Assembly: GCA_029964075.1 (NCBI GenBank)
Contig: CM057144.1
Location: 11,679,281 to 11,743,280 of the forward strand
Direction: 5' to 3'
Source of the DNA: Patiria pectinifera
Taxonomy: Eukaryota > Echinodermata > Asteroidea > Valvatida > Asterinidae
DNA length: 64,000 bases
Part shown: in pieces, positions 1 through 64,000 of the stretch
How the letters are laid out: the number at the start of each line of letters is the position of its first letter
Numbering within the stretch: the stretch's first letter is position 1
Position numbers and translations under genes: made by a program
The notes under the pieces: generated by a model
The model's input: the letters and a program-made list of their open reading frames with translations, nothing else
Told to the model about the DNA's origin: nothing
The model's database searches: none

Positions 1-199
1 GAGCACACATTTATTCCCTTATTAATTCTGATCGAGTCTGAAGAACATTTTCAACATTTAAAAACCCCCACAGATGATAGGCTGAGGAAAATCTTTGTTC
101 GAAAAGTTGTTTTACTTTTGATCCTAGCTCTCATCAGATTTTTAGAAATGTGTTCGACAAAAGAATAAGGACGAAATACAAAAAAAAAATCATTCCTAC

Positions 200-243
200 C
201 TTGTAAGAAATACTGCAGTGAAAATAACTTGCTTGGCGACCAT
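200..243 (-). CDS. Possible first coding exon of a gene leaving the window to the left
   Basis: Read on the minus strand, an ATG in good context (GCCATGG) at 243 opens 14 codons plus two bases, giving MVAKQVIFTAVFLT, then a consensus donor (AAG|GTAGGA) at 200/199. The peptide has a basic residue followed by a hydrophobic stretch, as at the start of a signal peptide or a membrane anchor. Nothing downstream is visible, because bases 1-199 would be intron and the window ends there. The product cannot be named. A chance ATG plus donor is the alternative. Confidence 0.33.
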
Positions 244-899
244 GGCTAATTCACATCAACATCAGATCTCGTCAACTGCACGTCGCTTGCAAGCTTCAAG
301 CAGGGTGTGCAGTCAGTCCAGCTCTGTATATATCCTCACCTTGCATGCACACAACAACCGCAGTACGTAATACACAAAATGGTGGACTGTACTTCACCGG
401 AAGAGAGAGAGAGAACTGGGCGGCGAGCTGCTGCTGCTAGCTCGCTGACTCGACTGAGCAGAGCGCTTCAAATGAGCTATCACGTGGTCTGGACGTGAAA
501 TTTCTGCTGATGCGCATGCGCCATGGTAATATTTTTATTTGAGAACGGGAACCATATTTCTATAGTTACGTTGGTGTGTGCAATGAGGTATACATGTACA
601 TTTAATGTACAACAATGAATATGAGCGGGAAACAGTCGGGCTTTGACCATGATCTCATCCATCTTAGACCATTAGAAAAATATTTGCGAACATTATATTT
701 CTACTACGACAAAACAAAACATGATGATGTTCGAAATGTCACGAGTTACATTAATAATGCTTGGCGGCACCCAATCAATAAAAATATCATTAATTCAAAC
801 ATTATGTTCACTACACATTCAGTACATCGTAATCACAATATTTTTGTCATTACCATATGCATCATGGATCGTAACTACAACGGGATTTGCACAGCATAA

Positions 900-1870
900 T
901 TGCAACTTAAATTGCCAAAACACCTTTATAAAACGTTACAGCAACGAAAGGGTCACAACATAACAGCAACGCTGTGAAAATACCAAACTGCAATGTCACG
1001 ACAACATGATTTTTACAACATTATGATAAGACTTTTATGCAACGTCATCATAACGTCATGAATGGAACATCACAGCATCATTTGTATTGATTGCTTGTAA
1101 TACGACACTTGATGACGTCATTATGACGTCATTACCAGAAATCTTCAGAGCTATATTTACTGTGCTGTATACAGCCAGATCTTGATTATATCTATCGCGG
1201 TATATTTTCTAGCAATTTTTTAAGGTTTAAAGGTCTTTTTATTGTAACTTCCGGTCTGATGACGTAATCAATTTTTTTCGCGCACAGGTGTTGTCTGCAT
1301 TATGGTCATCATGTACATTAATTTTGAAGCGATTACCGCAAACTTCGCCACAGGCATCAAGTGAAAATGCGTTTTTGACGTTTTTTAACCTGCCGCTAGA
1401 GGGCGCTCCAACACTTCATGACGTCACCCATTATTTTTTTTGAAAGGTCAATCCAGGCAGACACTTAAATCGTTAAAAGCAAGTTCATATCTTTTTCCAC
1501 TTTTAAATTATTAGGCACTTCCGGTTTCGACTGGAAGGAAGAGTCACGCGATTTTACGCGCACGAGATAAAATGAAGATCATGTATTACCATGTCGATTC
1601 CCGCAAATTTCAGGTTCCGGTCTCTCACGGTTGATTTTATATGGAATTTCAAAGATTAAATTCATTAAACTTTCGAGTGACGTCACGTGACCCATGATGA
1701 CGTCATGATTACGTAATTGCAAAAAAACACATCTGCGGTGGATTGGGCCTTCATGTATTGACAAATGAAGTTCATATATGTTTCCATTTTTCCAAACAGT
1801 TCTGGAGAAGAATTTGCTGAGAATATGCTGAGGAGAACAAAAACAGTAAATTCTTACAAAACCAATAGGT
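900..1870. repeat. TGACGTCA-rich interspersed repeat, divergent relative of the 43-50 kb array
   Basis: The stretch carries repeated TGACGTCA or TGACGTAA sites and phrases such as AACTTCCGGTCTGATGACGT, CGCTAGAGGGCGCTC and CACTTCCGGTTT. All of these recur in order in the tandem units at 43-50 kb. It is one diverged copy of that repeat unit standing alone. The open frames inside it are short and not conserved between copies. Confidence 0.7.
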
Positions 1871-1924
1871 GTTGTGCTCAAGGCCCAACACCTAATTGGG
1901 CTTAATTGGGCTCAAGGCCCAACA

Positions 1925-2310
1925 CCTAATTTCTCGGCAAGTCGTCAACTCGGTTTCCGTCAACTTGGTGAGTTATCACTTCTTCACAAGTTGACATGTC
2001 AACTTCAGGTAGTTGACTTGGCGACATGTTTGTCTGAACAAGCCGACATCTTAACGGAGGAAGTCGATTTAGCGAGAACATTCTTCTCGACAAGTCGTCA
2101 TCTAGAATTCGTTAAGTCGACTTGGCGAGATGATTTATCCCGGCAAGTCGTCATGTCGACTCCGGGAAGTCGACTTGGCTAGATAATTCATCTTGACAAG
2201 TCGTCATATCGACTTCTGGAAGTCGACTTGGCTAGATAATTTATCTCGACAAGTCGTCATCTCGACTTCGGGAAGTCGACTTGACGAGATAATTAATAAG
2301 TCGCCTTACT
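1925..2310. repeat. Minisatellite, unit about 58 bp
   Basis: Direct copies of a unit containing GACAAGTCGTCAT, TCGACTTC and GGAAGTCGACTTGGC follow one another with small changes. The last three copies are the most regular. GTCGAC and AAGTCGACTT are local palindromes. The open frame across this stretch is a product of the repeat. Confidence 0.8.
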
Positions 2311-2445
2311 TTCCGCTATATGTCAACATGGCGTGATAAATTATCTCAGTATATAAATAAGTTGATGGCACTCATGGAGCGCCGTAGTTTGGCTACAACT
2401 TACAAGAAAATTAACAAGAATTTTGTGTACATTTTCCCATAGGGA

Positions 2446-2572
2446 CCGAGCTAGTTACGGACCGAGTTGGTTACGGACCGAGTTGGCTACGAACCGAGTT
2501 GGCCACGGACCGAGTTGGTCACGGACCGAGTTGACTCAGACCGAGTTGGTTACGGATCGAGTTGACCGACAC
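2446..2572. repeat. Short tandem repeat, 16 bp unit
   Basis: About eight copies of ACCGAGTTGGTTACGG with one or two changes per copy run head to tail. They lie just upstream of the foldback that precedes MIS12. Confidence 0.85.
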
Positions 2573-2758
2573 CCAAATGGAGAGGGGTATCGCGCGTAAA
2601 GTAGTGAGCAGGTGAGTGCACTTCTCGCGGCAAATTTAAGTTTTCAAAAAGGTAAACTTGGCAAGCACATATTTAGCATTTCGACAGTTTTGTAAATATG
2701 GTCATATTTAATTAGGCCTAATTGTTATGCTTGTTTATGATTTCCCATAGGCCTAGGC

Positions 2759-3238
2759 CTAGCCCCATAAATGTGGCCTATTTAGTAGGCCACACAATGA
2801 CACATCCACCATTTGTCCACATGTACAAAAACGTGTCGCACTTTGCCAAATTTTGATTTTCGCATATAGGCTTAGTTCGTAGGTTTGTTTTGCTTTAGAA
2901 GCATACTCACCCTCTTTATAGGCTAATCAGAAAGTGCTGCCTTTTTCAGATGTATATTTTTCGTGAAATTTCCAGATTCATTTTTACACGTTTGCGTAGG
3001 CCCCCTATCAAAATTTCAACATGAAATTTCACAAAAATTAGACATCTGATAAAGGCAGCACTTTCTGACTAGCCTATAAAGAGGGTGAGTATGCTTCTAA
3101 AGCAAAAAAAAATCCTACAAACTAAGCCTAAATGCGAAAATCAAAATTTGGCAAAGTGCGACACGTTTTTGTACATGTGGATGTGTGGCCTATGTTTACG
3201 GAGGTAGTCCAGTAAATAAGCCACATTTATGGGGCTAG
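2759..3238. mobile_element. Foldback element (long inverted repeat) upstream of MIS12
   Basis: Two arms of about 200 bp are inverted copies of each other. The left arm starts with AGCCCCATAAATGTGGC and runs through AAACGTGTCGCACTTTGCC and GCATACTCACCCTCTTTATA. The right arm repeats these inverted and ends with GCCACATTTATGGGGCT. The arms are separated by a short AT-rich spacer near 2960-3040. No coding capacity is visible, so this is a foldback MITE. It ends about 160 bp before the MIS12 start codon, so it lies in the proximal promoter or the 5' untranslated region. Confidence 0.85.
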
Positions 3239-3397
3239 CTGATGGCAAACTAACGTTATTGGCACCGGCCAATTATCATCTGCCTTTATTTAATTAATAT
3301 TCAAGGCTTCTTCTCGTTCCTTCTTCAGTGTTGGTGTGCTTAGCAAGAACCGTTCAGAAGTAGGCCTTAGTTACTTTGCTAATCCTCGAATAACGGT

Positions 3398-6300
3398 ATG
3401 GCGGAGTCGGCCGCAGCAGCTGATGAGAGCCAGGCTGGAACCGGCGTGGCAGCTGACCTCAAGGAGTATGAGGTCCAGTTCTTTGGCTTCACCCCCAAAT
3501 CCTTCATTGACGGAGGTAGGCCCACTTTTAGCCATGTTGGGTTGATTTGTCGATATGCGATGGGTCGATCCCGCTGCGCTTGCTATCTGTAGATCATGAC
3601 GGATATCTTGGACTTTATGTACCTTTTTAAAAGAAATCTTACAGAGCCATGAATTAGAAAGAAAAGGTGTTTGGTGGCAGCGCGATCGACCGATAGCATC
3701 ATGATCGACCGATAGATGTTATATCCATATCCATAATGATCTTAAAATATCTACATTTCTATAATATTTCTTATTTTCACTAATATTTGAATTAGACTGA
3801 AGAGTAACTCCCATCTTGACTTTCATTTTCCAGTCCACAATGCTTTGGTGGATTATCTCAACGACTCTGTTGAAGCCACAGAGAAATTCCTTCTTGAAGA
3901 GGTAAGGAAAAGAATTTCAGCGATATCAACAGATATGTGATTCAATATTGATCAGCATGCTACATGTACTATGTGAATTCGCCCTGTAATATTGTTCGTG
4001 TTTGTCTCCATTTTATGCAGGCTGAAGCAAATTCTGAAGTCGTATCCCCGGAATTTGTCCGAGAAGTGAGTTTCAAGTTTTGATGATAGTGAAATATTGA
4101 CGCGTCACATTAATTGAGGACACAATAATAGGAAAGGAACAATAATAAATATACGCCTTTTTCACAGTTCATTCCAATAGCCAATCGTGACTCGATTTGT
4201 TATGACTTGTGATTGACGTTACTGATGTTTGAATCTTTTTTTTCTTCCCTTGCAGGCATCGGACAGACTTTTCTCGCACTTCTTGAAGACGTTTGACAAG
4301 AACTTTGACCGTCTGGAGTCCTACCTCAAGAAGAACCTCTTCCACATTCCCAGCAACGTGCTTCTGCCTGAAGATGCTGTAAGCTTGGAGTTGGGGGTGG
4401 GGAGGGTTCAAGAATGGAAGGGGGGGGGGAGGTGTTTGACTTTAAAGGGGAGGGAGAGAGGTGGTGGGGTCAATTTCTTTAGGAGAGATTTTGGGAAGTT
4501 ACATTTCAGTTATTACATAAATTAACTCTAAAATAAGTCCCTAAAGTAGTCAAATGGCTTCTGACTGACATTAAATGAGTATAAGATTTGGAGCAATAAT
4601 GGTCTTTTTCATCCTTCATTGTTAATTTTCACTGTTATTTTTACACAGGTACATTGGCAAGACTACAGTGCGAAAGACGACGCCAAGTTAGACGGGGATC
4701 TTGAGTCATTACGACAACAGATCAGAAATGTGAGTCAGATGCGGTCCTTGTGAAATTTCTGGTCAATGTTTAAGTTCATATGAATAGCTTGTCACTTGGT
4801 TTGAGTTTGGGAGACTTGTGATTGGCTTGTGATTGACTTTTGATAGACTTGTGATTGGCTTGTGATTGACTTGTGACGACTTGTGATGAACTTGTGATTG
4901 GCTTGTGATTGACTCGTGATTGGTTTGTGATAGACGTGTGATAGACTTTTGATAGACTTGTGATTGGCTTGTGATTGACTTGTGACGACTTGTGATGAAC
5001 TTGTGATTGGCTTGTGATTGACTCGTGATTGGTTTGTGATAGACGTGTGATAGACTTTTGATAGACTTGTGATTGGCTTGTGATTGACTTGTGACGACTT
5101 GTGATGAACTTGTGATTGGCTTGTGATTGGCTCGTGATGAAATTGTAATGTCTAAATGCATCCTTTCATGGAAAATGTTCCTGTTTTCTTGAACCATCTA
5201 GTCCCTTTACGTCAATGCCAGACTTCGGCAATGGTTGCAGGAGGCTGAGGTAGCGCAAGCACAGTTGGATGCCTTACTTCTTCAACTCAGCAACTTCCAT
5301 CACATACTCAGCAAAGCCAACAGTAAGCGCTTCGTTCTCAAACCAAGAAATCTGAAGGGAAAAAAAACTCTACGCAAGCAATTTCAATTTTGTTTTGTGG
5401 CTTGTGAATAAGACTTGTGCAGCCCTTATATTAAAGAGGTTGTGGAATGCTCGAAGACATTTCCGTCATTTTTCGGGTATATGTAGCCTAAGGTGTGATG
5501 AAATAAAAACGACTATTGTTTCTGTCATGAAATGAGTACAAAAGGTACTTTTGAGAGCTGTTTTTCTGGTCTACGATCCGAACGTGCAACTGTGTAAAAG
5601 TCGTCGTTGCGGGCAGCAAACAAAACACAGTAAATCGTGACGTAATAAACAGGACTCCCGATGCACAGTAGCATACACGAGTCCTGTTTATTACGTCATG
5701 ATTTACTGTGTTTTGTTTGCTGCCCGCAACGACGACGACTTTTACACAGTTGCACGTTCGGGTCGAAACGGGACCTGAAAAACAGCTCTCAAAAGTACCT
5801 TTTGTACTCATTTCATGACAGAAACAATAGTCGTTTTTATTTCATCACACCTTAGGCTACATATACCCGAAAAATGACGGAAATGTCTTCGAGCATTCCA
5901 CAACCTCTTTAAAGCCAGAGTCCACCATTTGCAGCTATCCAAAAACTAACTGACGTAATTATTGTTGAAAAACATACTTGGTTGAAAGATAGCAAGGGGA
6001 CTATAACTCGCTGTGAAATTATTCTTTCTGGCAAGCCGTCATTTTGAAGAAATCAACAAAAGGCAGCCTTTCCAACGGTGCGTCTTAAGAAGCACCGTTG
6101 GAAATTTCTGTTTGTAGTTCGTTTGTTTAATTCTGCGAAGCACGCGCAAGTTGACAAGACGCACACGCGCGCGTGGTTGCTATAATTCGTCGGATCGGTG
6201 CGCGACATCGCAGAGCTGCAATCGGCTTAGTGAGAACGTGTCTCGAGCACTGAATTCAGGCCCGATTCAAAACATGATTCAGCAACTTTTGATTTGAAAT

Positions 6301-6695
6301 CGAGATCCTAGAATGCTGTTTTTCTCGAAACATACAGCTGAAGCTGAGCTGCAACTTCATCAGGTAATTATTCAGCACCCTTCTTTAGATTTTTAGCATT
6401 TTTGTTGCTTCAAACGAACAAAATGCACTAATTACAAATGATGGACTATACCTTTAACTTGGCCCAAAGTTTAAAACGGAATTACCCTGTGATGCCAATA
6501 AATGGGCCAAATCTCTATGGGCTAGATGTCTGAAAAAGTTTACCGGTGAAAATCCATTGTCTTGTCTTGATGTTTGTTTTTTCTCTTGGCGTAGTTTCCG
6601 ATCTGAGTGAATCCATCGTCTTCATGGCTGGCAAGGCCCGGAAGCTTCAAGATCAGCTCACGATGGTCCTTCAGCAGAACCTCCGAGATGCCCAG
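3398..6695 (+). CDS. MIS12: MIS12 kinetochore complex component
   Basis: Seven coding exons: 3398-3515, 3834-3901, 4021-4065, 4256-4378, 4649-4729, 5202-5322 and 6595-6695. They join in phase into about 219 residues, against about 205 in human MIS12. Key matches are YEVQFFGFTPKSFIDG near residue 25 and HIPSNVLLPEDA near residue 90, both hallmark blocks of Mis12, followed by coiled-coil-prone helices and a closing block SESIVFMAGKARKLQDQL. In animals Mis12 forms a four-subunit complex with PMF1, NSL1 and DSN1, linking CENP-C at the inner kinetochore to NDC80 and KNL1. The start ATG follows a short untranslated leader. The last exon ends in CAG|GTGTGT: either it splices to a short unseen terminal exon (a candidate follows an acceptor at 8603) or it reads through to a stop at 6861. 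The identity is firm; the C-terminus is open. Confidence 0.92.
3540..3722. repeat. Interspersed repeat (family G) in MIS12 intron 1
   Basis: The block contains GCGATGGGTCGA, GGACTTTATGTACC, AAAGAAAAGGTGTTTG and GCGATCGACCGATAGC. It is closely matched by 36965-37130 upstream of the enzyme gene pair. Parts of its centre also occur at 19140-19200 and 36690-36750. No coding potential was seen. Confidence 0.6.
4780..5145. repeat. Minisatellite with a higher-order unit in MIS12 intron 5
   Basis: The basic unit is about 11 bp (CTTGTGATTGG and variants). Variants are arranged into a higher-order unit of about 109 bp, seen as three near-identical blocks beginning GACTTTTGATAGACTTGTGA near 4835, 4943 and 5052. 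The 144-codon minus-strand open frame across it (SQANHKSI-type repeats) is a consequence of the repeat and not a gene. Confidence 0.88.
5431..5912. mobile_element. MITE family A, copy 1 (long hairpin, TTAA ends)
   Basis: The element begins TTAAAGAGGTTGTGGAATGC and ends with the same sequence inverted. The arms of roughly 220 bp pair almost throughout around a short centre near 5665. It has no coding capacity. It lies in MIS12 intron 6. Its right TTAA (5909-5912) is also the left TTAA of the family B element that follows. A second copy is at 9628-10112. Confidence 0.88.
5909..6457. mobile_element. MITE family B, copy 1 (TTAA ends, central palindrome)
   Basis: The left end TTAAAGCCAGAGTCCACCAT is a mutated form of the family end TTAAAGCTATAGTCCATCAT. 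The right end is ATGATGGACTATACCTTTAA. Near 6079-6110 there is an imperfect palindrome, CCAACGGTG to CACCGTTGG. The element is non-coding and lies in MIS12 intron 6. Related copies are at 32808-33326, 27740-28255 and 10560-10800. Confidence 0.85.
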
Positions 6696-6863
6696 GTGTG
6701 TGATAATTCACATCATAGTATTCTGCTATTTTCCGCGTTTCTTCTAGTATGGGCTACAATGAAGACTGCCGTTGCTGTGGTATCGACCAATCAGCATTGC
6801 GGGTTCAAGTTTTGTAGAATACCAAAGCACCAATCAGGATCCGTGTTTTGTGAAGTATTCTAA

Positions 6864-9000
6864 TTTTTTGTTTTGGTGTTTTTTTTTTATTCCAACCAGG
6901 AACAGCAATACACAAACCTACCTGCTGTGATGCCCTTCTCAACTTCGTAACCCTCATAGCATGGTGATGCAACTTTTGGTTTAAAGGGGATAACTAATTT
7001 TGGAAATGCTTTAAAACTTTTGAGTGTTTTCCAAATACTTTTATACAGTGCCCCTTTAATTATTATTATCATGCAAAGAAAGGGACAATAGCTTCCAGTG
7101 AATTGTACATAGCCTTTAATTTGTGTAAATATGTATAAATGCTTTAGCTAAGTATTAAATGAAGCCCTTTTTTTTTTTGCTACAATAACAGATACGTCAT
7201 GTAAGGCCAAAAAAAAAAAACAGTCGGTCTCTGGTCAGCGCGCGCGTCGATCTTTTTTTTTCCAAAAATGTTCCGCGGTAGCTCCAACAGTGCCCTCTAT
7301 TGCCGCACCTCCTCAATTTTTTTTTAACCAAAGAGCACCAAGGAATGGGAAATTGCACCAAGGCAAATGATCGAAAGCACCAAGGCAAATTATGGAGGAC
7401 ACCAATGTACAGGAGGACACAAAAAAAGCAAAATAGTACCCCACCTTGTCTGTACAATCCAAGCTTGAAAGAAAAAAAAAGCCGCGTCAATTCCGGAACT
7501 TTGGTCTGACCAGAGACCGAATATTTTTTTTTTTTGGCCTAAAGATTATTACATTAACTCCAACTCCCTACTGTATTTTACTAAGTGCTGGACCAAGTCC
7601 ACCAAAATCCATCAATCACACTGCTTCCAATGCATGCTTTGCTTTAGGCCTCCAGGCCCAAGTCCATCATATTCCATCAATATTTAGTCAAACCAGGCCT
7701 GCAGGACCGAGTCCCCCTAATCCACCAAAATGGGGGGATGGATTTTGATGGAGTGGAGGAGGCTAGGGTTAATAAAAAAAAACCAAGTCAATCACAAGTC
7801 AAGCAGGAGGTCGTGGGTTCGAGTCCTACGCTAGTAAACTTTCAAATTTTGAAACAAGCTATCAGACATGCCTGAGCGTACAGTGCTTATAAATAACGTA
7901 AATTAAGAGTAAAACCCACTATAAAAATCTTGTAGGACTATTTTGTGTAACAAAACCATTCTTTTGTCATTTTTAATCCTGTTTTGTAAACTGACTTGTG
8001 AATTTATACAATTATGATAAAAAAATAGGAGATTAATTTTGTGGAAAATGTTTTGTGATCATTTATTTTGTTTGATTGCTATTAGAAAGTCACAACAATA
8101 CTGGTTTTGTCATTTTTTTCCCCACAAGATTTTGGTTTTGAATATTGATAAAAGTCTAATGACGAATTCTGTGTCAAGGTGCCGGATCTCTGTCATGACT
8201 GTGTCAACTTTATAACACTGCAAATATTATATACAAAACACATGAATCTTAAGTGAGCAAGATGAAGTAATCTTTTATGTTGTGAAAATTTACGGTCGAC
8301 TTATACTTTGAAAGCACCACAGTTTTAACATTTCCTGAAGCAGTTTTGACCAAATACTGAAAATTCACAACATCATTAGTATTTAAGTACATGTGCTTAA
8401 TGTATCTCAAGGTACTCTTCTCCAATATTTCTGTACATTAAATAATGCCCCAGTAAATGTATTCATCCAGTCAACTTTTTTTAAAAATATTTTTTCATAA
8501 ACCTGAAACTTACTCTCTATTTTAGTAGGTTCTATGAGCTACTTCAAGTGATCTAGTAGATGTTCCTATAAAATTCAAGCTGTGTTTGCTGTTTATAATT
8601 TAGTCTCCCGACGATGCCTAGAGCGGGCTAGACAAAACGCTGAGATCATTCACCAAAGACAAGTTCTTTTAGAACTTAAAGCAGGACTGTTCTTATCAGA
8701 TATCAAACTACTTAGCGAAAGTTGATAATAAGCAGGACAAGTTCTTTTGAGAACTTGATATCTACTGAGCGGTAGTTATTACCACATGATGTTACCGCAA
8801 ACCGAAACGATAATTTAGGCACCATTTAAGCACCATTTTTGTTAAAAATAAAGACAATTAGTTAGTTTTAAAACGATTGGATCTGCCAACCACGTGATTT
8901 TCCTGACTACCTCTGCTCCTAAGCAAGGCAAAGAGAATAATTAAGAACTTCAGAGCTACACGTACATACCAATAGCGCACAGAACAAATAACAGTACTGT
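6864..9000. other. Gene-free stretch after MIS12
   Basis: AT-rich intergenic or last-intron sequence. It includes a family E fragment (7202-7543), a tRNA-like scrap with the B-box-like GGGTTCGAGTCC near 7818, and a possible acceptor at 8602. After that acceptor SPDDA and a stop would follow, a candidate but unproven final MIS12 exon. Nothing else was recognised. Confidence 0.4.
7202..7543. mobile_element. Family E element, divergent copy
   Basis: The ends AAGGCCAAAAAAA and TTTTTTTGGCCT are inverted. They enclose GTCTCTGGTCAGCGCGCGCG on the left and CCAGAGACCGAATA on the right, matching the termini of the 17.1 kb and 37.2 kb copies. The middle is different sequence. Probably a non-autonomous DNA element. 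Confidence 0.55.
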
Positions 9001-9014
9001 TATTATGCCTTATA

Positions 9015-9487
9015 CAGGGTGGTCCCCAAAAAAGGTTACACTTTTTTTCTAAATTGAAGAGACATGTTGAAATTGGTTTTAAGATATTCCCAAACTACAA
9101 GATCTTGGTCGTATATGGTGAAAACGGTGTTGAAAATAAAGCTCAAGTTAAGAAATAGCGGCCATTTACAGAAAAATGGTCAAAAACTAGTTTGTCCACG
9201 TCTATGGCAGTCATGTAGACCGAATTACAATTATTGCAGTTCTTTGTCCATGCAGTGCTATTGTGTTGACCAAATCTTATAGATTTGGTGTGGATAAACT
9301 GGTTTTTGACCGTCTTTCTTAAAACCATCGCCATTTCTTAATTTAGACTTTATTTTCAGCGCCGTTTTCACCATATACCACAAAGATGCGGTAGTTTAGG
9401 AATATCTTGAAACAATTTTAACGTGTCATCCCCAATTCTACGAAATCTACGTCTGACAAAGTGTAAATCTTATTTTGGATCACCCTG
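9015..9487. mobile_element. Mariner-like MITE with TA target duplication
   Basis: The ends CAGGGTGGTCCCCAAAA and TTTTGGATCACCCTG are inverted and are flanked on each side by TA (9013-9014 and 9488-9489). The two halves are diverged inverted copies of each other (TGGTGAAAACGG versus CCGTTTTCACCA). This fits the CAGGGTG-type termini and TA target of Tc1/mariner non-autonomous elements. No transposase frame is present. Confidence 0.82.
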
Positions 9488-9627
9488 TAGTTTCCAAGAC
9501 TTTGGAATACGAGATACCAAACAATACTAGAAATTATAATATAAGTACATGTACATTGGATAAGGGTATACATGTACATGTACTGAAAATACCAATTACA
9601 AGAAATTACAATAAAAGTACTTGTACA

Positions 9628-10112
9628 TTAAAGAGGCTGTGGAATGCTCGAAGACATTTCCGTCATTTTTCGGGTATATGTAGCCTAAGGTGTGATGAAA
9701 TAAAAACAACTATTGTGTCTGTCATGAAATGAGTACAAAAGGTACTTTTGAGAGCTGTTTTTCAGGTCCCGTTTCGACCCGAACGTGCAATTTGTGTAAA
9801 TGTCGTCGTTGGGGGCAGCAAACAAAACATAGTAAATTGAGACGTAATAAACGGGACTCGTTTATACCACGCTGCATCGGGAGTCCTGTTTTTTACGTCA
9901 CGATTTACTATGTTTTGTTTGCTGCCCCCAACGACGACTTTTACACAAATTGCACGTTCGGGTCGAAACAGGACCTGAAAAACAGCTCTCAAAAGTACCT
10001 TTTGCACTCATTTCATGACAGACACAAAAGTCGTTTTTATTTCATCTCACCTTCGGCTACATATACCCGAAAAATGACGGAAATGTCTTTGAGCATTTCA
10101 CAACCTCTTTAA
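9628..10112. mobile_element. MITE family A, copy 2
   Basis: Same hairpin as 5431-5912: TTAAAGAGGCTGTGGAATGC at the left end and its inverse at the right, with arms of about 220 bp. The open frames across it on both strands are mirror images caused by the inverted repeat. Confidence 0.87.
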
Positions 10113-10559
10113 GCATATATACATCGGATAAGAGTGTACTCAGAATACCAACTACAAGATATTAGAATACAGGTATATGTACATGTATACGTTGAAAATA
10201 TCTACCTAATGTCACACAAATTTTAATTCACTGCATAGTAAACTTTGAGTACAAGGTGCACGTATATAATTATGGCATGTCACATGCATACATGTATGTG
10301 GTTAATTTGGAATAGTTTATATTGTAGACTTGTATTTCTACTGATAGCACATTTAACACAGAAAGTCTGGCTAGTGCATGCAACTACAAGACACTGCACA
10401 CTACAATTCTGTGGTACAGCCATCGAGGGCAAAAATTCCACATCATATATTTTACACATGATTAATTCCCCCTTTTCCGACATTCCAAAATCGAATTTGT
10501 ATCTTCTTCCTGACGCAAAAGCAAGTGTACTGTTATACCTTCCTGCATGGCGTCTCGGT

Positions 10560-10800
10560 CAAAGCTATAGTCCATCATTTGCAGCTATCCAAACTGATGT
10601 AATTATTGTTGAAAAGCGTATTTGGTTCAAAGATAGTAATGGCACTAAACTCCCTGTGAAATTATTCTTTCTGGCAAGCTGTCTTTTTGAAGAAATCAAT
10701 GAAAAAACAAAGCCATTTCCAACATTGCGTCTTTAGAGAGTATGCTATTCAACAATAATTTTGTCAGTTACTTTTTGGATAGCTGCAAATGATGCATGAC
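10560..10800. mobile_element. MITE family B, internally deleted foldback copy
   Basis: The left part (AAAGCTATAGTCCATCATTT onward) matches the left arm of family B. From about 10738 the same left-end sequence returns inverted (CAACAATAATTTTGTCAGTT through GCTGCAAATGATG). It is therefore two left ends facing each other. The right half of the element is missing. Confidence 0.65.
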
Positions 10801-10919
10801 ATTTTGGCTAGTTTTGAATGCATGACAGTTTAGCTAGTTGGCCGTTTCTCGTAAGCACATAATTTCGGTGCTTAACAAAAACCTTGGATTAGCAGCTCCG
10901 TTAGCCTTTTTTTAAAAGG

Positions 10920-11025
10920 TATAGTGGACACAATAAGAGGGCGCTGTTTTGAGTGAGTAAATTTGGGTAAATACAAAAGAGTTTACCCATTCAAAATAGC
11001 GCTCTTGGTGTGTCTACCATATCTC
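10920..11025. repeat. Small inverted repeat next to the receptor's alternative last exon
   Basis: The left arm GTGGACACAATAAGAGGGCG and the right arm CGCTCTTGGTGTGTCTACCA pair with a few mismatches. The core GTAAATTTGGGTAAA versus TTTACCCATTC lies between. It sits about 40 bp past the 3' end of the 11064 coding exon, so it would be in the 3' UTR of the long receptor form. Confidence 0.6.
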
Positions 11026-11063
11026 AAGAGGCCTTCCTGCTTAGCAAAAAAAGTATTGGAGAG

Positions 11064-14000
11064 TTATGGTTCATCGTCCACTAGATTCACGTCTGTCATT
11101 TCTGCATCCTCAGGCTTCGCGCTCACGGCGACGTGAACCTCAGAGGGCGACCTCAGCTCGTCTCCCTCACTCGCGTCATCCTGCCCGTTGCCAGGTTTAC
11201 CCTGGGGCGCCGGTGGGGGTTCTGTGTCCTCCGGCACGGGGTATTCCTTGATCTTGGTATCCCCGGTGACACGATTCACAAAGCTCATCTGAAGTGATTA
11301 AAATGTAAATCATTTCATATAATTAAAGACACAACAAAAGACAACATCACAGCAACACAGGCGTGGTTTTGAGACCAGAAATTTTAAGACTGAGACACAT
11401 TTTTGGTGATACGCCATTTTAGTTGACCTGATTACCAAATTGTAAGGGCATTGCTTAATTTTTTTTTTTTTTTTTGAAATTTCAGATTTTTTTGCATAAT
11501 CACTTCAGAAAGAAAAGACTGTCGGACAATTTAACCCTAATGCGCCTATCAAATGTTTCCCCCCCCCCCCGGTCGGGATTTGGTCACGTTTTTCATGCCC
11601 TAGGGTGGGGATTTTGGTCACACAAATTACATTGTTAACATTGGCGTACTGCATTGAAAAGGCAATCACTAGTGCGCCCCACGTATGTATGTCGGGGCAT
11701 GGTCGGGGATTGTCACTTGAATTTTGCCAGAGGGGTGGGGAATTTGTCACTTCAAAAGTGACAATCCCACGTCTTGGGTGGTGCAGCTCGGTGGGGGGGG
11801 GGGGAACAATTGATAGGTGCATAACCCCCCAACAGAGTTCATTTGGGTAAAGTACCACATACCACAACATACTACAAAAAGTATGTATGCAGGTAACAAA
11901 TTGAGTGATGTGCCCACTTATATGCTGAAGTACTGCATACTACAGTTTCCTACTAGTAGTATTTTGTAGTTTTAGGTCAGGTTAGGGTTAAAGAACAACT
12001 GCAAAAAAATAGGGGGGGGGGCAAAAATAATGGAAAATGATGAACACACAAACAAAATAAATGGGGAACTTTGTCACTTGTTCCACTTTCGCACAGTAGA
12101 TCAAGCAAAAACAACTCACATACTGAAAGACAATAAATACAACAAAAGCAAGCAGAAAATCAAACTCTTTTTGGTGCACTGTATGCAGATAAATAATGGG
12201 TGGACTTGAGGCTAGAAGAATGAGAACAAAAACCAGGGTCTAGTTCAACCTCGTCCTCAGTGCTTACTTTATTTCCAGCCTGGTTTCCAATAGTAAGCCC
12301 TGGATAGGAAACTTTCTTCCTCTATCCTGATTCGATATCGCAATTGGCTACTAATGGAGTTTTATCGTGTACTTGGGTGTTATTATTCACAACGTACAGT
12401 ACATGTTTTCGCGATCATTCGTCCACGCCTTCTCAAAAATACTAATTTCCTTTCCAATTGTTCATATTAATATGAAATGCGATACTGCATGTTGTCTCGA
12501 GAAGATCGTAACCAGTTTAATTTAAAAAAAATCATGTTTTCGTAACTCACGCCGTGCTCGCGCTGCGACGAATTGACTCGGTTTTTACCCGAGACACCGC
12601 ATACAAAAACAAACGCTAATGTAACGCATATCCAGGCACCAGACTATTCCTCATTTGCATACGTGTTCAAAAATCTTGCACATGCAAATGATCCAATACC
12701 AGGGTGAGAGAGCAGGTAGTGATGGGCGCGTTCTGTTTGACACCCTGGGGACGAGGTTGGGTCCAGTTTCATTAAGAAGCTAAGCAGAATTATATGGGCT
12801 CCGTGCACAAGTACCCCCTCAACGGTAGGAAAGAGAGAGTTGGGGGAGACCACTGGGCCAGACATTTGAACGCACTGCCGATAATGCTTGACGCTCACGC
12901 GACGACGCTATGGCTTTGTGTACATTCAAAACAGAATTAGTAGTGTGTAATTCACACTATACGTGAGTAAACCAGTGCACGCAGGCGGTGTGTCCCCTAA
13001 CTGGAGCTCTCAAAAAGTGGTCAAAAAGCGCCCTCTCTTGTTCACGCACGGAGCCCATTGCTGAGCAGATCTAGATGTTCAGGGAAAACAAAAAACAAAA
13101 ACCCAGAGAAATCGTCACAATTGCTACACACAAGCACCGCACGCAATTTAGCCAGGTAACATATATTTGCTAGGAAAATATTTTCGTTGAGCATATTTCT
13201 TAGGTTAGCATCTTCATGCAATTGGCCCCAGACCATTGTCAGTAGACAGTATAAACTGACAAAAAACAAAAACAATGAGAACAATAATCAAGCCAAGAAA
13301 GAAAAAAAGCTATATGTACTCGTCTACTAGGAACAAAAGGAGTATAAACAAAAAATATTTCGAACAATTAAATCAGGAATTTTCCACTAGTCAATGCATG
13401 CTGCTGATACTAACTGTGAAGTTTTAGATTTTTAAAAATCATATGGAGTGTTTGAGGGGCTTCATGGCCAGCGGGCCCACGTCCTCCAGTTCTGGGGTCT
13501 CGGGCGCGGACACCAAGGGGTACTCCCGGATGGGCTGGTGAATGGAGCGACCCTGGTATGCTGCCTGTCAGGGGAGAAGGGGAGAGATAAAGGGGTGGCC
13601 AGGGGTAAGTGGATGGATGGAGGTTGGATGAAAGGGTGTCATTTTGGATGACAGAGAGGGGTGAGAGGGGTACAGGACAAGAGGTAGGGTGCATGGAAGG
13701 GGCAAGTGGAAGGGTGGAGGTTTGTTCGAGGGGTGTTATTTTGGAATGACAGAGAGGGGTGAGAGGGGTACAGAACAAGAGGTAGGGGTGCATGGGAGGG
13801 GCGAGTGGAAGGGTGGAGGTTTGATCAAAGGGTGTCATTTTGGATGACAGAGAGGGGTGAGAGGGGTACAGGACAAGAGGTAGGGGTGAATGGGAGGGGC
13901 GAGTGGAAGGGTGGAGGTTTGATCAAAGGGTGTCATTTTGGATGACAGAGAGGGGTGAGAGGGGTACAGGACAAGAGGTAGGGGTGCATGGAAGGGGCGA

Positions 14001-17000
14001 GTGGAAGGGTGGAGGTTCATTCAAGGGGTGTCATTTTGGATGAAAGAGAGGGGTAAGAGGGGTAAAGGACAAGAGGTAGGTATGCATAGGAAAAGCGAGT
14101 GGAAGGGGGGCGGTTTTATGACAGAGAGGGGTGAGAGGGGTACAGGACAAGAGGTAGGGGCACATGGGAGGGGCCAGTGGAAGGGTGGAGGTTTGATCAG
14201 AGAGTGTCATTTTGGGTGACAGAGAGGGAGCAAGTGGGGTACAGAAGAGGAGGGTAGGGGTGAGGCAGGGGCGAGTGGATGGGCGGAGGTTGGTTCGAGG
14301 GGTGTTATTTTGGAATGACAGAGAGGGGTGAGGGGTACATGGGAGGGGTGAGTGGAAGGGTGGAGATTTGATAAAATGGAAGCATTTTGGATATAGCAGC
14401 AGGTCCAGAGAGGGGTCAGTGGGGTACAGGTGAGGGGGTTAGGATGCATGGCATGGGTATGTGGATGGGTGGAAGGGGATGGGAGAGGATAGAATTAGGG
14501 GAAGGGGAAAATAAGGTGTGGCAAGGGAATTAAGGAATGGGTAAAGGTACATGGGTTAGGAGCGACGTTGGTACACGCAGAGCACAGTTGGGACAGGTTA
14601 CAAAAAGGGGGTACAGGGAACCAGATTGGTTACGGATGGGTGGGGTTGGTGCAAAGATTTGGGCAGGGTAGAGAGAAAGTGGTGGAAAAGGGATGGACAA
14701 GAACAATCTCAATGAAAACATGGAAATGACTTGAGTTACGTCGACGAGCAAATACAAGAATAGTGAGGACAACAACGACCCCCCAGCTTAAAACCCTGAG
14801 GAAAGTCAAAAACGCATTGATTGGCATAGTCGTGAAGCAGAGTTGTTTGGCTGGGTTAGAGATTAACAAGCTGAATATTAGGCAAAAGCAGTGAATATAA
14901 ACCACGTAAGGTGCGTGAAAAGTTGTACACTGAGTTTAAATCAGTCACCGGTACATTTTTTTTGGGTAGATTTCAAGAGTCTACTTTTAACTATAATGCG
15001 TAGGGCGTTATACCTTGATCTGTGTCCATGACAACCGGCTGCGCGTCTCCCGGTCCATACCGTACACGACGGCGTTGACCAGTCCCTGCAAGGGGGAGGT
15101 CAGTGCGTGGAGAATGACCAAGGCAAAGATGGGATGGCCGGGATTGGCCGCGTTCTGTATTCTGGGAAAAAATGAAGAAGCAGGGTTTAAAAAAAAAAAC
15201 TTTTCCAGCAATCATGAATGGGATTGTATCGTCAAATTTTACCCTAATCTTTTTTACTTTTTCTGGTAAAAAAAAACTCTTAAAATTACCTCAAAAATTA
15301 CTTGACACATTGTTCATTCGCAGTAAATTCATTTAGTGTTTACCAGTGAATTAACTGATTTGAGTGATACCTGTTTATCAATGGAAAGACAGACAGGGCC
15401 AAGTAGATGAAGGGATAGGCTTGCAGCGGTCGGATCTCGGCTTTGAGAATTTGTCGGTTTCTCTCTATCTCAGGTTCGTAAGTTCCCTGCCAACTCTTGA
15501 CCTGGTCAACAGAAGCAAAAATGAAAGAGAAAAGAAACGTCAAAACATTTCACATTTTTGAGTCCCCCACATCCAATTAAACACTAAACAACTCTCACAC
15601 GATTGTCCATAATAACCAATTTTGTTAACCTAATCATAAACTGGCTGGTCAAGACCCCAAGGCCGACCAAGGACATCCTGGGTCGAGCAACTGGGACCGC
15701 CCAGCAAGGCTGACAGGCTCTGGAACCAGGCTACAAACAGCGGACACAGGAGATCAGCGCGACGGACCCCAGATGTCTATGCGGTAGAGTGAGTGAGTGA
15801 GTGAATCATAAACAAATTTACCGACTTAATAATTGACAGATTACCAGTGTTTGTGAATCACACTAGTTTAACTAGCATTACTAGGATTACTAACTTAATG
15901 ATTAACAGATTACCAGTGTTGGGGAATCAAACTAGGTTAACTAGCACTAGTTTATAGTAACTGATGGTTTACCTTTTTGTTGAGAATGAAGATAATGTAA
16001 CTGTACATGATGAACATGGCTATGATGATGATGAAGAGTGGACCGTACCATCTGCAAATAAACATACAAAGAAGTTGATGATTACTGTCAAGTTTTAGTT
16101 CTAGAACTAAAGTTCCAGCTCAAGTTCTAAGGATATTTGCCTCTAAAATTGTGTATATATTTAAGTCGTTCTTATTGGGGCAAAGAGGTATGAAGCCTTC
16201 AATTTGGCTTCTGGACAAAAAAAAAGTATAAATTTAAAAACAAAATAGGCGAGGTCTTACGTGAATGTACACTTGGGAGAAACTTTCCTTCTTTTTATCT
16301 GCAATAAATACTTACGTGAAAAATCGCCAGGCAGTAGATTCTTCTTTAATCCAGCTATGGTAGTGAGAAAATGGAGAGAAAATGGAACAATATTAAACTC
16401 TTGAACGAGAATCACATCCATAACTTGGAATGTCCATCTTTAAAACTTTCTAATTATTTGGAAATGTGCCATGATAACCAACAAAAGACATTCGACACAT
16501 TTTCAGTGGGATCCCTTAGTAGAAGATGAGGAAGAAAAAGGAAGTCGACAGCCTTTGTGAATCTTGAAGGGCCTGTGCAAGTCCAAGAAGAATCGTTTAT
16601 GATTTTTATTTGCTCTATGGGCAATTCCAACATTATGAAAGGAAGTGTGATGTCCATAACAGAGCCAATGTAAAACCATACGGTAGAGCACAGGCCTCAT
16701 GATCGTGAGATTATGGGTTCGAGCCCCGCCGTGGCCATGCGTGTTGTGCCCTTGAGTAAGGCGCTTTACCTCAATTACTTCTCCCAACCCAGGTGTTAAA
16801 TGGGTACCGGCATTATTCAATGCTGGGAAGGGAACAGACTCGCTGCGGAGGAGATTTGGCGATTCCCCCCACAGCAGCATTTCATGGACTCGAGTCTGGC
16901 CCAATCGCTTTGAAAGAGAGATGGGCACTCCGTTCCTGTGAACACAGGTTCGTCCCTTTTATGATATCTACACGTAATTAATGATTCAGAGATATGATCC

Positions 17001-20000
17001 AAAACTCCTAGTCTGTAATCTCCTCGACCACTACTACAGTAGATGATGGATGTATAAGATTTGAAAAATATTTTTCAGGTTTATTCACTGAGCTTTTAGG
17101 CCCAAAAAAAAAAGTCTCCGGTTTCTGGTATGGAGCTTGCCCAAAAAGTGGTGCGGCGACGCGGCTTTTTTTTTTTTTTAACCTGTTTTTTTTGCTTCAA
17201 ATGTATGCTGATGACTGCAAATGGTGCCCGACTAAACTTAGTGCAAATATATGGGAGTCCAGAGAGGCCATATAAAGCTTATTCTCGATCATAACCCCAT
17301 CTAAAAACACGTTAAAATAAGCCATTTGCGTGTTAAATTTGAATAAAATCTGGAACGCTGACTTAATACAATGCTTTGCACGTTTTAACCTAGCATTCTC
17401 CCGACCAAAGAGACTGTTACTATATCACGTGATTCGGGGCAAGCCTTATGCTAGCAACCCCCAGCTCCGGCATGGTCTGGTGTCTTTGTGCCATTCTCAC
17501 CCATTGTGAACGATGTATTGGTGCTGAGCGTCTCTTACGTAACTATGCAAGAGCTTGCCCCGAATCATGTGATTAGCAACAGTGTCTTTGGTCTGGAGAA
17601 TTCACAGTTAAAATGTGCCAAGCATTCTGAGCAAGTCATTGTACCAGACGTTTCTCAAATGTAAATCCCAAAGGGTATAGGTTACACGCAAATGGCTTAT
17701 TGTGCAGCAGCAGGATTCCAGTCAAACCAGTGAGTTTGGCGGTTTTGAGACATCATCTTTTATTGAAAAAAAAAACTTTTTCATTTTGCCGACGCGCATG
17801 GCTACGGCGACGCGCGCGCATACCACAAACCGGAGACTTTTTTTTTTGGCCTTAAAGCTCTTTCAAGGCCCCTATGGAACCTGCTCAGAACTTACCACCA
17901 AGCTCCAGCTGGCCCATAGTTATCTCCGATCAACGGAAGGAGAGATATAGCCAGTGCGACAGTCCAACAGACAATATGGTACAATCTGAAATACAACATA
18001 TAAAGGTGGAACATTAACTTAGTGCAAAAATTTTGAAAAGAAATACTACCATCTGATAAACCCTTTATTCCCTTGGAATTGTTTGCAAGGAAGTTTTCTG
18101 AATCTTTCAAATTTTAAAGCTTTGAAGTTAACCTATGGTATAAATTTAGTAAACCTAATGTCATATGGACCATATTCATGTTGCGGCCGTTTGGATTTTT
18201 TTCCCATTCAAATCAACGTAACCAAAGCGAGGCTGGAAGGAAAAATAGTCTGGTTCCTTTTTGCACAAACAAACATTATCATTCAGTACTGTTATTGGAT
18301 ACAGGGAACATGACTAAAAATGGTGGCAGCATGAGGTCTATTCCTACTGGTCCTGAGCCTGGCACCGTGGTTTTAAATGGTTGATAAAACACCGGCTGGC
18401 TGGTTTTGAACAATTTTCCAGTGTCATATGAAATTTGGACTCCTATTAAATCTGGTCCCTTGTATTGGTTACCCTTTTATATGGAACCCAATCCGGTTTA
18501 AATGTACTTGTTTAAAACCAGCCAAGTGCATATTTATTGCCTTATTCGATGATGAATTTTGTGTGTTTTAAAGTGTGTTTTATCCTTCAAAAGTCGGAAG
18601 TTGATGGCCAAAGTTTGGTTATATTCCGAGGCAATGTAGGAAATTAGTCATGTTATAGCATTCAAAATCCTGCATTCTTCCGCTTCAACTGTAACCTTCG
18701 ATTGTAACACACCGGTATGACGGTTTACAAAAACTTTTATTTCCTGGAACTTGTTTCACCTTGGAGGGTGACCTACGAGCGGTCGAAAAACCCCAAGTCC
18801 TGAATTTACAGGAAGACAACTCAAGGACACAGGAAGTTCACTCACATTTCGTAGCGATCCGTCCGGATCATTTTGACGGTAATCAAGAACAGGTTGATCG
18901 TCAGGCAGGTAACCCATAGCAAGACGGCCCAATCTGCAATGAAATCAATAAACAAATGGCAGTGTATATTTTGCCGGAGACGGCAAACCTTTAGTAAACG
19001 TTAGTTTGCCGGATATGCACTGAACATGCGCAGTTACTGTTTTTTTGTACTTAAACATTTTCCGGTGACAAGTTTTAGTCTGGCTCCATGCCAAAATTAT
19101 CGTTGTTACCTCGTATTCACAAGATGGGATTCAGACCATTTTATAATTTCGGACTTTATTTCCCTTTTAAAAAAATCCTCCAGAGCCACAAATCTGAAAA
19201 AGAAAATGTAATACTCTGCAAAAAATGTTTGAGACATGTTAAAATAATAAAAGAAGAATATTCTTATTTATTTGGGGATGAGAAAAAAAAACTTAAAAAT
19301 GTGGTGCGGTCGGACTCGAACGCGAGTCATCCCGCTTACTAGAGCCTTTGCTTAACCACTACACCAAACGTGCTACACAACTTTTGGTGGGAATTTAATA
19401 CATCTTATAATTCAGCCCTATTTTAAAGAGTACAGCGCCCTCTGTTGATATGGATTGCCGCCGGCAAACCTTTAGTAATCGTTAGTTTGCCGTCATTACC
19501 TCCGGCAAAATATCCACTATCTAAACAAATCAATGAAATAAATAAAACACCTTTAAAGGGAAATGTACAACATTTGCTTTTGCTGCAATTTTCAGAAATA
19601 AATGGATTTGGAGGATTAGTATCTTATGGCAAATATTGTTAAATTGACTTGTTTCACATTTTGGGCTTGTACATGCTGGGAAAACCAAGAAAACCAATCA
19701 TATTCTTGTAGTCTGGTCCCCCACTGAAAATGAGACAGAGCAATTTGTAGACTTTGGGGAATTGTAAGGTCAGAAAATTAGTCCAGCAGGCTTGTACATC
19801 TTCACAGGTGTGTGATCAATTGCAAAGAAAATGCGGAATAACTAAATATGAAAAATTAGGAGCAGTTTTTGAAAATAAGCCAGTTTTTTTCCAATGCTGG
19901 ACAGCTGACCAGTGTTGAAAAAATACAACTTTTCTTGAAAATGTCAGCACACCAGGAGCCACAATTTTACAGGATGCTTTAGACTGTCATTCCTAACAAT

Positions 20001-22423
20001 CCAGTAAGGTATTTTGTGATAACTTGATCATTTCGTTTTTTGATGTTTGCAAATGTTGTATCTTCCCTTTAAATAGACCCCAACAATAATAGATTTTTTT
20101 TTTACGATTAAAATGAAATGTTTACGTCAATATTCCGTAACTCTGATAAGATTTTTTTTGTTTTGAAGTGTTGAAACAGAATTTCTTACCCCAGAACGAC
20201 AGCCAGAAAGCCTCGAAGTCACACAACGGACCGTCTGGCTGCACATTGGCCTGCATAATCAAAGGATAATCATTGCAAATTTTTACTTAACGGTTTACAA
20301 GTTTACAAGTCTTTTAAAGCCCAACTCCTTCGCCGTTATTTTTGTTTCTTGAAACCTTCCACACCACTGTGTACAATGTAGAATCAAGAAGCGCATTCTT
20401 CGCATTTAAAAACTATCACTAGATCAAACATTTTGTGAAAGTAAAAGTGGTGGGCCCTACTTTCCCCCCCGAGTCCCACAAATATTTTCAAAGCCCCCTG
20501 AAAGATTTGAAGGACCTGAGAAGTTTAGGTAACTGATAGGGCCGTCCAATTTCAAATAATTTAGTATTTGATTACTCGAAACTGCGTTGGACCGAATATT
20601 CGAATGTTTAAAACTGCCAGCTGCAACTGCATGCTGCACCAGTAAAAAGTTCCACGAAGAGTTTGCCGGTTAAATTTGCGTGTGGGGATCGATGTGGGGC
20701 ACTGGAGTGTTTTGCACTAAGTATTTTATAACCGTAAAAGGGCTTTAACCTGCTAAAAGGATGTGAACAATGAATCGCTGTCGACAAAAAAGTTACAGTC
20801 AACAAAAAAGTGGCACCTGACAATAAAGCACTGCAACTTTACGATAAATAACATCACAGTCTTGTGTATGTGAGTAGTTTTTAATTGTTGAATATTCAAA
20901 CCGGCAAAAAGTTATTCAAGTATTCAGTTCATGATCGAATATTCAACTTTTCAATATATTGGAAAATTAGGGCAGGATAAATTTCATGGTTATGATTTCA
21001 AACATAACATTTCTAATAATGGAATTAAAAAAACAATTAAGGTAGAAACCAACCATTAAATACGCTGTGCTATCAAAGAACGCTGCAATTGTTAGGTACA
21101 GGATCAGCCGCTGTACAAAAACCACATGCTTCTTGAACAGCCAGATGACTCCTATCATAAACAAACTGCGAAGGAAAATAAAGAAAAAAAGAGGTGGATG
21201 CGATCAGGTAACAAGAAACAATGCCAGACATTTGATCACTGCTCTCTCAAAGTTCTTGGTTCTTGGTTGGTTCTTCTCCTAAATACTCCACGTGGGAGTT
21301 TATACAGGAGGCCAGAATCACCGGGCCAAACCCCTTCTCTTAGCGATAAGTGTTACTGGGTTCTTTTACGTGCATTTATGCAACACACGGGACCTACGGC
21401 TTAACGTCCCATCCGAAGGACGAAGCAATAATGGTTAAGTGCCTTGCTTAAGAGCACAAGTGTCCGCCGGCGGGCTCGAACCCACGTCACTGTTGCCTCT
21501 GAAACACCAGAACGTGAGTCAACTCTCATTAACATCACAAAACATTAAAACTATGGTGATATTGATGCTTATCCTGCTTATTGACTTATGTTAATTTTGC
21601 AGTATGGATTTGCTTTTGAACCAAAACGGCAAAAACAAATATGGAAAGAATGTTGCATCCTGACGCCTCTTTTTTTATCATACATTAATTCTCTCAATGA
21701 AGGTCAGTCATTGCAAAAATGTTGAAAGACATGAATCTGGGACTGAGAAACATTTCCGATTTTGTCACTTTGAAAATACTTTTTCAAAATACTTTAAAAA
21801 TGTACTAAATTCTCCATAGACTTTGTACACAACCAAATAAATGACACCAGGATACTTTTAGTACATGTACATCCCAAAATATTGCAGCTATTTCAAAATT
21901 TATTGCAGTCAGCTTTTTTTTTAATTTCCCTTTTTTTTTACTCACCATCCTATTAGTGACAATGATGCCATTGCCTTTTTGACTCCAACGACTGCATCCT
22001 GCAAATGAAAAATGACAAATTAACTGAAATCCAGGAAATAAATCAGTCATAAAAAAATAATACTTTTCATCAATCATTCAATAAATTTAAAACTCAGAAA
22101 CATTTTATTGTCCATTTCATTAGCATTAATTAGAGAACCCTTGACAAGCATTCTGTTAAAAAATTCCATGGACAAAATGATTCATCATTAATCAAGGTTA
22201 CTCAAGCATGTCAAACAGAACACAAAAAACGCACTGTCAAGTGGCGTGGCCGTCATGGCCGTGGTGCACAAAAAAAACAGTGCTTTTTTCAACCTACACA
22301 TTTTGCCTGATCGCCATCGAATAATGTACAAGCTATCCCGGCTTGATCAGTTGGTGTAACCACGCCATTCCCGACATCAGAAGTAAAATTCTCCCCTCCA
22401 AAATCGGCACCATCTGTCGCCAT
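11064..22423 (-). CDS. Seven-transmembrane receptor, Dictyostelium cAMP-receptor-like family, long-tail form
   Basis: Ten shared exons on the minus strand: 22423-22298, 21998-21946, 21165-21054, 20250-20190, 18933-18846, 17985-17896, 16354-16316, 16051-15973, 15501-15371 and 15161-15014. All phases agree, giving 309 residues; the last exon 11288-11064 adds 74 (383 total). Seven hydrophobic segments are visible, for example ASLSLIGCLFMIGVIWLF (TM1), WAVLLWVTCLTINLFLI (TM3), GPLFIIIIAMFIMYSYIIF (TM5) and a last segment ending LQGLVNAVVYGMD. A Cys before TM3 (PLCDFEAFW) and another in the second outer loop (GAWCWIKEE) could form the usual disulphide. LFKKHVVFVQRLILYLT and SPLQGLVNAVVYG are family signatures. 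Animal members exist but their ligands are unknown, so cAMP binding should not be assumed. It would act in the plasma membrane through G proteins. The long tail has an acidic, Pro-rich end with TDVNLVDDEP. Confidence 0.85.
11537..11830. repeat. Inverted-repeat element with poly-C/poly-G arms
   Basis: The left end GCGCCTATCAAATGTTTCCC runs into a C-run. The right end is a G-run followed by AACAATTGATAGGTGC, inverted. In between, GTGGGGATTTTGGTCAC-type phrases recur in both orientations. It lies in the receptor's last intron. No coding signal was seen. Confidence 0.6.
12246..12759. mobile_element. MITE family D, copy 1
   Basis: The element starts CAACCTCGTCCTCAGTG and ends CACCCTGGGGACGAGGTTG, so its ends are inverted. 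The whole of it reappears in the opposite orientation at 35644-36158, including the AATATGAAATGCGATACTGC and GCAAATGATCCAATACCAGG blocks. It is non-coding and lies in a receptor intron. Confidence 0.85.
13439..13564 (-). CDS. Alternative last exon of the receptor (short-tail form)
   Basis: On the minus strand an acceptor (CTGACAG|GCAGC) is followed in the same phase as the exon ending at 15014 by 41 codons and a TGA at 13441-13439. Using this exon gives a receptor of about 350 residues with the tail PIREYPLVSAPETPELED and ending KPLKHSI. The other last exon at 11288-11064 also has a phase-0 acceptor and its own stop. The two share an EYP-centred motif, IREYPL here and IKEYPV there. They look like alternative terminal exons, perhaps from an old duplication. 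Serines and threonines in both tails could serve receptor phosphorylation. Confidence 0.75.
   Translation of the reverse strand, partial: AAYQGRSIHQPIREYPLVSAPETPELEDVGPLAMKPLKHSI
13600..14450. repeat. Minisatellite of about 100 bp units in the receptor gene
   Basis: About eight copies of a G-rich unit begin with GTGTCATTTTGGATGACAGA near 13627, 13735, 13837, 13935, 14030, 14205 and 14305. Each continues through GAGAGGGGTACAGGACAAGA and GGTGGAGGTTTGATCAAAGG. One copy near 14110 is shortened. The array begins about 40 bp from the short-tail exon acceptor, on the upstream side of that exon. The strand is strongly G-rich, so the receptor pre-mRNA carries it as a C-rich tract. The proline-rich minus-strand open frames here are repeat artefacts. 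Confidence 0.88.
16668..16960 (+). mobile_element. tRNA-derived SINE
   Basis: The head resembles a tRNA: CGGTAGAGCACAGG acts as an A box and GGGTTCGAGCCCC as a B box. The body follows with GTGTTGTGCCCTTGAGTAAG and GGTGTTAAATGGGTACCGGC. The same body recurs in the SINEs at 23959 and 51072. It lies in a receptor intron. Confidence 0.78.
17094..17858. mobile_element. Family E element carrying a nested insertion
   Basis: The left end is AGGCCCAAAAAAAAAAGTCT and the right end is its inverse, GACTTTTTTTTTTGGCCT. It contains GTCTCCGGTTTCTGGT and CCGACGCGCATGGCTACGGC. It is the inverted equivalent of 37221-37600, but 384 bp longer because of the insertion at 17317-17700. Its right end is under 40 bp from the donor of the receptor exon at 17896-17985. 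Confidence 0.8.
17317..17700. mobile_element. MITE inserted inside family E element
   Basis: Perfect 17 bp terminal inverted repeats, ATAAGCCATTTGCGTGT and ACACGCAAATGGCTTAT, bound 384 bp. Internal blocks are also inverted, for example GATTCGGGGCAAGC versus GCTTGCCCCGAATC. The matching family E copy at 37 kb lacks this block and reads straight through, so both boundaries are confirmed. Confidence 0.88.
18966..19512. mobile_element. Inverted-repeat element with stem-loop ends and a tRNA-like core
   Basis: The outer ends ATTTTGCCGGAG and CTCCGGCAAAAT are inverted. Each end also contains its own stem-loop, CCGGCAAAC, TTTAGTAA, CGTTAGTTTGCCG. Inside, read on the minus strand, 19380-19310 resembles a tRNA (GGTGTAGTGGTTAAGC as A box, GTTCGAGTCC as B box). 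The stems are too poor for a working tRNA. It lies in a receptor intron. Confidence 0.65.
19553..20072. mobile_element. MITE family C, diverged copy
   Basis: The ends TTAAAGGGAAATGTACAAC and TGTTGTATCTTCCCTTTAA match the family C consensus. The order of internal blocks is that of the minus orientation (AATTTTCAGAAATAAATGG early, ATGCTTTAGACTGTCATT late). The central palindrome has decayed. It lies in a receptor intron. Confidence 0.8.
21275..21535 (-). mobile_element. tRNA-derived SINE, minus orientation
   Basis: On the minus strand the B-box region GTGGGTTCGAGCCCG is followed by GCAAGGCACTTAACCATTAT and then by GGATGGGACGTTAAGCCGTA and CACGTAAAAGAACCCAGTAA. That second block resembles a central domain shared by SINEs of many invertebrates. 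It lies in a receptor intron. Confidence 0.75.
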
Positions 22424-22650
22424 CCTCACTCTAGATCCTAGCCGGCCTACTAGTCTCCTTTTGGCCTAGCTCTTTTATTAACCGGCTCGGTTTTGTTGAT
22501 TAATTGTCACTGGTTGCTTCCGTGAGAAACCTGTTTAAATTCCGTAGGACACCAGCGAAATCCTGACCTTTGACACAATTCAAGATGGCGACCTCCATGC
22601 TAGATTTTTTTATTTGGTGAATCGTAGGTAATTTTTCTTTGATTTCTTCG
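22424..22650. promoter_or_regulatory. Likely bidirectional promoter between the receptor and CWC15
   Basis: The receptor ATG at 22423 (minus) and the probable 5' untranslated exon of CWC15 (plus) face away from each other across this short stretch. CAAGATGGCGACC at 22582-22594 resembles the YY1 site found at the starts of many housekeeping genes. A donor-like GTAGGTAA at 22626 and an acceptor at about 23436 (CTACTACAG) would give CWC15 a spliced leader. No TATA box is evident. Start sites are inferred. Confidence 0.45.
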
Positions 22651-23164
22651 GGTAATGAGTAAGTATTTTATTCCATAGACTTGGGTTACTAATATTTGTT
22701 ACTTAGAGAAACACACACGGGTATCATTAGTTGATTTAGCGTTTAAAAAAGGTAACAAAATTGGTGATGATTGTACCGACAGTTTGGTTGCAGTATATCA
22801 CGCGTTGTAAGAATTTAGAGGGCGCCCTTCTGCTTCCATGTACATTGTACAATTAAATGTGTGCGCCCAAAGATTGCCACAAAAAAACTGAACATTTGTT
22901 ACAACTGGGAAGAATTCCATATACAGACGTCACTAATTTTTCCCGGCAATGACCCATCAGCTATCAGAAAGTGAAAACATGTCCTAAACTTGGGAAAATA
23001 TTGAAGCATTTAGTGAGAAAACACTTTGAATTTTTCAGACCAGTCTCATACATATATAGTGTAGGGTTTTTACACAGGGTGTCAAGTGACATCCGTATAT
23101 ATAATTCTTTCCAGCAACTTCCTGAAATTTTGACTAAATGAGCCAGATGTAGACCCAGTATTAA

Positions 23165-23365
23165 CTGGGGTGCTAGAACTCCTTATTTTGAAAAATTGTC
23201 ATGTTTGTCTTAGGTCAGTCATACTAGCGCCTCCACTTGCCCAGATCGAACAAATCATAAGTGTACTACTAGTTTGTAAAAATACTGGATTACAGTTCTG
23301 ATTTGTTTGAACTGGGGCGCTGGTACGACTGACCAAAGACAAATTTGAAAAAGAGTTCCAGAGTC
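23165..23365. mobile_element. Small foldback element in the CWC15 leader intron
   Basis: The left arm includes AGAACTCCTTATTTTGAAAA, TGTCTTAGGTCAGTCA and AGCGCCTCC. The right arm returns these inverted as GGGGCGCTGGTACGACTGAC, CAAAGACAAATTTG and AAAGAGTTCC. The centre is near 23265. Confidence 0.65.
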
Positions 23366-23674
23366 CCAGGGTACCCTATATCTAAGGGGTAAGCCAGATC
23401 AGTCATGTCAGTGTGATATTCTCCTTTCTACTACAGGTTTGGAAGGTTTGAAGTGAGTTGTCCAGCTTCAGAAATCAGCAGACATTGGTCAATACCGGTA
23501 CTTTGTCATTCATGGTTTATAGACTACATTAGGATTTAAAGAAGAAAGAAGGAAATAAGAAGACAGTGCTTTTGTTTGAAACTGTTCTCACCACAAGTGA
23601 ACACACACACATAAAACAAAAACTTCAGCGGAGATTTCCTGCTGGAACATTGATCAAAGAAATCAACACCAAAG

Positions 23675-26600
23675 ATGACAACAGCGGCAAGACCAACCTT
23701 TGACCCGGCCAGGGGAGGTCGGGGCAAAGGTGAGGGTGGTGACCTTAGCGCTATGTCCAAGCAATATTCCAGTCGAGATCTGCCTGCCCACACCAAACTG
23801 AAGTACAGGTAAAGTTCTACAGAAGCTGTTCTCGTTTCATTAAATAACCCCTACCCTGTAAGTTGACAGATCTTGCCATAAGCCCCGCCCACCTTTAGTC
23901 TGTGTGCATATCTCGGTGCTTGTGGGCAAGTTTTACCAGTCTACCTTGATCTAATTGGAGCGCTGTGATCCAATGGTTACGGTGTTCGACTCGCGTGCCG
24001 TGGTACCTGGGTTCGAACCCTGATGGAGAACATAATGCCGATGTTCTTGGGCAAGACACTTTACTACAATTGCCTCTCTCCACCCAGGAGTATAAATGGG
24101 TACCTGTGAAGGTAGAGACCAGAATGCGCTGATCTCGAGCTGCTGCAAAAATTGGTCTCATTGCCTGATGAACAGGGGTAATATTTGTGGAGCGCTCTGA
24201 GACCTTTGGTATAAAACGCCAAATATGCACCACATTAGTATATTATTATAATTGGTCAATGCGCACCGTTTAATTGACCCGCAGAAAGGTCCAGTTACGA
24301 CGTTTTGGAAGTTTGACTCGGACTTAATTTCAAAATTGTGAGCTTGCAAAGAACATCTTTTCGTAATGATAACTTTGTTTGACGTTTTGTCGTCTTGTCT
24401 TTGCAGGCAAAGCGGGCAGGAAACGGTGGACGAAGTGAGCCGTCGCGACATGCGCAAAGAGCTGGAGGAGAGGGAACGAGCTGCGGCCAGAGAGAAGAGG
24501 GGAGATCGGGGCAACAGGGGTAAGGGAGCATCTCATTCACCCAGACCAGAGTGGTCTGACTTGAGTCCCAATTTCTGGTGACTCTAAGGTACATAGGAGC
24601 AAGGTGTAGACTTAAAGGGAATATACAACATTTGCAAACATTGAAAAATAAAACTACCAAGTTTTTACAAAATACCTTACTAGGATGTTGGTAAATGACA
24701 GTCTAAAGCATCCTGTAAAATTATGGCACCTGGTGTGAAGTCATTTTCAAGAAAATGGTATTTTTGTATACATTTCCAACGGTGGTCAGCCGACCACCGT
24801 TGGAAAAACCTAACTATTTTTCAACTATGCTCCAACTTTACACTTTTTCCAGTCCAAATTTTGTTTGCTATTGGTTACATGTTCATGAACGGGTGCAGGC
24901 CAGCTAGACTGGTTCCCTTACCTTACAATTTTCCGGCATCTATAAATTGATCCATTTTATCTTTAGTGGAGTCAAGGAACCAGACTACTTGAACATTTTT
25001 GTTTTTCTTGGTTTTTCCAGCATTTTCGAACACAAAACTTCAAACATGTCAGTGTAACAATATTTGATCTATTACACTAACCCCTCAAATAGTTCATTTC
25101 TGAAAATTACAGCAAAAGCCAATGATGTACATTCCCTTTAAAACAAATTTCATCTTTTTTTTGTCACAAAGAATCATCCAACAGCAGCAGCAGTAGCAGC
25201 GCGAAAAGACCTCGCATTGAGCAGATCCCAGCGGCTAATTTGGACGCTGACGATCCGATCGATAAAGATGACGATGATGATGTAAGTCTGACATTTTCCA
25301 AAAATGTTGAGAGGCATAAGTATAGTTAATTAAATATTGCTGGAAGTTCCAAGAATGCTCTGCTAATTGTTGGATTTTAAATTTTTAAATACATTTTCCA
25401 GAGTGACGACTCGGATAGTGATGATGACACCGCTGATCTGCTTGCTGAACTCAACAAGATCAAGAAAGAGCGAGCCTTAGAACAGACCAGAAAGGCAAGT
25501 TTAATGGAAATCTTTTTGAAAATCTAGGGGCGAGAGTGTTGTGGAAATGCTAAGAAAAATCATACAAATCCAAACAATGGTCCGCGAGGCACTGCATCAT
25601 GGAGTTCACAACTTGGGAGAAGTTTGAAGACGTACCGTTTATGGTGACCAACTACACATTTTTCTGAAATTGTGCCCAAATCTTTTTATCCCCCTGGCTT
25701 TCAAGCCAGAGAGGGGGATATTGCGATCATCCATCGTGTATGCATGGGTGTGTGTGTGTTCCATTTCACTGTAAAGTTCAGTCATCAATCTCAACCAAAC
25801 TTGAAAGGTGGTCTGTGGAAAGAAGGCCGATGTCAGAAAAATCCTTTCCAATATGGATATTTACGAGGTCTCTGGAGAGATACTAATGCCCAGACTTGTA
25901 TTCGAGTCACGAAACATCAAGTCCAAGTCCGAGTCCGAGTCACATTTCTCGAGTCCGAGTCCCTAGTCCTCCAGGTCGAGTCCGAGTCCGAGTCATGAGT
26001 CACAACGGTCGAGTCCAAGTCCAAGTCACGAGTCACCTCTAACATTGTATTGGAAAAACGTACATTTCATGATTTTAGGGAATTAGAGATTCAGAGTCAC
26101 CTTTGATATAGTATTGGAAATACGTACATTTCAGGTGCTGTAAATTTCCATTTTTCCCCACAGCTTTTCTCTAATTTTCTCTGGAAATGAGGAGTTCATT
26201 TGCAAAAACAGTTATAAAGGCAATTCAGACAAAACTGGTATTGGCCTAACTGGCATTTCTCTTGAAGTTAAGATACCCAAAATTGACAATTTTTGGAGTG
26301 GATGCCATCATGATCTACGTTGCAACTTGCATGTAACGTTACCGAAATGGGCAGATCAGCAGACTATTCATATCGCGTTATCGCGATGCGACAGCAATAC
26401 ACGTGTGAACGACAGGACGTCTGACAAGAAAAGTCTGGTACCTTACCCTATCAATCTTGCACCAATGCAGTATTACGTGCGGATGGCCGGTTACAAGTCT
26501 CGGTAAATTTAGCGCCCTGTACATGTATTGCACAGTAAAGAAAACGATCGACTTACGTATGTGCGCGTGTGCAGTGTGGTAATTTCTGTCGAGTCACAAG

Positions 26601-27423
26601 TCAGTTCGAGTCCAAGTCAGAGTCCGTAGCCCCGAGTCCGAGTCCGAGTCCGAGTCGTAAGTCAAGGTGACTCGAGTCCGAGTCCGAGTCATTAAAAATG
26701 TGACTCGAGTCGGACTCGAGTCCGAGTCCGAGTCACGAGTCATACAAGTCTGCTAATGACTCTAACATATGTTAGTCTGGTGTCTCACCGAAACGCTTCA
26801 TTCAACCCAAACTCCCAATTCAACTGAGAACTGGTACCTGCCCGGTGGACAATCAAGGCCATCAAATTGAAAGCTGAAAATTGTCCTTACTAACTGCCCG
26901 TACATGTACATGTATACAAACTGGCATGATGCCGGGGGGATCGCGCAAGTTTTACTTGTAGTATTCTTGTGTATTTTGTTTCTGTACAGGAACAAGAAAA
27001 GAAACTTGAAGAGGAGAAGATCCGAACGGAGAACATTTTGAGCGGCAACCCGCTGATGGCGAATTCCAACAAGAGTGACTTCAAAGTCTCCAAAAGGTTA
27101 GCTGCTAAGCAAATTTACTACGCACAGAAACATTTTGCTCAACAGAAAATGGTTACCAGCTTAATTTCGTGATGTCTGTAGCTTGTGACTGGTAGTCAGC
27201 TAAATGATTTTTGCTGGGCATGTAAATTAAGCAAGATATAACCAGGTCGAACAAAATGAGTCTTAAGGACTTTATTTCATACCTTTATTTTTGTAGATGG
27301 GATGACGATGTTGTTTTCAAGAACTGCGCGAGAGGTGAGGATGACAAGAAGGAGAAACCATTCATCAACGATACGCTTCGGTCTGAATTCCACAAGAGAT
27401 TCATGGACAAGTACATCCACTGA
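23675..27423 (+). CDS. CWC15: CWC15 spliceosome-associated protein
   Basis: Six coding exons: 23675-23808, 24407-24519, 25172-25281, 25402-25494, 26990-27096 and 27297-27423. All join in phase to 227 residues, against 229 in human CWC15. The N-terminus ([19 protein letters not shown], then [17 protein letters not shown]), the block [12 protein letters not shown], the acidic tract, ENILSGNPL and the C-terminus [14 protein letters not shown] ending FMDKYIH are diagnostic. CWC15 is part of the PRP19/CDC5L-related complex that enters the spliceosome at activation and threads through the catalytic core in the nucleus. Intron 4 starts with GC rather than GT (CAGAAAG|GCAAGT), with the reading frame and protein intact. 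Intron 1 carries a SINE and intron 2 a MITE ending 30 bp before the acceptor. The identity is essentially certain. Confidence 0.97.
23959..24248 (+). mobile_element. tRNA-derived SINE with target duplication in CWC15 intron 1
   Basis: The head AGCGCTGTGATCCAATGGTT and B box TGGGTTCGAACCC are tRNA-like. The body has TTCTTGGGCAAGACACTTTA and CCAGGAGTATAAATGGGTAC, and the tail ends TATTATTATA. TAATTGG flanks it on both sides (23952-23958 and 24249-24255) as a target-site duplication. The flanks resemble 27558-27740, which lacks the SINE. Confidence 0.85.
24612..25141. mobile_element. MITE family C, copy in CWC15 intron 2
   Basis: The element begins TTAAAGGGAATATACAAC and ends GATGTACATTCCCTTTAA (530 bp). 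A near-perfect palindrome at 24773-24806 runs TTTCCAACGGTGGTC to GACCACCGTTGGAAA. Copies are at 52193-52719, 58368-58898, 62063-62577 and 19553-20072. Its right end lies 30 bp before the intron acceptor. Confidence 0.92.
25680..26760. repeat. GAGTCC hexamer repeats and hairpin in CWC15 intron 4
   Basis: The stretch begins with a hairpin (CCCCCTGGCTTTC / AAGCCAGAGAGGGGG). Two blocks of GAGTCC/GAGTCA hexamers at about 25904-26035 and 26588-26745 flank some 550 bp of unrelated sequence. The hexamer frame gives Ser-Glu repeats by chance. The arrangement may be one element with hexamer-rich ends. Confidence 0.6.
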
Positions 27424-30151
27424 CGGGGCCAATCCAATCTGTTCTATAAATCTTTAAGGTGCATTTTTTTTGGGGGGGGGTGGGGGGGTGGTCAGGGCCC
27501 AGATTTAATGGGAGTGGATTTGAAGTTTTTGTCCAATACCATCTCACACTGGACTGTTGAGCATTTAGTCATAAGCCCCGCCCATCTTTGGTTTATGTAG
27601 ATTTCTCAGAGTGCTTGTGACCAATTGTGACTGAGCTACCTCGGCCACTATTGACCAAGTCTTGATGTCATTGGTCAATGGGAACTATTTGATTGGCGGC
27701 CAGGAAGGGTCCGTTTGGGTTGTCAAAGGTAGGGTAGATCATTTGTCATTTGTGCATTTTTTTCGTTTGAAGCAATAATGTGCGCAAAATCTAAAGACGG
27801 GTGCTGGACAACTAACCTGATGAAGTTTTAACTGTGTGAATGCTGTATATTCCGAGAAAACAATATTCTAGGATCTCGGTTTCAATTCAAAAGTTGCCGA
27901 GTCATGTTTTGAATTGCGCCCAAAATCAGCATTTGGGACACATTCTCATTCAGCTGATTGCAGCTACGTGATGTCAAGCACTGCCCTGACGAATAGTAGC
28001 AACTGTGCGCGTGTGCGTCGTGTCAACGATTGGTCGTGCCCACCTGTTCACGGATTCGCCGAAGTACGACCCAACTACTAACAGAAATTTCCAACGATGC
28101 CTCTTTAGACGCATCTGTCAAAATGGCCGCCTTTCATTGTTTTCTTCAAAATGACAGCATGCTAGAAAGAATAATTTCACAGGGAATTTAGTGCCACTAC
28201 TATCTTTAAACCAAGTACGCTTTTCAACAATAATTTGGTCAGTTACTTTTTAAGCCAAAACTGTCAATATTTGTCGATATTTTCTGTGGAATGGTTAAAT
28301 AATTCTACTTTTTAGATCATTCCTAAAAACAGTGTTTTTCTTCAGATTTTTTTTCCTAGGCAGTGAGTAGATTACTGTAATATGTTTGTCGTCTTCTGAT
28401 AGTTTTTTGTTTTTGTTTTTTTTGTTATTTGTGACCAAGCTGGAAGTGTCAATGTGTGTAAATACAACAGTATTTCAAGTATTCAAGTTGTGTAGACATT
28501 TTGATTTGTGTGTGGATTGGATATGTTTTCCCCTTACACCCTATTCCCAAGCCCTCCTAGGTCCTCAGAAATTGGCTTGGAAATTTTGGGTGGATTTTGC
28601 AGCATTGAGGAAGGCAGAGCCCAGCCACTGATACAAGGGTCTCGGTTCCCCCCTTGAAAGTTTGAGATTTAAAAAGGTGTCAAGTTCTTGCATGGCAGAC
28701 AGTATTTTGGAGGATTCTATCCGAAAGTTTCGTAAAAAAAATACCTGGGATTTAGGATAAGGTAATCAACCCCATCAATCAAAATGCAATAATGAGTACA
28801 GAATTAACCCGAAACATACCACAAAGATACAAAGTAACAATATTTGTTTTCTTTTATTTATACATTAACTGATTACAAATAATGGCAGTTAAAGCAATTT
28901 CTGGCATTAAATACTCGTTTGATATTTCCCCGATATTTAATTTGATATGGTTCCATGATTCTTTTGGCTTTTACATGCCTAGCACTATGTCGATTAGCGA
29001 AAAGACTCATTTCGAGCGAAAGCCACTTTCAGTGGATATACCTACATGCTGTACGTAAAGAGTCAACCCACATAACATGGATATCCCTAGGCTTTGCTCA
29101 AGACTGTTTTTTGTGTGTGTGTGTGTGTCTAAGTGCAGTTGGCATATAGCACGCGCTGGCATGTACAACCAAACGACATCAACGGTAGAGGGCGCTATCG
29201 GCGAGACAAACCAAATCCGATAGCGCCCTCTACCGTTGATGTCGTTTGGCTGTGCATGCCAGCGCGCGCTATATGCCAACTGCACGTAGACAAAAATAAA
29301 ACAAAGTTGGTCTTGCGCCAAGACTAGGATATCCCTTGTGAGGCATCTGACAATGTCAAAGGGCGAGAAATTTCAACCAAAAGTTACCCAGTTTTGAACT
29401 GCAACCTGTGAAAGATTAAACATGAATACACGCACAGAAAACTGATAACAGTAATTGTCAATACAACTTAAAAAATTAAGTAAAGTCCGTCCAAATAAAG
29501 TACATCTATATAAAATGGAAAAAAGCTGGCATTAAATTTGGAAAACATAATTGTTTTCGATTTCAGATTTCAGAAAGCAGTAGTTAGTACACAAACTCAA
29601 GTGTAATCTATCTTTTTTTAAATTAAAACTTGGATTTTCTAAACACATCTGCTCTCCATATATTTAAACAAATACATTTTGACAAACTGTAAATGGTAAA
29701 ACAAAAATAAAAACTCAGATGAAAATGTAGATATTTCATGTAATTACCTTTGGTGAACCTTTCAAAATAAATTTGCATATAATTTTAAAATTATTCTACA
29801 CTTTGGTTATGTGATGGTCCGGGTATAGAGTTGTTCTAAAGCAAATAGGAAAAATGTCACCTTTTTTTTTTAAAACAAACTTAAACCAAACACTTAAAAA
29901 TAAACAGAAATGTTCAAACTGGCGAATAAAAAACAACTACAGTAAAATTACTAGGTTGTATTTCTCATTCCCAATCGAAAAATGTTAAATGAAAAAAAGT
30001 CAGACCCAAAGCCATGCAACATGCCGGGTACCAGCTAACTAAAATTCCTCAGAAAAAAACATATCGTTGCATTCATTCTGGGAAATTTGGACAAAAAAAG
30101 TCCCCAGATTTAGCTCAAGCCAAGGTGTAAGTCTGCTAAAAAAAAACAGAG
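27424..30151. other. Intergenic stretch between the convergent CWC15 and desulfhydrase genes
   Basis: It holds the CWC15 3' untranslated region (with a G-run at 27472), a 27558-27740 repeat related to the flanks of the 23.9 kb SINE, a reversed and degraded family B MITE (about 27740-28255), and the palindromic element at 29079-29333. AT-rich sequence follows up to the stop codon of the minus-strand enzyme gene. No further gene was recognised. Confidence 0.6.
29079..29333. mobile_element. Foldback element with near-perfect arms
   Basis: The outer ends GGATATCCCTAGGC and CTAGGATATCC are inverted. The core arms, GCAGTTGGCATATAGCACGC through AACGGTAGAGGGCGCTATCG and back, pair over about 70 bp around a spacer of about 20 bp near 29210. 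The few arm differences suggest recent activity or gene-conversion homogenisation. Confidence 0.82.
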
Positions 30152-33100
30152 TTACAAGTTTGGAGGATTGTCCAGCTCTGCCCAACTATCAATCTTGTTG
30201 GCTGCTCCTCTTTTGAGCATCAGTTCCTCCATCCGCCCCTCAAAGACACTGAAGATGCCGCCTTCAAATAACGACAAAAAGAAAAAAAAACACCATATTT
30301 TGGGATTTAATAACTGCCCCTCTTCTCCAATTTATAAGAAGTACTCACTCTGCATAGTACTTGTACAAAGTACTACTAAAATACACTGCTGAGGTGTACG
30401 CAATATAGTCGTGTTCCCTAACGTGGCGCACTTCGAAGCTTACCCGACTTTCCTCGTGTAGTGTTGCCAAACCTCTTTGTTGACAAACCTCAAATTCATG
30501 CAGTAAAATACTGGTACTTTTACCTTATTAATGCTTGCTATTTAACCTCTGTGAACAATTTTGGTTTCATAAAATTTAATCCGAAATTCAAAAACGGTGG
30601 CGTCCGGAAATTGGGCACAAATTGGCGGAGTGTTCCCTAACGTGGCGCACTTGAATAAATCTCGGAAAATTCCAAATTAACATTTAAGAATGTCTGTATA
30701 CTTGACAAGTTCTGATAAATAATTATTATCTCTACTTACATACCCAGCCAGATGTTCTTATTTTTTGGGGCATTTTCAAAGGGTTCACTTTGCACTTGAA
30801 AATAAAATCGGAAAATCACGGCAAAATAAATTTTTCTTCGAGCTGTGATACCGGTAAATAAACTCGCGATTTATGAACAGGAGTGTGTAGAACTTGATGA
30901 AATTTCACTTTCTGTGAAATTTCAGTTAAAACTTTTGCTCTGGGTAGGCGCTACAGGCGAAAAATCAAAGTGCGCCACGTTGGGGGCCGCACCACGTTAG
31001 GGTACATTAACAATACTGCCCAAGTAGTACTGTGGCTCCCATTCTACTCAAGTAGAATACTTATACTCAATACTACTCACAGATAACTCATACCAAATCT
31101 TGCTCACTCCAATAATATTCAAGTGACTCTTGTGTTGCAGTACTACTCATTTAGAACTCATGCTAGAGTTGTATACTCATACTCCAATACTAAGCAAGAA
31201 ATATAGTATTCAATTCTACTTTAGTTGTTATTGTACTTCAATACTACTCAAGTAGTACTTTTACTCCAATACTACTCAGGTAGTACTGTTACTCCAATAC
31301 TAGTCAAGTAGTACTCTTACTCCAATACTAGTCAAGTAGTACTTTTACTCCAATACTACTCAAGTAGTACTGTTACTCCAATACTAGTCAAGTAGTACTG
31401 TTACTCCAATACTAGTCAAGTAGTACTGTTACTCCAATACTAGTCAAGTAGTACTTTTACTCCAATACTACTCAAGTAGTACTTTTACTCCGATACTACT
31501 CAAGTAGTATTTTTACTCCAATACTACTCAAGTAGTACTTTTACTCCAATACAACACAAATAGTACTTTACTCCAATACTACTCAAGTAGTACTTTTACT
31601 CCAATACTACACAAGTAGTACTGTTACTCCAATACTATCAAATAGTACTGTTATCCAATACTACTCAAGTAGTACTGTTACTCCAATACTACTCAAGTAG
31701 TACTTTTACTCAATACCACACAAGTAGTACTGTTACTCCAATACTACTCAAGTAGGACTTTTACTCCAATACTGCTCAAGTAGTACTGTTACTCCAATAC
31801 TACTCAAGTAGTACTTTTACTCCAATACTACACAAATAGTACTTTACTCCAATACTACTCAAGTAGTACTGTTACTCCAATACTACTCAAGTAGTACTTT
31901 TACTCCAATACTAGTCAAGTAGTACTTATACTCCAACACTACTCAAGTAGTACTTTTACTCCAATACTACACAAATAGTACTTTACTCAAGTAGTACTTT
32001 GGTACACCTACCACTAAAGTACTACTTTATGAAAACAAGAAAACAAAATAGAACTATTTAAATGAACAGCATATGTTGCAATGAGTATGTCCATCATTTT
32101 TTGAAAGATATCAAGTATCTATCTTGGAAAGATATCCAGTGTTTTAAGCACATACCTGTGTGGACAAAGAGAATTTTCTTGCCCTGGAAGGTTTCTGGCT
32201 TTTCCTTCATCAGTTGGACCAGGTAATACGCGGCCTTCCCGGTGTACACTGGGTCAAGGATGATGCCTGTTGTCGCGGCAACCTCAAAGATGAATTCTGA
32301 AGGAAAAAACCAAAGAGAACACTTCATGATTATCAAGGAAAAATACAGGGTTAATAATAAGTTTTAAGTTTCAAATTCAATCAATATTTTTCTTACCAAG
32401 TTCTTCGGGCGTCGACAGTGCATAGCCCCGCCCTACCGCCCCGCTGTATATCTCACACAGTTCCTCTGACCACTCCCCGGGGTACTTGTCACCCCATCCG
32501 ACCCCGCCCAAGATTCTGTTGCACTCCGAATGGAAGAATTTAGCATTGTCCCCGACGGCCATTCCGTGGATCCTACAAAATAAAATGTATCAACCGTTTT
32601 AAAAATTTACAAAATCTATCAAAGCCAACTAAATGTGGTTTCATCTCTAGAATAGAAATTATTTGATTAATCCACCAAGGAGATTAAAGTTGCTCACGGG
32701 TACGGTACAATAGAGAATGAGTATTTAACAAAGTTATACAATTTTACAAAAACACTAAAAGTTACAATGCTATCACAAAAACACAAACAAGTACTATAAT
32801 ATAATGATTAAAGCTATAGTCCATCATTTGCAGCCATCCGAAAAAGTAACTGGTGTATTATTGTTGAAAAACATACTTGGTTGAAAGATAGTAAGTGGAC
32901 TAAACTCCCTGTGAAATTAATCTTTCTGGCAAGCTATCATTTTGAAGTAATCAATGAAAGAAGGCCTTTCCAACGGTGCGTCTTAAGATGCACCGTAGGA
33001 AAATTTAAATTAGTGGTTCGTTTTGTTATGCGGCGCAGCGCGCGCAAGCATTGGAACAACGCACAGGCACGCGCAGTTGCTATAATTCGTCGGATCAGTG

Positions 33101-35582
33101 CGCGACATCGCGTATAGCTGCAATTTAAAACAATTCAAAACACGATTCAGCACCTTTTGATTTGAAATTGAGATCCTAGAATGCTGTTTTTCTCGGAATA
33201 TACAGCTGAAGCTGAGCTGAAACTTCATCAGGTTAGTTGTTCAGTATCCTTCATTAGATTTTGAACACTTTTGTTGCTTCAAACGAACAAAATGCACAAA
33301 TTACAAATGATGGACTATATCTTTAAGGCTATACAATATTGAATGTACTTAAAAACATGTAAAAACTACTTCACTGTCACTGTCTGTAATTCTTAAAAGT
33401 TCTGTAAATTTGAAAATGGTTAACAAATTTCAACTCCAATTTTTACTTATTTCTGTGTTTCCAATCCTAGCGGAGGATTTTCGAGCATTCAAAAAGTCTC
33501 ATTTTAAAAATGTCGAGAGGGTTATGTTTACGACAAATTGAGGGGAAAGTACTGAAAATAATTTCTTACTTCAAGTTGGATTTGGTCAGGAAATTAGACA
33601 TGCCGAGTCCCGCGATAGTTCCTCCGCTACCCACAGCGACTGCTACATCGGTGAACTTCTCAGGTACTCCCTGGAAAAAGAGGCATTATTAAAACAAGCT
33701 GAAAGATGAAACTCTGTACTCTCTGATTATGATTGAGTCAAGGAGTCGAACTTCTAATGCATCCTCAGTTTCTGAAAGATTTGCTTCCGTTTCCTTACCT
33801 GTTTCATCAGTTCTCGGAATGACTGGACGTATCCAAAGAGCCCCAGAGAGTTAGACCCTCCGCACGGAATGAAATATGCCTGCTCGCCTTTCTCCTCCCT
33901 GTTCATAGAATGACCAAAACAGAAGAGGAAATTGCAGTAAGCTTAACCCTGACCGAACTCAACCCATCAAAGTCCAACAGCAGATGTTGTTGAAATCTGT
34001 TGGAATGGGTACAGTACCCCTAAACTGATGGTCTTTTACAATGGGTTTGGCATACCTCCAGAAACTAAGTCCAACAGTGTGTGTTTGATTTCCTATGTGG
34101 GTGTTGGAATTTGCCTGGATGGGTATGGTTCCTAGTAAATTATGCTAGGGAGTTAGGGTTCATAAGCAGAAGTCAAAATGCTATAAAATGTAGGGTGATT
34201 CCATGCTGAATTTCTTCTCGTAAACTTTGGACTTTACTGAGTAGTCCGAGTACACAGCGCATGCAAAGCTAGATCGTGGAAGGGCAAATTGCATTATGAA
34301 ATATGAACCTCTACCAGCTAGCTGGAAACAGTCACCGTTTTCAGAGATAATTCTCTTTTATAGCTTACTTGAGTTTCTTGGCAAGACTATCGGCTCGCTC
34401 CTGAATCTCTTTGCCATATGTGGCGTCGTTGGGGACGAGATGGATCTGAGCTCCAACAAGACGGTCCAGCAAGACGTTCCCCTTGCAAGAAACCTTCTCG
34501 GGATCCTTTTAAAAAAACACACATACACACACAGAGCGTTTGCCTATAGACATTAATTCACAAGTTATGCAGGCGTAAGTTTCATCACAAACACTCGACC
34601 AATCGTCAGGCTGTATGTCCTACAACTTACAAGTTCCCTGCTCTTCAGTAGAAGGTGGGTCTTGAGTCCGAGTTGCCGGGCGGAGATGCAGGTGGCTCGA
34701 CTGTGGTTTGACTGGATGCCCCCACAGCTGATGATGGTTGAGCAGCCCTTGGACACAGCATCTGCCAAGATGAACTCCAACTTACGTACCTGGGGAGAAA
34801 AACATTAAACAATATAGTTCTCTTTTGGGGGGAAGGGGGGTGGGTGGGGTCGGAGGGGTTGGGGGGGGGGGTTGGGGTCAGGGGTTAAGTTGCAGGTGAG
34901 TTGGGGTTGGGTGGGATAGGGATGGCGGGGGGGGGGGGGGGTTAAGGGGGTGCGACGAAAATATACCTTGTTTCCTGACAATTGTGAGCCAGTCATGTCA
35001 TCCCTTTTGATGTACATCTCAAAATCATCAGGAACACCTGGCAGGTACCATCGCTGAATAGGGGTGTCTGGATGCACAAGCTAAAATGAAAAGAAACAGG
35101 AACAACTTGCGTTAAAATTGTGGATTTCATCTACATGCACATATACACTATATCGCTGGAAAAGTCTGACGATGGTAGCAGTTTTATCATTTCATTTTAT
35201 AAATTTGGGACCAGGAGGACTATTTTAAAATGGGAAAAAAATGGTACGCCTAATGTTACACACTAGTTTTTTAAATTCCAGTCAAACTGAATTTCGAAAG
35301 TGAAATCATGCTTGAAAAATATGATTGTTCAACAATGAATCCGTGAATTCCCAAAGGTTTGATCATAATTTAAAAAAAAGTATGGTTTTGCATGTCCTGT
35401 CAACAGCATTAACTCCCCCCTCAAAAGGGGGCGTGGCAGCTTTATGAACGCGGAGAAAACCACAATCTGACTTTACCTACCTTCAGACGATATTTGGGAA
35501 CATTGTCCAGACCTTTCACCCACTCTGGTGGATCGTAGTCGACCAGCAAACCCTCTACCCTACGTTTTTGCTCAGGATTCAT
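30152..35582 (-). CDS. D-cysteine desulfhydrase / ACC deaminase-like PLP enzyme, copy 1
   Basis: Nine exons on the minus strand: 35582-35481, 35080-34967, 34789-34631, 34505-34369, 33898-33799, 33670-33570, 32572-32397, 32296-32156 and 30261-30152, giving 379 residues. It belongs to the fold-type II PLP enzymes. SGNKVRKLEF holds the lysine that binds the cofactor, [10 protein letters not shown] is the substrate loop, [10 protein letters not shown] is the PLP-phosphate loop, and [10 protein letters not shown] and FVHTGG line the active site. In bacterial ACC deaminase the last motif carries Leu (position 322) where desulfhydrases have Thr, as here. The bacterial Glu295 position is Pro here. 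The sequence thus favours D-cysteine desulfhydrase activity (D-cysteine to pyruvate, H2S and ammonia) over ACC deaminase, though substrate is inferred. No clear targeting peptide is seen. The last intron contains a 1 kb minisatellite. Confidence 0.93.
31006..32010. repeat. 28 bp minisatellite in the last intron of desulfhydrase copy 1
   Basis: About 35 copies of a unit of about 28 bp run head to tail, typically TACTACTCAAGTAGTA followed by CTTTTACTCCAA or CTGTTACTCCAA. Every unit has a dyad (TACTACT, CA, AGTAGTA), so each can form a short stem. Sub-variants (CTTTT, CTGTT and ACACAAATAGTA) alternate in patches, as after unequal exchange. Confidence 0.93.
32808..33326. mobile_element. MITE family B, copy in intron 6 of desulfhydrase copy 1
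   Basis: The ends TTAAAGCTATAGTCCATCAT and ATGATGGACTATATCTTTAA are inverted, and the imperfect central palindrome (CCAACGGTGCGTCTTAAG with GCACCGTAGG) is retained. The body matches 5909-6457 throughout, for example GAGATCCTAGAATGCTGTTT. Confidence 0.9.
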
Positions 35583-35643
35583 GACAAAATGTAACAAAAA
35601 AGAGCAATTAAGTTTTGGAAAGCACAGCTAGCACAGTGTGTGG

Positions 35644-36158
35644 CAACCTCGTACCCAGGGTGTCGAGCAGTACGCGCCCACCACTACCTGCTCTCTCACC
35701 CTGGTATTGGATCATTTGCATGTGCAAGATTTTTGCAGACGTATGCAAATGAGGAACAGTCTGGTGCCTGGATATGCGTTACACATTAGCGTTTGTTTTT
35801 GTATGCGGTGTCTGGGGTAAAAACAGAGTCAATTCGTAGCAGCGCGAGCACGGCGTGAGTTACGAAAACACGATTTTTGAAATCAAACTGTTACGATCTT
35901 ATCAAGACAACATGCAGTATCATATTTCATATTAATATGAGCAAATTGGAAAGGAAATTAGTATTTTCGAGAAGGCGTGGACGAATGATCGCGAAAACAC
36001 GTACTGCACGTTGTGAATATATAGCACCAAGTACACGATAAAAATCCATTACTAGCCAATTGCGGTATCCAATCAGGATACAGGAAGAAAGTTTCCTATC
36101 CAGGGTTTACTATTGGAAACGCGGTTGGAAATAAAGTAAGCACTGGGGACGAGGTTGA
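35644..36158. mobile_element. MITE family D, copy 2
   Basis: Inverted copy of 12246-12759, with ends CAACCTCGTACCCAGGG and CACTGGGGACGAGGTTG. Its near end is only about 60 bp upstream of the start codon of the minus-strand desulfhydrase gene, so it overlaps that gene's leader or core promoter. Confidence 0.87.
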
Positions 36159-36479
36159 GTGTGTGGTGAATTTCTGCACGCTTCGATGATATCAGCTGTT
36201 TGTCTGAATACCAGACTACCAGAGACAGGAATTACATGTATTGGACGACGACCAAAACGCACCAGACTACGTAGACCCGTGAACGCGCGTGTTTACGCTG
36301 TGAATGTCTGATTTTGATCGCCTCCTGACTAAAGTGACATGCCTGTTTTTGTGGTTGTCAGGGCAGTCGCAAGTACACCTTCCTCACTTCGCAGAAAGGT
36401 ACATGTTTATTTATAGAACAAGTCTGCGCTGCATCTGAAATATTTTATGAAATAATTTGGCTGTATTTCTCTTTTCGAA

Positions 36480-36871
36480 GTGGCTATCGTTACGGCAGCC
36501 GTTGTTTAGCGCCCTCTACGATACTTTTTTGATACGCACGCAGGTATATAATTATTTGTTTCCCCACGTTTTAGTGAGCAGTGCGACAGCTCAGTCGATA
36601 GAGGGCAGGATTTTGCACCGCGAGGTTGCGGGTTTGCATCTCAGTTTTACACTCGAATTTTTTTCCTTTTCTAACCTGAGGTTGAGGGCGAGGCTGAGGC
36701 TTTGGAGGATTTTTTTTTAAAAGGGAAATAAAGTCCGAATTTCATAACATTCAAATTCACTTTTTTCCTTCTAATTTTATATTTTCTTCTCATGTTTTTA
36801 TAAAACTATTTGCAGTCTACCGTAACGATAGAAAATGGGAAATGCGTTACAGCTGCCGTAACAATAGCCAC
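36480..36871. mobile_element. Inverted-repeat element with a tRNA-like core
   Basis: The ends GTGGCTATCGTTACGGCAGC and GCTGCCGTAACAATAGCCAC are inverted with one mismatch. The core has tRNA-like promoter boxes (AGCTCAGTCGATAGAGG and GGTTGCGGGTTTGCATC). GGGAAATAAAGTCCGAATTT is shared inverted with 19140-19170, so this element and 18966-19512 are relatives with different ends. Confidence 0.7.
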
Positions 36872-36964
36872 TGCGTTCTCTTTTTTAATTTTTAATTCAG
36901 GATGCGATTGTCAATCGACACTTTCTTTGTGACATTTACAAATTCATGTTGGGCGCAATCAGTC

Positions 36965-37130
36965 GGTCTGCACGATCGGTCAATCGCGTTGCGCGATGGG
37001 TCGACTCTGTAGGATATCTCTGACTTTACTGACCTTTTTCAAAAAAAATCCTCCAGAGTTGTGAATTACAAAGAAAAGGTGTTTGATTGCGATCGACCGA
37101 TAGCGTCATCATGATTGATCGATAGCCCAA
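36965..37130. repeat. Interspersed repeat (family G), second copy
   Basis: Matches 3540-3722 through TTGCGCGATGGGTCGA, AAAGAAAAGGTGTTTG and GCGATCGACCGATAGCGTC. Several CGATCGAC/GATCGATAG palindromic words lie at its right side. Confidence 0.6.
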
Positions 37131-37220
37131 CGCTATCGACCAACTGTGCACATCGACTGAACGTGCCCAACATCTCCATTGGCCTTGAAACCAAGGTCGG
37201 GTGAATTTCAGAAAAGTTGG

Positions 37221-37600
37221 CTAAGGCCAAAAAAAAAAGTCTCCGGTTTCTGGTTAGCGCGCGCGTCGCCGTAGCCATGCGCGTCGGCAAAATGAAAAAG
37301 TTTTTTTTTCAATAAAAAATGATGTTTCAAAACCGCCAAACTCACTGGTTTGACTGGAATCCTGCTGCTGCACAATTTAAACATGTTTTCAGATGGGGTT
37401 ATGATCGAGAATAAGCTTTATGTGGCCTCTCTGGACTCCCATATATTTGCACTAAGTTTTAGTCGGGCACCATTTGCAGTCATCAGCCGACATTTAAAGC
37501 AAAAAAAAACAACAGGTAAAAAAAAAAAAAGCCGCGTCGCCGCACCAGTTTTTGGGCACCAGTTTTTGGGCAAGCTCCATACCAGAAACCGGAGCCCTCA
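37221..37600. mobile_element. Family E element, empty-site copy
   Basis: Inverted relative of 17094-17858 without the 384 bp nested element. The junction reads GCTGCACAATTTAAACATG, where the other copy is interrupted. Terminal CTAAGGCCAAAAAAAA and CCAGAAACCGGAG are present. Confidence 0.82.
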
Positions 37601-38583
37601 ATTTTTAATTGCATGAGTTGTCATATACTTTTTGTTTCATTACCCTTGTAATTTATCAGTTTTTAATTTTGGATAAGACAGATATCATGAGACATTCAAC
37701 ACTATGTTGTGTCTTTGCTGTTAAAGAAATTGGTCTCCTTTTTTATTTTCAGACTTAAAAAATAAATAATCATGCTCTTTTTTTATGATTTCATTGATGC
37801 CTTTTATCCTGTGCACCAAATTGTAGAAATATAACAGTCTCCTAAATCTGATGCCACATTTCCGTTGTAGAGATTCTTAATGATGGTCATTCATTGCAGC
37901 TTACTTCACATCCACATGTCATAGTTTTATGATTTGTTGAAATAATTATCAATTTTAATATGTTTTCATTTTGTAAATGTTTTTTTTGTATAACAAAACA
38001 AATCTGCTTAGTGCTTTTAAACTCGCATTAAATAATATTTACAATTTGAACACAATCCTTTTTAGTTTGTTTGGTTCAGTTAACATTTTTAACTACATGT
38101 ATTATGATTTTTTTGACTAACCATGCGTTGCAAAGTTTTCTTGTTGCACATTCAGCTTTGAACTGATGTTCTCATTTCCCAGAAAATTTGTGTGACAATT
38201 TTTCTTTCATTATTGTGTTAATTTGTTGTTTTGGTGTTTGTTTATTTTAACCCAGGTTTTGTTTTCGACTACTTCATATAAATTACCGCAATTCAGTAAC
38301 CTTGTGAGTTCAATAAACAGCACAGGCAGAGAATTAAAATGAAATTTTCGGTGAGGTCAACTAATAACACAAGTTTGACATTTGGCACGTACTGTAAATT
38401 TGCACAAGGTTCTAAGTGCTGAAAATTTAGCAAGACTGCCGACCTACATATACTACACTGAAGGGTTGGCACACTGTACACTGTGTGTGTATGATACTAT
38501 GACCAGTGCCTGCATATATGCCACCTTCAAATATCCAGCTAAGATAAGTTTGACCTGTGGGTGAACTTGGTTCATTAATACCC

Positions 38584-41500
38584 ATGGCTCGATCCTGGCT
38601 TCTTATTGGCTGGTTGAGACTGAGGCCGACAGGCCCGGCAGGCCGGGGTAGCCCTCACTGGGCGCCTTGCCAACTGGCCCATTCATCAAGTTCAGTATCA
38701 AGGCCCTGTAGTGTATGCACACAATGCAGGATAGGGGTCATTAGGGGCTCACCAAAACTGCTGAGTGCGGATCGTAAAAATACCGGTTCGGACCGGTGCA
38801 GGAATTCTGCACACAAATTATACAGTGCAAATTACCAGTCCCGGCTGCCAAGGCATTTTGGAACTACCAGCGTCCCAAGCACGAACACATTTTGGAAAGG
38901 TTTCTCTACAACAACTGCCACAATGGAGGGGGACACATCGCCGGATTCTAGAATTCAACCTTCTCAGATGATGGCCGGGGGATTTGTGGAGCAGTCTGGT
39001 GACGGACCCATCTCAGCGGATTTCTTGTTGCCATACCAACCGACAGATTGGATGTCCGATCTACAGCACATTCCCAAATATAGAATTCAGGTATGTCTAC
39101 ATTTTGAGATCTTAATTCACACATGAGTTTGCAACCAGGCACCACATAATTATGGTAAAAAAATTTTTTTTAGGGAGAGCAAGTGTAGCACAAATCTCTT
39201 CATTTTTATAAAACATTTGCCATCCAAAAGTGGGCAAAAGTGTTAATTTGCACCAGTGTGCCGAAGATCTTACGAAAGAAGTATTGATCAACAAGATTTA
39301 TTTCTTTAACGTAATAGCAACTTTAGGAACTTTTCTTAAACTAGGGTTACAGTTTAACAAATGTTAATGTGTAGTGATGTTACCTGAACTGGTTTGCCAC
39401 TATTATCTAAAAAAAAACACTGAATGAGCAACAATTTAAACAAAATAAAAAAGGAGAGAATTTATATGTATGTACCTCTGTATTGTTCCTGTGAAAAAAA
39501 TACAAGCAAAAGACACAATTTTGTAGCAGCTGGCATACATTAATTTTTTTTAAGCTCTCAAAATTTCAAAGTTGGTCAAAAAGTTTGTGCAATATTTTAC
39601 ATAAAATAACAACCCCTGGCATTGTGCCATGAAATACGTTCTTACTACACTACAATTGTAAACAATGCTTAAATTGTATAAATGTAAACATTGTCCCATG
39701 ATCAAAGAGCAAAAAGAAAAAATGGAAAAAAAAGGAACAGTTTACAAACAAATGTATGCACTTGTGTTGATGCTATCACCTCAGGCAAAACTTTGAACCT
39801 TGTGCTGTTTGGGCTGTGCACAATGCAGAATGATGCAATCATTTCTGATTTTTTTTCTGCGGGGCTTTTTTTTTGTTACCCGGAGGGCTATGGGGGTAAG
39901 GGTCACATGTACCTTAAAGTGCGCAGTGTAAATCTTTTGCTGTTGCTCACAATTTGAATTTGGTTTAATTCTAACGCGGAGGGGGGGGGGTGCATTATTG
40001 GAGCACAGGATGCAAAGGGAATCACATTACAGTCGTGAGTTTTATCGTGAACAGCTGGAGAGCATCGAAAGGGCAAATCCATATCTTGATATGATATTAT
40101 TCCACCCTTTCAATGTGAAATCAATTTCTCTTATAGCTCATTCACGGAGTCACTCCCATCCAAAGATGGTATCTTCCCAACGTCCCTCAAGACTTTGAAA
40201 TCCACATCAAGCGAGATGACATGACGGGAAGTGAGCTCTCGGGAAACAAGGTAAACTCTTAAAGAAAAAAGCTCTCCAACTTCACCACAAATTGCCAAGA
40301 CATTCTGTTCAAACCTCAAATAAATTTTCACGTCAACTTTTGAGTCAGGCCACAGGTGGGTAAATTCCCAAGGCGCTCTGGTCAAGTCTCACATTATAGT
40401 GTCTGAGACTTTCTGCCTATGTCACACCAACATGTATCTGTAGTATTTTTGTCCTTTTTTTTAAAAACAGGCACGTAAATTGGAGTTCCTTCTGGCCGAT
40501 GCCATCCACCAAGGCTGTACTGCAGTCATCACGTGCGGATCCACACAATCCAACCACTGCCGAGCCACAGCGGTGGCCACTAGACAAGTGGGTCTGGAAC
40601 CCCACCTCCTGCTCAGGTCACCAGTCTCAGTAAGTAATTGAACTATGTGAGTCAGTGAGTCTGGAAACCTATCTCCTACTCAGGTCACCAGTCTCAGTAA
40701 GTAATTGAGCATTGCGATTCAGTGAATCTGGAGCCCAGCCTCAGATATATGGTGTCCAGTCTCATTACATGCTCAACTGTTTGATTCAATGAGTCTGGAA
40801 CCTCACCTCTGATGCTAGTCACCCGTCTCCTTGACCTGAGCTATTTAAGTCTGCAGTAAGTACAAAATCCCTCCTCCTGTGAAGTTAACCAGTCTCAACT
40901 GAGTTTTTAGTAATGCAATTCAACGAGTCTGGAACCCCACCTCATACTTAGGCCTTCCGTCTCATTAACTACATAGCTATATGATTCGTTTAGTCTGGAG
41001 TCCCACCTCTAGGCTCCTACCAAGATCACAAGTTTGCATATAAATTTGCAAAGTGACAGGATATAGTAGAGTTATTGGATAGTGTCTGTCTTCGTTTGCA
41101 GGAGCCAACAGAGGTGACGTGCAGCGCCAACATGCTCCTGAATCGCCTGATCGGGGCCCACGTCCATCTCATGCCCAGGAAAGCGCAGTTTGCGACAGAC
41201 ATCAAGCCCAGGCTTGATCAACTTGTTCAAAAAATCAAGTGAGTAAAGCAAGTTTGATCACTGATTAAACACTGCGTGATAAATCTGATTAGCAGAGTTC
41301 CAGAAAGAATCAAAGCCTTTTTTTTTGCAGAAGTAGTACTTGAAAAGTTGTTTTGAAAGTGAGGACAGAGGAATGGCTAGTCTATGAAATATCCCTTGCA
41401 CAGCAAGGGTCTGTGATATTCAAGCAGATTCAGTGGATTCAGTGGAATATGTGGTCCCAGACAAAAGTTCTAGACGAGAGATCATTCCCATGAGACGTAG

Positions 41501-44500
41501 TTTCATGTACAGTGGAACGTCGCTATAACGAACATCATGGGATCCACAGAAATTGTTCGTAATAGCGATCGTTCGGTATAGCCATTTTCACACATTAGTG
41601 GCGCCCTCTTTAAATTTACTCATTGTTATTGTGTAGTTGCATTTACAAACCACGCGCGGAGTCGCCAAACTTGTCCATTAATATTTTCAATTCCGTAGCA
41701 GACCTTCACCAAATACGCCCTGGTAGTTACTAGAAGACGACTTCGAACGCGTGCGACTATTGAATCATGTAATTACACAGTTTTTGATAATAGCCATTTG
41801 TGGCTGTTCTGTTGACATTTCCAACAACAATGTTCGGTACGTTTTGTACACAAAAATTTGGAGCCAAGGCTGATGTTCGGTATAGCCAAATGTTTGGTAT
41901 AGCGGTGTTCGGTATAGCGACGTTCCACTGCATTTTGTAATGTGATCTTTTCAATTTCGCGTACAGGGAGGAAACTGGCGAGAGTGCCTACCCGATCCCC
42001 ATCGGTGGGTCTACTGCTGTGGGACTGTTTGGCTACTTGCACGGCTTTGATGAACTACAGCGGCAGGTGAAAAAGCTCCTGACAATTGATTTTTTTCTTT
42101 TCATGAAGGTGAAAATCTATGTTTTCTCCGACATGTGTGAAAAATACTGCCCAACAAAACCAAAACCTACGGTCACAATTAAGAAGAGGTTCGCTCTGAT
42201 TTGTCAAAAGTTGATTCAGGGGTAGTGGAAACTCAGATCAAGGGTACTGAAATTTTGAGGTAGTAGGAATGCACCCATTCGGGGAAGTGTTCAAAATCCA
42301 TCCAGGGTTGTATGTAATTTACCCGTCCAGGGTAGTTGAAATTAGCCTGCTGAGTTGGTTTACACATCCAGGGACGTAAAAAAATTCCATCCTGGGAAAA
42401 TTTATAGTCTTCTTATTAAAAAGCAAATGCTTGTTGAAAGGGCTGAAATTAAAACCAGTGGTGGGTGACATAGAATTATCAATTTCGTAGCTTACGCTCG
42501 CTGTTATGTTTTTCATTTCTCAGGGTGTGACGGAAAAATTCACAGATATAGTAATAGCTTGCGGCAGCAATGGCTCTACATTGGGTCTGGCTCTGGCCAA
42601 CTATCTCACCGGCTCCAAGCTAAAGTAAGTCATGATTATCAGCCCATTAGGCCTTGTAGTGGGGAGTGTGGCATAGTGGTCAGGGATGTGATTTCTCCGG
42701 TTTTATCCGGAAATCCGGTTTTTTGGGCCTTAAAAGTCCACCAACGTGAATCGTGTGAATCCGTTGAGAAAATAGGGGGGTAGAATGTGCTAATTAATTA
42801 TTCATAATGAGTTTTGCTTGCCGAAATATCCGAAATTTACTTACGGTCATAAACTTCGTTGATCGATATGTATGCCGCACGCACATATTGAACACCCAAT
42901 GTGAGAACGAAGTTGAAGACCATGCGGTTGCCATTAGTGCGATTATGTGATTTTTCGCTCGGGGCCGAGATTGTGGTTATGTAGGTCTAGTTCCTGTGTC
43001 GGTACTTAAGATGCACGTGTTGCGCTGGTCAGGTGTGCAGACGAGTGCAGCATGGTACACTGGTACCCTTCGCGTGCTAACAGAATCAATGCTATGATGA
43101 AGGATCGGAACCAGTGACTACTGCAAGTACTCACAGGTTCGTTTTCCGTGCGGAATCTATCGGCCGAAGTTGGATCGTAAAAATAGTACTAGAAATTGTG
43201 GTTGTGAACAACCACAGAGCTGTTCCCAATATTGATTATCTGTTGGACCCATAGACATATAAGTAGAGATCTAAGTCTGTTTGCAACAGAACATACGGCT
43301 TTTCTGCATTAAGATTTGTTTTAATCAATAATACGTCCCTGACTATACATAAACATAAAATCTGTCAAGGTTAGCCGAAAAATCGGCTAAAACGGTCACT
43401 CTGGACAGGATTGGGCCTCAGCAACACGTGCGCTGCGGGCTGACTGACATACGATATGTACAACGTGCGTGCATGTACATGTACATTGTGGACGTCATGT
43501 GCATGTTTTAAAGCAGAGGTATTGTCAATCTGAAGTTTTAAGCATGCGTAGGGCATGTCCGAGTTTGTTTATTGCCTCGAAGCTTTGAAATGTTTAGACC
43601 TGCCCTTAATTTCTAAGGAAAAAGGGTCTTTTCATTATAACTTCCGGTCTGATGACGTCATACACCTTAAACTTCGCACACGTCTTAAGTGGGTCAAGGT
43701 CATCATATACACCAATATTTAGGCGATTCCGACAAACTTCGCCACAGACATCTATTCAAAATACATTTTTGAAAATGTTCAACCTGTCGCTAGAGGGCGC
43801 TCGAAGATTGCATGACGTCATCGTAGATGATTTGAAGAATACTATCACCCAAGAGACTAACACCGTTGAAAGAAAGTTCATATCTATTACCACTTTCAAA
43901 TTTAATAAGCCACTTCCGGTTTTGGCCTTTTTCGACCGGAAGCAAGGGTCACGTGATTTCACGCACACTGAATGAAATAAAGACCTCAACTTACTCTACC
44001 ACTTGCCGGCAACAGAATGCTGCGGACGCGTACGGTTGATTTCTTATGCATTTTTAAAAATTAAAAGTGTCACAATTTAATTGCCTATAAATAAACACCG
44101 GATGACGTCATCATGACGTCATCATTACACAAAGGTGTTTGAATTAAGGTCTTTGCTTGGACAAAGAGTGGTGTAAATGAATTACTTTGAAAATTTTCAA
44201 CCTGTCGCTAGAGGGCGCTCGAAGATTGCATGACGTGATCGGTAGATGATTTGAAGAATACTATTAGCTAAGAGACTAACACCATTGAAAGCAAGTTCAT
44301 ATCTATTACCACTTTTAAATAATAAGCCACTTCCGGTTTTGGCCTTTTTCGACCGGAAGCAAGGGTCACGTGATTGCACGCACACTGAATGAAATAAAGA
44401 CCTCAACCTACTCTACCACTTGCCGGCAACAGAATGCTGCAGACACGTACGGTTGATTTCTTATGCATTTTTAAATATTAAAAGTGTCACTTTTCAATTG

Positions 44501-47500
44501 CCTATAAATAAACACCGGATGACGTCATCATGACGTCATCATTACACAAAGGTGTTTGAATTAAGGTCTTTGCTTGGACAAAGAGTGGTGTAAATGAATT
44601 ACTGGCAAAGAGTCGAAAATGCCCTTTGAAAATCAACAATTTATTTTTAATTTCCATGTACAAAGTCTAAGGGAAAAATTAAATATTCAAAATTCTGTAA
44701 TAAATCGCGTGATGACGTCATGATGACGAAACATTGCGGCATACATCTTCAGATGATGGTTAATGACTATGCTGAGTTTAAAGTTGATCGGATTTAAAAT
44801 AATTGCCAAAGTGGCTTGTAGAATAAAAACGTGTACAAAGCCTATGGGGAAAAGTGGAAAAAGAAAAAGAAGAAACTAGAAATTGTGGTTGTGAACAACC
44901 ACAGAGCTGTTCCCAATATTGATTAACTGTTGAACCCATAGACATATAAGTAGAGATCTATGTCTGTTTGCAACAGAACATAGGGCTTTTCCGCATTATG
45001 ATTTGTTTTTATCAATAATACGTCCCTGACTATGCATGAACATAAAATCTGTCAAAGTTAGCCGGAAATCGGCTAAAACGGTCACTGTGGACAGGATTCG
45101 ACCTAAGCAACACGTGCGCTGTGCGCGGGCTGACTGACATACGATATGTACAACGTACGTGCATGTACATGTACTGTACATTGTGGACGTCCTGTGCTTG
45201 TTTCAAAGCAGAGGTATTGTCAACCTGAAGTTTTAGGCGTGCGCAGGGCATGTCCGAGTTTGCTGATTGCCTCAGAGCTTTCAAATGTTTTAGACCTACC
45301 CTTCAATAGACAATTAAAGTAAAAACTAATATAAAAACTGACATGGTTGATTTTTTAGGAATTTTCTAAGGAAAAAGGGTCTTTTCATTATAACTTCCGG
45401 TCTGATGACGTCATACATCTTAAACTTCGCACACGTCTTAAGTGGGTCATGGTCATCATATACACCAATATTTAGGCGATTCTGACAAACTTCGCCACAG
45501 ACATCTATTCAAAATACAACTTTGAAAATTTTCAACCTGTCGCTAGAGGGCGCTCGAAGATTGCATGACGTCATCGGTAAATGATTTGAAGAATACTATC
45601 AGCCAAGAGACTAACACCGTTGAAAGCAAGTTCATATCTATTACCACTTTTAAATAATAAGCCACTTCCGGTTTTGGCCTTTTTCGACCGGAAGCAAGGG
45701 TCACGGGATTTCACGCACACTGAATGAAATAAAGATCTCAACCTACTCTACCACTTGCCGGCAACAGAATGCTGCGGACGCGTATGGTTGATTTCTTATG
45801 CATTTTTAAAAATTAAAAGTGTCACAATTTAATTGCCTATAAATAAAGACCGGATGACGTCATCATGACGTCATCATTACACAATGTTGTTTGAATTAGG
45901 GTCTTTGCTTGGACAAAGATTGGTGTAAATAAATTACTGGCAAAGAGTCGAAAATCCCCTCTGAAAATTGACATTTTTAAAAAAATTTCTGTGTACAAAG
46001 TCTATGGGAAAAATTAAACATTAAAAAATCTATAATAAATCACGTGATGACGTCAGCATGACGAAAAGTTTCGGCATACATCTTCAGATGATGATTAATA
46101 ACTATGCTGAGTTTAAAGTTGATCGGATTTCAAATAATTGCCAAAGTGGCTTGTAGAATAAAAACGTGTACAAAACCTATGGGGAAAAGTGGAAAAAGAA
46201 AAAAAAAAAGAAACTAGAAATGTGTTTGTGGACAAACACTGAGCTGTTTCGACCGTTTTATTAATGACTGCTGTAAAGGAGTTTCATCCAGGTCGAATAA
46301 ACATGTACATGCGTATTTTTTTGAAATTTTCTGTATCTATCTACGACCTAACAAACCTTTTGCAAAAAAAAAAAAATTAACCACGTTCCATTGATGAGAT
46401 ATGAGTAAAATTTATATTAAATCACATGATGACGTCAACGTGACTTCACTGTAATTTCTGTCTACAACATGTCCCAGAATACTTGCATACCAAGTTTGAA
46501 CCCAATTGGACCTCCGGTTCTGTAGATATAGGGCCTTAAAGTATGCACTTTTAGGATTACGTAATGTGACACGTGATGACGTCATGATGATGTCATGATT
46601 CGGCATACATTTTCCGATGGTTGTATAAGTGTGTGCCAGGTTTGAAGTCGATCGGACCGTCTTTGATATAATTTTTGCAAAATTTGAAGAAAATATTAAA
46701 ATTTGAAAAATTCATAAAAAATCAGATGATGACGTCATGATGACGTCACTTCAGATTTTGAATGCTGTTATCTATACCTACCTACCCACCGAGTTTCATA
46801 ACGATCGGACATACCCTTATATGTGAATCAAAAAATCACGTTTTTGATGACGTCATGATGACGTCACACATTTTAACAAATTTTGTGCATCTATCTATGA
46901 CCTAACAAACCTGTTACAAAAAGAATTTTGAATTTACCACATTCCGTTCATGAGATATGAGTAAAAGGTCCAAAAAGTAAATAATTTATATAAAATTACA
47001 CGATGACGTCATCATGACGTCACTGTAATTTTCGTCTATAACACGTCCCGGAATACTTGCATACCAAGTTTGGACCAAATCGGACTTCCGGTTCTGTAGA
47101 TATAGGGCCTTAAAGTATGCTCTTAAAGGATGACGTCATGTGACACGTGATGACATCATGATGACGTCATGATTCAGTGCACATCTTCAGATAGTGGTCT
47201 AAGTGTATGCCAGGTTTGAAGTCGATCGGATTTGAAAAAATGCCAAAAGTGACTTGTAGAACGAAAACACGTGTTATCCTATGAGAAAAAAAGTGGAAAA
47301 CTAGAAATTGTGGTTGTGAACAACCACAGAGCTGTTCCCAATATTGATTATCTGTTGAACCCATAGACATATAAGTAGAGATCTATGTCTGTTTGCAACA
47401 GAACATAGGGCTTTTCCGCATTATGATTTGTTTTTATCAATAATACGTCCCTGACTATGCATGAACATAAAATCTGTCAAAGTTAGCCGGAAATCGGCTA

Positions 47501-50500
47501 AAACGGTCACTGTGGACAGGATTCGACCTAAGCAACACGTGCGCTGTGCGCGGGCTGACTGACATACGATATGTACAACGTACGTGCATGTACATGTACT
47601 GTACATTGTGGACGTCCTGTGTATGTTTCAAAGCAGAGGTATTGTCAACCTGAAGTTTTAAGCGTGCGCAGGGCATGTCCGAGTTTGCTGATTGCCTCAG
47701 AGCTTTCAAATGTTTTAGACATACCCTTCAATAGACAATTAAAGTAAAAACTAATATAAAAACTGACATGGTTGATTTTTCAGGAATTTTCTAAGGAAAA
47801 AGGGTCTTTTCATTATAACTTCCGGTCTGATGACGTCATACACCTTAAACTTCGCACACGTCTTAAGTGGGTCAAGGTCATCATATACACCAATATTTAG
47901 GCGATTCCGACAAACTTCGCCACAGACATCTATTCAAAATACATTTTTGAAAATGTTCAACCTGTCGCTAGAGGGCGCTCGAAGATTGCATGACGTCATC
48001 GTAGATGATTTGAAGAATACTATCACCCAAGAGACTAACACCGTTGAAAGAAAGTTCATATCTATTACCACTTTCAAATTTAATAAGCCACTTCCGGTTT
48101 TGGCCTTTTTCGACCGGAAGCAAGGGTCACGTGATTTCACGCACACTGAATGAAATAAAGACCTCAACTTACTCTACCACTTGCCGGCAACAGAATGCTG
48201 CGGACGCGTACGGTTGATTTCTTATGCATTTTTAAAAATTAAAAGTGTCACAATTTAATTGCCTATAAATAAACACCGGATGACGTCATCATGACGTCAT
48301 CATTACACAAGGTTGTTTGAATTAGGGTCTTTGCTTGGACAAAGATTGGTGTAAATGAATTACTGGCAAAGAGTCGAAAATGCCCTGTGAAAATTGACAT
48401 TTAAAAAAAAAATTCTGTGTACAAAGTCTATGGGAAAAATTAAATATTCAAAATTCCATAATAAATCACGTGATGACGTCAGCATGATGAAAAGTTTCGG
48501 CACACATCCTCAGATGATGATTAATAACTATGCTGAGTTTAAAGTTGATCGGATTTAAAATAATTGCCAAAGTGGCTTGTAGAATAAAAACGTGTACAAA
48601 ACCTATGGAGAAAGCGGAAAAAGAAAAAAAACTAGAAATGTGTTTGTGGACAAACACTGAGCTGTTTCGATCGTTTTCTTAATGACTGCCGTAAAGGAGT
48701 TTCATCCAGGGCGAATGAACATGTACATGCGTATTCTATACAATGAGTGTCTATCCTACGGCCCTGACTATGCATGAACATAAAACCTGTCAAAGTTAGC
48801 CGGAAATCGGCTAAAACGGTCACTGTGGACAGGATTTGACCTCAGCAACACGTGCGCTGTGCGCGGGCTGACTGACATACATGTACGATATGTACAACGT
48901 ACATGCATGTACATGTACATTGTGGACTGTGCATGTTTTAAAGCAGAGTTATTGTCAACCTGAAGTTTTAAGCGTGCGCAGGGCATGTCCAAGTTTGCTT
49001 ATTGCCTCGAAACTTTGAAATGTTTTAGACCTACCCTTAAATAGACCATTAAAGTAAAAACTAATACAAAAACTGCCATGGTTGATTTTTCAGGAATTTT
49101 CTAAGGAAAAAGAGTCTTTTCATTATAACTTCCGGTCTGATGACGTCATGCACCTTAAACTTCGCACACGTCTTAAGTGGGTCAAGGTCATTCTATACAC
49201 CAATATTTAGGCGATTCCGACAAACTTCGCCACAGACATCTATTCAAAATACATTTTTGAATTTTTTTAACCTGTCGCTAGAGAGCGCTCGAAGATTGCT
49301 TGACGTCATCGGTAAATGATTTGAAGAATGCTATCAGCCAAGAGACTAACACCGTTAAAAGCAAGTTCATATCTGTTACCACTTTTAAATAATAAGCCAC
49401 TTCCGGTTTGGGCCTTTTTCGACCGGAAGCAAGGGTCACGTGATTTCACGCACACTGAATGAAATAAAGACCTCAACCTACTCTACCACTTGCTGGCAAC
49501 AGAATGCTGCGGACGCGTACGGTTGATTTCTTATACATTTTTAAATATTAAAAATGTCACAATTTAATTGCCTATAAATAAACACTGGATGACGTCATCA
49601 TGACGTCATCATTACACAATGTTGTTTGAATTAGGGTCATTGCTTGGACAAAGATTGGTGTAAATGAATTACTGGCAAAGTGTCGAAAATGCCCTCTGAA
49701 AATTGACATTTTTTTTTAAATTTCTGTGTACAAAGTCTATGGGAAAAATTAAATATTCAAAATTCTATAATAAATCACGTGATGACGTCAGCATGACGAA
49801 AAGTTTCGGCATACATCCTCAGATGATGGTTAATAACTATGCTGAGTTTAAAGTTGATCGGATTTGAAAAAAAGCCAAAAGTGACTTGTAGAACGAAAAC
49901 ACGTGTTATCCTATGAGAAAAAAGTCTGAAAAACAAAAGAGAAAAAAAAAAATAACAGAAACAAGAGCTGTTTCGGTGTGTACACCGAAACAGCTAAAAA
50001 AAAAAAAAAGGAAAAAAAAAAACTTTAACGAAAACAATAGCTGTTCCCAATTGAAATTGGGAACAGCTAAAAACAACCATCGATGGAAAAAGAGGATTTC
50101 TGAAAATTAATTCACAGAACGTGATCTTCATTTTCTGTGTATGTATTTTCCATTGAAATGACGAGATTGCAAAACTCGAACCTGTGGAGAAACATCGTAG
50201 TGTGTTTCTGCAGTCCGGCAGAATTTTCGGCCACACGGGATGGGCCGTACACAGTGCAGCAATGCACACTGATACCGCGCCGGGCCGGCCGTGTGTACAG
50301 CGCGTTGTACGGCCGGCCAGACTGAATGTTTGCGGCGCTAGCGGCCATGATGTACGTTAAGCATAATTGTGGAATGACCCACCTCAAATATATTTTTAAG
50401 TAGGTGAGGCAAGTTTTAATCTCTTTTGATGGCTAGTCTTGATAATTTTTGTGGCGCAAATGAGAATAATCCAGGCACAAAATACATGAAATATAAACGA

Positions 50501-53267
50501 TTCCTTGCTTTACTACTGATACTACAAATATAGAAATGGTGAAATAATTTTTTCCAACAATACTACCGACGCTATTTTGAAAGGCATGTTATCGAGAGCA
50601 GAAGTGATTTAAGTTTACATTATACAATTTTGATTTTTTTTTTACAAAAAAATTACAAGATCTCCTCTGAAATGCTCTAAAATGCACCAGAAAGCTTCTC
50701 AAGTTCAAAAATTTTTGGGGCCCTTAAGCGGGCCCCGAACCCACGCCGTGGCTTCGCGGGTGGTTGTATCACAACAAAAATTCCCCCACAGGTTTGAAAA
50801 AAATCCTGGGGAGAACACCATGGTTCTCAACATTTTAACAAATAAGGGAAAATTCTTCATAAAATTAAAACAAATCCTGCTTCAGAATTTCAGAGGAAAG
50901 TGCCCAGTAATTGCCTCAGATTGCACCACAGAGCATCTAAAATCAAAAATTTTTCGGGGCCCTTAAGCGGGCCCCGGACCCCACGCCGTAATGGCTTCGC
51001 GCTTCGCGCTCGCCGGGATTTGCACTTCATGCATAAAATTTTCAGGTTTTTTTGTTACAGACCAATCACATCCCTGAGTGGTTAGGTTTTGTGACTCATG
51101 ATCAGAGGGTCAGGGGTTGGAATCCAGCTGCTGGCCATATGTTGTGTCCTTGGGCAAGCCATTTCACCCCCACTTGCCTCTCTCCACCCAGGAGTATAAA
51201 TGGGTACCGGCATTAGCTGGGGAGTAACCTGTGATGGACTGGCATCTCATCCAGGGGGAGTAGAAATATTCTCAGTCGTTTCATGCTACTGAAACCGGAG
51301 ATAAACGCCGGCCTGATGGGCCACATTGGCTCTCGACAGACTTAACTAGGTCTTGCACCGTCCTAAAGCGCTTTGCCTGTTACCCCCTGTACCGCCTCAA
51401 CTTGCCCCAGTGCTCAGTGGTTCTAGGCATTCACAAACCCGTAAATACAATGTAAATACAAGTGCTGATGCATTTATTGTTATCACAATCAGATGCTGAT
51501 TTGTTCTTGTCGCCTCAGGGTGCACGGCATGATCGTCTCAGACGATTCCAAGTTTCACTTCAAGGGGATGAACGAGGTCTTGCGGGAGGTGGACGCTAAG
51601 GACAGTAACGGCAAGGCTCTGCAGGCCGAAGACATCGTCAATCTGGTGGATGGGGTCAAGGGGCGGGGCTACGGATTGTCCACGCAGGAGGAGTTAGGTA
51701 AACAAATGCCTAGATTATAGGAAATTGTCGTATATCAACCCTGTCAGTACTACAGGTGACTTAAGTAAGCAATACACAAATCCTTCCAAAGGACTCTGGC
51801 ATGCACAGTTGATTGAATTTCACTGCCTGTGCACACACTCTTGTTTTACTGTACTCCATTGGACAATGCTTTGTGTTTTACTTACTGTCCCTGTAATATA
51901 ACACTCTCCGTAGACTAAGCACACAAACCTACTACAGAGGACCGTTTTGAACAAAAGACCCAACTCCCGAGGACTGAAAGGATCTGTTGTTCTCCCTTTG
52001 TGTGTCTGTCCTCGGGGGTTATGTAGAACAAGTTACATGCTGGTTCGAACATGTATGGCCTGAACTCCCATGACTCATTGATACTGAACGTACACAAACC
52101 ATAAGGCTCATAAGGCACGAGCATAAGATGCTGTTCGCAGTGCGATCAAGAGTCCATGAAAGTGGTTCCTCCAAACTTTCTCATTTAAACCATTAAAGGG
52201 AATATACAACATTTGCAAACATCAACAAATAAAACTACCAAGTTTTTACGAAATACCTTACTAGGATGTTGGTTAATGACAGTCTAAAGCATCCTGTAAA
52301 ATTATGGCACCTGGTGTGAAGTCATTTTCAAGAAAATGGTATTTTTGTATAAATTTCCAACGGTGTGGTCGGCCGACCACCGTTGGAAAAACCTAACTAT
52401 TTTTCATCTACTGCTCCAAATTTACCATTTTTTTTCCAGTGAAAATTTTGTTTGCTATTGGTTACATGTTCATGATCGGGTGCAGGCCAGCTAGACTGGT
52501 TCCGTTACCTTACAATTTTCCGGCATCTATAAATTGATCTATTTCATCTTAAGTGGAGTCAGGGAACCAGACTACTTGAACGTTTTTGTTTTTCATGGCT
52601 TTTTCGAACACAAAACTTCAAACATGCCAGTGTAACAATATTTGATCTATTATACTAACCCATCATATAGTTCATTTCTGAAAATTACAGCAAAAGCCAA
52701 TGATGTACATTCCCTTTAAGGGGGAAATATTTCACCGAGCCCTTACCATATGCAAATTTAGTCGACATCGAAATCACACACACAACACCTAAACATTCTC
52801 TTCTTTTTCACAGACATGGTAGCTGAGATTTGTGCCAAGACCGGGATCATTATCGACCCAGTCTACACAGGAAAGAGCGTGTATCACCTTCTACGACTGA
52901 CCAGAGAAGAACCAGACATGTTCAAGGGAAACAAGATACTCTTTGTGCACACAGGTGAGGCCCTTATTCGTCAGTCCGCCATCTTGAATTGAAAGAGAGG
53001 CTAGGGCTGCAGATACGTTTAACAAAATTCCTAGGATGAAAGGAATGAGGATGGAATTGAGGTAGATTACCTTTTAACCTCAATCTGGGAAAGTTATAAT
53101 TTATCTATTTATCAAATTTTTTTTTGTTTTCTTCAATCTTGCCAGGCGGCATCTTTGGACTTTTCGATGGCCGCATGGACGAGACCGTCCGAAGAATCGG
53201 ACTGGAACAGAACAAATTTCACGAATGGATGGAACTGGCCGACCAAGCTCCCGATATGAACCTCTAA
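38584..53267 (+). CDS. D-cysteine desulfhydrase / ACC deaminase-like PLP enzyme, copy 2
   Basis: Nine exons: 38584 (or 38923)-39090, 40137-40250, 40471-40629, 41102-41238, 41967-42066, 42524-42624, 51519-51697, 52814-52954 and 53146-53267. Exons 2-6 and 8 have the same lengths and phases as in copy 1; exon 7 is 3 bp longer. SELSGNKARKLEF keeps the PLP lysine and STQSNHCRA the substrate loop, while the phosphate loop is [10 protein letters not shown] instead of copy 1's [22 protein letters not shown] and FVHTGG are retained, again the desulfhydrase-type Thr. Two starts are possible. ATG 38584 (good context) gives 519 residues with a long Arg/Ser-rich, acid-poor leader that could be a mitochondrial presequence. 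ATG 38923 (MEGDTSPDS) gives 406 residues. Intron 6 is nearly 9 kb and holds the hairpin-headed array. The changed loop suggests altered cofactor binding or a different substrate. Confidence 0.9.
40575..41040 (+). repeat. Decayed tandem copies of the exon 3 / intron 3 junction
   Basis: The end of exon 3 plus its donor (AGGTCACCAGTCTCAGTAAG) is repeated at 40682-40701 almost unchanged. More degenerate copies of the same unit of about 66 bp fill the rest of intron 3. They are marked by GTCTGGAACCCCACCTC variants near 40722, 40793, 40928 and 40993. The second copy keeps a perfect donor at 40695/40696. Confidence 0.8.
41510..41934. mobile_element. Pogo-like MITE in intron 4 of desulfhydrase copy 2
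   Basis: The ends ACAGTGGAACGTCGCTATAA and TATAGCGACGTTCCACTG are inverted. Left and right subterminal parts repeat TTCGGTATAGC. CAGT-start ends with GTTATAACGAA-type subtermini are typical of pogo/Tigger-derived elements. TA precedes the left end, while the base pair after the right end is CA, which suggests decay of the duplication. Confidence 0.75.
43188..49956 (+). repeat. Hairpin-headed tandem array rich in TGACGTCA, five units
   Basis: Units begin at 43188, 44875, 46213, 47300 and 48631, each with ACTAGAAAT followed by a hairpin. Head type 1 (units 1, 2 and 4) has GTGGTTGTGAACAACCAC then GAGCTGTTCCC. Head type 2 (units 3 and 5) has GTGTTTGTGGACAAACAC then GAGCTGTTTCG. Bodies contain AACTTCCGGTCTGATGACGT, CGCTAGAGGGCGCTC, TGACGTCATCATGACGTCA and GGGAAAAATTAAA, and end in an A/G-rich run. 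Unit 1 has an internal duplication of about 410 bp. Unit 3 has a largely different body. The 107-codon frames at 43652 and 47830 are identical because units 1 and 4 are near-identical there. The array lies in intron 6 of desulfhydrase copy 2. Confidence 0.88.
49957..50070. repeat. Two palindromes ending the tandem array
   Basis: The first is a 30 bp palindrome (AGCTGTTTCGGTG, two bases, CACCGAAACAGCT). The second is AGCTGTTCCCAATT, GA, AATTGGGAACAGCT. They are separated by A-rich sequence. Each reproduces the signature next to one of the two unit heads of the array, GAGCTGTTTCG and GAGCTGTTCCCAAT. Confidence 0.85.
50660..51010 (+). repeat. Duplicated block with GGGCCC / GGGCCCC stem
   Basis: Two copies about 250 bp apart (near 50695-50760 and 50935-51000) each run AAAAATTTTT, GGGGCCCTTAAGCGGGCCCC, then a CCCACGCCG segment and GGCTTCGCG. 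The central 20-mer is a near-palindrome able to form a strong stem. The order of blocks suggests a tandemly repeated element, still in intron 6. Confidence 0.7.
51072..51380 (+). mobile_element. tRNA-derived SINE in intron 6 of desulfhydrase copy 2
   Basis: The tRNA-like head is GAGTGGTTAGGTTTTGTGAC with GGGGTTGGAATCC as a weak B box. The body is GTGTCCTTGGGCAAGCCA and CCAGGAGTATAAATGGGTAC, as in the 23.9 kb copy. The tail continues with GATGGACTGGCATCTCATCC, not present in that copy. Confidence 0.78.
52193..52719. mobile_element. MITE family C, copy in intron 7 of desulfhydrase copy 2
   Basis: The ends TTAAAGGGAATATACAAC and ATGTACATTCCCTTTAA are conserved, and the central palindrome at about 52357-52390 is well preserved. 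The order and sequence match 24612-25141 closely. Confidence 0.92.
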
Positions 53268-56200
53268 AAAACCTGGCAATTGACTGAGTTGTGCCAGGCA
53301 CTTCCGGCTATAGCGCCCTCTATTGACCGAGTTGTGCTAGGCACTTCCTTCACACTTCCCATATGGCTCTCGGTCCCGTCAAATTTCAGGAGTGGTCGGA
53401 ATCCGGCTTACCAGCTCCTGGTCTGAACCACTTCTTGAAAGGGTAATAGCGCCCTCGGTTGGTTGTATTGTACCAATCAATTGTACCCCATCCGTGCTGT
53501 AACCGTTGATTGACAATATTTAAAATGCTATCTTATGTCCATCAATGCTATTAATCATCCAAGCGATGCAAACAGCGCCCTCTATTGATTTGTTTCTTAC
53601 AATCGTCCTCCGGTAGGCCAAGGGTATTTCTCTTGTGCCAATACAACGCAGCCCTCTTTCTGAAGCTCCGCCCACTATAGGGGTATAAGAATATTGCAAA
53701 CAGTCGAGCCACATTTCTTTTTTCTTTTTTCATATTAACAGGTCTTCCCACATTTTGTATATATTTTCGATACGAACATATAAATTTAGCCCTTTTTTCT
53801 AAAGTTTCGTTGTGTTAGCACACTAAATTCAGTATATGTGCATTTTTGCCTATCATTTTATATCGATCGATCTCTAGGTCCTGCATTTGTATCGAAACTT
53901 GGCCACTAAAAAGCAACCCATTTTATGAATGAAAGATTTTTGCACAAATTAATTGATGAAAAGAATGATCTTATTCTTTTTGGCTCGAAACGTGTATTCC
54001 TCATTCTGTAATTGCTTTGATTTATTTGAAAAAGGTCAACAAATGTTAGTATTTATTTTATGTTTAATAATTATACTTAATTGGCACCATGTGCCGAGTA
54101 GCAGTATTTTCTCCAAAAACATGTGCTATGCATATTTTATTTAGATCGGTTCTCAGTAATTTGTATAAAATTTATGAAGAAATTTCAAAGAAGTTTGACT
54201 TTGATTCAAAGATATGTAAATAAGTATTTTTATTATAGATTTCAGTTTCTGAGCATAATAATAAATTAGCTAAGAAACATTTGTCATTAATCATTTGTCA
54301 TTTTCATTGATTTGTCAGTTATCCTTAACCAAAAACAACTTAATTTTTATTGGTATTAAAATACCAAATTTATTTTTGATTTTCATATTTTGCATGAAAT
54401 TTAATTAGGGGTATTTTTCCCCGGACCTTGTTGAAAATCATGAGGATGTATTTAAAATCGAAGAGAAAAATTGCCTGGACGTTTTTATTGAAGCATCTTA
54501 AAGAAAATACCCAGAAATTTGCCTCCAAAATGACCAATGGAGCAAGGAAAATGTTCAATGGAGACAAAGAGATGTCGAAAGTGCGTACAAAGATGCACGT
54601 TTTCAACAATAGACGATGCGCGATTGGCGCACATTCCTCGTGGAGGGCGCCCTACATTTCCTTGTAAACAAGAATCGAGCCAACACATTCCGTGCATAAT
54701 GAAGCGCTCAGTCATATCAATAGTGTGTGTGCGCTTTTGCTAGACTTTCTAGACATTTTGGGATGATAACTTTGAGCCAAAAATTCGAGGAAGAACTATG
54801 AACTTGAGTTGTGTCCGCTTAGGGAGTCCCAGGACCTGTCTTTGAGGGTGGAAAGCTGACTTTGAGGGTCGAGGTAAGTTCCGAAAATGCCGCTTTTGGA
54901 CGGGCTTTGACGTGTGTGTGGAAATGGAATTCGACGGCAGGTTGCCGTTTTGTTCACACGCTTTGAATGCAGGTGACTGCATTGGTAAACAACTTAGCAA
55001 GTCTTCGAGTCGATCCGAGAAACGTGGTTCGCTTTCACGAGCCGCTTCGGATGAGGTGGAATTTTTGTCTTTGACAAGAGATTAAGTTTACAGCCACTGG
55101 TTTATTGAAGCATTGATAAGTTTTGGAGATTATCGTCGACATGACAAAAAAGAGCCCTTTCGTGGATTTGTGTGGCATGTGTGGTAAATTTAAAGCAGTA
55201 CGGTAGTATTCGCGGTATGGTAGGCCATAGAATTTTTGTGTGTGCACTGCAATTCTTAGAATGTGATTTGGGAAAAAAATACTGTTAATCACTGCATTCT
55301 TTACTTTCTTTCTTGTGAAAACTTGTCCAAATATTGTGTTACAAAGAAATAAAACAGATTTAAAGCATATGAAATATTCCTCTAGGTATTTGCAATATAT
55401 TTGATTGCATGCATACTCAACGCTTTAAGTTTAAAATTTGCAAATTTTGTTGAAACTTGTTTTGGCATGCAACCTAGAAAAAGTATGTAAATATTAATGT
55501 GCTGTAGCTATACTATAAATATACGATATCTACATTATAATTTAATAAGGTAGGCCTAACTTTTACAAAATCTCAATTTGAAATTTTGTCTTGATTTTTA
55601 ATGTTCAAAACGAATGAATACACTATCTACTGTTTGATCATTTGAATGAGTAGTTAACCATTTTTTAGCAATTTTTTTTTTAGCATAGATATGCTTTTAA
55701 TAATGATACAGACTTTATAAAAATATTCATGAAGAAAAAAAACCTTTTCTACAAAAAAGACTACAGTATAAAACAAAAAGGAAATAAATGTCGCAACCTG
55801 AAGCCACTTCAGTGGTTGTATACAATGTCTATGGAGAGTCAAGAATTTTTTCAAAGTATTTCCTAACAAAATTGGAAATATTTCTCAGTCCCAGATTTCT
55901 GTCTTATCATCATTTTTGCAATGATTGACCTTCACTGAGATGATATATGAAGAAAAAAGTGGCGTCAGGTTGCAACATTTTTTTCCAACAAAACATCCTC
56001 TTTTCAATTACTTGATTTTGTGTACCTTACTACTTCCTTCTAGCTTTGCCCTCAAACAAAGAAAGCAGAGTCAGCATAGATGTTATCTCTAATTGGCAAT
56101 TTCCAAATCAAAACCTTCCTTCCTCAGTTTGAGCCAAAAACCTTTGTCCATCTTCCCTTGCTCTATGCTCTGCCCGTACATTCCATAAACACAGAGAATT

Positions 56201-57480
56201 CATGTACAAATTCCTTCCCTGGCACGTAGGTCTGCACCAAATGGGACCCCATGGGGGACCACATTGATGAAATGCTTCCCCCAAATGGGTAAATTCACCC
56301 AATTACACTCGGCCATTGGGGGAATGATTCGCCCCACTGCAATGGGCTCCCAGTAGGCAGACACCATACTGGGCAATTGGGTGGGTAGACTTGCTACCAG
56401 TCTGTCAGTGATTCAGCGGATGGTACTCTCTAGAACTGCTGTGAAAGAATGTTGGCTGTAATTAGGCCATGTAAAAAAAATAAAACAGTTCCTCGTCCCC
56501 GTCCACTACTTTTTTTTTAAATTCACACAGTTGCAATATTTTTTTAGCACAAACATTGTATAATATTGTCAATATATTTGTTTCAATCCAACAAAATTGC
56601 TTTGTAGAAAACGAAAGGGTTATGGCTCCTTTGAACATAATTTTGTATTGATCAGCAAAATATTCGAAAAAAAATTGAAGAATCCATCCGCTATCTTGGA
56701 AAATCAGCCATCTTGGGAAAACAAAGAGGGAAAAAACCCCGACTGCCTCCTTCATTTAGAAAAAAAAGACCGGACGAGCAACTATTTCTTTTTTCCCCTC
56801 AGCCGTACCCCTGAAATGTTCAGGGGTTTGATGTGGGCGGAAGGTGAATGGTTGTAGGTAGCCTGTGTCTGTCATGCCATGTGCCGAAGGCCCACGGGCG
56901 GGACGAGTGGAGTGTGGGGTCAGACATTCCACGATTTCCGTGTTCCTGGCTGAAATTCTTGCGAATTTATCTTCAAGCACACAATTGGTTGGAACACGCA
57001 TGTTTGTGTAACCTGTGTAACCAACTTTTGAATTCACAGTGGTGTGCAGCACTAATGCACTAATCGTCAGGCTTAGAATAGCGCAATACGCGGAGTGCGG
57101 TATGGACCGTGGCCGTGCGGTATGGTTATATGTAGCATGGCTTGTTGCCATGGATCAACCAATCAGGATCGAGGAATCAAGTTTGCTTGAAGATAACATA
57201 CTTAACCGTACCGGTACAATGTGCAACCCTTAGGCCTATAATATAAAGGACTTGGGCAAGTCTATGTGAGGGCCACCTTTCTTTTTCAGTGTGTTTCTAT
57301 GACTACACTGTACACCTGTTTGCCCTGGAATGCGTGACAGGGTAGGTCACCCCTAGTGGGCACAGCCACTGACGGGGTTAGCCTAAAACCTACAACAAAA
57401 TGTTTGGAACCCTGGGTCTGCGTGAGTGTAATGAGACTGAGAAATAGTATGCGGGCTATGACATGTATTCATTGTTCCTT
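53268..57480. other. Gene-free stretch after desulfhydrase copy 2
   Basis: It begins with the 3' untranslated region of the enzyme gene, which has several GCGCCCTCTATTGA-like scraps and an AATAAA at about 54258. The rest is AT-rich unique sequence. Short open frames occur on both strands but none has a recognisable motif or flanking splice sites in phase. CCCAATTG/CAATGGG words recur at 56220-56370. No gene was recognised. Confidence 0.55.
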
Positions 57481-57481
57481 T

Positions 57482-58215
57482 TGTCCCTAAAGTTTTTGCC
57501 CATTTGCTTGTTAAGGGTGTGGTGAAAATTATAACAAATGATTACATTCTTACAATTTCTCTGATTTGTTGGCAATGTTTGTTGTTACTCTGATTTCTAG
57601 TGAAAGGTAGACGAGCATACTTGAGGTTTTTTTTTTAGTTACAAATAATGTGTCAAATTATTACTAATAAAGTTTTTGTCAATTTGCTTGTTACTGTTGG
57701 GGGGTGGTGATTATTATAACAAATGCTTACATTCTTACAATTTCTCAGATTTTTGGGCAATGTTTGTTGTAACTCTGATTTCTAGTGAAAGGTAGACAAG
57801 CATACTTGAGGTTTTTTTTTAGTTACAAATAATTTGTCAAATTATTACTAATAAAGTTTTTGTCAATTTACTTGTTGAGGGTGTGGTGAAAATTATTACA
57901 AATAATTGCATTCTTACAATTTCTCAGATTTTTGGGCAATGTTCGTTGTGTAACTCAGATTTCTAGTGAAAGGTAGACAAGCATACTTGAGGTTTTTTTT
58001 TTATTGACAAATAGTTTATCAAATTATTACTAACTAATAAAGTTTTTGTCAATTTCCTTGTTAAGGATGTGGTGAAAATTATTACAAATGCTTGCATTCT
58101 TACAGTTTCTCAGATTTTGCAATGTTTGTTGTAACTCTGATGACAAACATACTTGAGGTTTTTTGTTTTTGGTTTACAAATAATTTGTCAAATTATTACC
58201 AGTAAAAAGAAAGTA
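57482..58215. repeat. Tandem repeat, unit about 180-186 bp, four copies
   Basis: Copies begin with AAAGTTTTTGTCAATTTGC at about 57489, 57668, 57853 and 58039. They run through TTACAATTTCTCAGATTTTT, GAAAGGTAGACAAGCATACT and CAAATTATTACTAATAAAG. The last copy has a deletion. The unit length is in the nucleosome-repeat range often seen in satellites. Confidence 0.9.
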
Positions 58216-58367
58216 AATAAAGGCCCATTGCACTGGACAATACAGATATGATAAGTGGAATTTGTGTGCATGGCACTGGGAGTAAAGCACATGAAAATTA
58301 AGCACATGTATACTTGTTACCGGCTAAAATGTCATTTGATGCACATTGCTTATGACTGGTTCTCCGC

Positions 58368-58898
58368 TTAAAGGGAATGTACATCATTGGCTTGTGCCGT
58401 AATTTTCAGAAATGAACTATTTGAGGGGTTAGTATAATAGATCAAATATTGTTACACTGACATGTTTGAAGTTGTGTGTTCGAAAATGCTGGAAAAACCA
58501 AGAAAAACAAAAATGTTCAAGTAGTCTGGTTCCCTGACTCCACTAAAGATGAAATGGATCAATTTATAGATGCCGGAAAATTGTAAGGTAAGGGAACCAG
58601 TCTAGCTGGCCTGCACCCGTTCATGAACATGTAACCAATAGCAAACACAATTTGGACTGGAAAAAAATGGTAAATTTGGAGCAGTAGTTGAAAAATAGTT
58701 AGGTTTTTCCAACGGTGGTTGGCTGACCACCGTTGGAAATTTATACAAAAATACCATTTTCTTGAAAATGACTGTACACCAGGTGCCATAATTTTACAGG
58801 ATGCTTTAGACTGTCATTTACCAACATCCTAGTAAGCTACCGTATTTCGTAAAAATGTGTTAGTTTTGTTTTTCGATGTTTGCAAATGTTCTCTTTAA
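58368..58898. mobile_element. MITE family C, minus-orientation copy
   Basis: Begins TTAAAGGGAATGTACATC and ends GCAAATGTTCTCTTTAA, the right terminus having lost a few bases. The central palindrome near 58707-58740 is present (CCAACGGTGGTTGGC / GACCACCGTTGG). Confidence 0.9.
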
Positions 58899-61800
58899 TT
58901 AAGACAGTTTAGCACCCATCCAACATCTGGCTGTAGTCAGAGCTAAAATGGGCAATAAACTGGATGAGGTTGTTGATGCCTATTTCAACCCTCACCCCAC
59001 AATAAATTTTCCACTTGCTCGAAAAAGTCAAGCACCTCTGACGAGAAGTGGCACACATTCATAACATGACAGAGACTGAGAAACCCCCTGCTCATACCGG
59101 CGACTTAATGCTTTCCTTGACAAACCCCCAGGGTCCTGGGCAAAATTCTTGATGAGCCAAATGAAGAGATGAATTTCAGGTATGCTGGCGTCTAATGTAG
59201 GCATGTTATGCCGCACAACATAATCTGAATGGCAATTGAAAGTTCTACATGTACACTGGGCACTACGCAAGCCCTAATGCTTTGTTTTCATTTAATTGGA
59301 ATGTCCTTCAGCCCATCGCAAATTCAATTTGTACAGGTATGCCTGAACTTCAGAGGCAGGTCCGACATGCGTAGCATCAGGCCCAACATGCCTACCATCA
59401 GGCCATATTATTTAGGGCAAAGCCCTTTATCCAATCCCTTTCAGTTGTAAATGTTAGCCTCTTCCAGAAATGTAAAAATTCTGCATTCTTAAAAGCAGTG
59501 AAATTGTGAACCCTGTAACCTCCAACTTTGTACCTGGCTAGTTGCCCAAACTACAAGTTAATGCACCCAGGCCCCCAAATATAAGGTTGATAGGTGGTAC
59601 CCCTCCAACCTCCTCCAACAAAGGGTGAACCTAGCAAGCCTCCAACCATCAAACTTTGCACCTCAAGACTAAAAGTTGTGCACCCTTAGGCCCCCAAGTT
59701 TACATTATTTATATTTCTGTGCGCCCCACAAATCCCCAACTGTAAGGTTTTGCACCCCTCAAACCCCAAACTAATGGCACCCCTCAAACCCCAAAGTAAT
59801 GCCACCCCTCAAACCCAAAACTAGTGGCACCCCTGTACACCCTTCAATCCCTATAACTAAAAGGTTTTTTCATCCCTCACACCCCAACTATGAGGTCAGG
59901 CCCCCCCCCCCACTCTGTTTCTTTTCCATGCAGGGAAACTGCTGATTGTCCCCACAAGGGGCCCTGTGATATAATGTCCAGTGTATATCGTAAAATTCCA
60001 AGCAACTTATAAATCACAGCAGACAGGAAACAAACACAGTGTTGTGAACTTGAAGCAATTTGTTCGTTTTGCACAATAAGCGCTGTGTTCAAGTTTCCCT
60101 GGCCAGTGTTGACAGTCATAACACAATGACGAATCTGAAATGGTCACTGGTCCCTTTAAAGACAACACACAGCTTGCAGTGTTGAATTGTAAACATGGTT
60201 TGAAAACACTGCCCTCAGTGTTCACCAGTGTGCGTGCGTGTTTGTGCGTACGTGCGAGCATAGTGGGATGTATACACGTCCGCGTACGTTTGGTTTGGCT
60301 GGTGCCCTTTGCTTTGCCCGGCGTCCCAAATTCTCTGAATCCTGGACGTGCGAGTGAGTCAGCCTCTTGGAATGGGACTCATCCCCAGTATGACTCTGGG
60401 GCCGTGGGAAAAATGCGCCGAGAGTTCACACAACCTCCGCGGAATCCGAGGAGCGATGATGAGGAACGTGATAAGGGGAGACAGGAGGATGATAAAGTAG
60501 GAGAGATGCTGGGAGGAGAAAAACGATGATGCGGACGATTGACGGAAAGAGAGAGAGAGAGAGAGAAGAGGAGAGGAGGGGCTTGTGTTTAAGGAGTGGG
60601 AGGTTTGGAAGATGGTTATTAAAGAGGAGGATAAATTTGGGAAGACACTGGAAGGCAAATATGACGATGCGGACAAGAGAACAGAGGAGGGGCGGGGCTT
60701 GTATCTGAGAGGGGGAGGTTTAGACGGTGGTGAATTGCTTCCTGGAACATTGTTGAAACGGGGCAAGGAAGATTGTTGAATCACCACAGAAGCAAAAAAC
60801 ACAATTTTCCAGTCTTACTATGGAGGTACAAGGCAACTACCCACCACCATCTCAATGTTAACCCCACCCTTTTTTGGGCCCCTCCTTTTACCCAATGTGG
60901 TCTGTTGAGGCAAGGAAGCCCAGCTATTTGCTGTTTGTACATTTGGATGGAACATCCCGGTATGTGGATTATGATAAGGATGGCAAGTATGACAGGCGGT
61001 TTGCGCACCTGACATTGTAAATGGATAATAGCACTCGTGTCTCCGGCTCTGATCACACAGGGGTCGACGCACCGCAAACCATTTGAACAGTGGTCCCCAA
61101 CATATAGGGTTTTACTATTGAGTCTGCTTGTATGACAAAAGTGCTTTTACTGAAAGTTTTCCAAACATTGTTTTCGCTTGCAGCTTTGGCTGCGTATCCT
61201 AAAAATGTATACGAAACATGTTATGTATGTTTACACATATGTACATCTTGAGGTTATCATCAAAACTTAGTTCAGAACTCAGTCTCAGATTCGAACTTTT
61301 ACCATTACAAAAATAATTTAGCACAAAAGCGTAATTTTTGTATAAGTTTCAAGTACCGTACTCCCACAAAAAGCCACATGCCAAACAAACTTAGTGCCAT
61401 GGATAGCATTATACCGATATGTGGAGTTTTGTTTTAAAAAAAATAACCACAAACAAAAGTTTCAAGGGCAAATATCAGCGCAGCAGAAGAGGTCAGGGAC
61501 CTGGTCTATTTGCCATTTTCTTAAAAAAAAAAATGAAAAAATGGCATGTTAACCAGTTGGAAACCCGCACACTGTCCTAATAAAATATTTCCTGGGGCAT
61601 AAATCTGGCAAGGAACACTGCAGTCATATCTTGCACGTTTTGACCTCTCGCCTAAAAAAAAAAGTAAAAACAAAATTTGAGTGAAGAATTCCTTCTCCGG
61701 AATTAAGTCGACATTATGAATCAAATTCTTGCTCTAAGTGAGGCAGGAGGGGAGGCTGGAGATTTCTGCTTCCCAGTCACGTGTTTTTGGGGTTGAGGTT

Positions 61801-62062
61801 GACCCCGTTGATTAACCTCCACCCCAGGGTGGCATGCCGGGGTCTAACGGACCCTCCGTTACCACCATTTCCTGTTCTGCTGGTAGCACATTATGATTTA
61901 TTAGGTTCTGCGCTGGGGGGAGAAAAACCATAACTCACCGGTCCAGGAATGTTTTTTTTTCTGGTTTCTCTTTTAACAAGCTTAGGCCAAATTCTACACC
62001 TATGCCCCCAGACTTAGCAGAACTGTACGAGGCACATACATTGTATATATATCCCACACTTC

Positions 62063-62577
62063 TTAAAAGGAATGTACATCATTGGCTTTTGCTGTAATTT
62101 TCAGAAAAGAACTATTTGAGGGATTAGATTAAATATTGCTACACTGATATGTTTGAAGTTTTGTGCTCGAAAATGCTGGAAAAACTAAGAAAAACAAAAA
62201 TGCTCAAGTGGTCTGGTTCTCTGACTCCACTAAAGATAAAACGGATCAATTTATAGATGCCAGAAAATTGTAAGGTTTAGTCTACTGGCCTGCACCTGTT
62301 CGTGAACATGTAACCAAAAGCAAACAACATTTTGACTGAAAAAGAAATGTAAATTTGGAGCAGTAGTTGAAAAATAGTTAGGTTTTTCCAACGGTGGTCG
62401 GCTGACCACCGTTGGAAATGTATACAAAAATACCATTTTCTTGAAAATGACTTCACAACAGGTGCCATAATTTAACAGGATGCTTGAGACTGTCATTTAC
62501 CAACATCCTAGTATTATTTCGGAAAAACTTGGTAGTTTTGTTTTTCGATGTTTGCAAATGTTGTATATTCCCTTTAA
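62063..62577. mobile_element. MITE family C, minus-orientation copy
   Basis: Begins TTAAAAGGAATGTACATC and ends TTGTATATTCCCTTTAA. The central palindrome (CCAACGGTGGTCGGC / GACCACCGTTGG) lies at about 62386-62417. Small internal deletions separate it from the copy at 58 kb. Confidence 0.9.
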
Positions 62578-64000
62578 GTCTGTTGTGAATTTGTTTTGTT
62601 TTCAGAAGAAAGTTGAAACCTTTGTGTAATTTAGAAAGTAATAAATGAGGCCCAATTTGTTGTATTTTGGACATCGAATTGGTCCAAGAAGTGAGCAATT
62701 AGTGCATACGTCAACTCAACAATGTCGTGCTAAACAAATAACATGTAGCACAAATACATGTAAGTATAAATGAACAAAAAAACATAACATTTTGAATGGT
62801 TGAAATTTAAATAAAGTTAAGAGTTCATAAGATACCCAAACACTTTTCTTGCCTGTTTCTTTAACCACACCAAGCCTTTGAAATGCTAATATAGGATTTA
62901 GAAATTAATTTTACATAAATTACAAAGGTCATCACTGACTATCTAACATTTTGGATAAAAGACTGGAAAGAGTCCACATGTACATGAACTCGTACATGTA
63001 CAAAAAAAATATGTATGTGTACTTTGTTCTAAATATTGTGTAAATAGGTGTTCTGCATATGTGCATGTCGATGCACAATGGCTAGCCTTTTCTCAAGGTT
63101 GCAGAAAAACCTCACTGGCAGTGTCAGGGAGCACTCAGTACATTTCAGCCGCCCATAAAACATCGAACACGTAAATACCATAAGTTAAAAAATGCGCTGC
63201 ACTTGCGTCTATTTCAAATACGTACTATCAAAATATTGCCGGGGCTGCCGGCAGTATTTAAGACAAAAAAAAAGAAGAAGTTAACTAGGCTGGCGCTAGC
63301 CCGAAGAAACATCACACATATCTTAGAATCCGACGACAGGAATATTATCATTTGACATTCTTGCATTCCTCGTGGCTCCCCTCCCCACCAGTTTTACAGG
63401 ACAAGGTATCTGTCTGATGATGTCTGTGTACAAGTTGGACTTGTCCAATGTACGTGTGCAGAAACGACACAGTATACCACATCAGTCCTGCATTACAAGG
63501 TTGAGCCGTTACACGAGACACATGCTTGATTCATTGGTGGTACACATTGTGGACGTTTTGAGTTTCTTGCTCGGTTGTGTTGTGTTGTTTGCCCAGCAGA
63601 CACTGATAAGCCCGGGAGTAGGGACAAACTTTTTCAAGTCGCAGTGGCATGCCACAGGAACATGCCAGGTATGCGGAGTAAACTGTCCCAGTGTGGCCTT
63701 CTCGCCGGGCATTTCTCACGGTCCGTCTGGCTGATTTGTTGCTGAGGGGAGGACTTGATAAGAAGTGGAAGTTGGACTCCTAGCAGGAATAGCTGGAACA
63801 TTCTCAGTTCTCAAAGTCTTTGTTTCTACCGTGGCACTAACTTTGTAAAATGCTGGAGGAAAAATCGTCTTTAAGAAGATATCGCGAACGTCCATCTGTG
63901 TAAGAGCCTGACTACATGGAGCTACAGTCTTTACCTTGGAAATGCCTGTAAAAATGTGGTGCGTGGAATTCCGCAGGATTTGTAAAAGTTTGTTTCCTTC

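Follow-up and report, generated by a model that had tools for sequence, protein, structure and literature searches.

An array of Helentron-like elements in Patiria pectinifera that probably grew by nested insertion into T-tracts

Within the 64,000 nucleotides of the Patiria pectinifera genome analysed here (the window), a row of units carrying one of two hairpins raises the question of what these units are and how they came to stand side by side. On the plus strand, ACTAGAAAT opens five units, at 43188, 44875, 46213, 47300 and 48631, whose types follow each other in the order 1,1,2,1,2. Units of type 1 continue with the hairpin TGTGGTTGTGAACAACCACA and then AGCTGTTCCC, and those of type 2 with the hairpin GTGTTTGTGGACAAACAC and then AGCTGTTTCG. 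Each word recurs once as a palindrome, that of type 2 at 49966-49995 and that of type 1 at 50039-50068, and neither 10-letter word was found anywhere else in the 64-kb window. When both strands of the window were searched for hairpins with a stem of at least 7 ending 3-13 nt before CTAGT, exactly the five unit sites were returned, whereas 50 block shuffles gave a mean of 0.66 and a maximum of 3, which confirms the five-unit layout with its hairpin types given in the initial annotation; its claim that both words reappear once each as edge palindromes was likewise borne out. Palindromes with arms of at least 13 and a loop of up to 4 had six centre positions in the window, from four palindromes that include the two of the array, and none arose in any of 20 shuffles. 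The two array palindromes fold with z values of -8.5 and -8.1; taken by themselves, the head hairpins fold less strongly, with z -2.4 for type 1 (matched by 3 of 200 shuffles) and, in the case of type 2, -1.6 and -1.7 (matched by 15 and 12 of 200, respectively). Other long palindromes of the window, at 24773, 58706 and 62385, are part of an unrelated repeat. The array is known from one genome assembly, in which a misassembly is conceivable.

The initial annotation had read the array on the plus strand, which leaves the head hairpins without a partner at the other edge. The minus strand fits, and on it the supposed heads are 3′ ends and the supposed tail palindromes are 5′ ends: each 5′ end is a T-run followed by a ~30-bp palindrome, and in each 3′ end the 5′ word is repeated in inverted form ahead of a hairpin, CTAG and then T. 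The inverted 3′ word lies directly upstream of the hairpin in all five units, with a length of 13 bp at 29 nt from the CTAG end in type 1 and of 10 bp at 28 nt in type 2. The 5′ word within a hairpin at or near the 5′ end, by which Helitron2 and HINE elements are recognised, is found here in the palindromes adjoining the T-runs, the exact first base of the 5′ end being uncertain because of the flanking Ts. At the nine outer boundaries examined, TT closes the 5′ flank in every case, the 3′ flank starts with T in all nine and with TT in seven, and no target-site duplication was seen by eye. Judged by these ends, the array elements are assigned to the small non-coding transposons of the known Helitron2/Helentron kind (HINE-like), lying on the minus strand. 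The design is therefore not without a named family, as had been thought, since such ends have been described (PMC3627910, PMC4067079). The same nine boundaries coincide with the hairpin end on the 3′ side, and therefore the proposed role of the hairpins as boundary marks holds in this partial check of genome copies. Rolling-circle replication, also suggested at the outset, is an apt class of mechanism given this Helitron2/Helentron end anatomy, and the elements would be expected to transpose in this way. Two other classes were rejected. A canonical Helitron (Helitron1) has 5′-TC, inserts between A and T and lacks a 5′ hairpin, whereas here a 5′ palindrome follows a T-run and T stands on both flanks; the CTRR-3′ end with a hairpin shortly upstream that characterises Helitron1 is, for its part, present as hairpin and CTAG in five of five units. 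A MITE or other cut-and-paste DNA transposon, with matching inverted repeats at its two extremes and a target-site duplication, does not fit the asymmetric ends and the lack, by eye, of target-site duplications at the nine outer boundaries.

Comparison with known systems places the elements more closely. In the part of the literature available for the Helitron2 group (Bao and Jurka 2013, PMC3627910), the 5′ word lies in a 5′ hairpin, the inverted 3′ word, 20-30 bp away from the 3′ end, immediately precedes a hairpin, and related elements show compensatory changes, all as here; the T-run target named there is suggested by the flanks here too. Rows of many 3′ ends, in contrast, are not described in that part and are present here, where the array elements are known as non-coding copies only. 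Helentrons and HINEs, as far as covered by the portion of Thomas et al. (2014, PMC4067079) at hand, share the 3′ hairpin and, close to the 5′ end, palindromic subterminal repeats, and their T-rich insertion with variable T numbers is probably shared as well, but the Helentron has an autonomous partner with an endonuclease domain and our array is known from non-autonomous copies; that study reports the CTAG 3′ end from the proto-Helentron of Phytophthora. In the composite FoHeli of Fusarium, self-insertion likewise led to several 5′ ends, with short 5′ pieces stacked, although the sections seen (PMC5148889) give several 5′ ends for one 3′ end, unlike the rows of 3′ ends of mixed types in bracket order found here. 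Tandem truncated Helitrons also make up arrays at plant centromeres (Xiong et al. 2016, as excerpted via PMC12628747), but many of these combine several 5′ ends with one 3′ end. Cg_HINE of the Pacific oyster (PMC7492417, in part) has non-autonomous Helentron ends, tandem repeats and a preference for TT insertion; its repeats are, however, short and lie within one element, whereas here the unit is a whole element. The elements themselves are ordinary, and the unusual part is their bracket-like arrays with many 3′ ends.

All parts of the composite lie on the minus strand. Its outermost 5′ end is of type 1 (50039-50068), with the palindrome AGCTGTTCCCAATT.. preceded by TTTTT. A T-tract stretch (49996-50038) separates it from the type-2 5′ end (49966-49995; palindrome AGCTGTTTCGGTGT..), which lies inside the T-tract of the type-1 element. 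From there U5 (48632-49995) runs as a complete type-2 element to its type-2 3′ end (48632-48669; 3′ ATIR 48660-48669, hairpin 48640-48657, CTAG 48632-48635). U5 had been described as a type 2 head on a type 1 body, which is right for its type-1-like interior but not for the first ~100 bases of its other edge, which are type 2. U4 (47301-48631) is the type-1 body and 3′ end (47301-47342; ATIR 47330-47342, hairpin 47309-47328, CTAG 47301-47304) that make up the rest of the type-1 element entered by U5. The three further units have a body and a 3′ end without a 5′ palindrome: U3 (46214-47300) of type 2, whose body is unlike that of the other units (3′ end 46214-46251; ATIR 46242-46251, hairpin 46222-46239, CTAG 46214-46217), U2 (44876-46213) of type 1 (3′ end 44876-44917; ATIR 44905-44917, hairpin 44884-44903, CTAG 44876-44879) and U1 (43189-44875) of type 1, with the outermost 3′ end of the composite (43189-43230; ATIR 43218-43230, hairpin 43197-43216, CTAG 43189-43192, then T). 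U1 and U4 have 524 identical bases in common (0 of 2000 permutations), and U2 and U4 have 270 (10 of 5000 permutations); the sequence shows these as exchange tracts between units. U1 also carries a 417-bp internal duplication (43768-44603), which stands away from any hairpin and was absent from the initial annotation.

The single type-1 copy L038, elsewhere in the genome, has palindrome, T-tract and body in continuity. The stretch between the two palindromes of the window matches the start of this copy (97.3% over 74 bases, palindrome included), and in the window the T-tract that is uninterrupted in L038 is occupied by a type-2 element complete with its two ends; U1, U2 and U4 all start at that T-tract. 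Another site, L034, has the same layout, 5′1 5′2..3′2 3′1. Stacked 5′ ends elsewhere mix types 1, 2 and 3, at 39 spacings of 45-113 bp of which 37 fall at 45-78. With types 1 and 2 counted, the innermost 5′ type equals the first 3′ type in ten of ten arrays, for which the chance by random assignment is 1 in 210, or 1 in 84 without L039; this last array no longer agrees if the third type is counted, as a type-3 5′ end lies inward of its innermost type-1 end and its first listed 3′ end is of type 1. The outermost types agree in seven of the ten (the window, L031-L034, L042 and L043); L030 and L039 disagree on the ends listed, which are exact matches that miss degenerate ends, and L040 agrees only if one includes a 2b end lying another 4 kb out. 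A further array, L041, showed none of the AGCTGTT 5′ ends across 1.8 kb. These data support a bracket order of 5′ and 3′ types in the arrays, short of proof. The rejoined type-1 pieces of the window gave an alignment score of 66, with shuffled controls at a mean of 59.6, an sd of 4.6 and a maximum of 72, and is no better than such controls can reach. From the continuity of L038, the stacked mixed 5′ ends and the agreement of the innermost types, we therefore consider it probable that the array is a composite of HINE-like Helitron2/Helentron elements on the minus strand that grew by repeated nested insertion into T-tracts. Such elements would target runs of T, and therefore the T-tract inside their own 5′ end would be a ready landing site. 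Successive landings would stack 5′ ends at one edge and leave a row of bodies, each with its own 3′ end and with the types ordered as nested brackets; some 5′ ends would then be lost by recombination or slippage within the short T-rich stack, and homologous exchange among the bodies would complete the layout. The window has two 5′ ends against five 3′ ends, and we assume that three 5′ ends have been lost.

The same kind of element could also have multiplied mainly in place, by unequal crossing-over or slippage between the inner T-tract and the 3′ T-run that duplicates blocks of body and 3′ end and makes no new 5′ end. All four inner units do start in the T-tract without a 5′ palindrome, U1, U2 and U4 have their long identical tracts in common, and the array L036 has two bodies with one 5′ end between them. 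However, growth in place leaves unexplained the alternating types with different bodies, the complete 5′2..3′2 elements within type-1 elements in the window and at L034, and the mixed-type stacks of 5′ ends; moreover, U5 shares 96.0% identity with an L031 element over 1380 bp, and therefore it arrived from outside. We regard growth in place as the main process as rather unlikely.

Insertion in one step of a concatemer, made by rolling-circle read-through of a circle or a bypassed terminator, is the cause to which tandem Helitrons are assigned in the parts of the literature available (PMC4067079, PMC12628747), and head-to-tail CTAG, T-run, AGCTG junctions do exist in the 2b family (L016, L022, L035). 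Yet none of the four internal junctions of the window joins a 3′ end directly to a 5′ end, as a concatemer would, and two types with different bodies cannot come from one circle, which makes this origin very improbable here. Hardly credible is the unnamed modular system with a hairpin-recognising recombinase that was first suggested: it would suit the two matched hairpin signatures and the ten scanned open frames without a protein family, but the end arrangement is that of Helitron2/HINE, Helitron Rep domains are abundant in the genome, and the breakpoints lie in T-tracts and interiors rather than at hairpins. The hairpins do not seem to be where duplication took place, since neighbouring units meet in the T-tract inside the 5′ end, and both the U1 duplication and the U1/U4 tract lie in unit interiors.

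Beyond nested T-tract insertion, several families with different matched end words are present in the genome. The type-1 family carries a type-3 terminator, mostly with CTAC for CTAG, and beyond it a 74-bp tail that bears the type-1 terminator. In U4 the relic type-3 3′ word (47409-47420, minus strand) reads TGCGGAAAAGCC and has its own hairpin and CTAC instead of CTAG; further minus-strand copies lie in U2 (44984-44995) and, with one mismatch, in U1 (43297-43308). It is likely that type 1 was born from type 3, the birth step of a new family. Bao and Jurka (PMC3627910, in the part available) proposed from compensatory changes that replication stops only where the 5′ and 3′ words match, an idea that the arrays make testable. 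Tentatively, the matched words might act as a bracket code, in which replication that sets out from one type of 5′ end runs past 3′ ends of other types and stops at its own, so that nested mixed arrays move whole, and new codes might arise when a second terminator takes over from one that is bypassed or lost, as in the type-1 family. The arrays are a sequence record of rolling-circle elements nesting in one another and illustrate how arrays of this kind can arise, and perhaps new transposon families too; nesting gives T-targeting elements a route to long arrays, which could seed satellite DNA.

Which enzyme moves the elements is something that we infer. None of the ten longer open frames of the window matched a Pfam family above cut-off (one weak match below it, DUF4461), and Rfam gave no matches. 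Helitron Rep-domain matches number 148 in the genome (control, 0 of 14 genomes), none of them inside the window. The Rep places examined, after merging, were the twenty that lie on C1-C6 or, on C7, below 4.76 Mb, the part for which 2b ends were listed. Four of them have a 2b 3′ end within 25 kb, at 4.0, 12.3, 13.3 and 19.1 kb, with the Rep in opposite orientation to the 2b element in all four. These distances are too uneven to name an autonomous partner, and the analysis found no coding element that has the ends of the array. The genome search for the hairpin ends proposed in the initial annotation returned 743 exact 3′ ends of this form in the 613.5 Mb of the host, as well as 479 of the close form 2b, with none for the reversed-pattern control in either case; viral and prokaryote collections both gave 0. 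At C2:4.607-4.658 Mb, at least 22 3′ ends among those listed lie in ~51 kb, in two clusters of 13 and 9.

The layout of the array (U1-U5, 43189-49995) is as described in the initial annotation: five units with hairpin types in the order 1, 1, 2, 1, 2, and, at the opposite edge, a pair of palindromes that each repeat one of the words. In plus-strand reading, each unit (1.1-1.7 kb) opens with ACTAGAAAT followed by a hairpin of either type, and a search of the window found the arrangement of hairpin plus CTAGT at only five sites, the unit starts; the type-1 and type-2 words have no further copies in the 64 kb beyond the array. Along the minus strand, the array runs from TTTTT through the type-1 palindrome, a T-tract and the type-2 palindrome to U5 (ending in type 2), then U4 (type 1), U3 (type 2), and finally U2 and U1 (both type 1). 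The 3' end of each unit repeats the 5' word of its own type in inverted form (over 13 bp in type 1 and 10 bp in type 2) and continues with 1-2 bases, the hairpin and ATTTCTAG, followed by T. Within their first ten positions the type-1 and type-2 words show two differences, each of which recurs in both arms of the palindrome and in the 3' copy. For HINEs, the non-autonomous Helitron2/Helentron rolling-circle elements, the sections of PMC4067079 on them describe subterminal repeats that are palindromic and targets rich in T, and that the array is built from an already known kind of element is well supported. The genome holds 148 Helitron Rep-domain matches, and none of the 20 merged Rep places examined for a nearby 3' end could be tied to the ends of the array as its coding partner. 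By hand count, 86 of the 148 matches lie on contig C7, one of 1020 contigs, and open frames of >3000 aa occur in several Rep copies located elsewhere than on C7.

In the 613.5-Mb host genome, where the window is C16:11679281-11743280, the 3'-end pattern was found 743 times (reversed control, 0) and the related 2b form 479 times (control, 0). Complete 2b elements stand head to tail in L016, L022 and L035, with a few bases, mostly T, from CTAG to the next 5' palindrome. When the first 100 type-1/2 3' ends listed were clustered (same strand, 5 kb), they fell into 56 clusters; 42 consisted of a single end and 14 of several, with mixed types in 9 of the 14. For comparison 43 stretches were read: L001-L030 come from the first places listed, L001-L008 lying inside regions that later stretches cover as well, and L031-L043 were picked for several close-lying matches with types disregarded; several of the early stretches (L001-L030) hold no element end. 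In element sense, L038 reads 5'1..3'1, L036 the same with two bodies, L034 5'1 5'2..3'2 3'1, L033 5'2 5'2 5'1..3'1 3'1 3'2 3'2, L032 5'2 5'2..3'2 3'1 3'2, L031 5'2 5'2..3'2 3'2, and the window array 5'1 5'2..3'2 3'1 3'2 3'1 3'1. L030 has a stack of seven 5' ends, one arm of the outermost being damaged, and in L039 about 0.95 kb contains fifteen 5' ends, ten of AGCTGTT type and five of type 3.

These layouts resemble nested brackets. Ten arrays with type-1/2 ends were scored (the window, L030-L034, L039, L040, L042 and L043); an eleventh, L041, was dropped, 1.8 kb there having shown no 5' end with AGCTGTT. The genome 3'-end listing supplied the first 3' end of L039, L040, L042 and L043, which in each case lies 1.3-1.4 kb, one unit length, from the 5' end. 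With only types 1 and 2 counted, the innermost 5' end and the first 3' end are of the same type in all ten arrays, an agreement that random assignment (four type-1 and six type-2 cases) gives once in 210. Once type 3 is counted L039 disagrees, having a type-3 5' end further in than its innermost type-1 end, and without it the chance figure is 1 in 84; both type-3 cases inspected by eye, L011 and L021, agree. The outermost types agree in 7 of the 10 arrays (the window, L031-L034, L042 and L043), disagree on the listings in L030 and L039, and agree in L040 only if a 2b end lying another 4 kb outward is included. The matched 5' and 3' words may act as a working terminator code.

How the array grew is suggested by L038, a single type-1 element in which palindrome, T-tract and body are uninterrupted. 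Its bases 12-85 (numbering starts 12 bases ahead of the palindrome) match the window type-1 palindrome and T-tract at 97.3%, and the matches of U2, U1 and U4 to it begin at bases 74, 78 and 82, respectively. Therefore, U5, a type-2 unit, lies within a type-1 element's T-tract, which is also where U1 and U2 start. Stacked 5' ends are spaced 45-113 bp from their neighbors (37 of 39 spacings at 45-78 bp). The stacks contain types 1, 2 and 3 side by side, a mixture that duplication of one element's own 5' end could not produce. Growth by nesting at the T-tract is the probable origin of the array. Self-insertion as presented in the relevant part of PMC5148889 gives several 5' ends with one 3' end, as do the plant arrays of Xiong et al. 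as told in part of PMC12628747, whereas the window has two 5' ends and five 3' ends; a many-3'-end array with bracket order was not found in the portions seen of the open-licence literature on such elements.

In type-3 elements (L011 and two in L021) the palindrome is GGCTTTTCCGCA..TGCGGAAAAGCC; the 3' end consists of TGCGGAAAAGCC, hairpin and ATCTCTAG or ACCTCTAG, then T. This 3' end also occurs in the five type-1 bodies that were aligned, its last base being G in L034 and C in the other four, and is followed by a tail (74 bp in U4) carrying the type-1 terminator. In nine comparisons type-3 similarity ends at that CTAG, identity being 69-78% on the left side of it and 34-41% on the right. Because a type-3 3' end lies within type-1 bodies and similarity stops at the CTAG, the type-1 family looks as though it derives from a type-3 element by bypass and loss of the terminator. 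Terminator bypass was shown experimentally for Helraiser, according to the part of PMC4778049 that treats it. The same layout would also result if another element had captured a type-3 element.

The bodies have also exchanged sequence. U1, starting at the second copy of its duplication, shares 524 identical bases with U4 (0/2000 permutations) within a stretch that otherwise shows 2-10 differences per 100, and U2 and U4 share 270 (10/5000 permutations). Since these tracts and the 417-bp duplication lie inside bodies, they would not have required hairpins. An element in L031 matches U5, whose parts are mixed, at 96.0% identity over 1380 bp; the composition of U5 is therefore not unique to the window array.

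The CRE octamer TGACGTCA, in which the bodies are rich, occurs 32 times in the array (43189-50069; 4.65 per kb) against 5 times (0.09 per kb) elsewhere in the window, and CCGGAAGT and CACGTG are likewise enriched; the octamer-rich bodies are possibly promoter-like cargo. A divergent copy of the array interior only, at 1204-1660, shows 70.5-74.0% identity over 387-471 bp to U1, U2, U4 and U5, and no ends were seen there. A repeat of about 0.53 kb (19550-20072, 24608-25141, 52193-52720, 58367-58890 and 62062-62577) has TTAAAGGGAA..TTCCCTTTAA-like ends in most of its five copies and a central 34-bp palindrome in at least three, and is MITE-like, of TTAA type. Two copies of a foldback repeat with TTAAAG..CTTTAA ends (5427-5912 and 9624-10112) are nearly fully self-complementary (93.7% and 91.4% over about 0.49 kb). 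Unrelated tandem repeats lie at 2059-2294, 4813-5138, 13601-14337, 31234-31988 (a 28-bp unit in about 27 copies) and 57488-58206.
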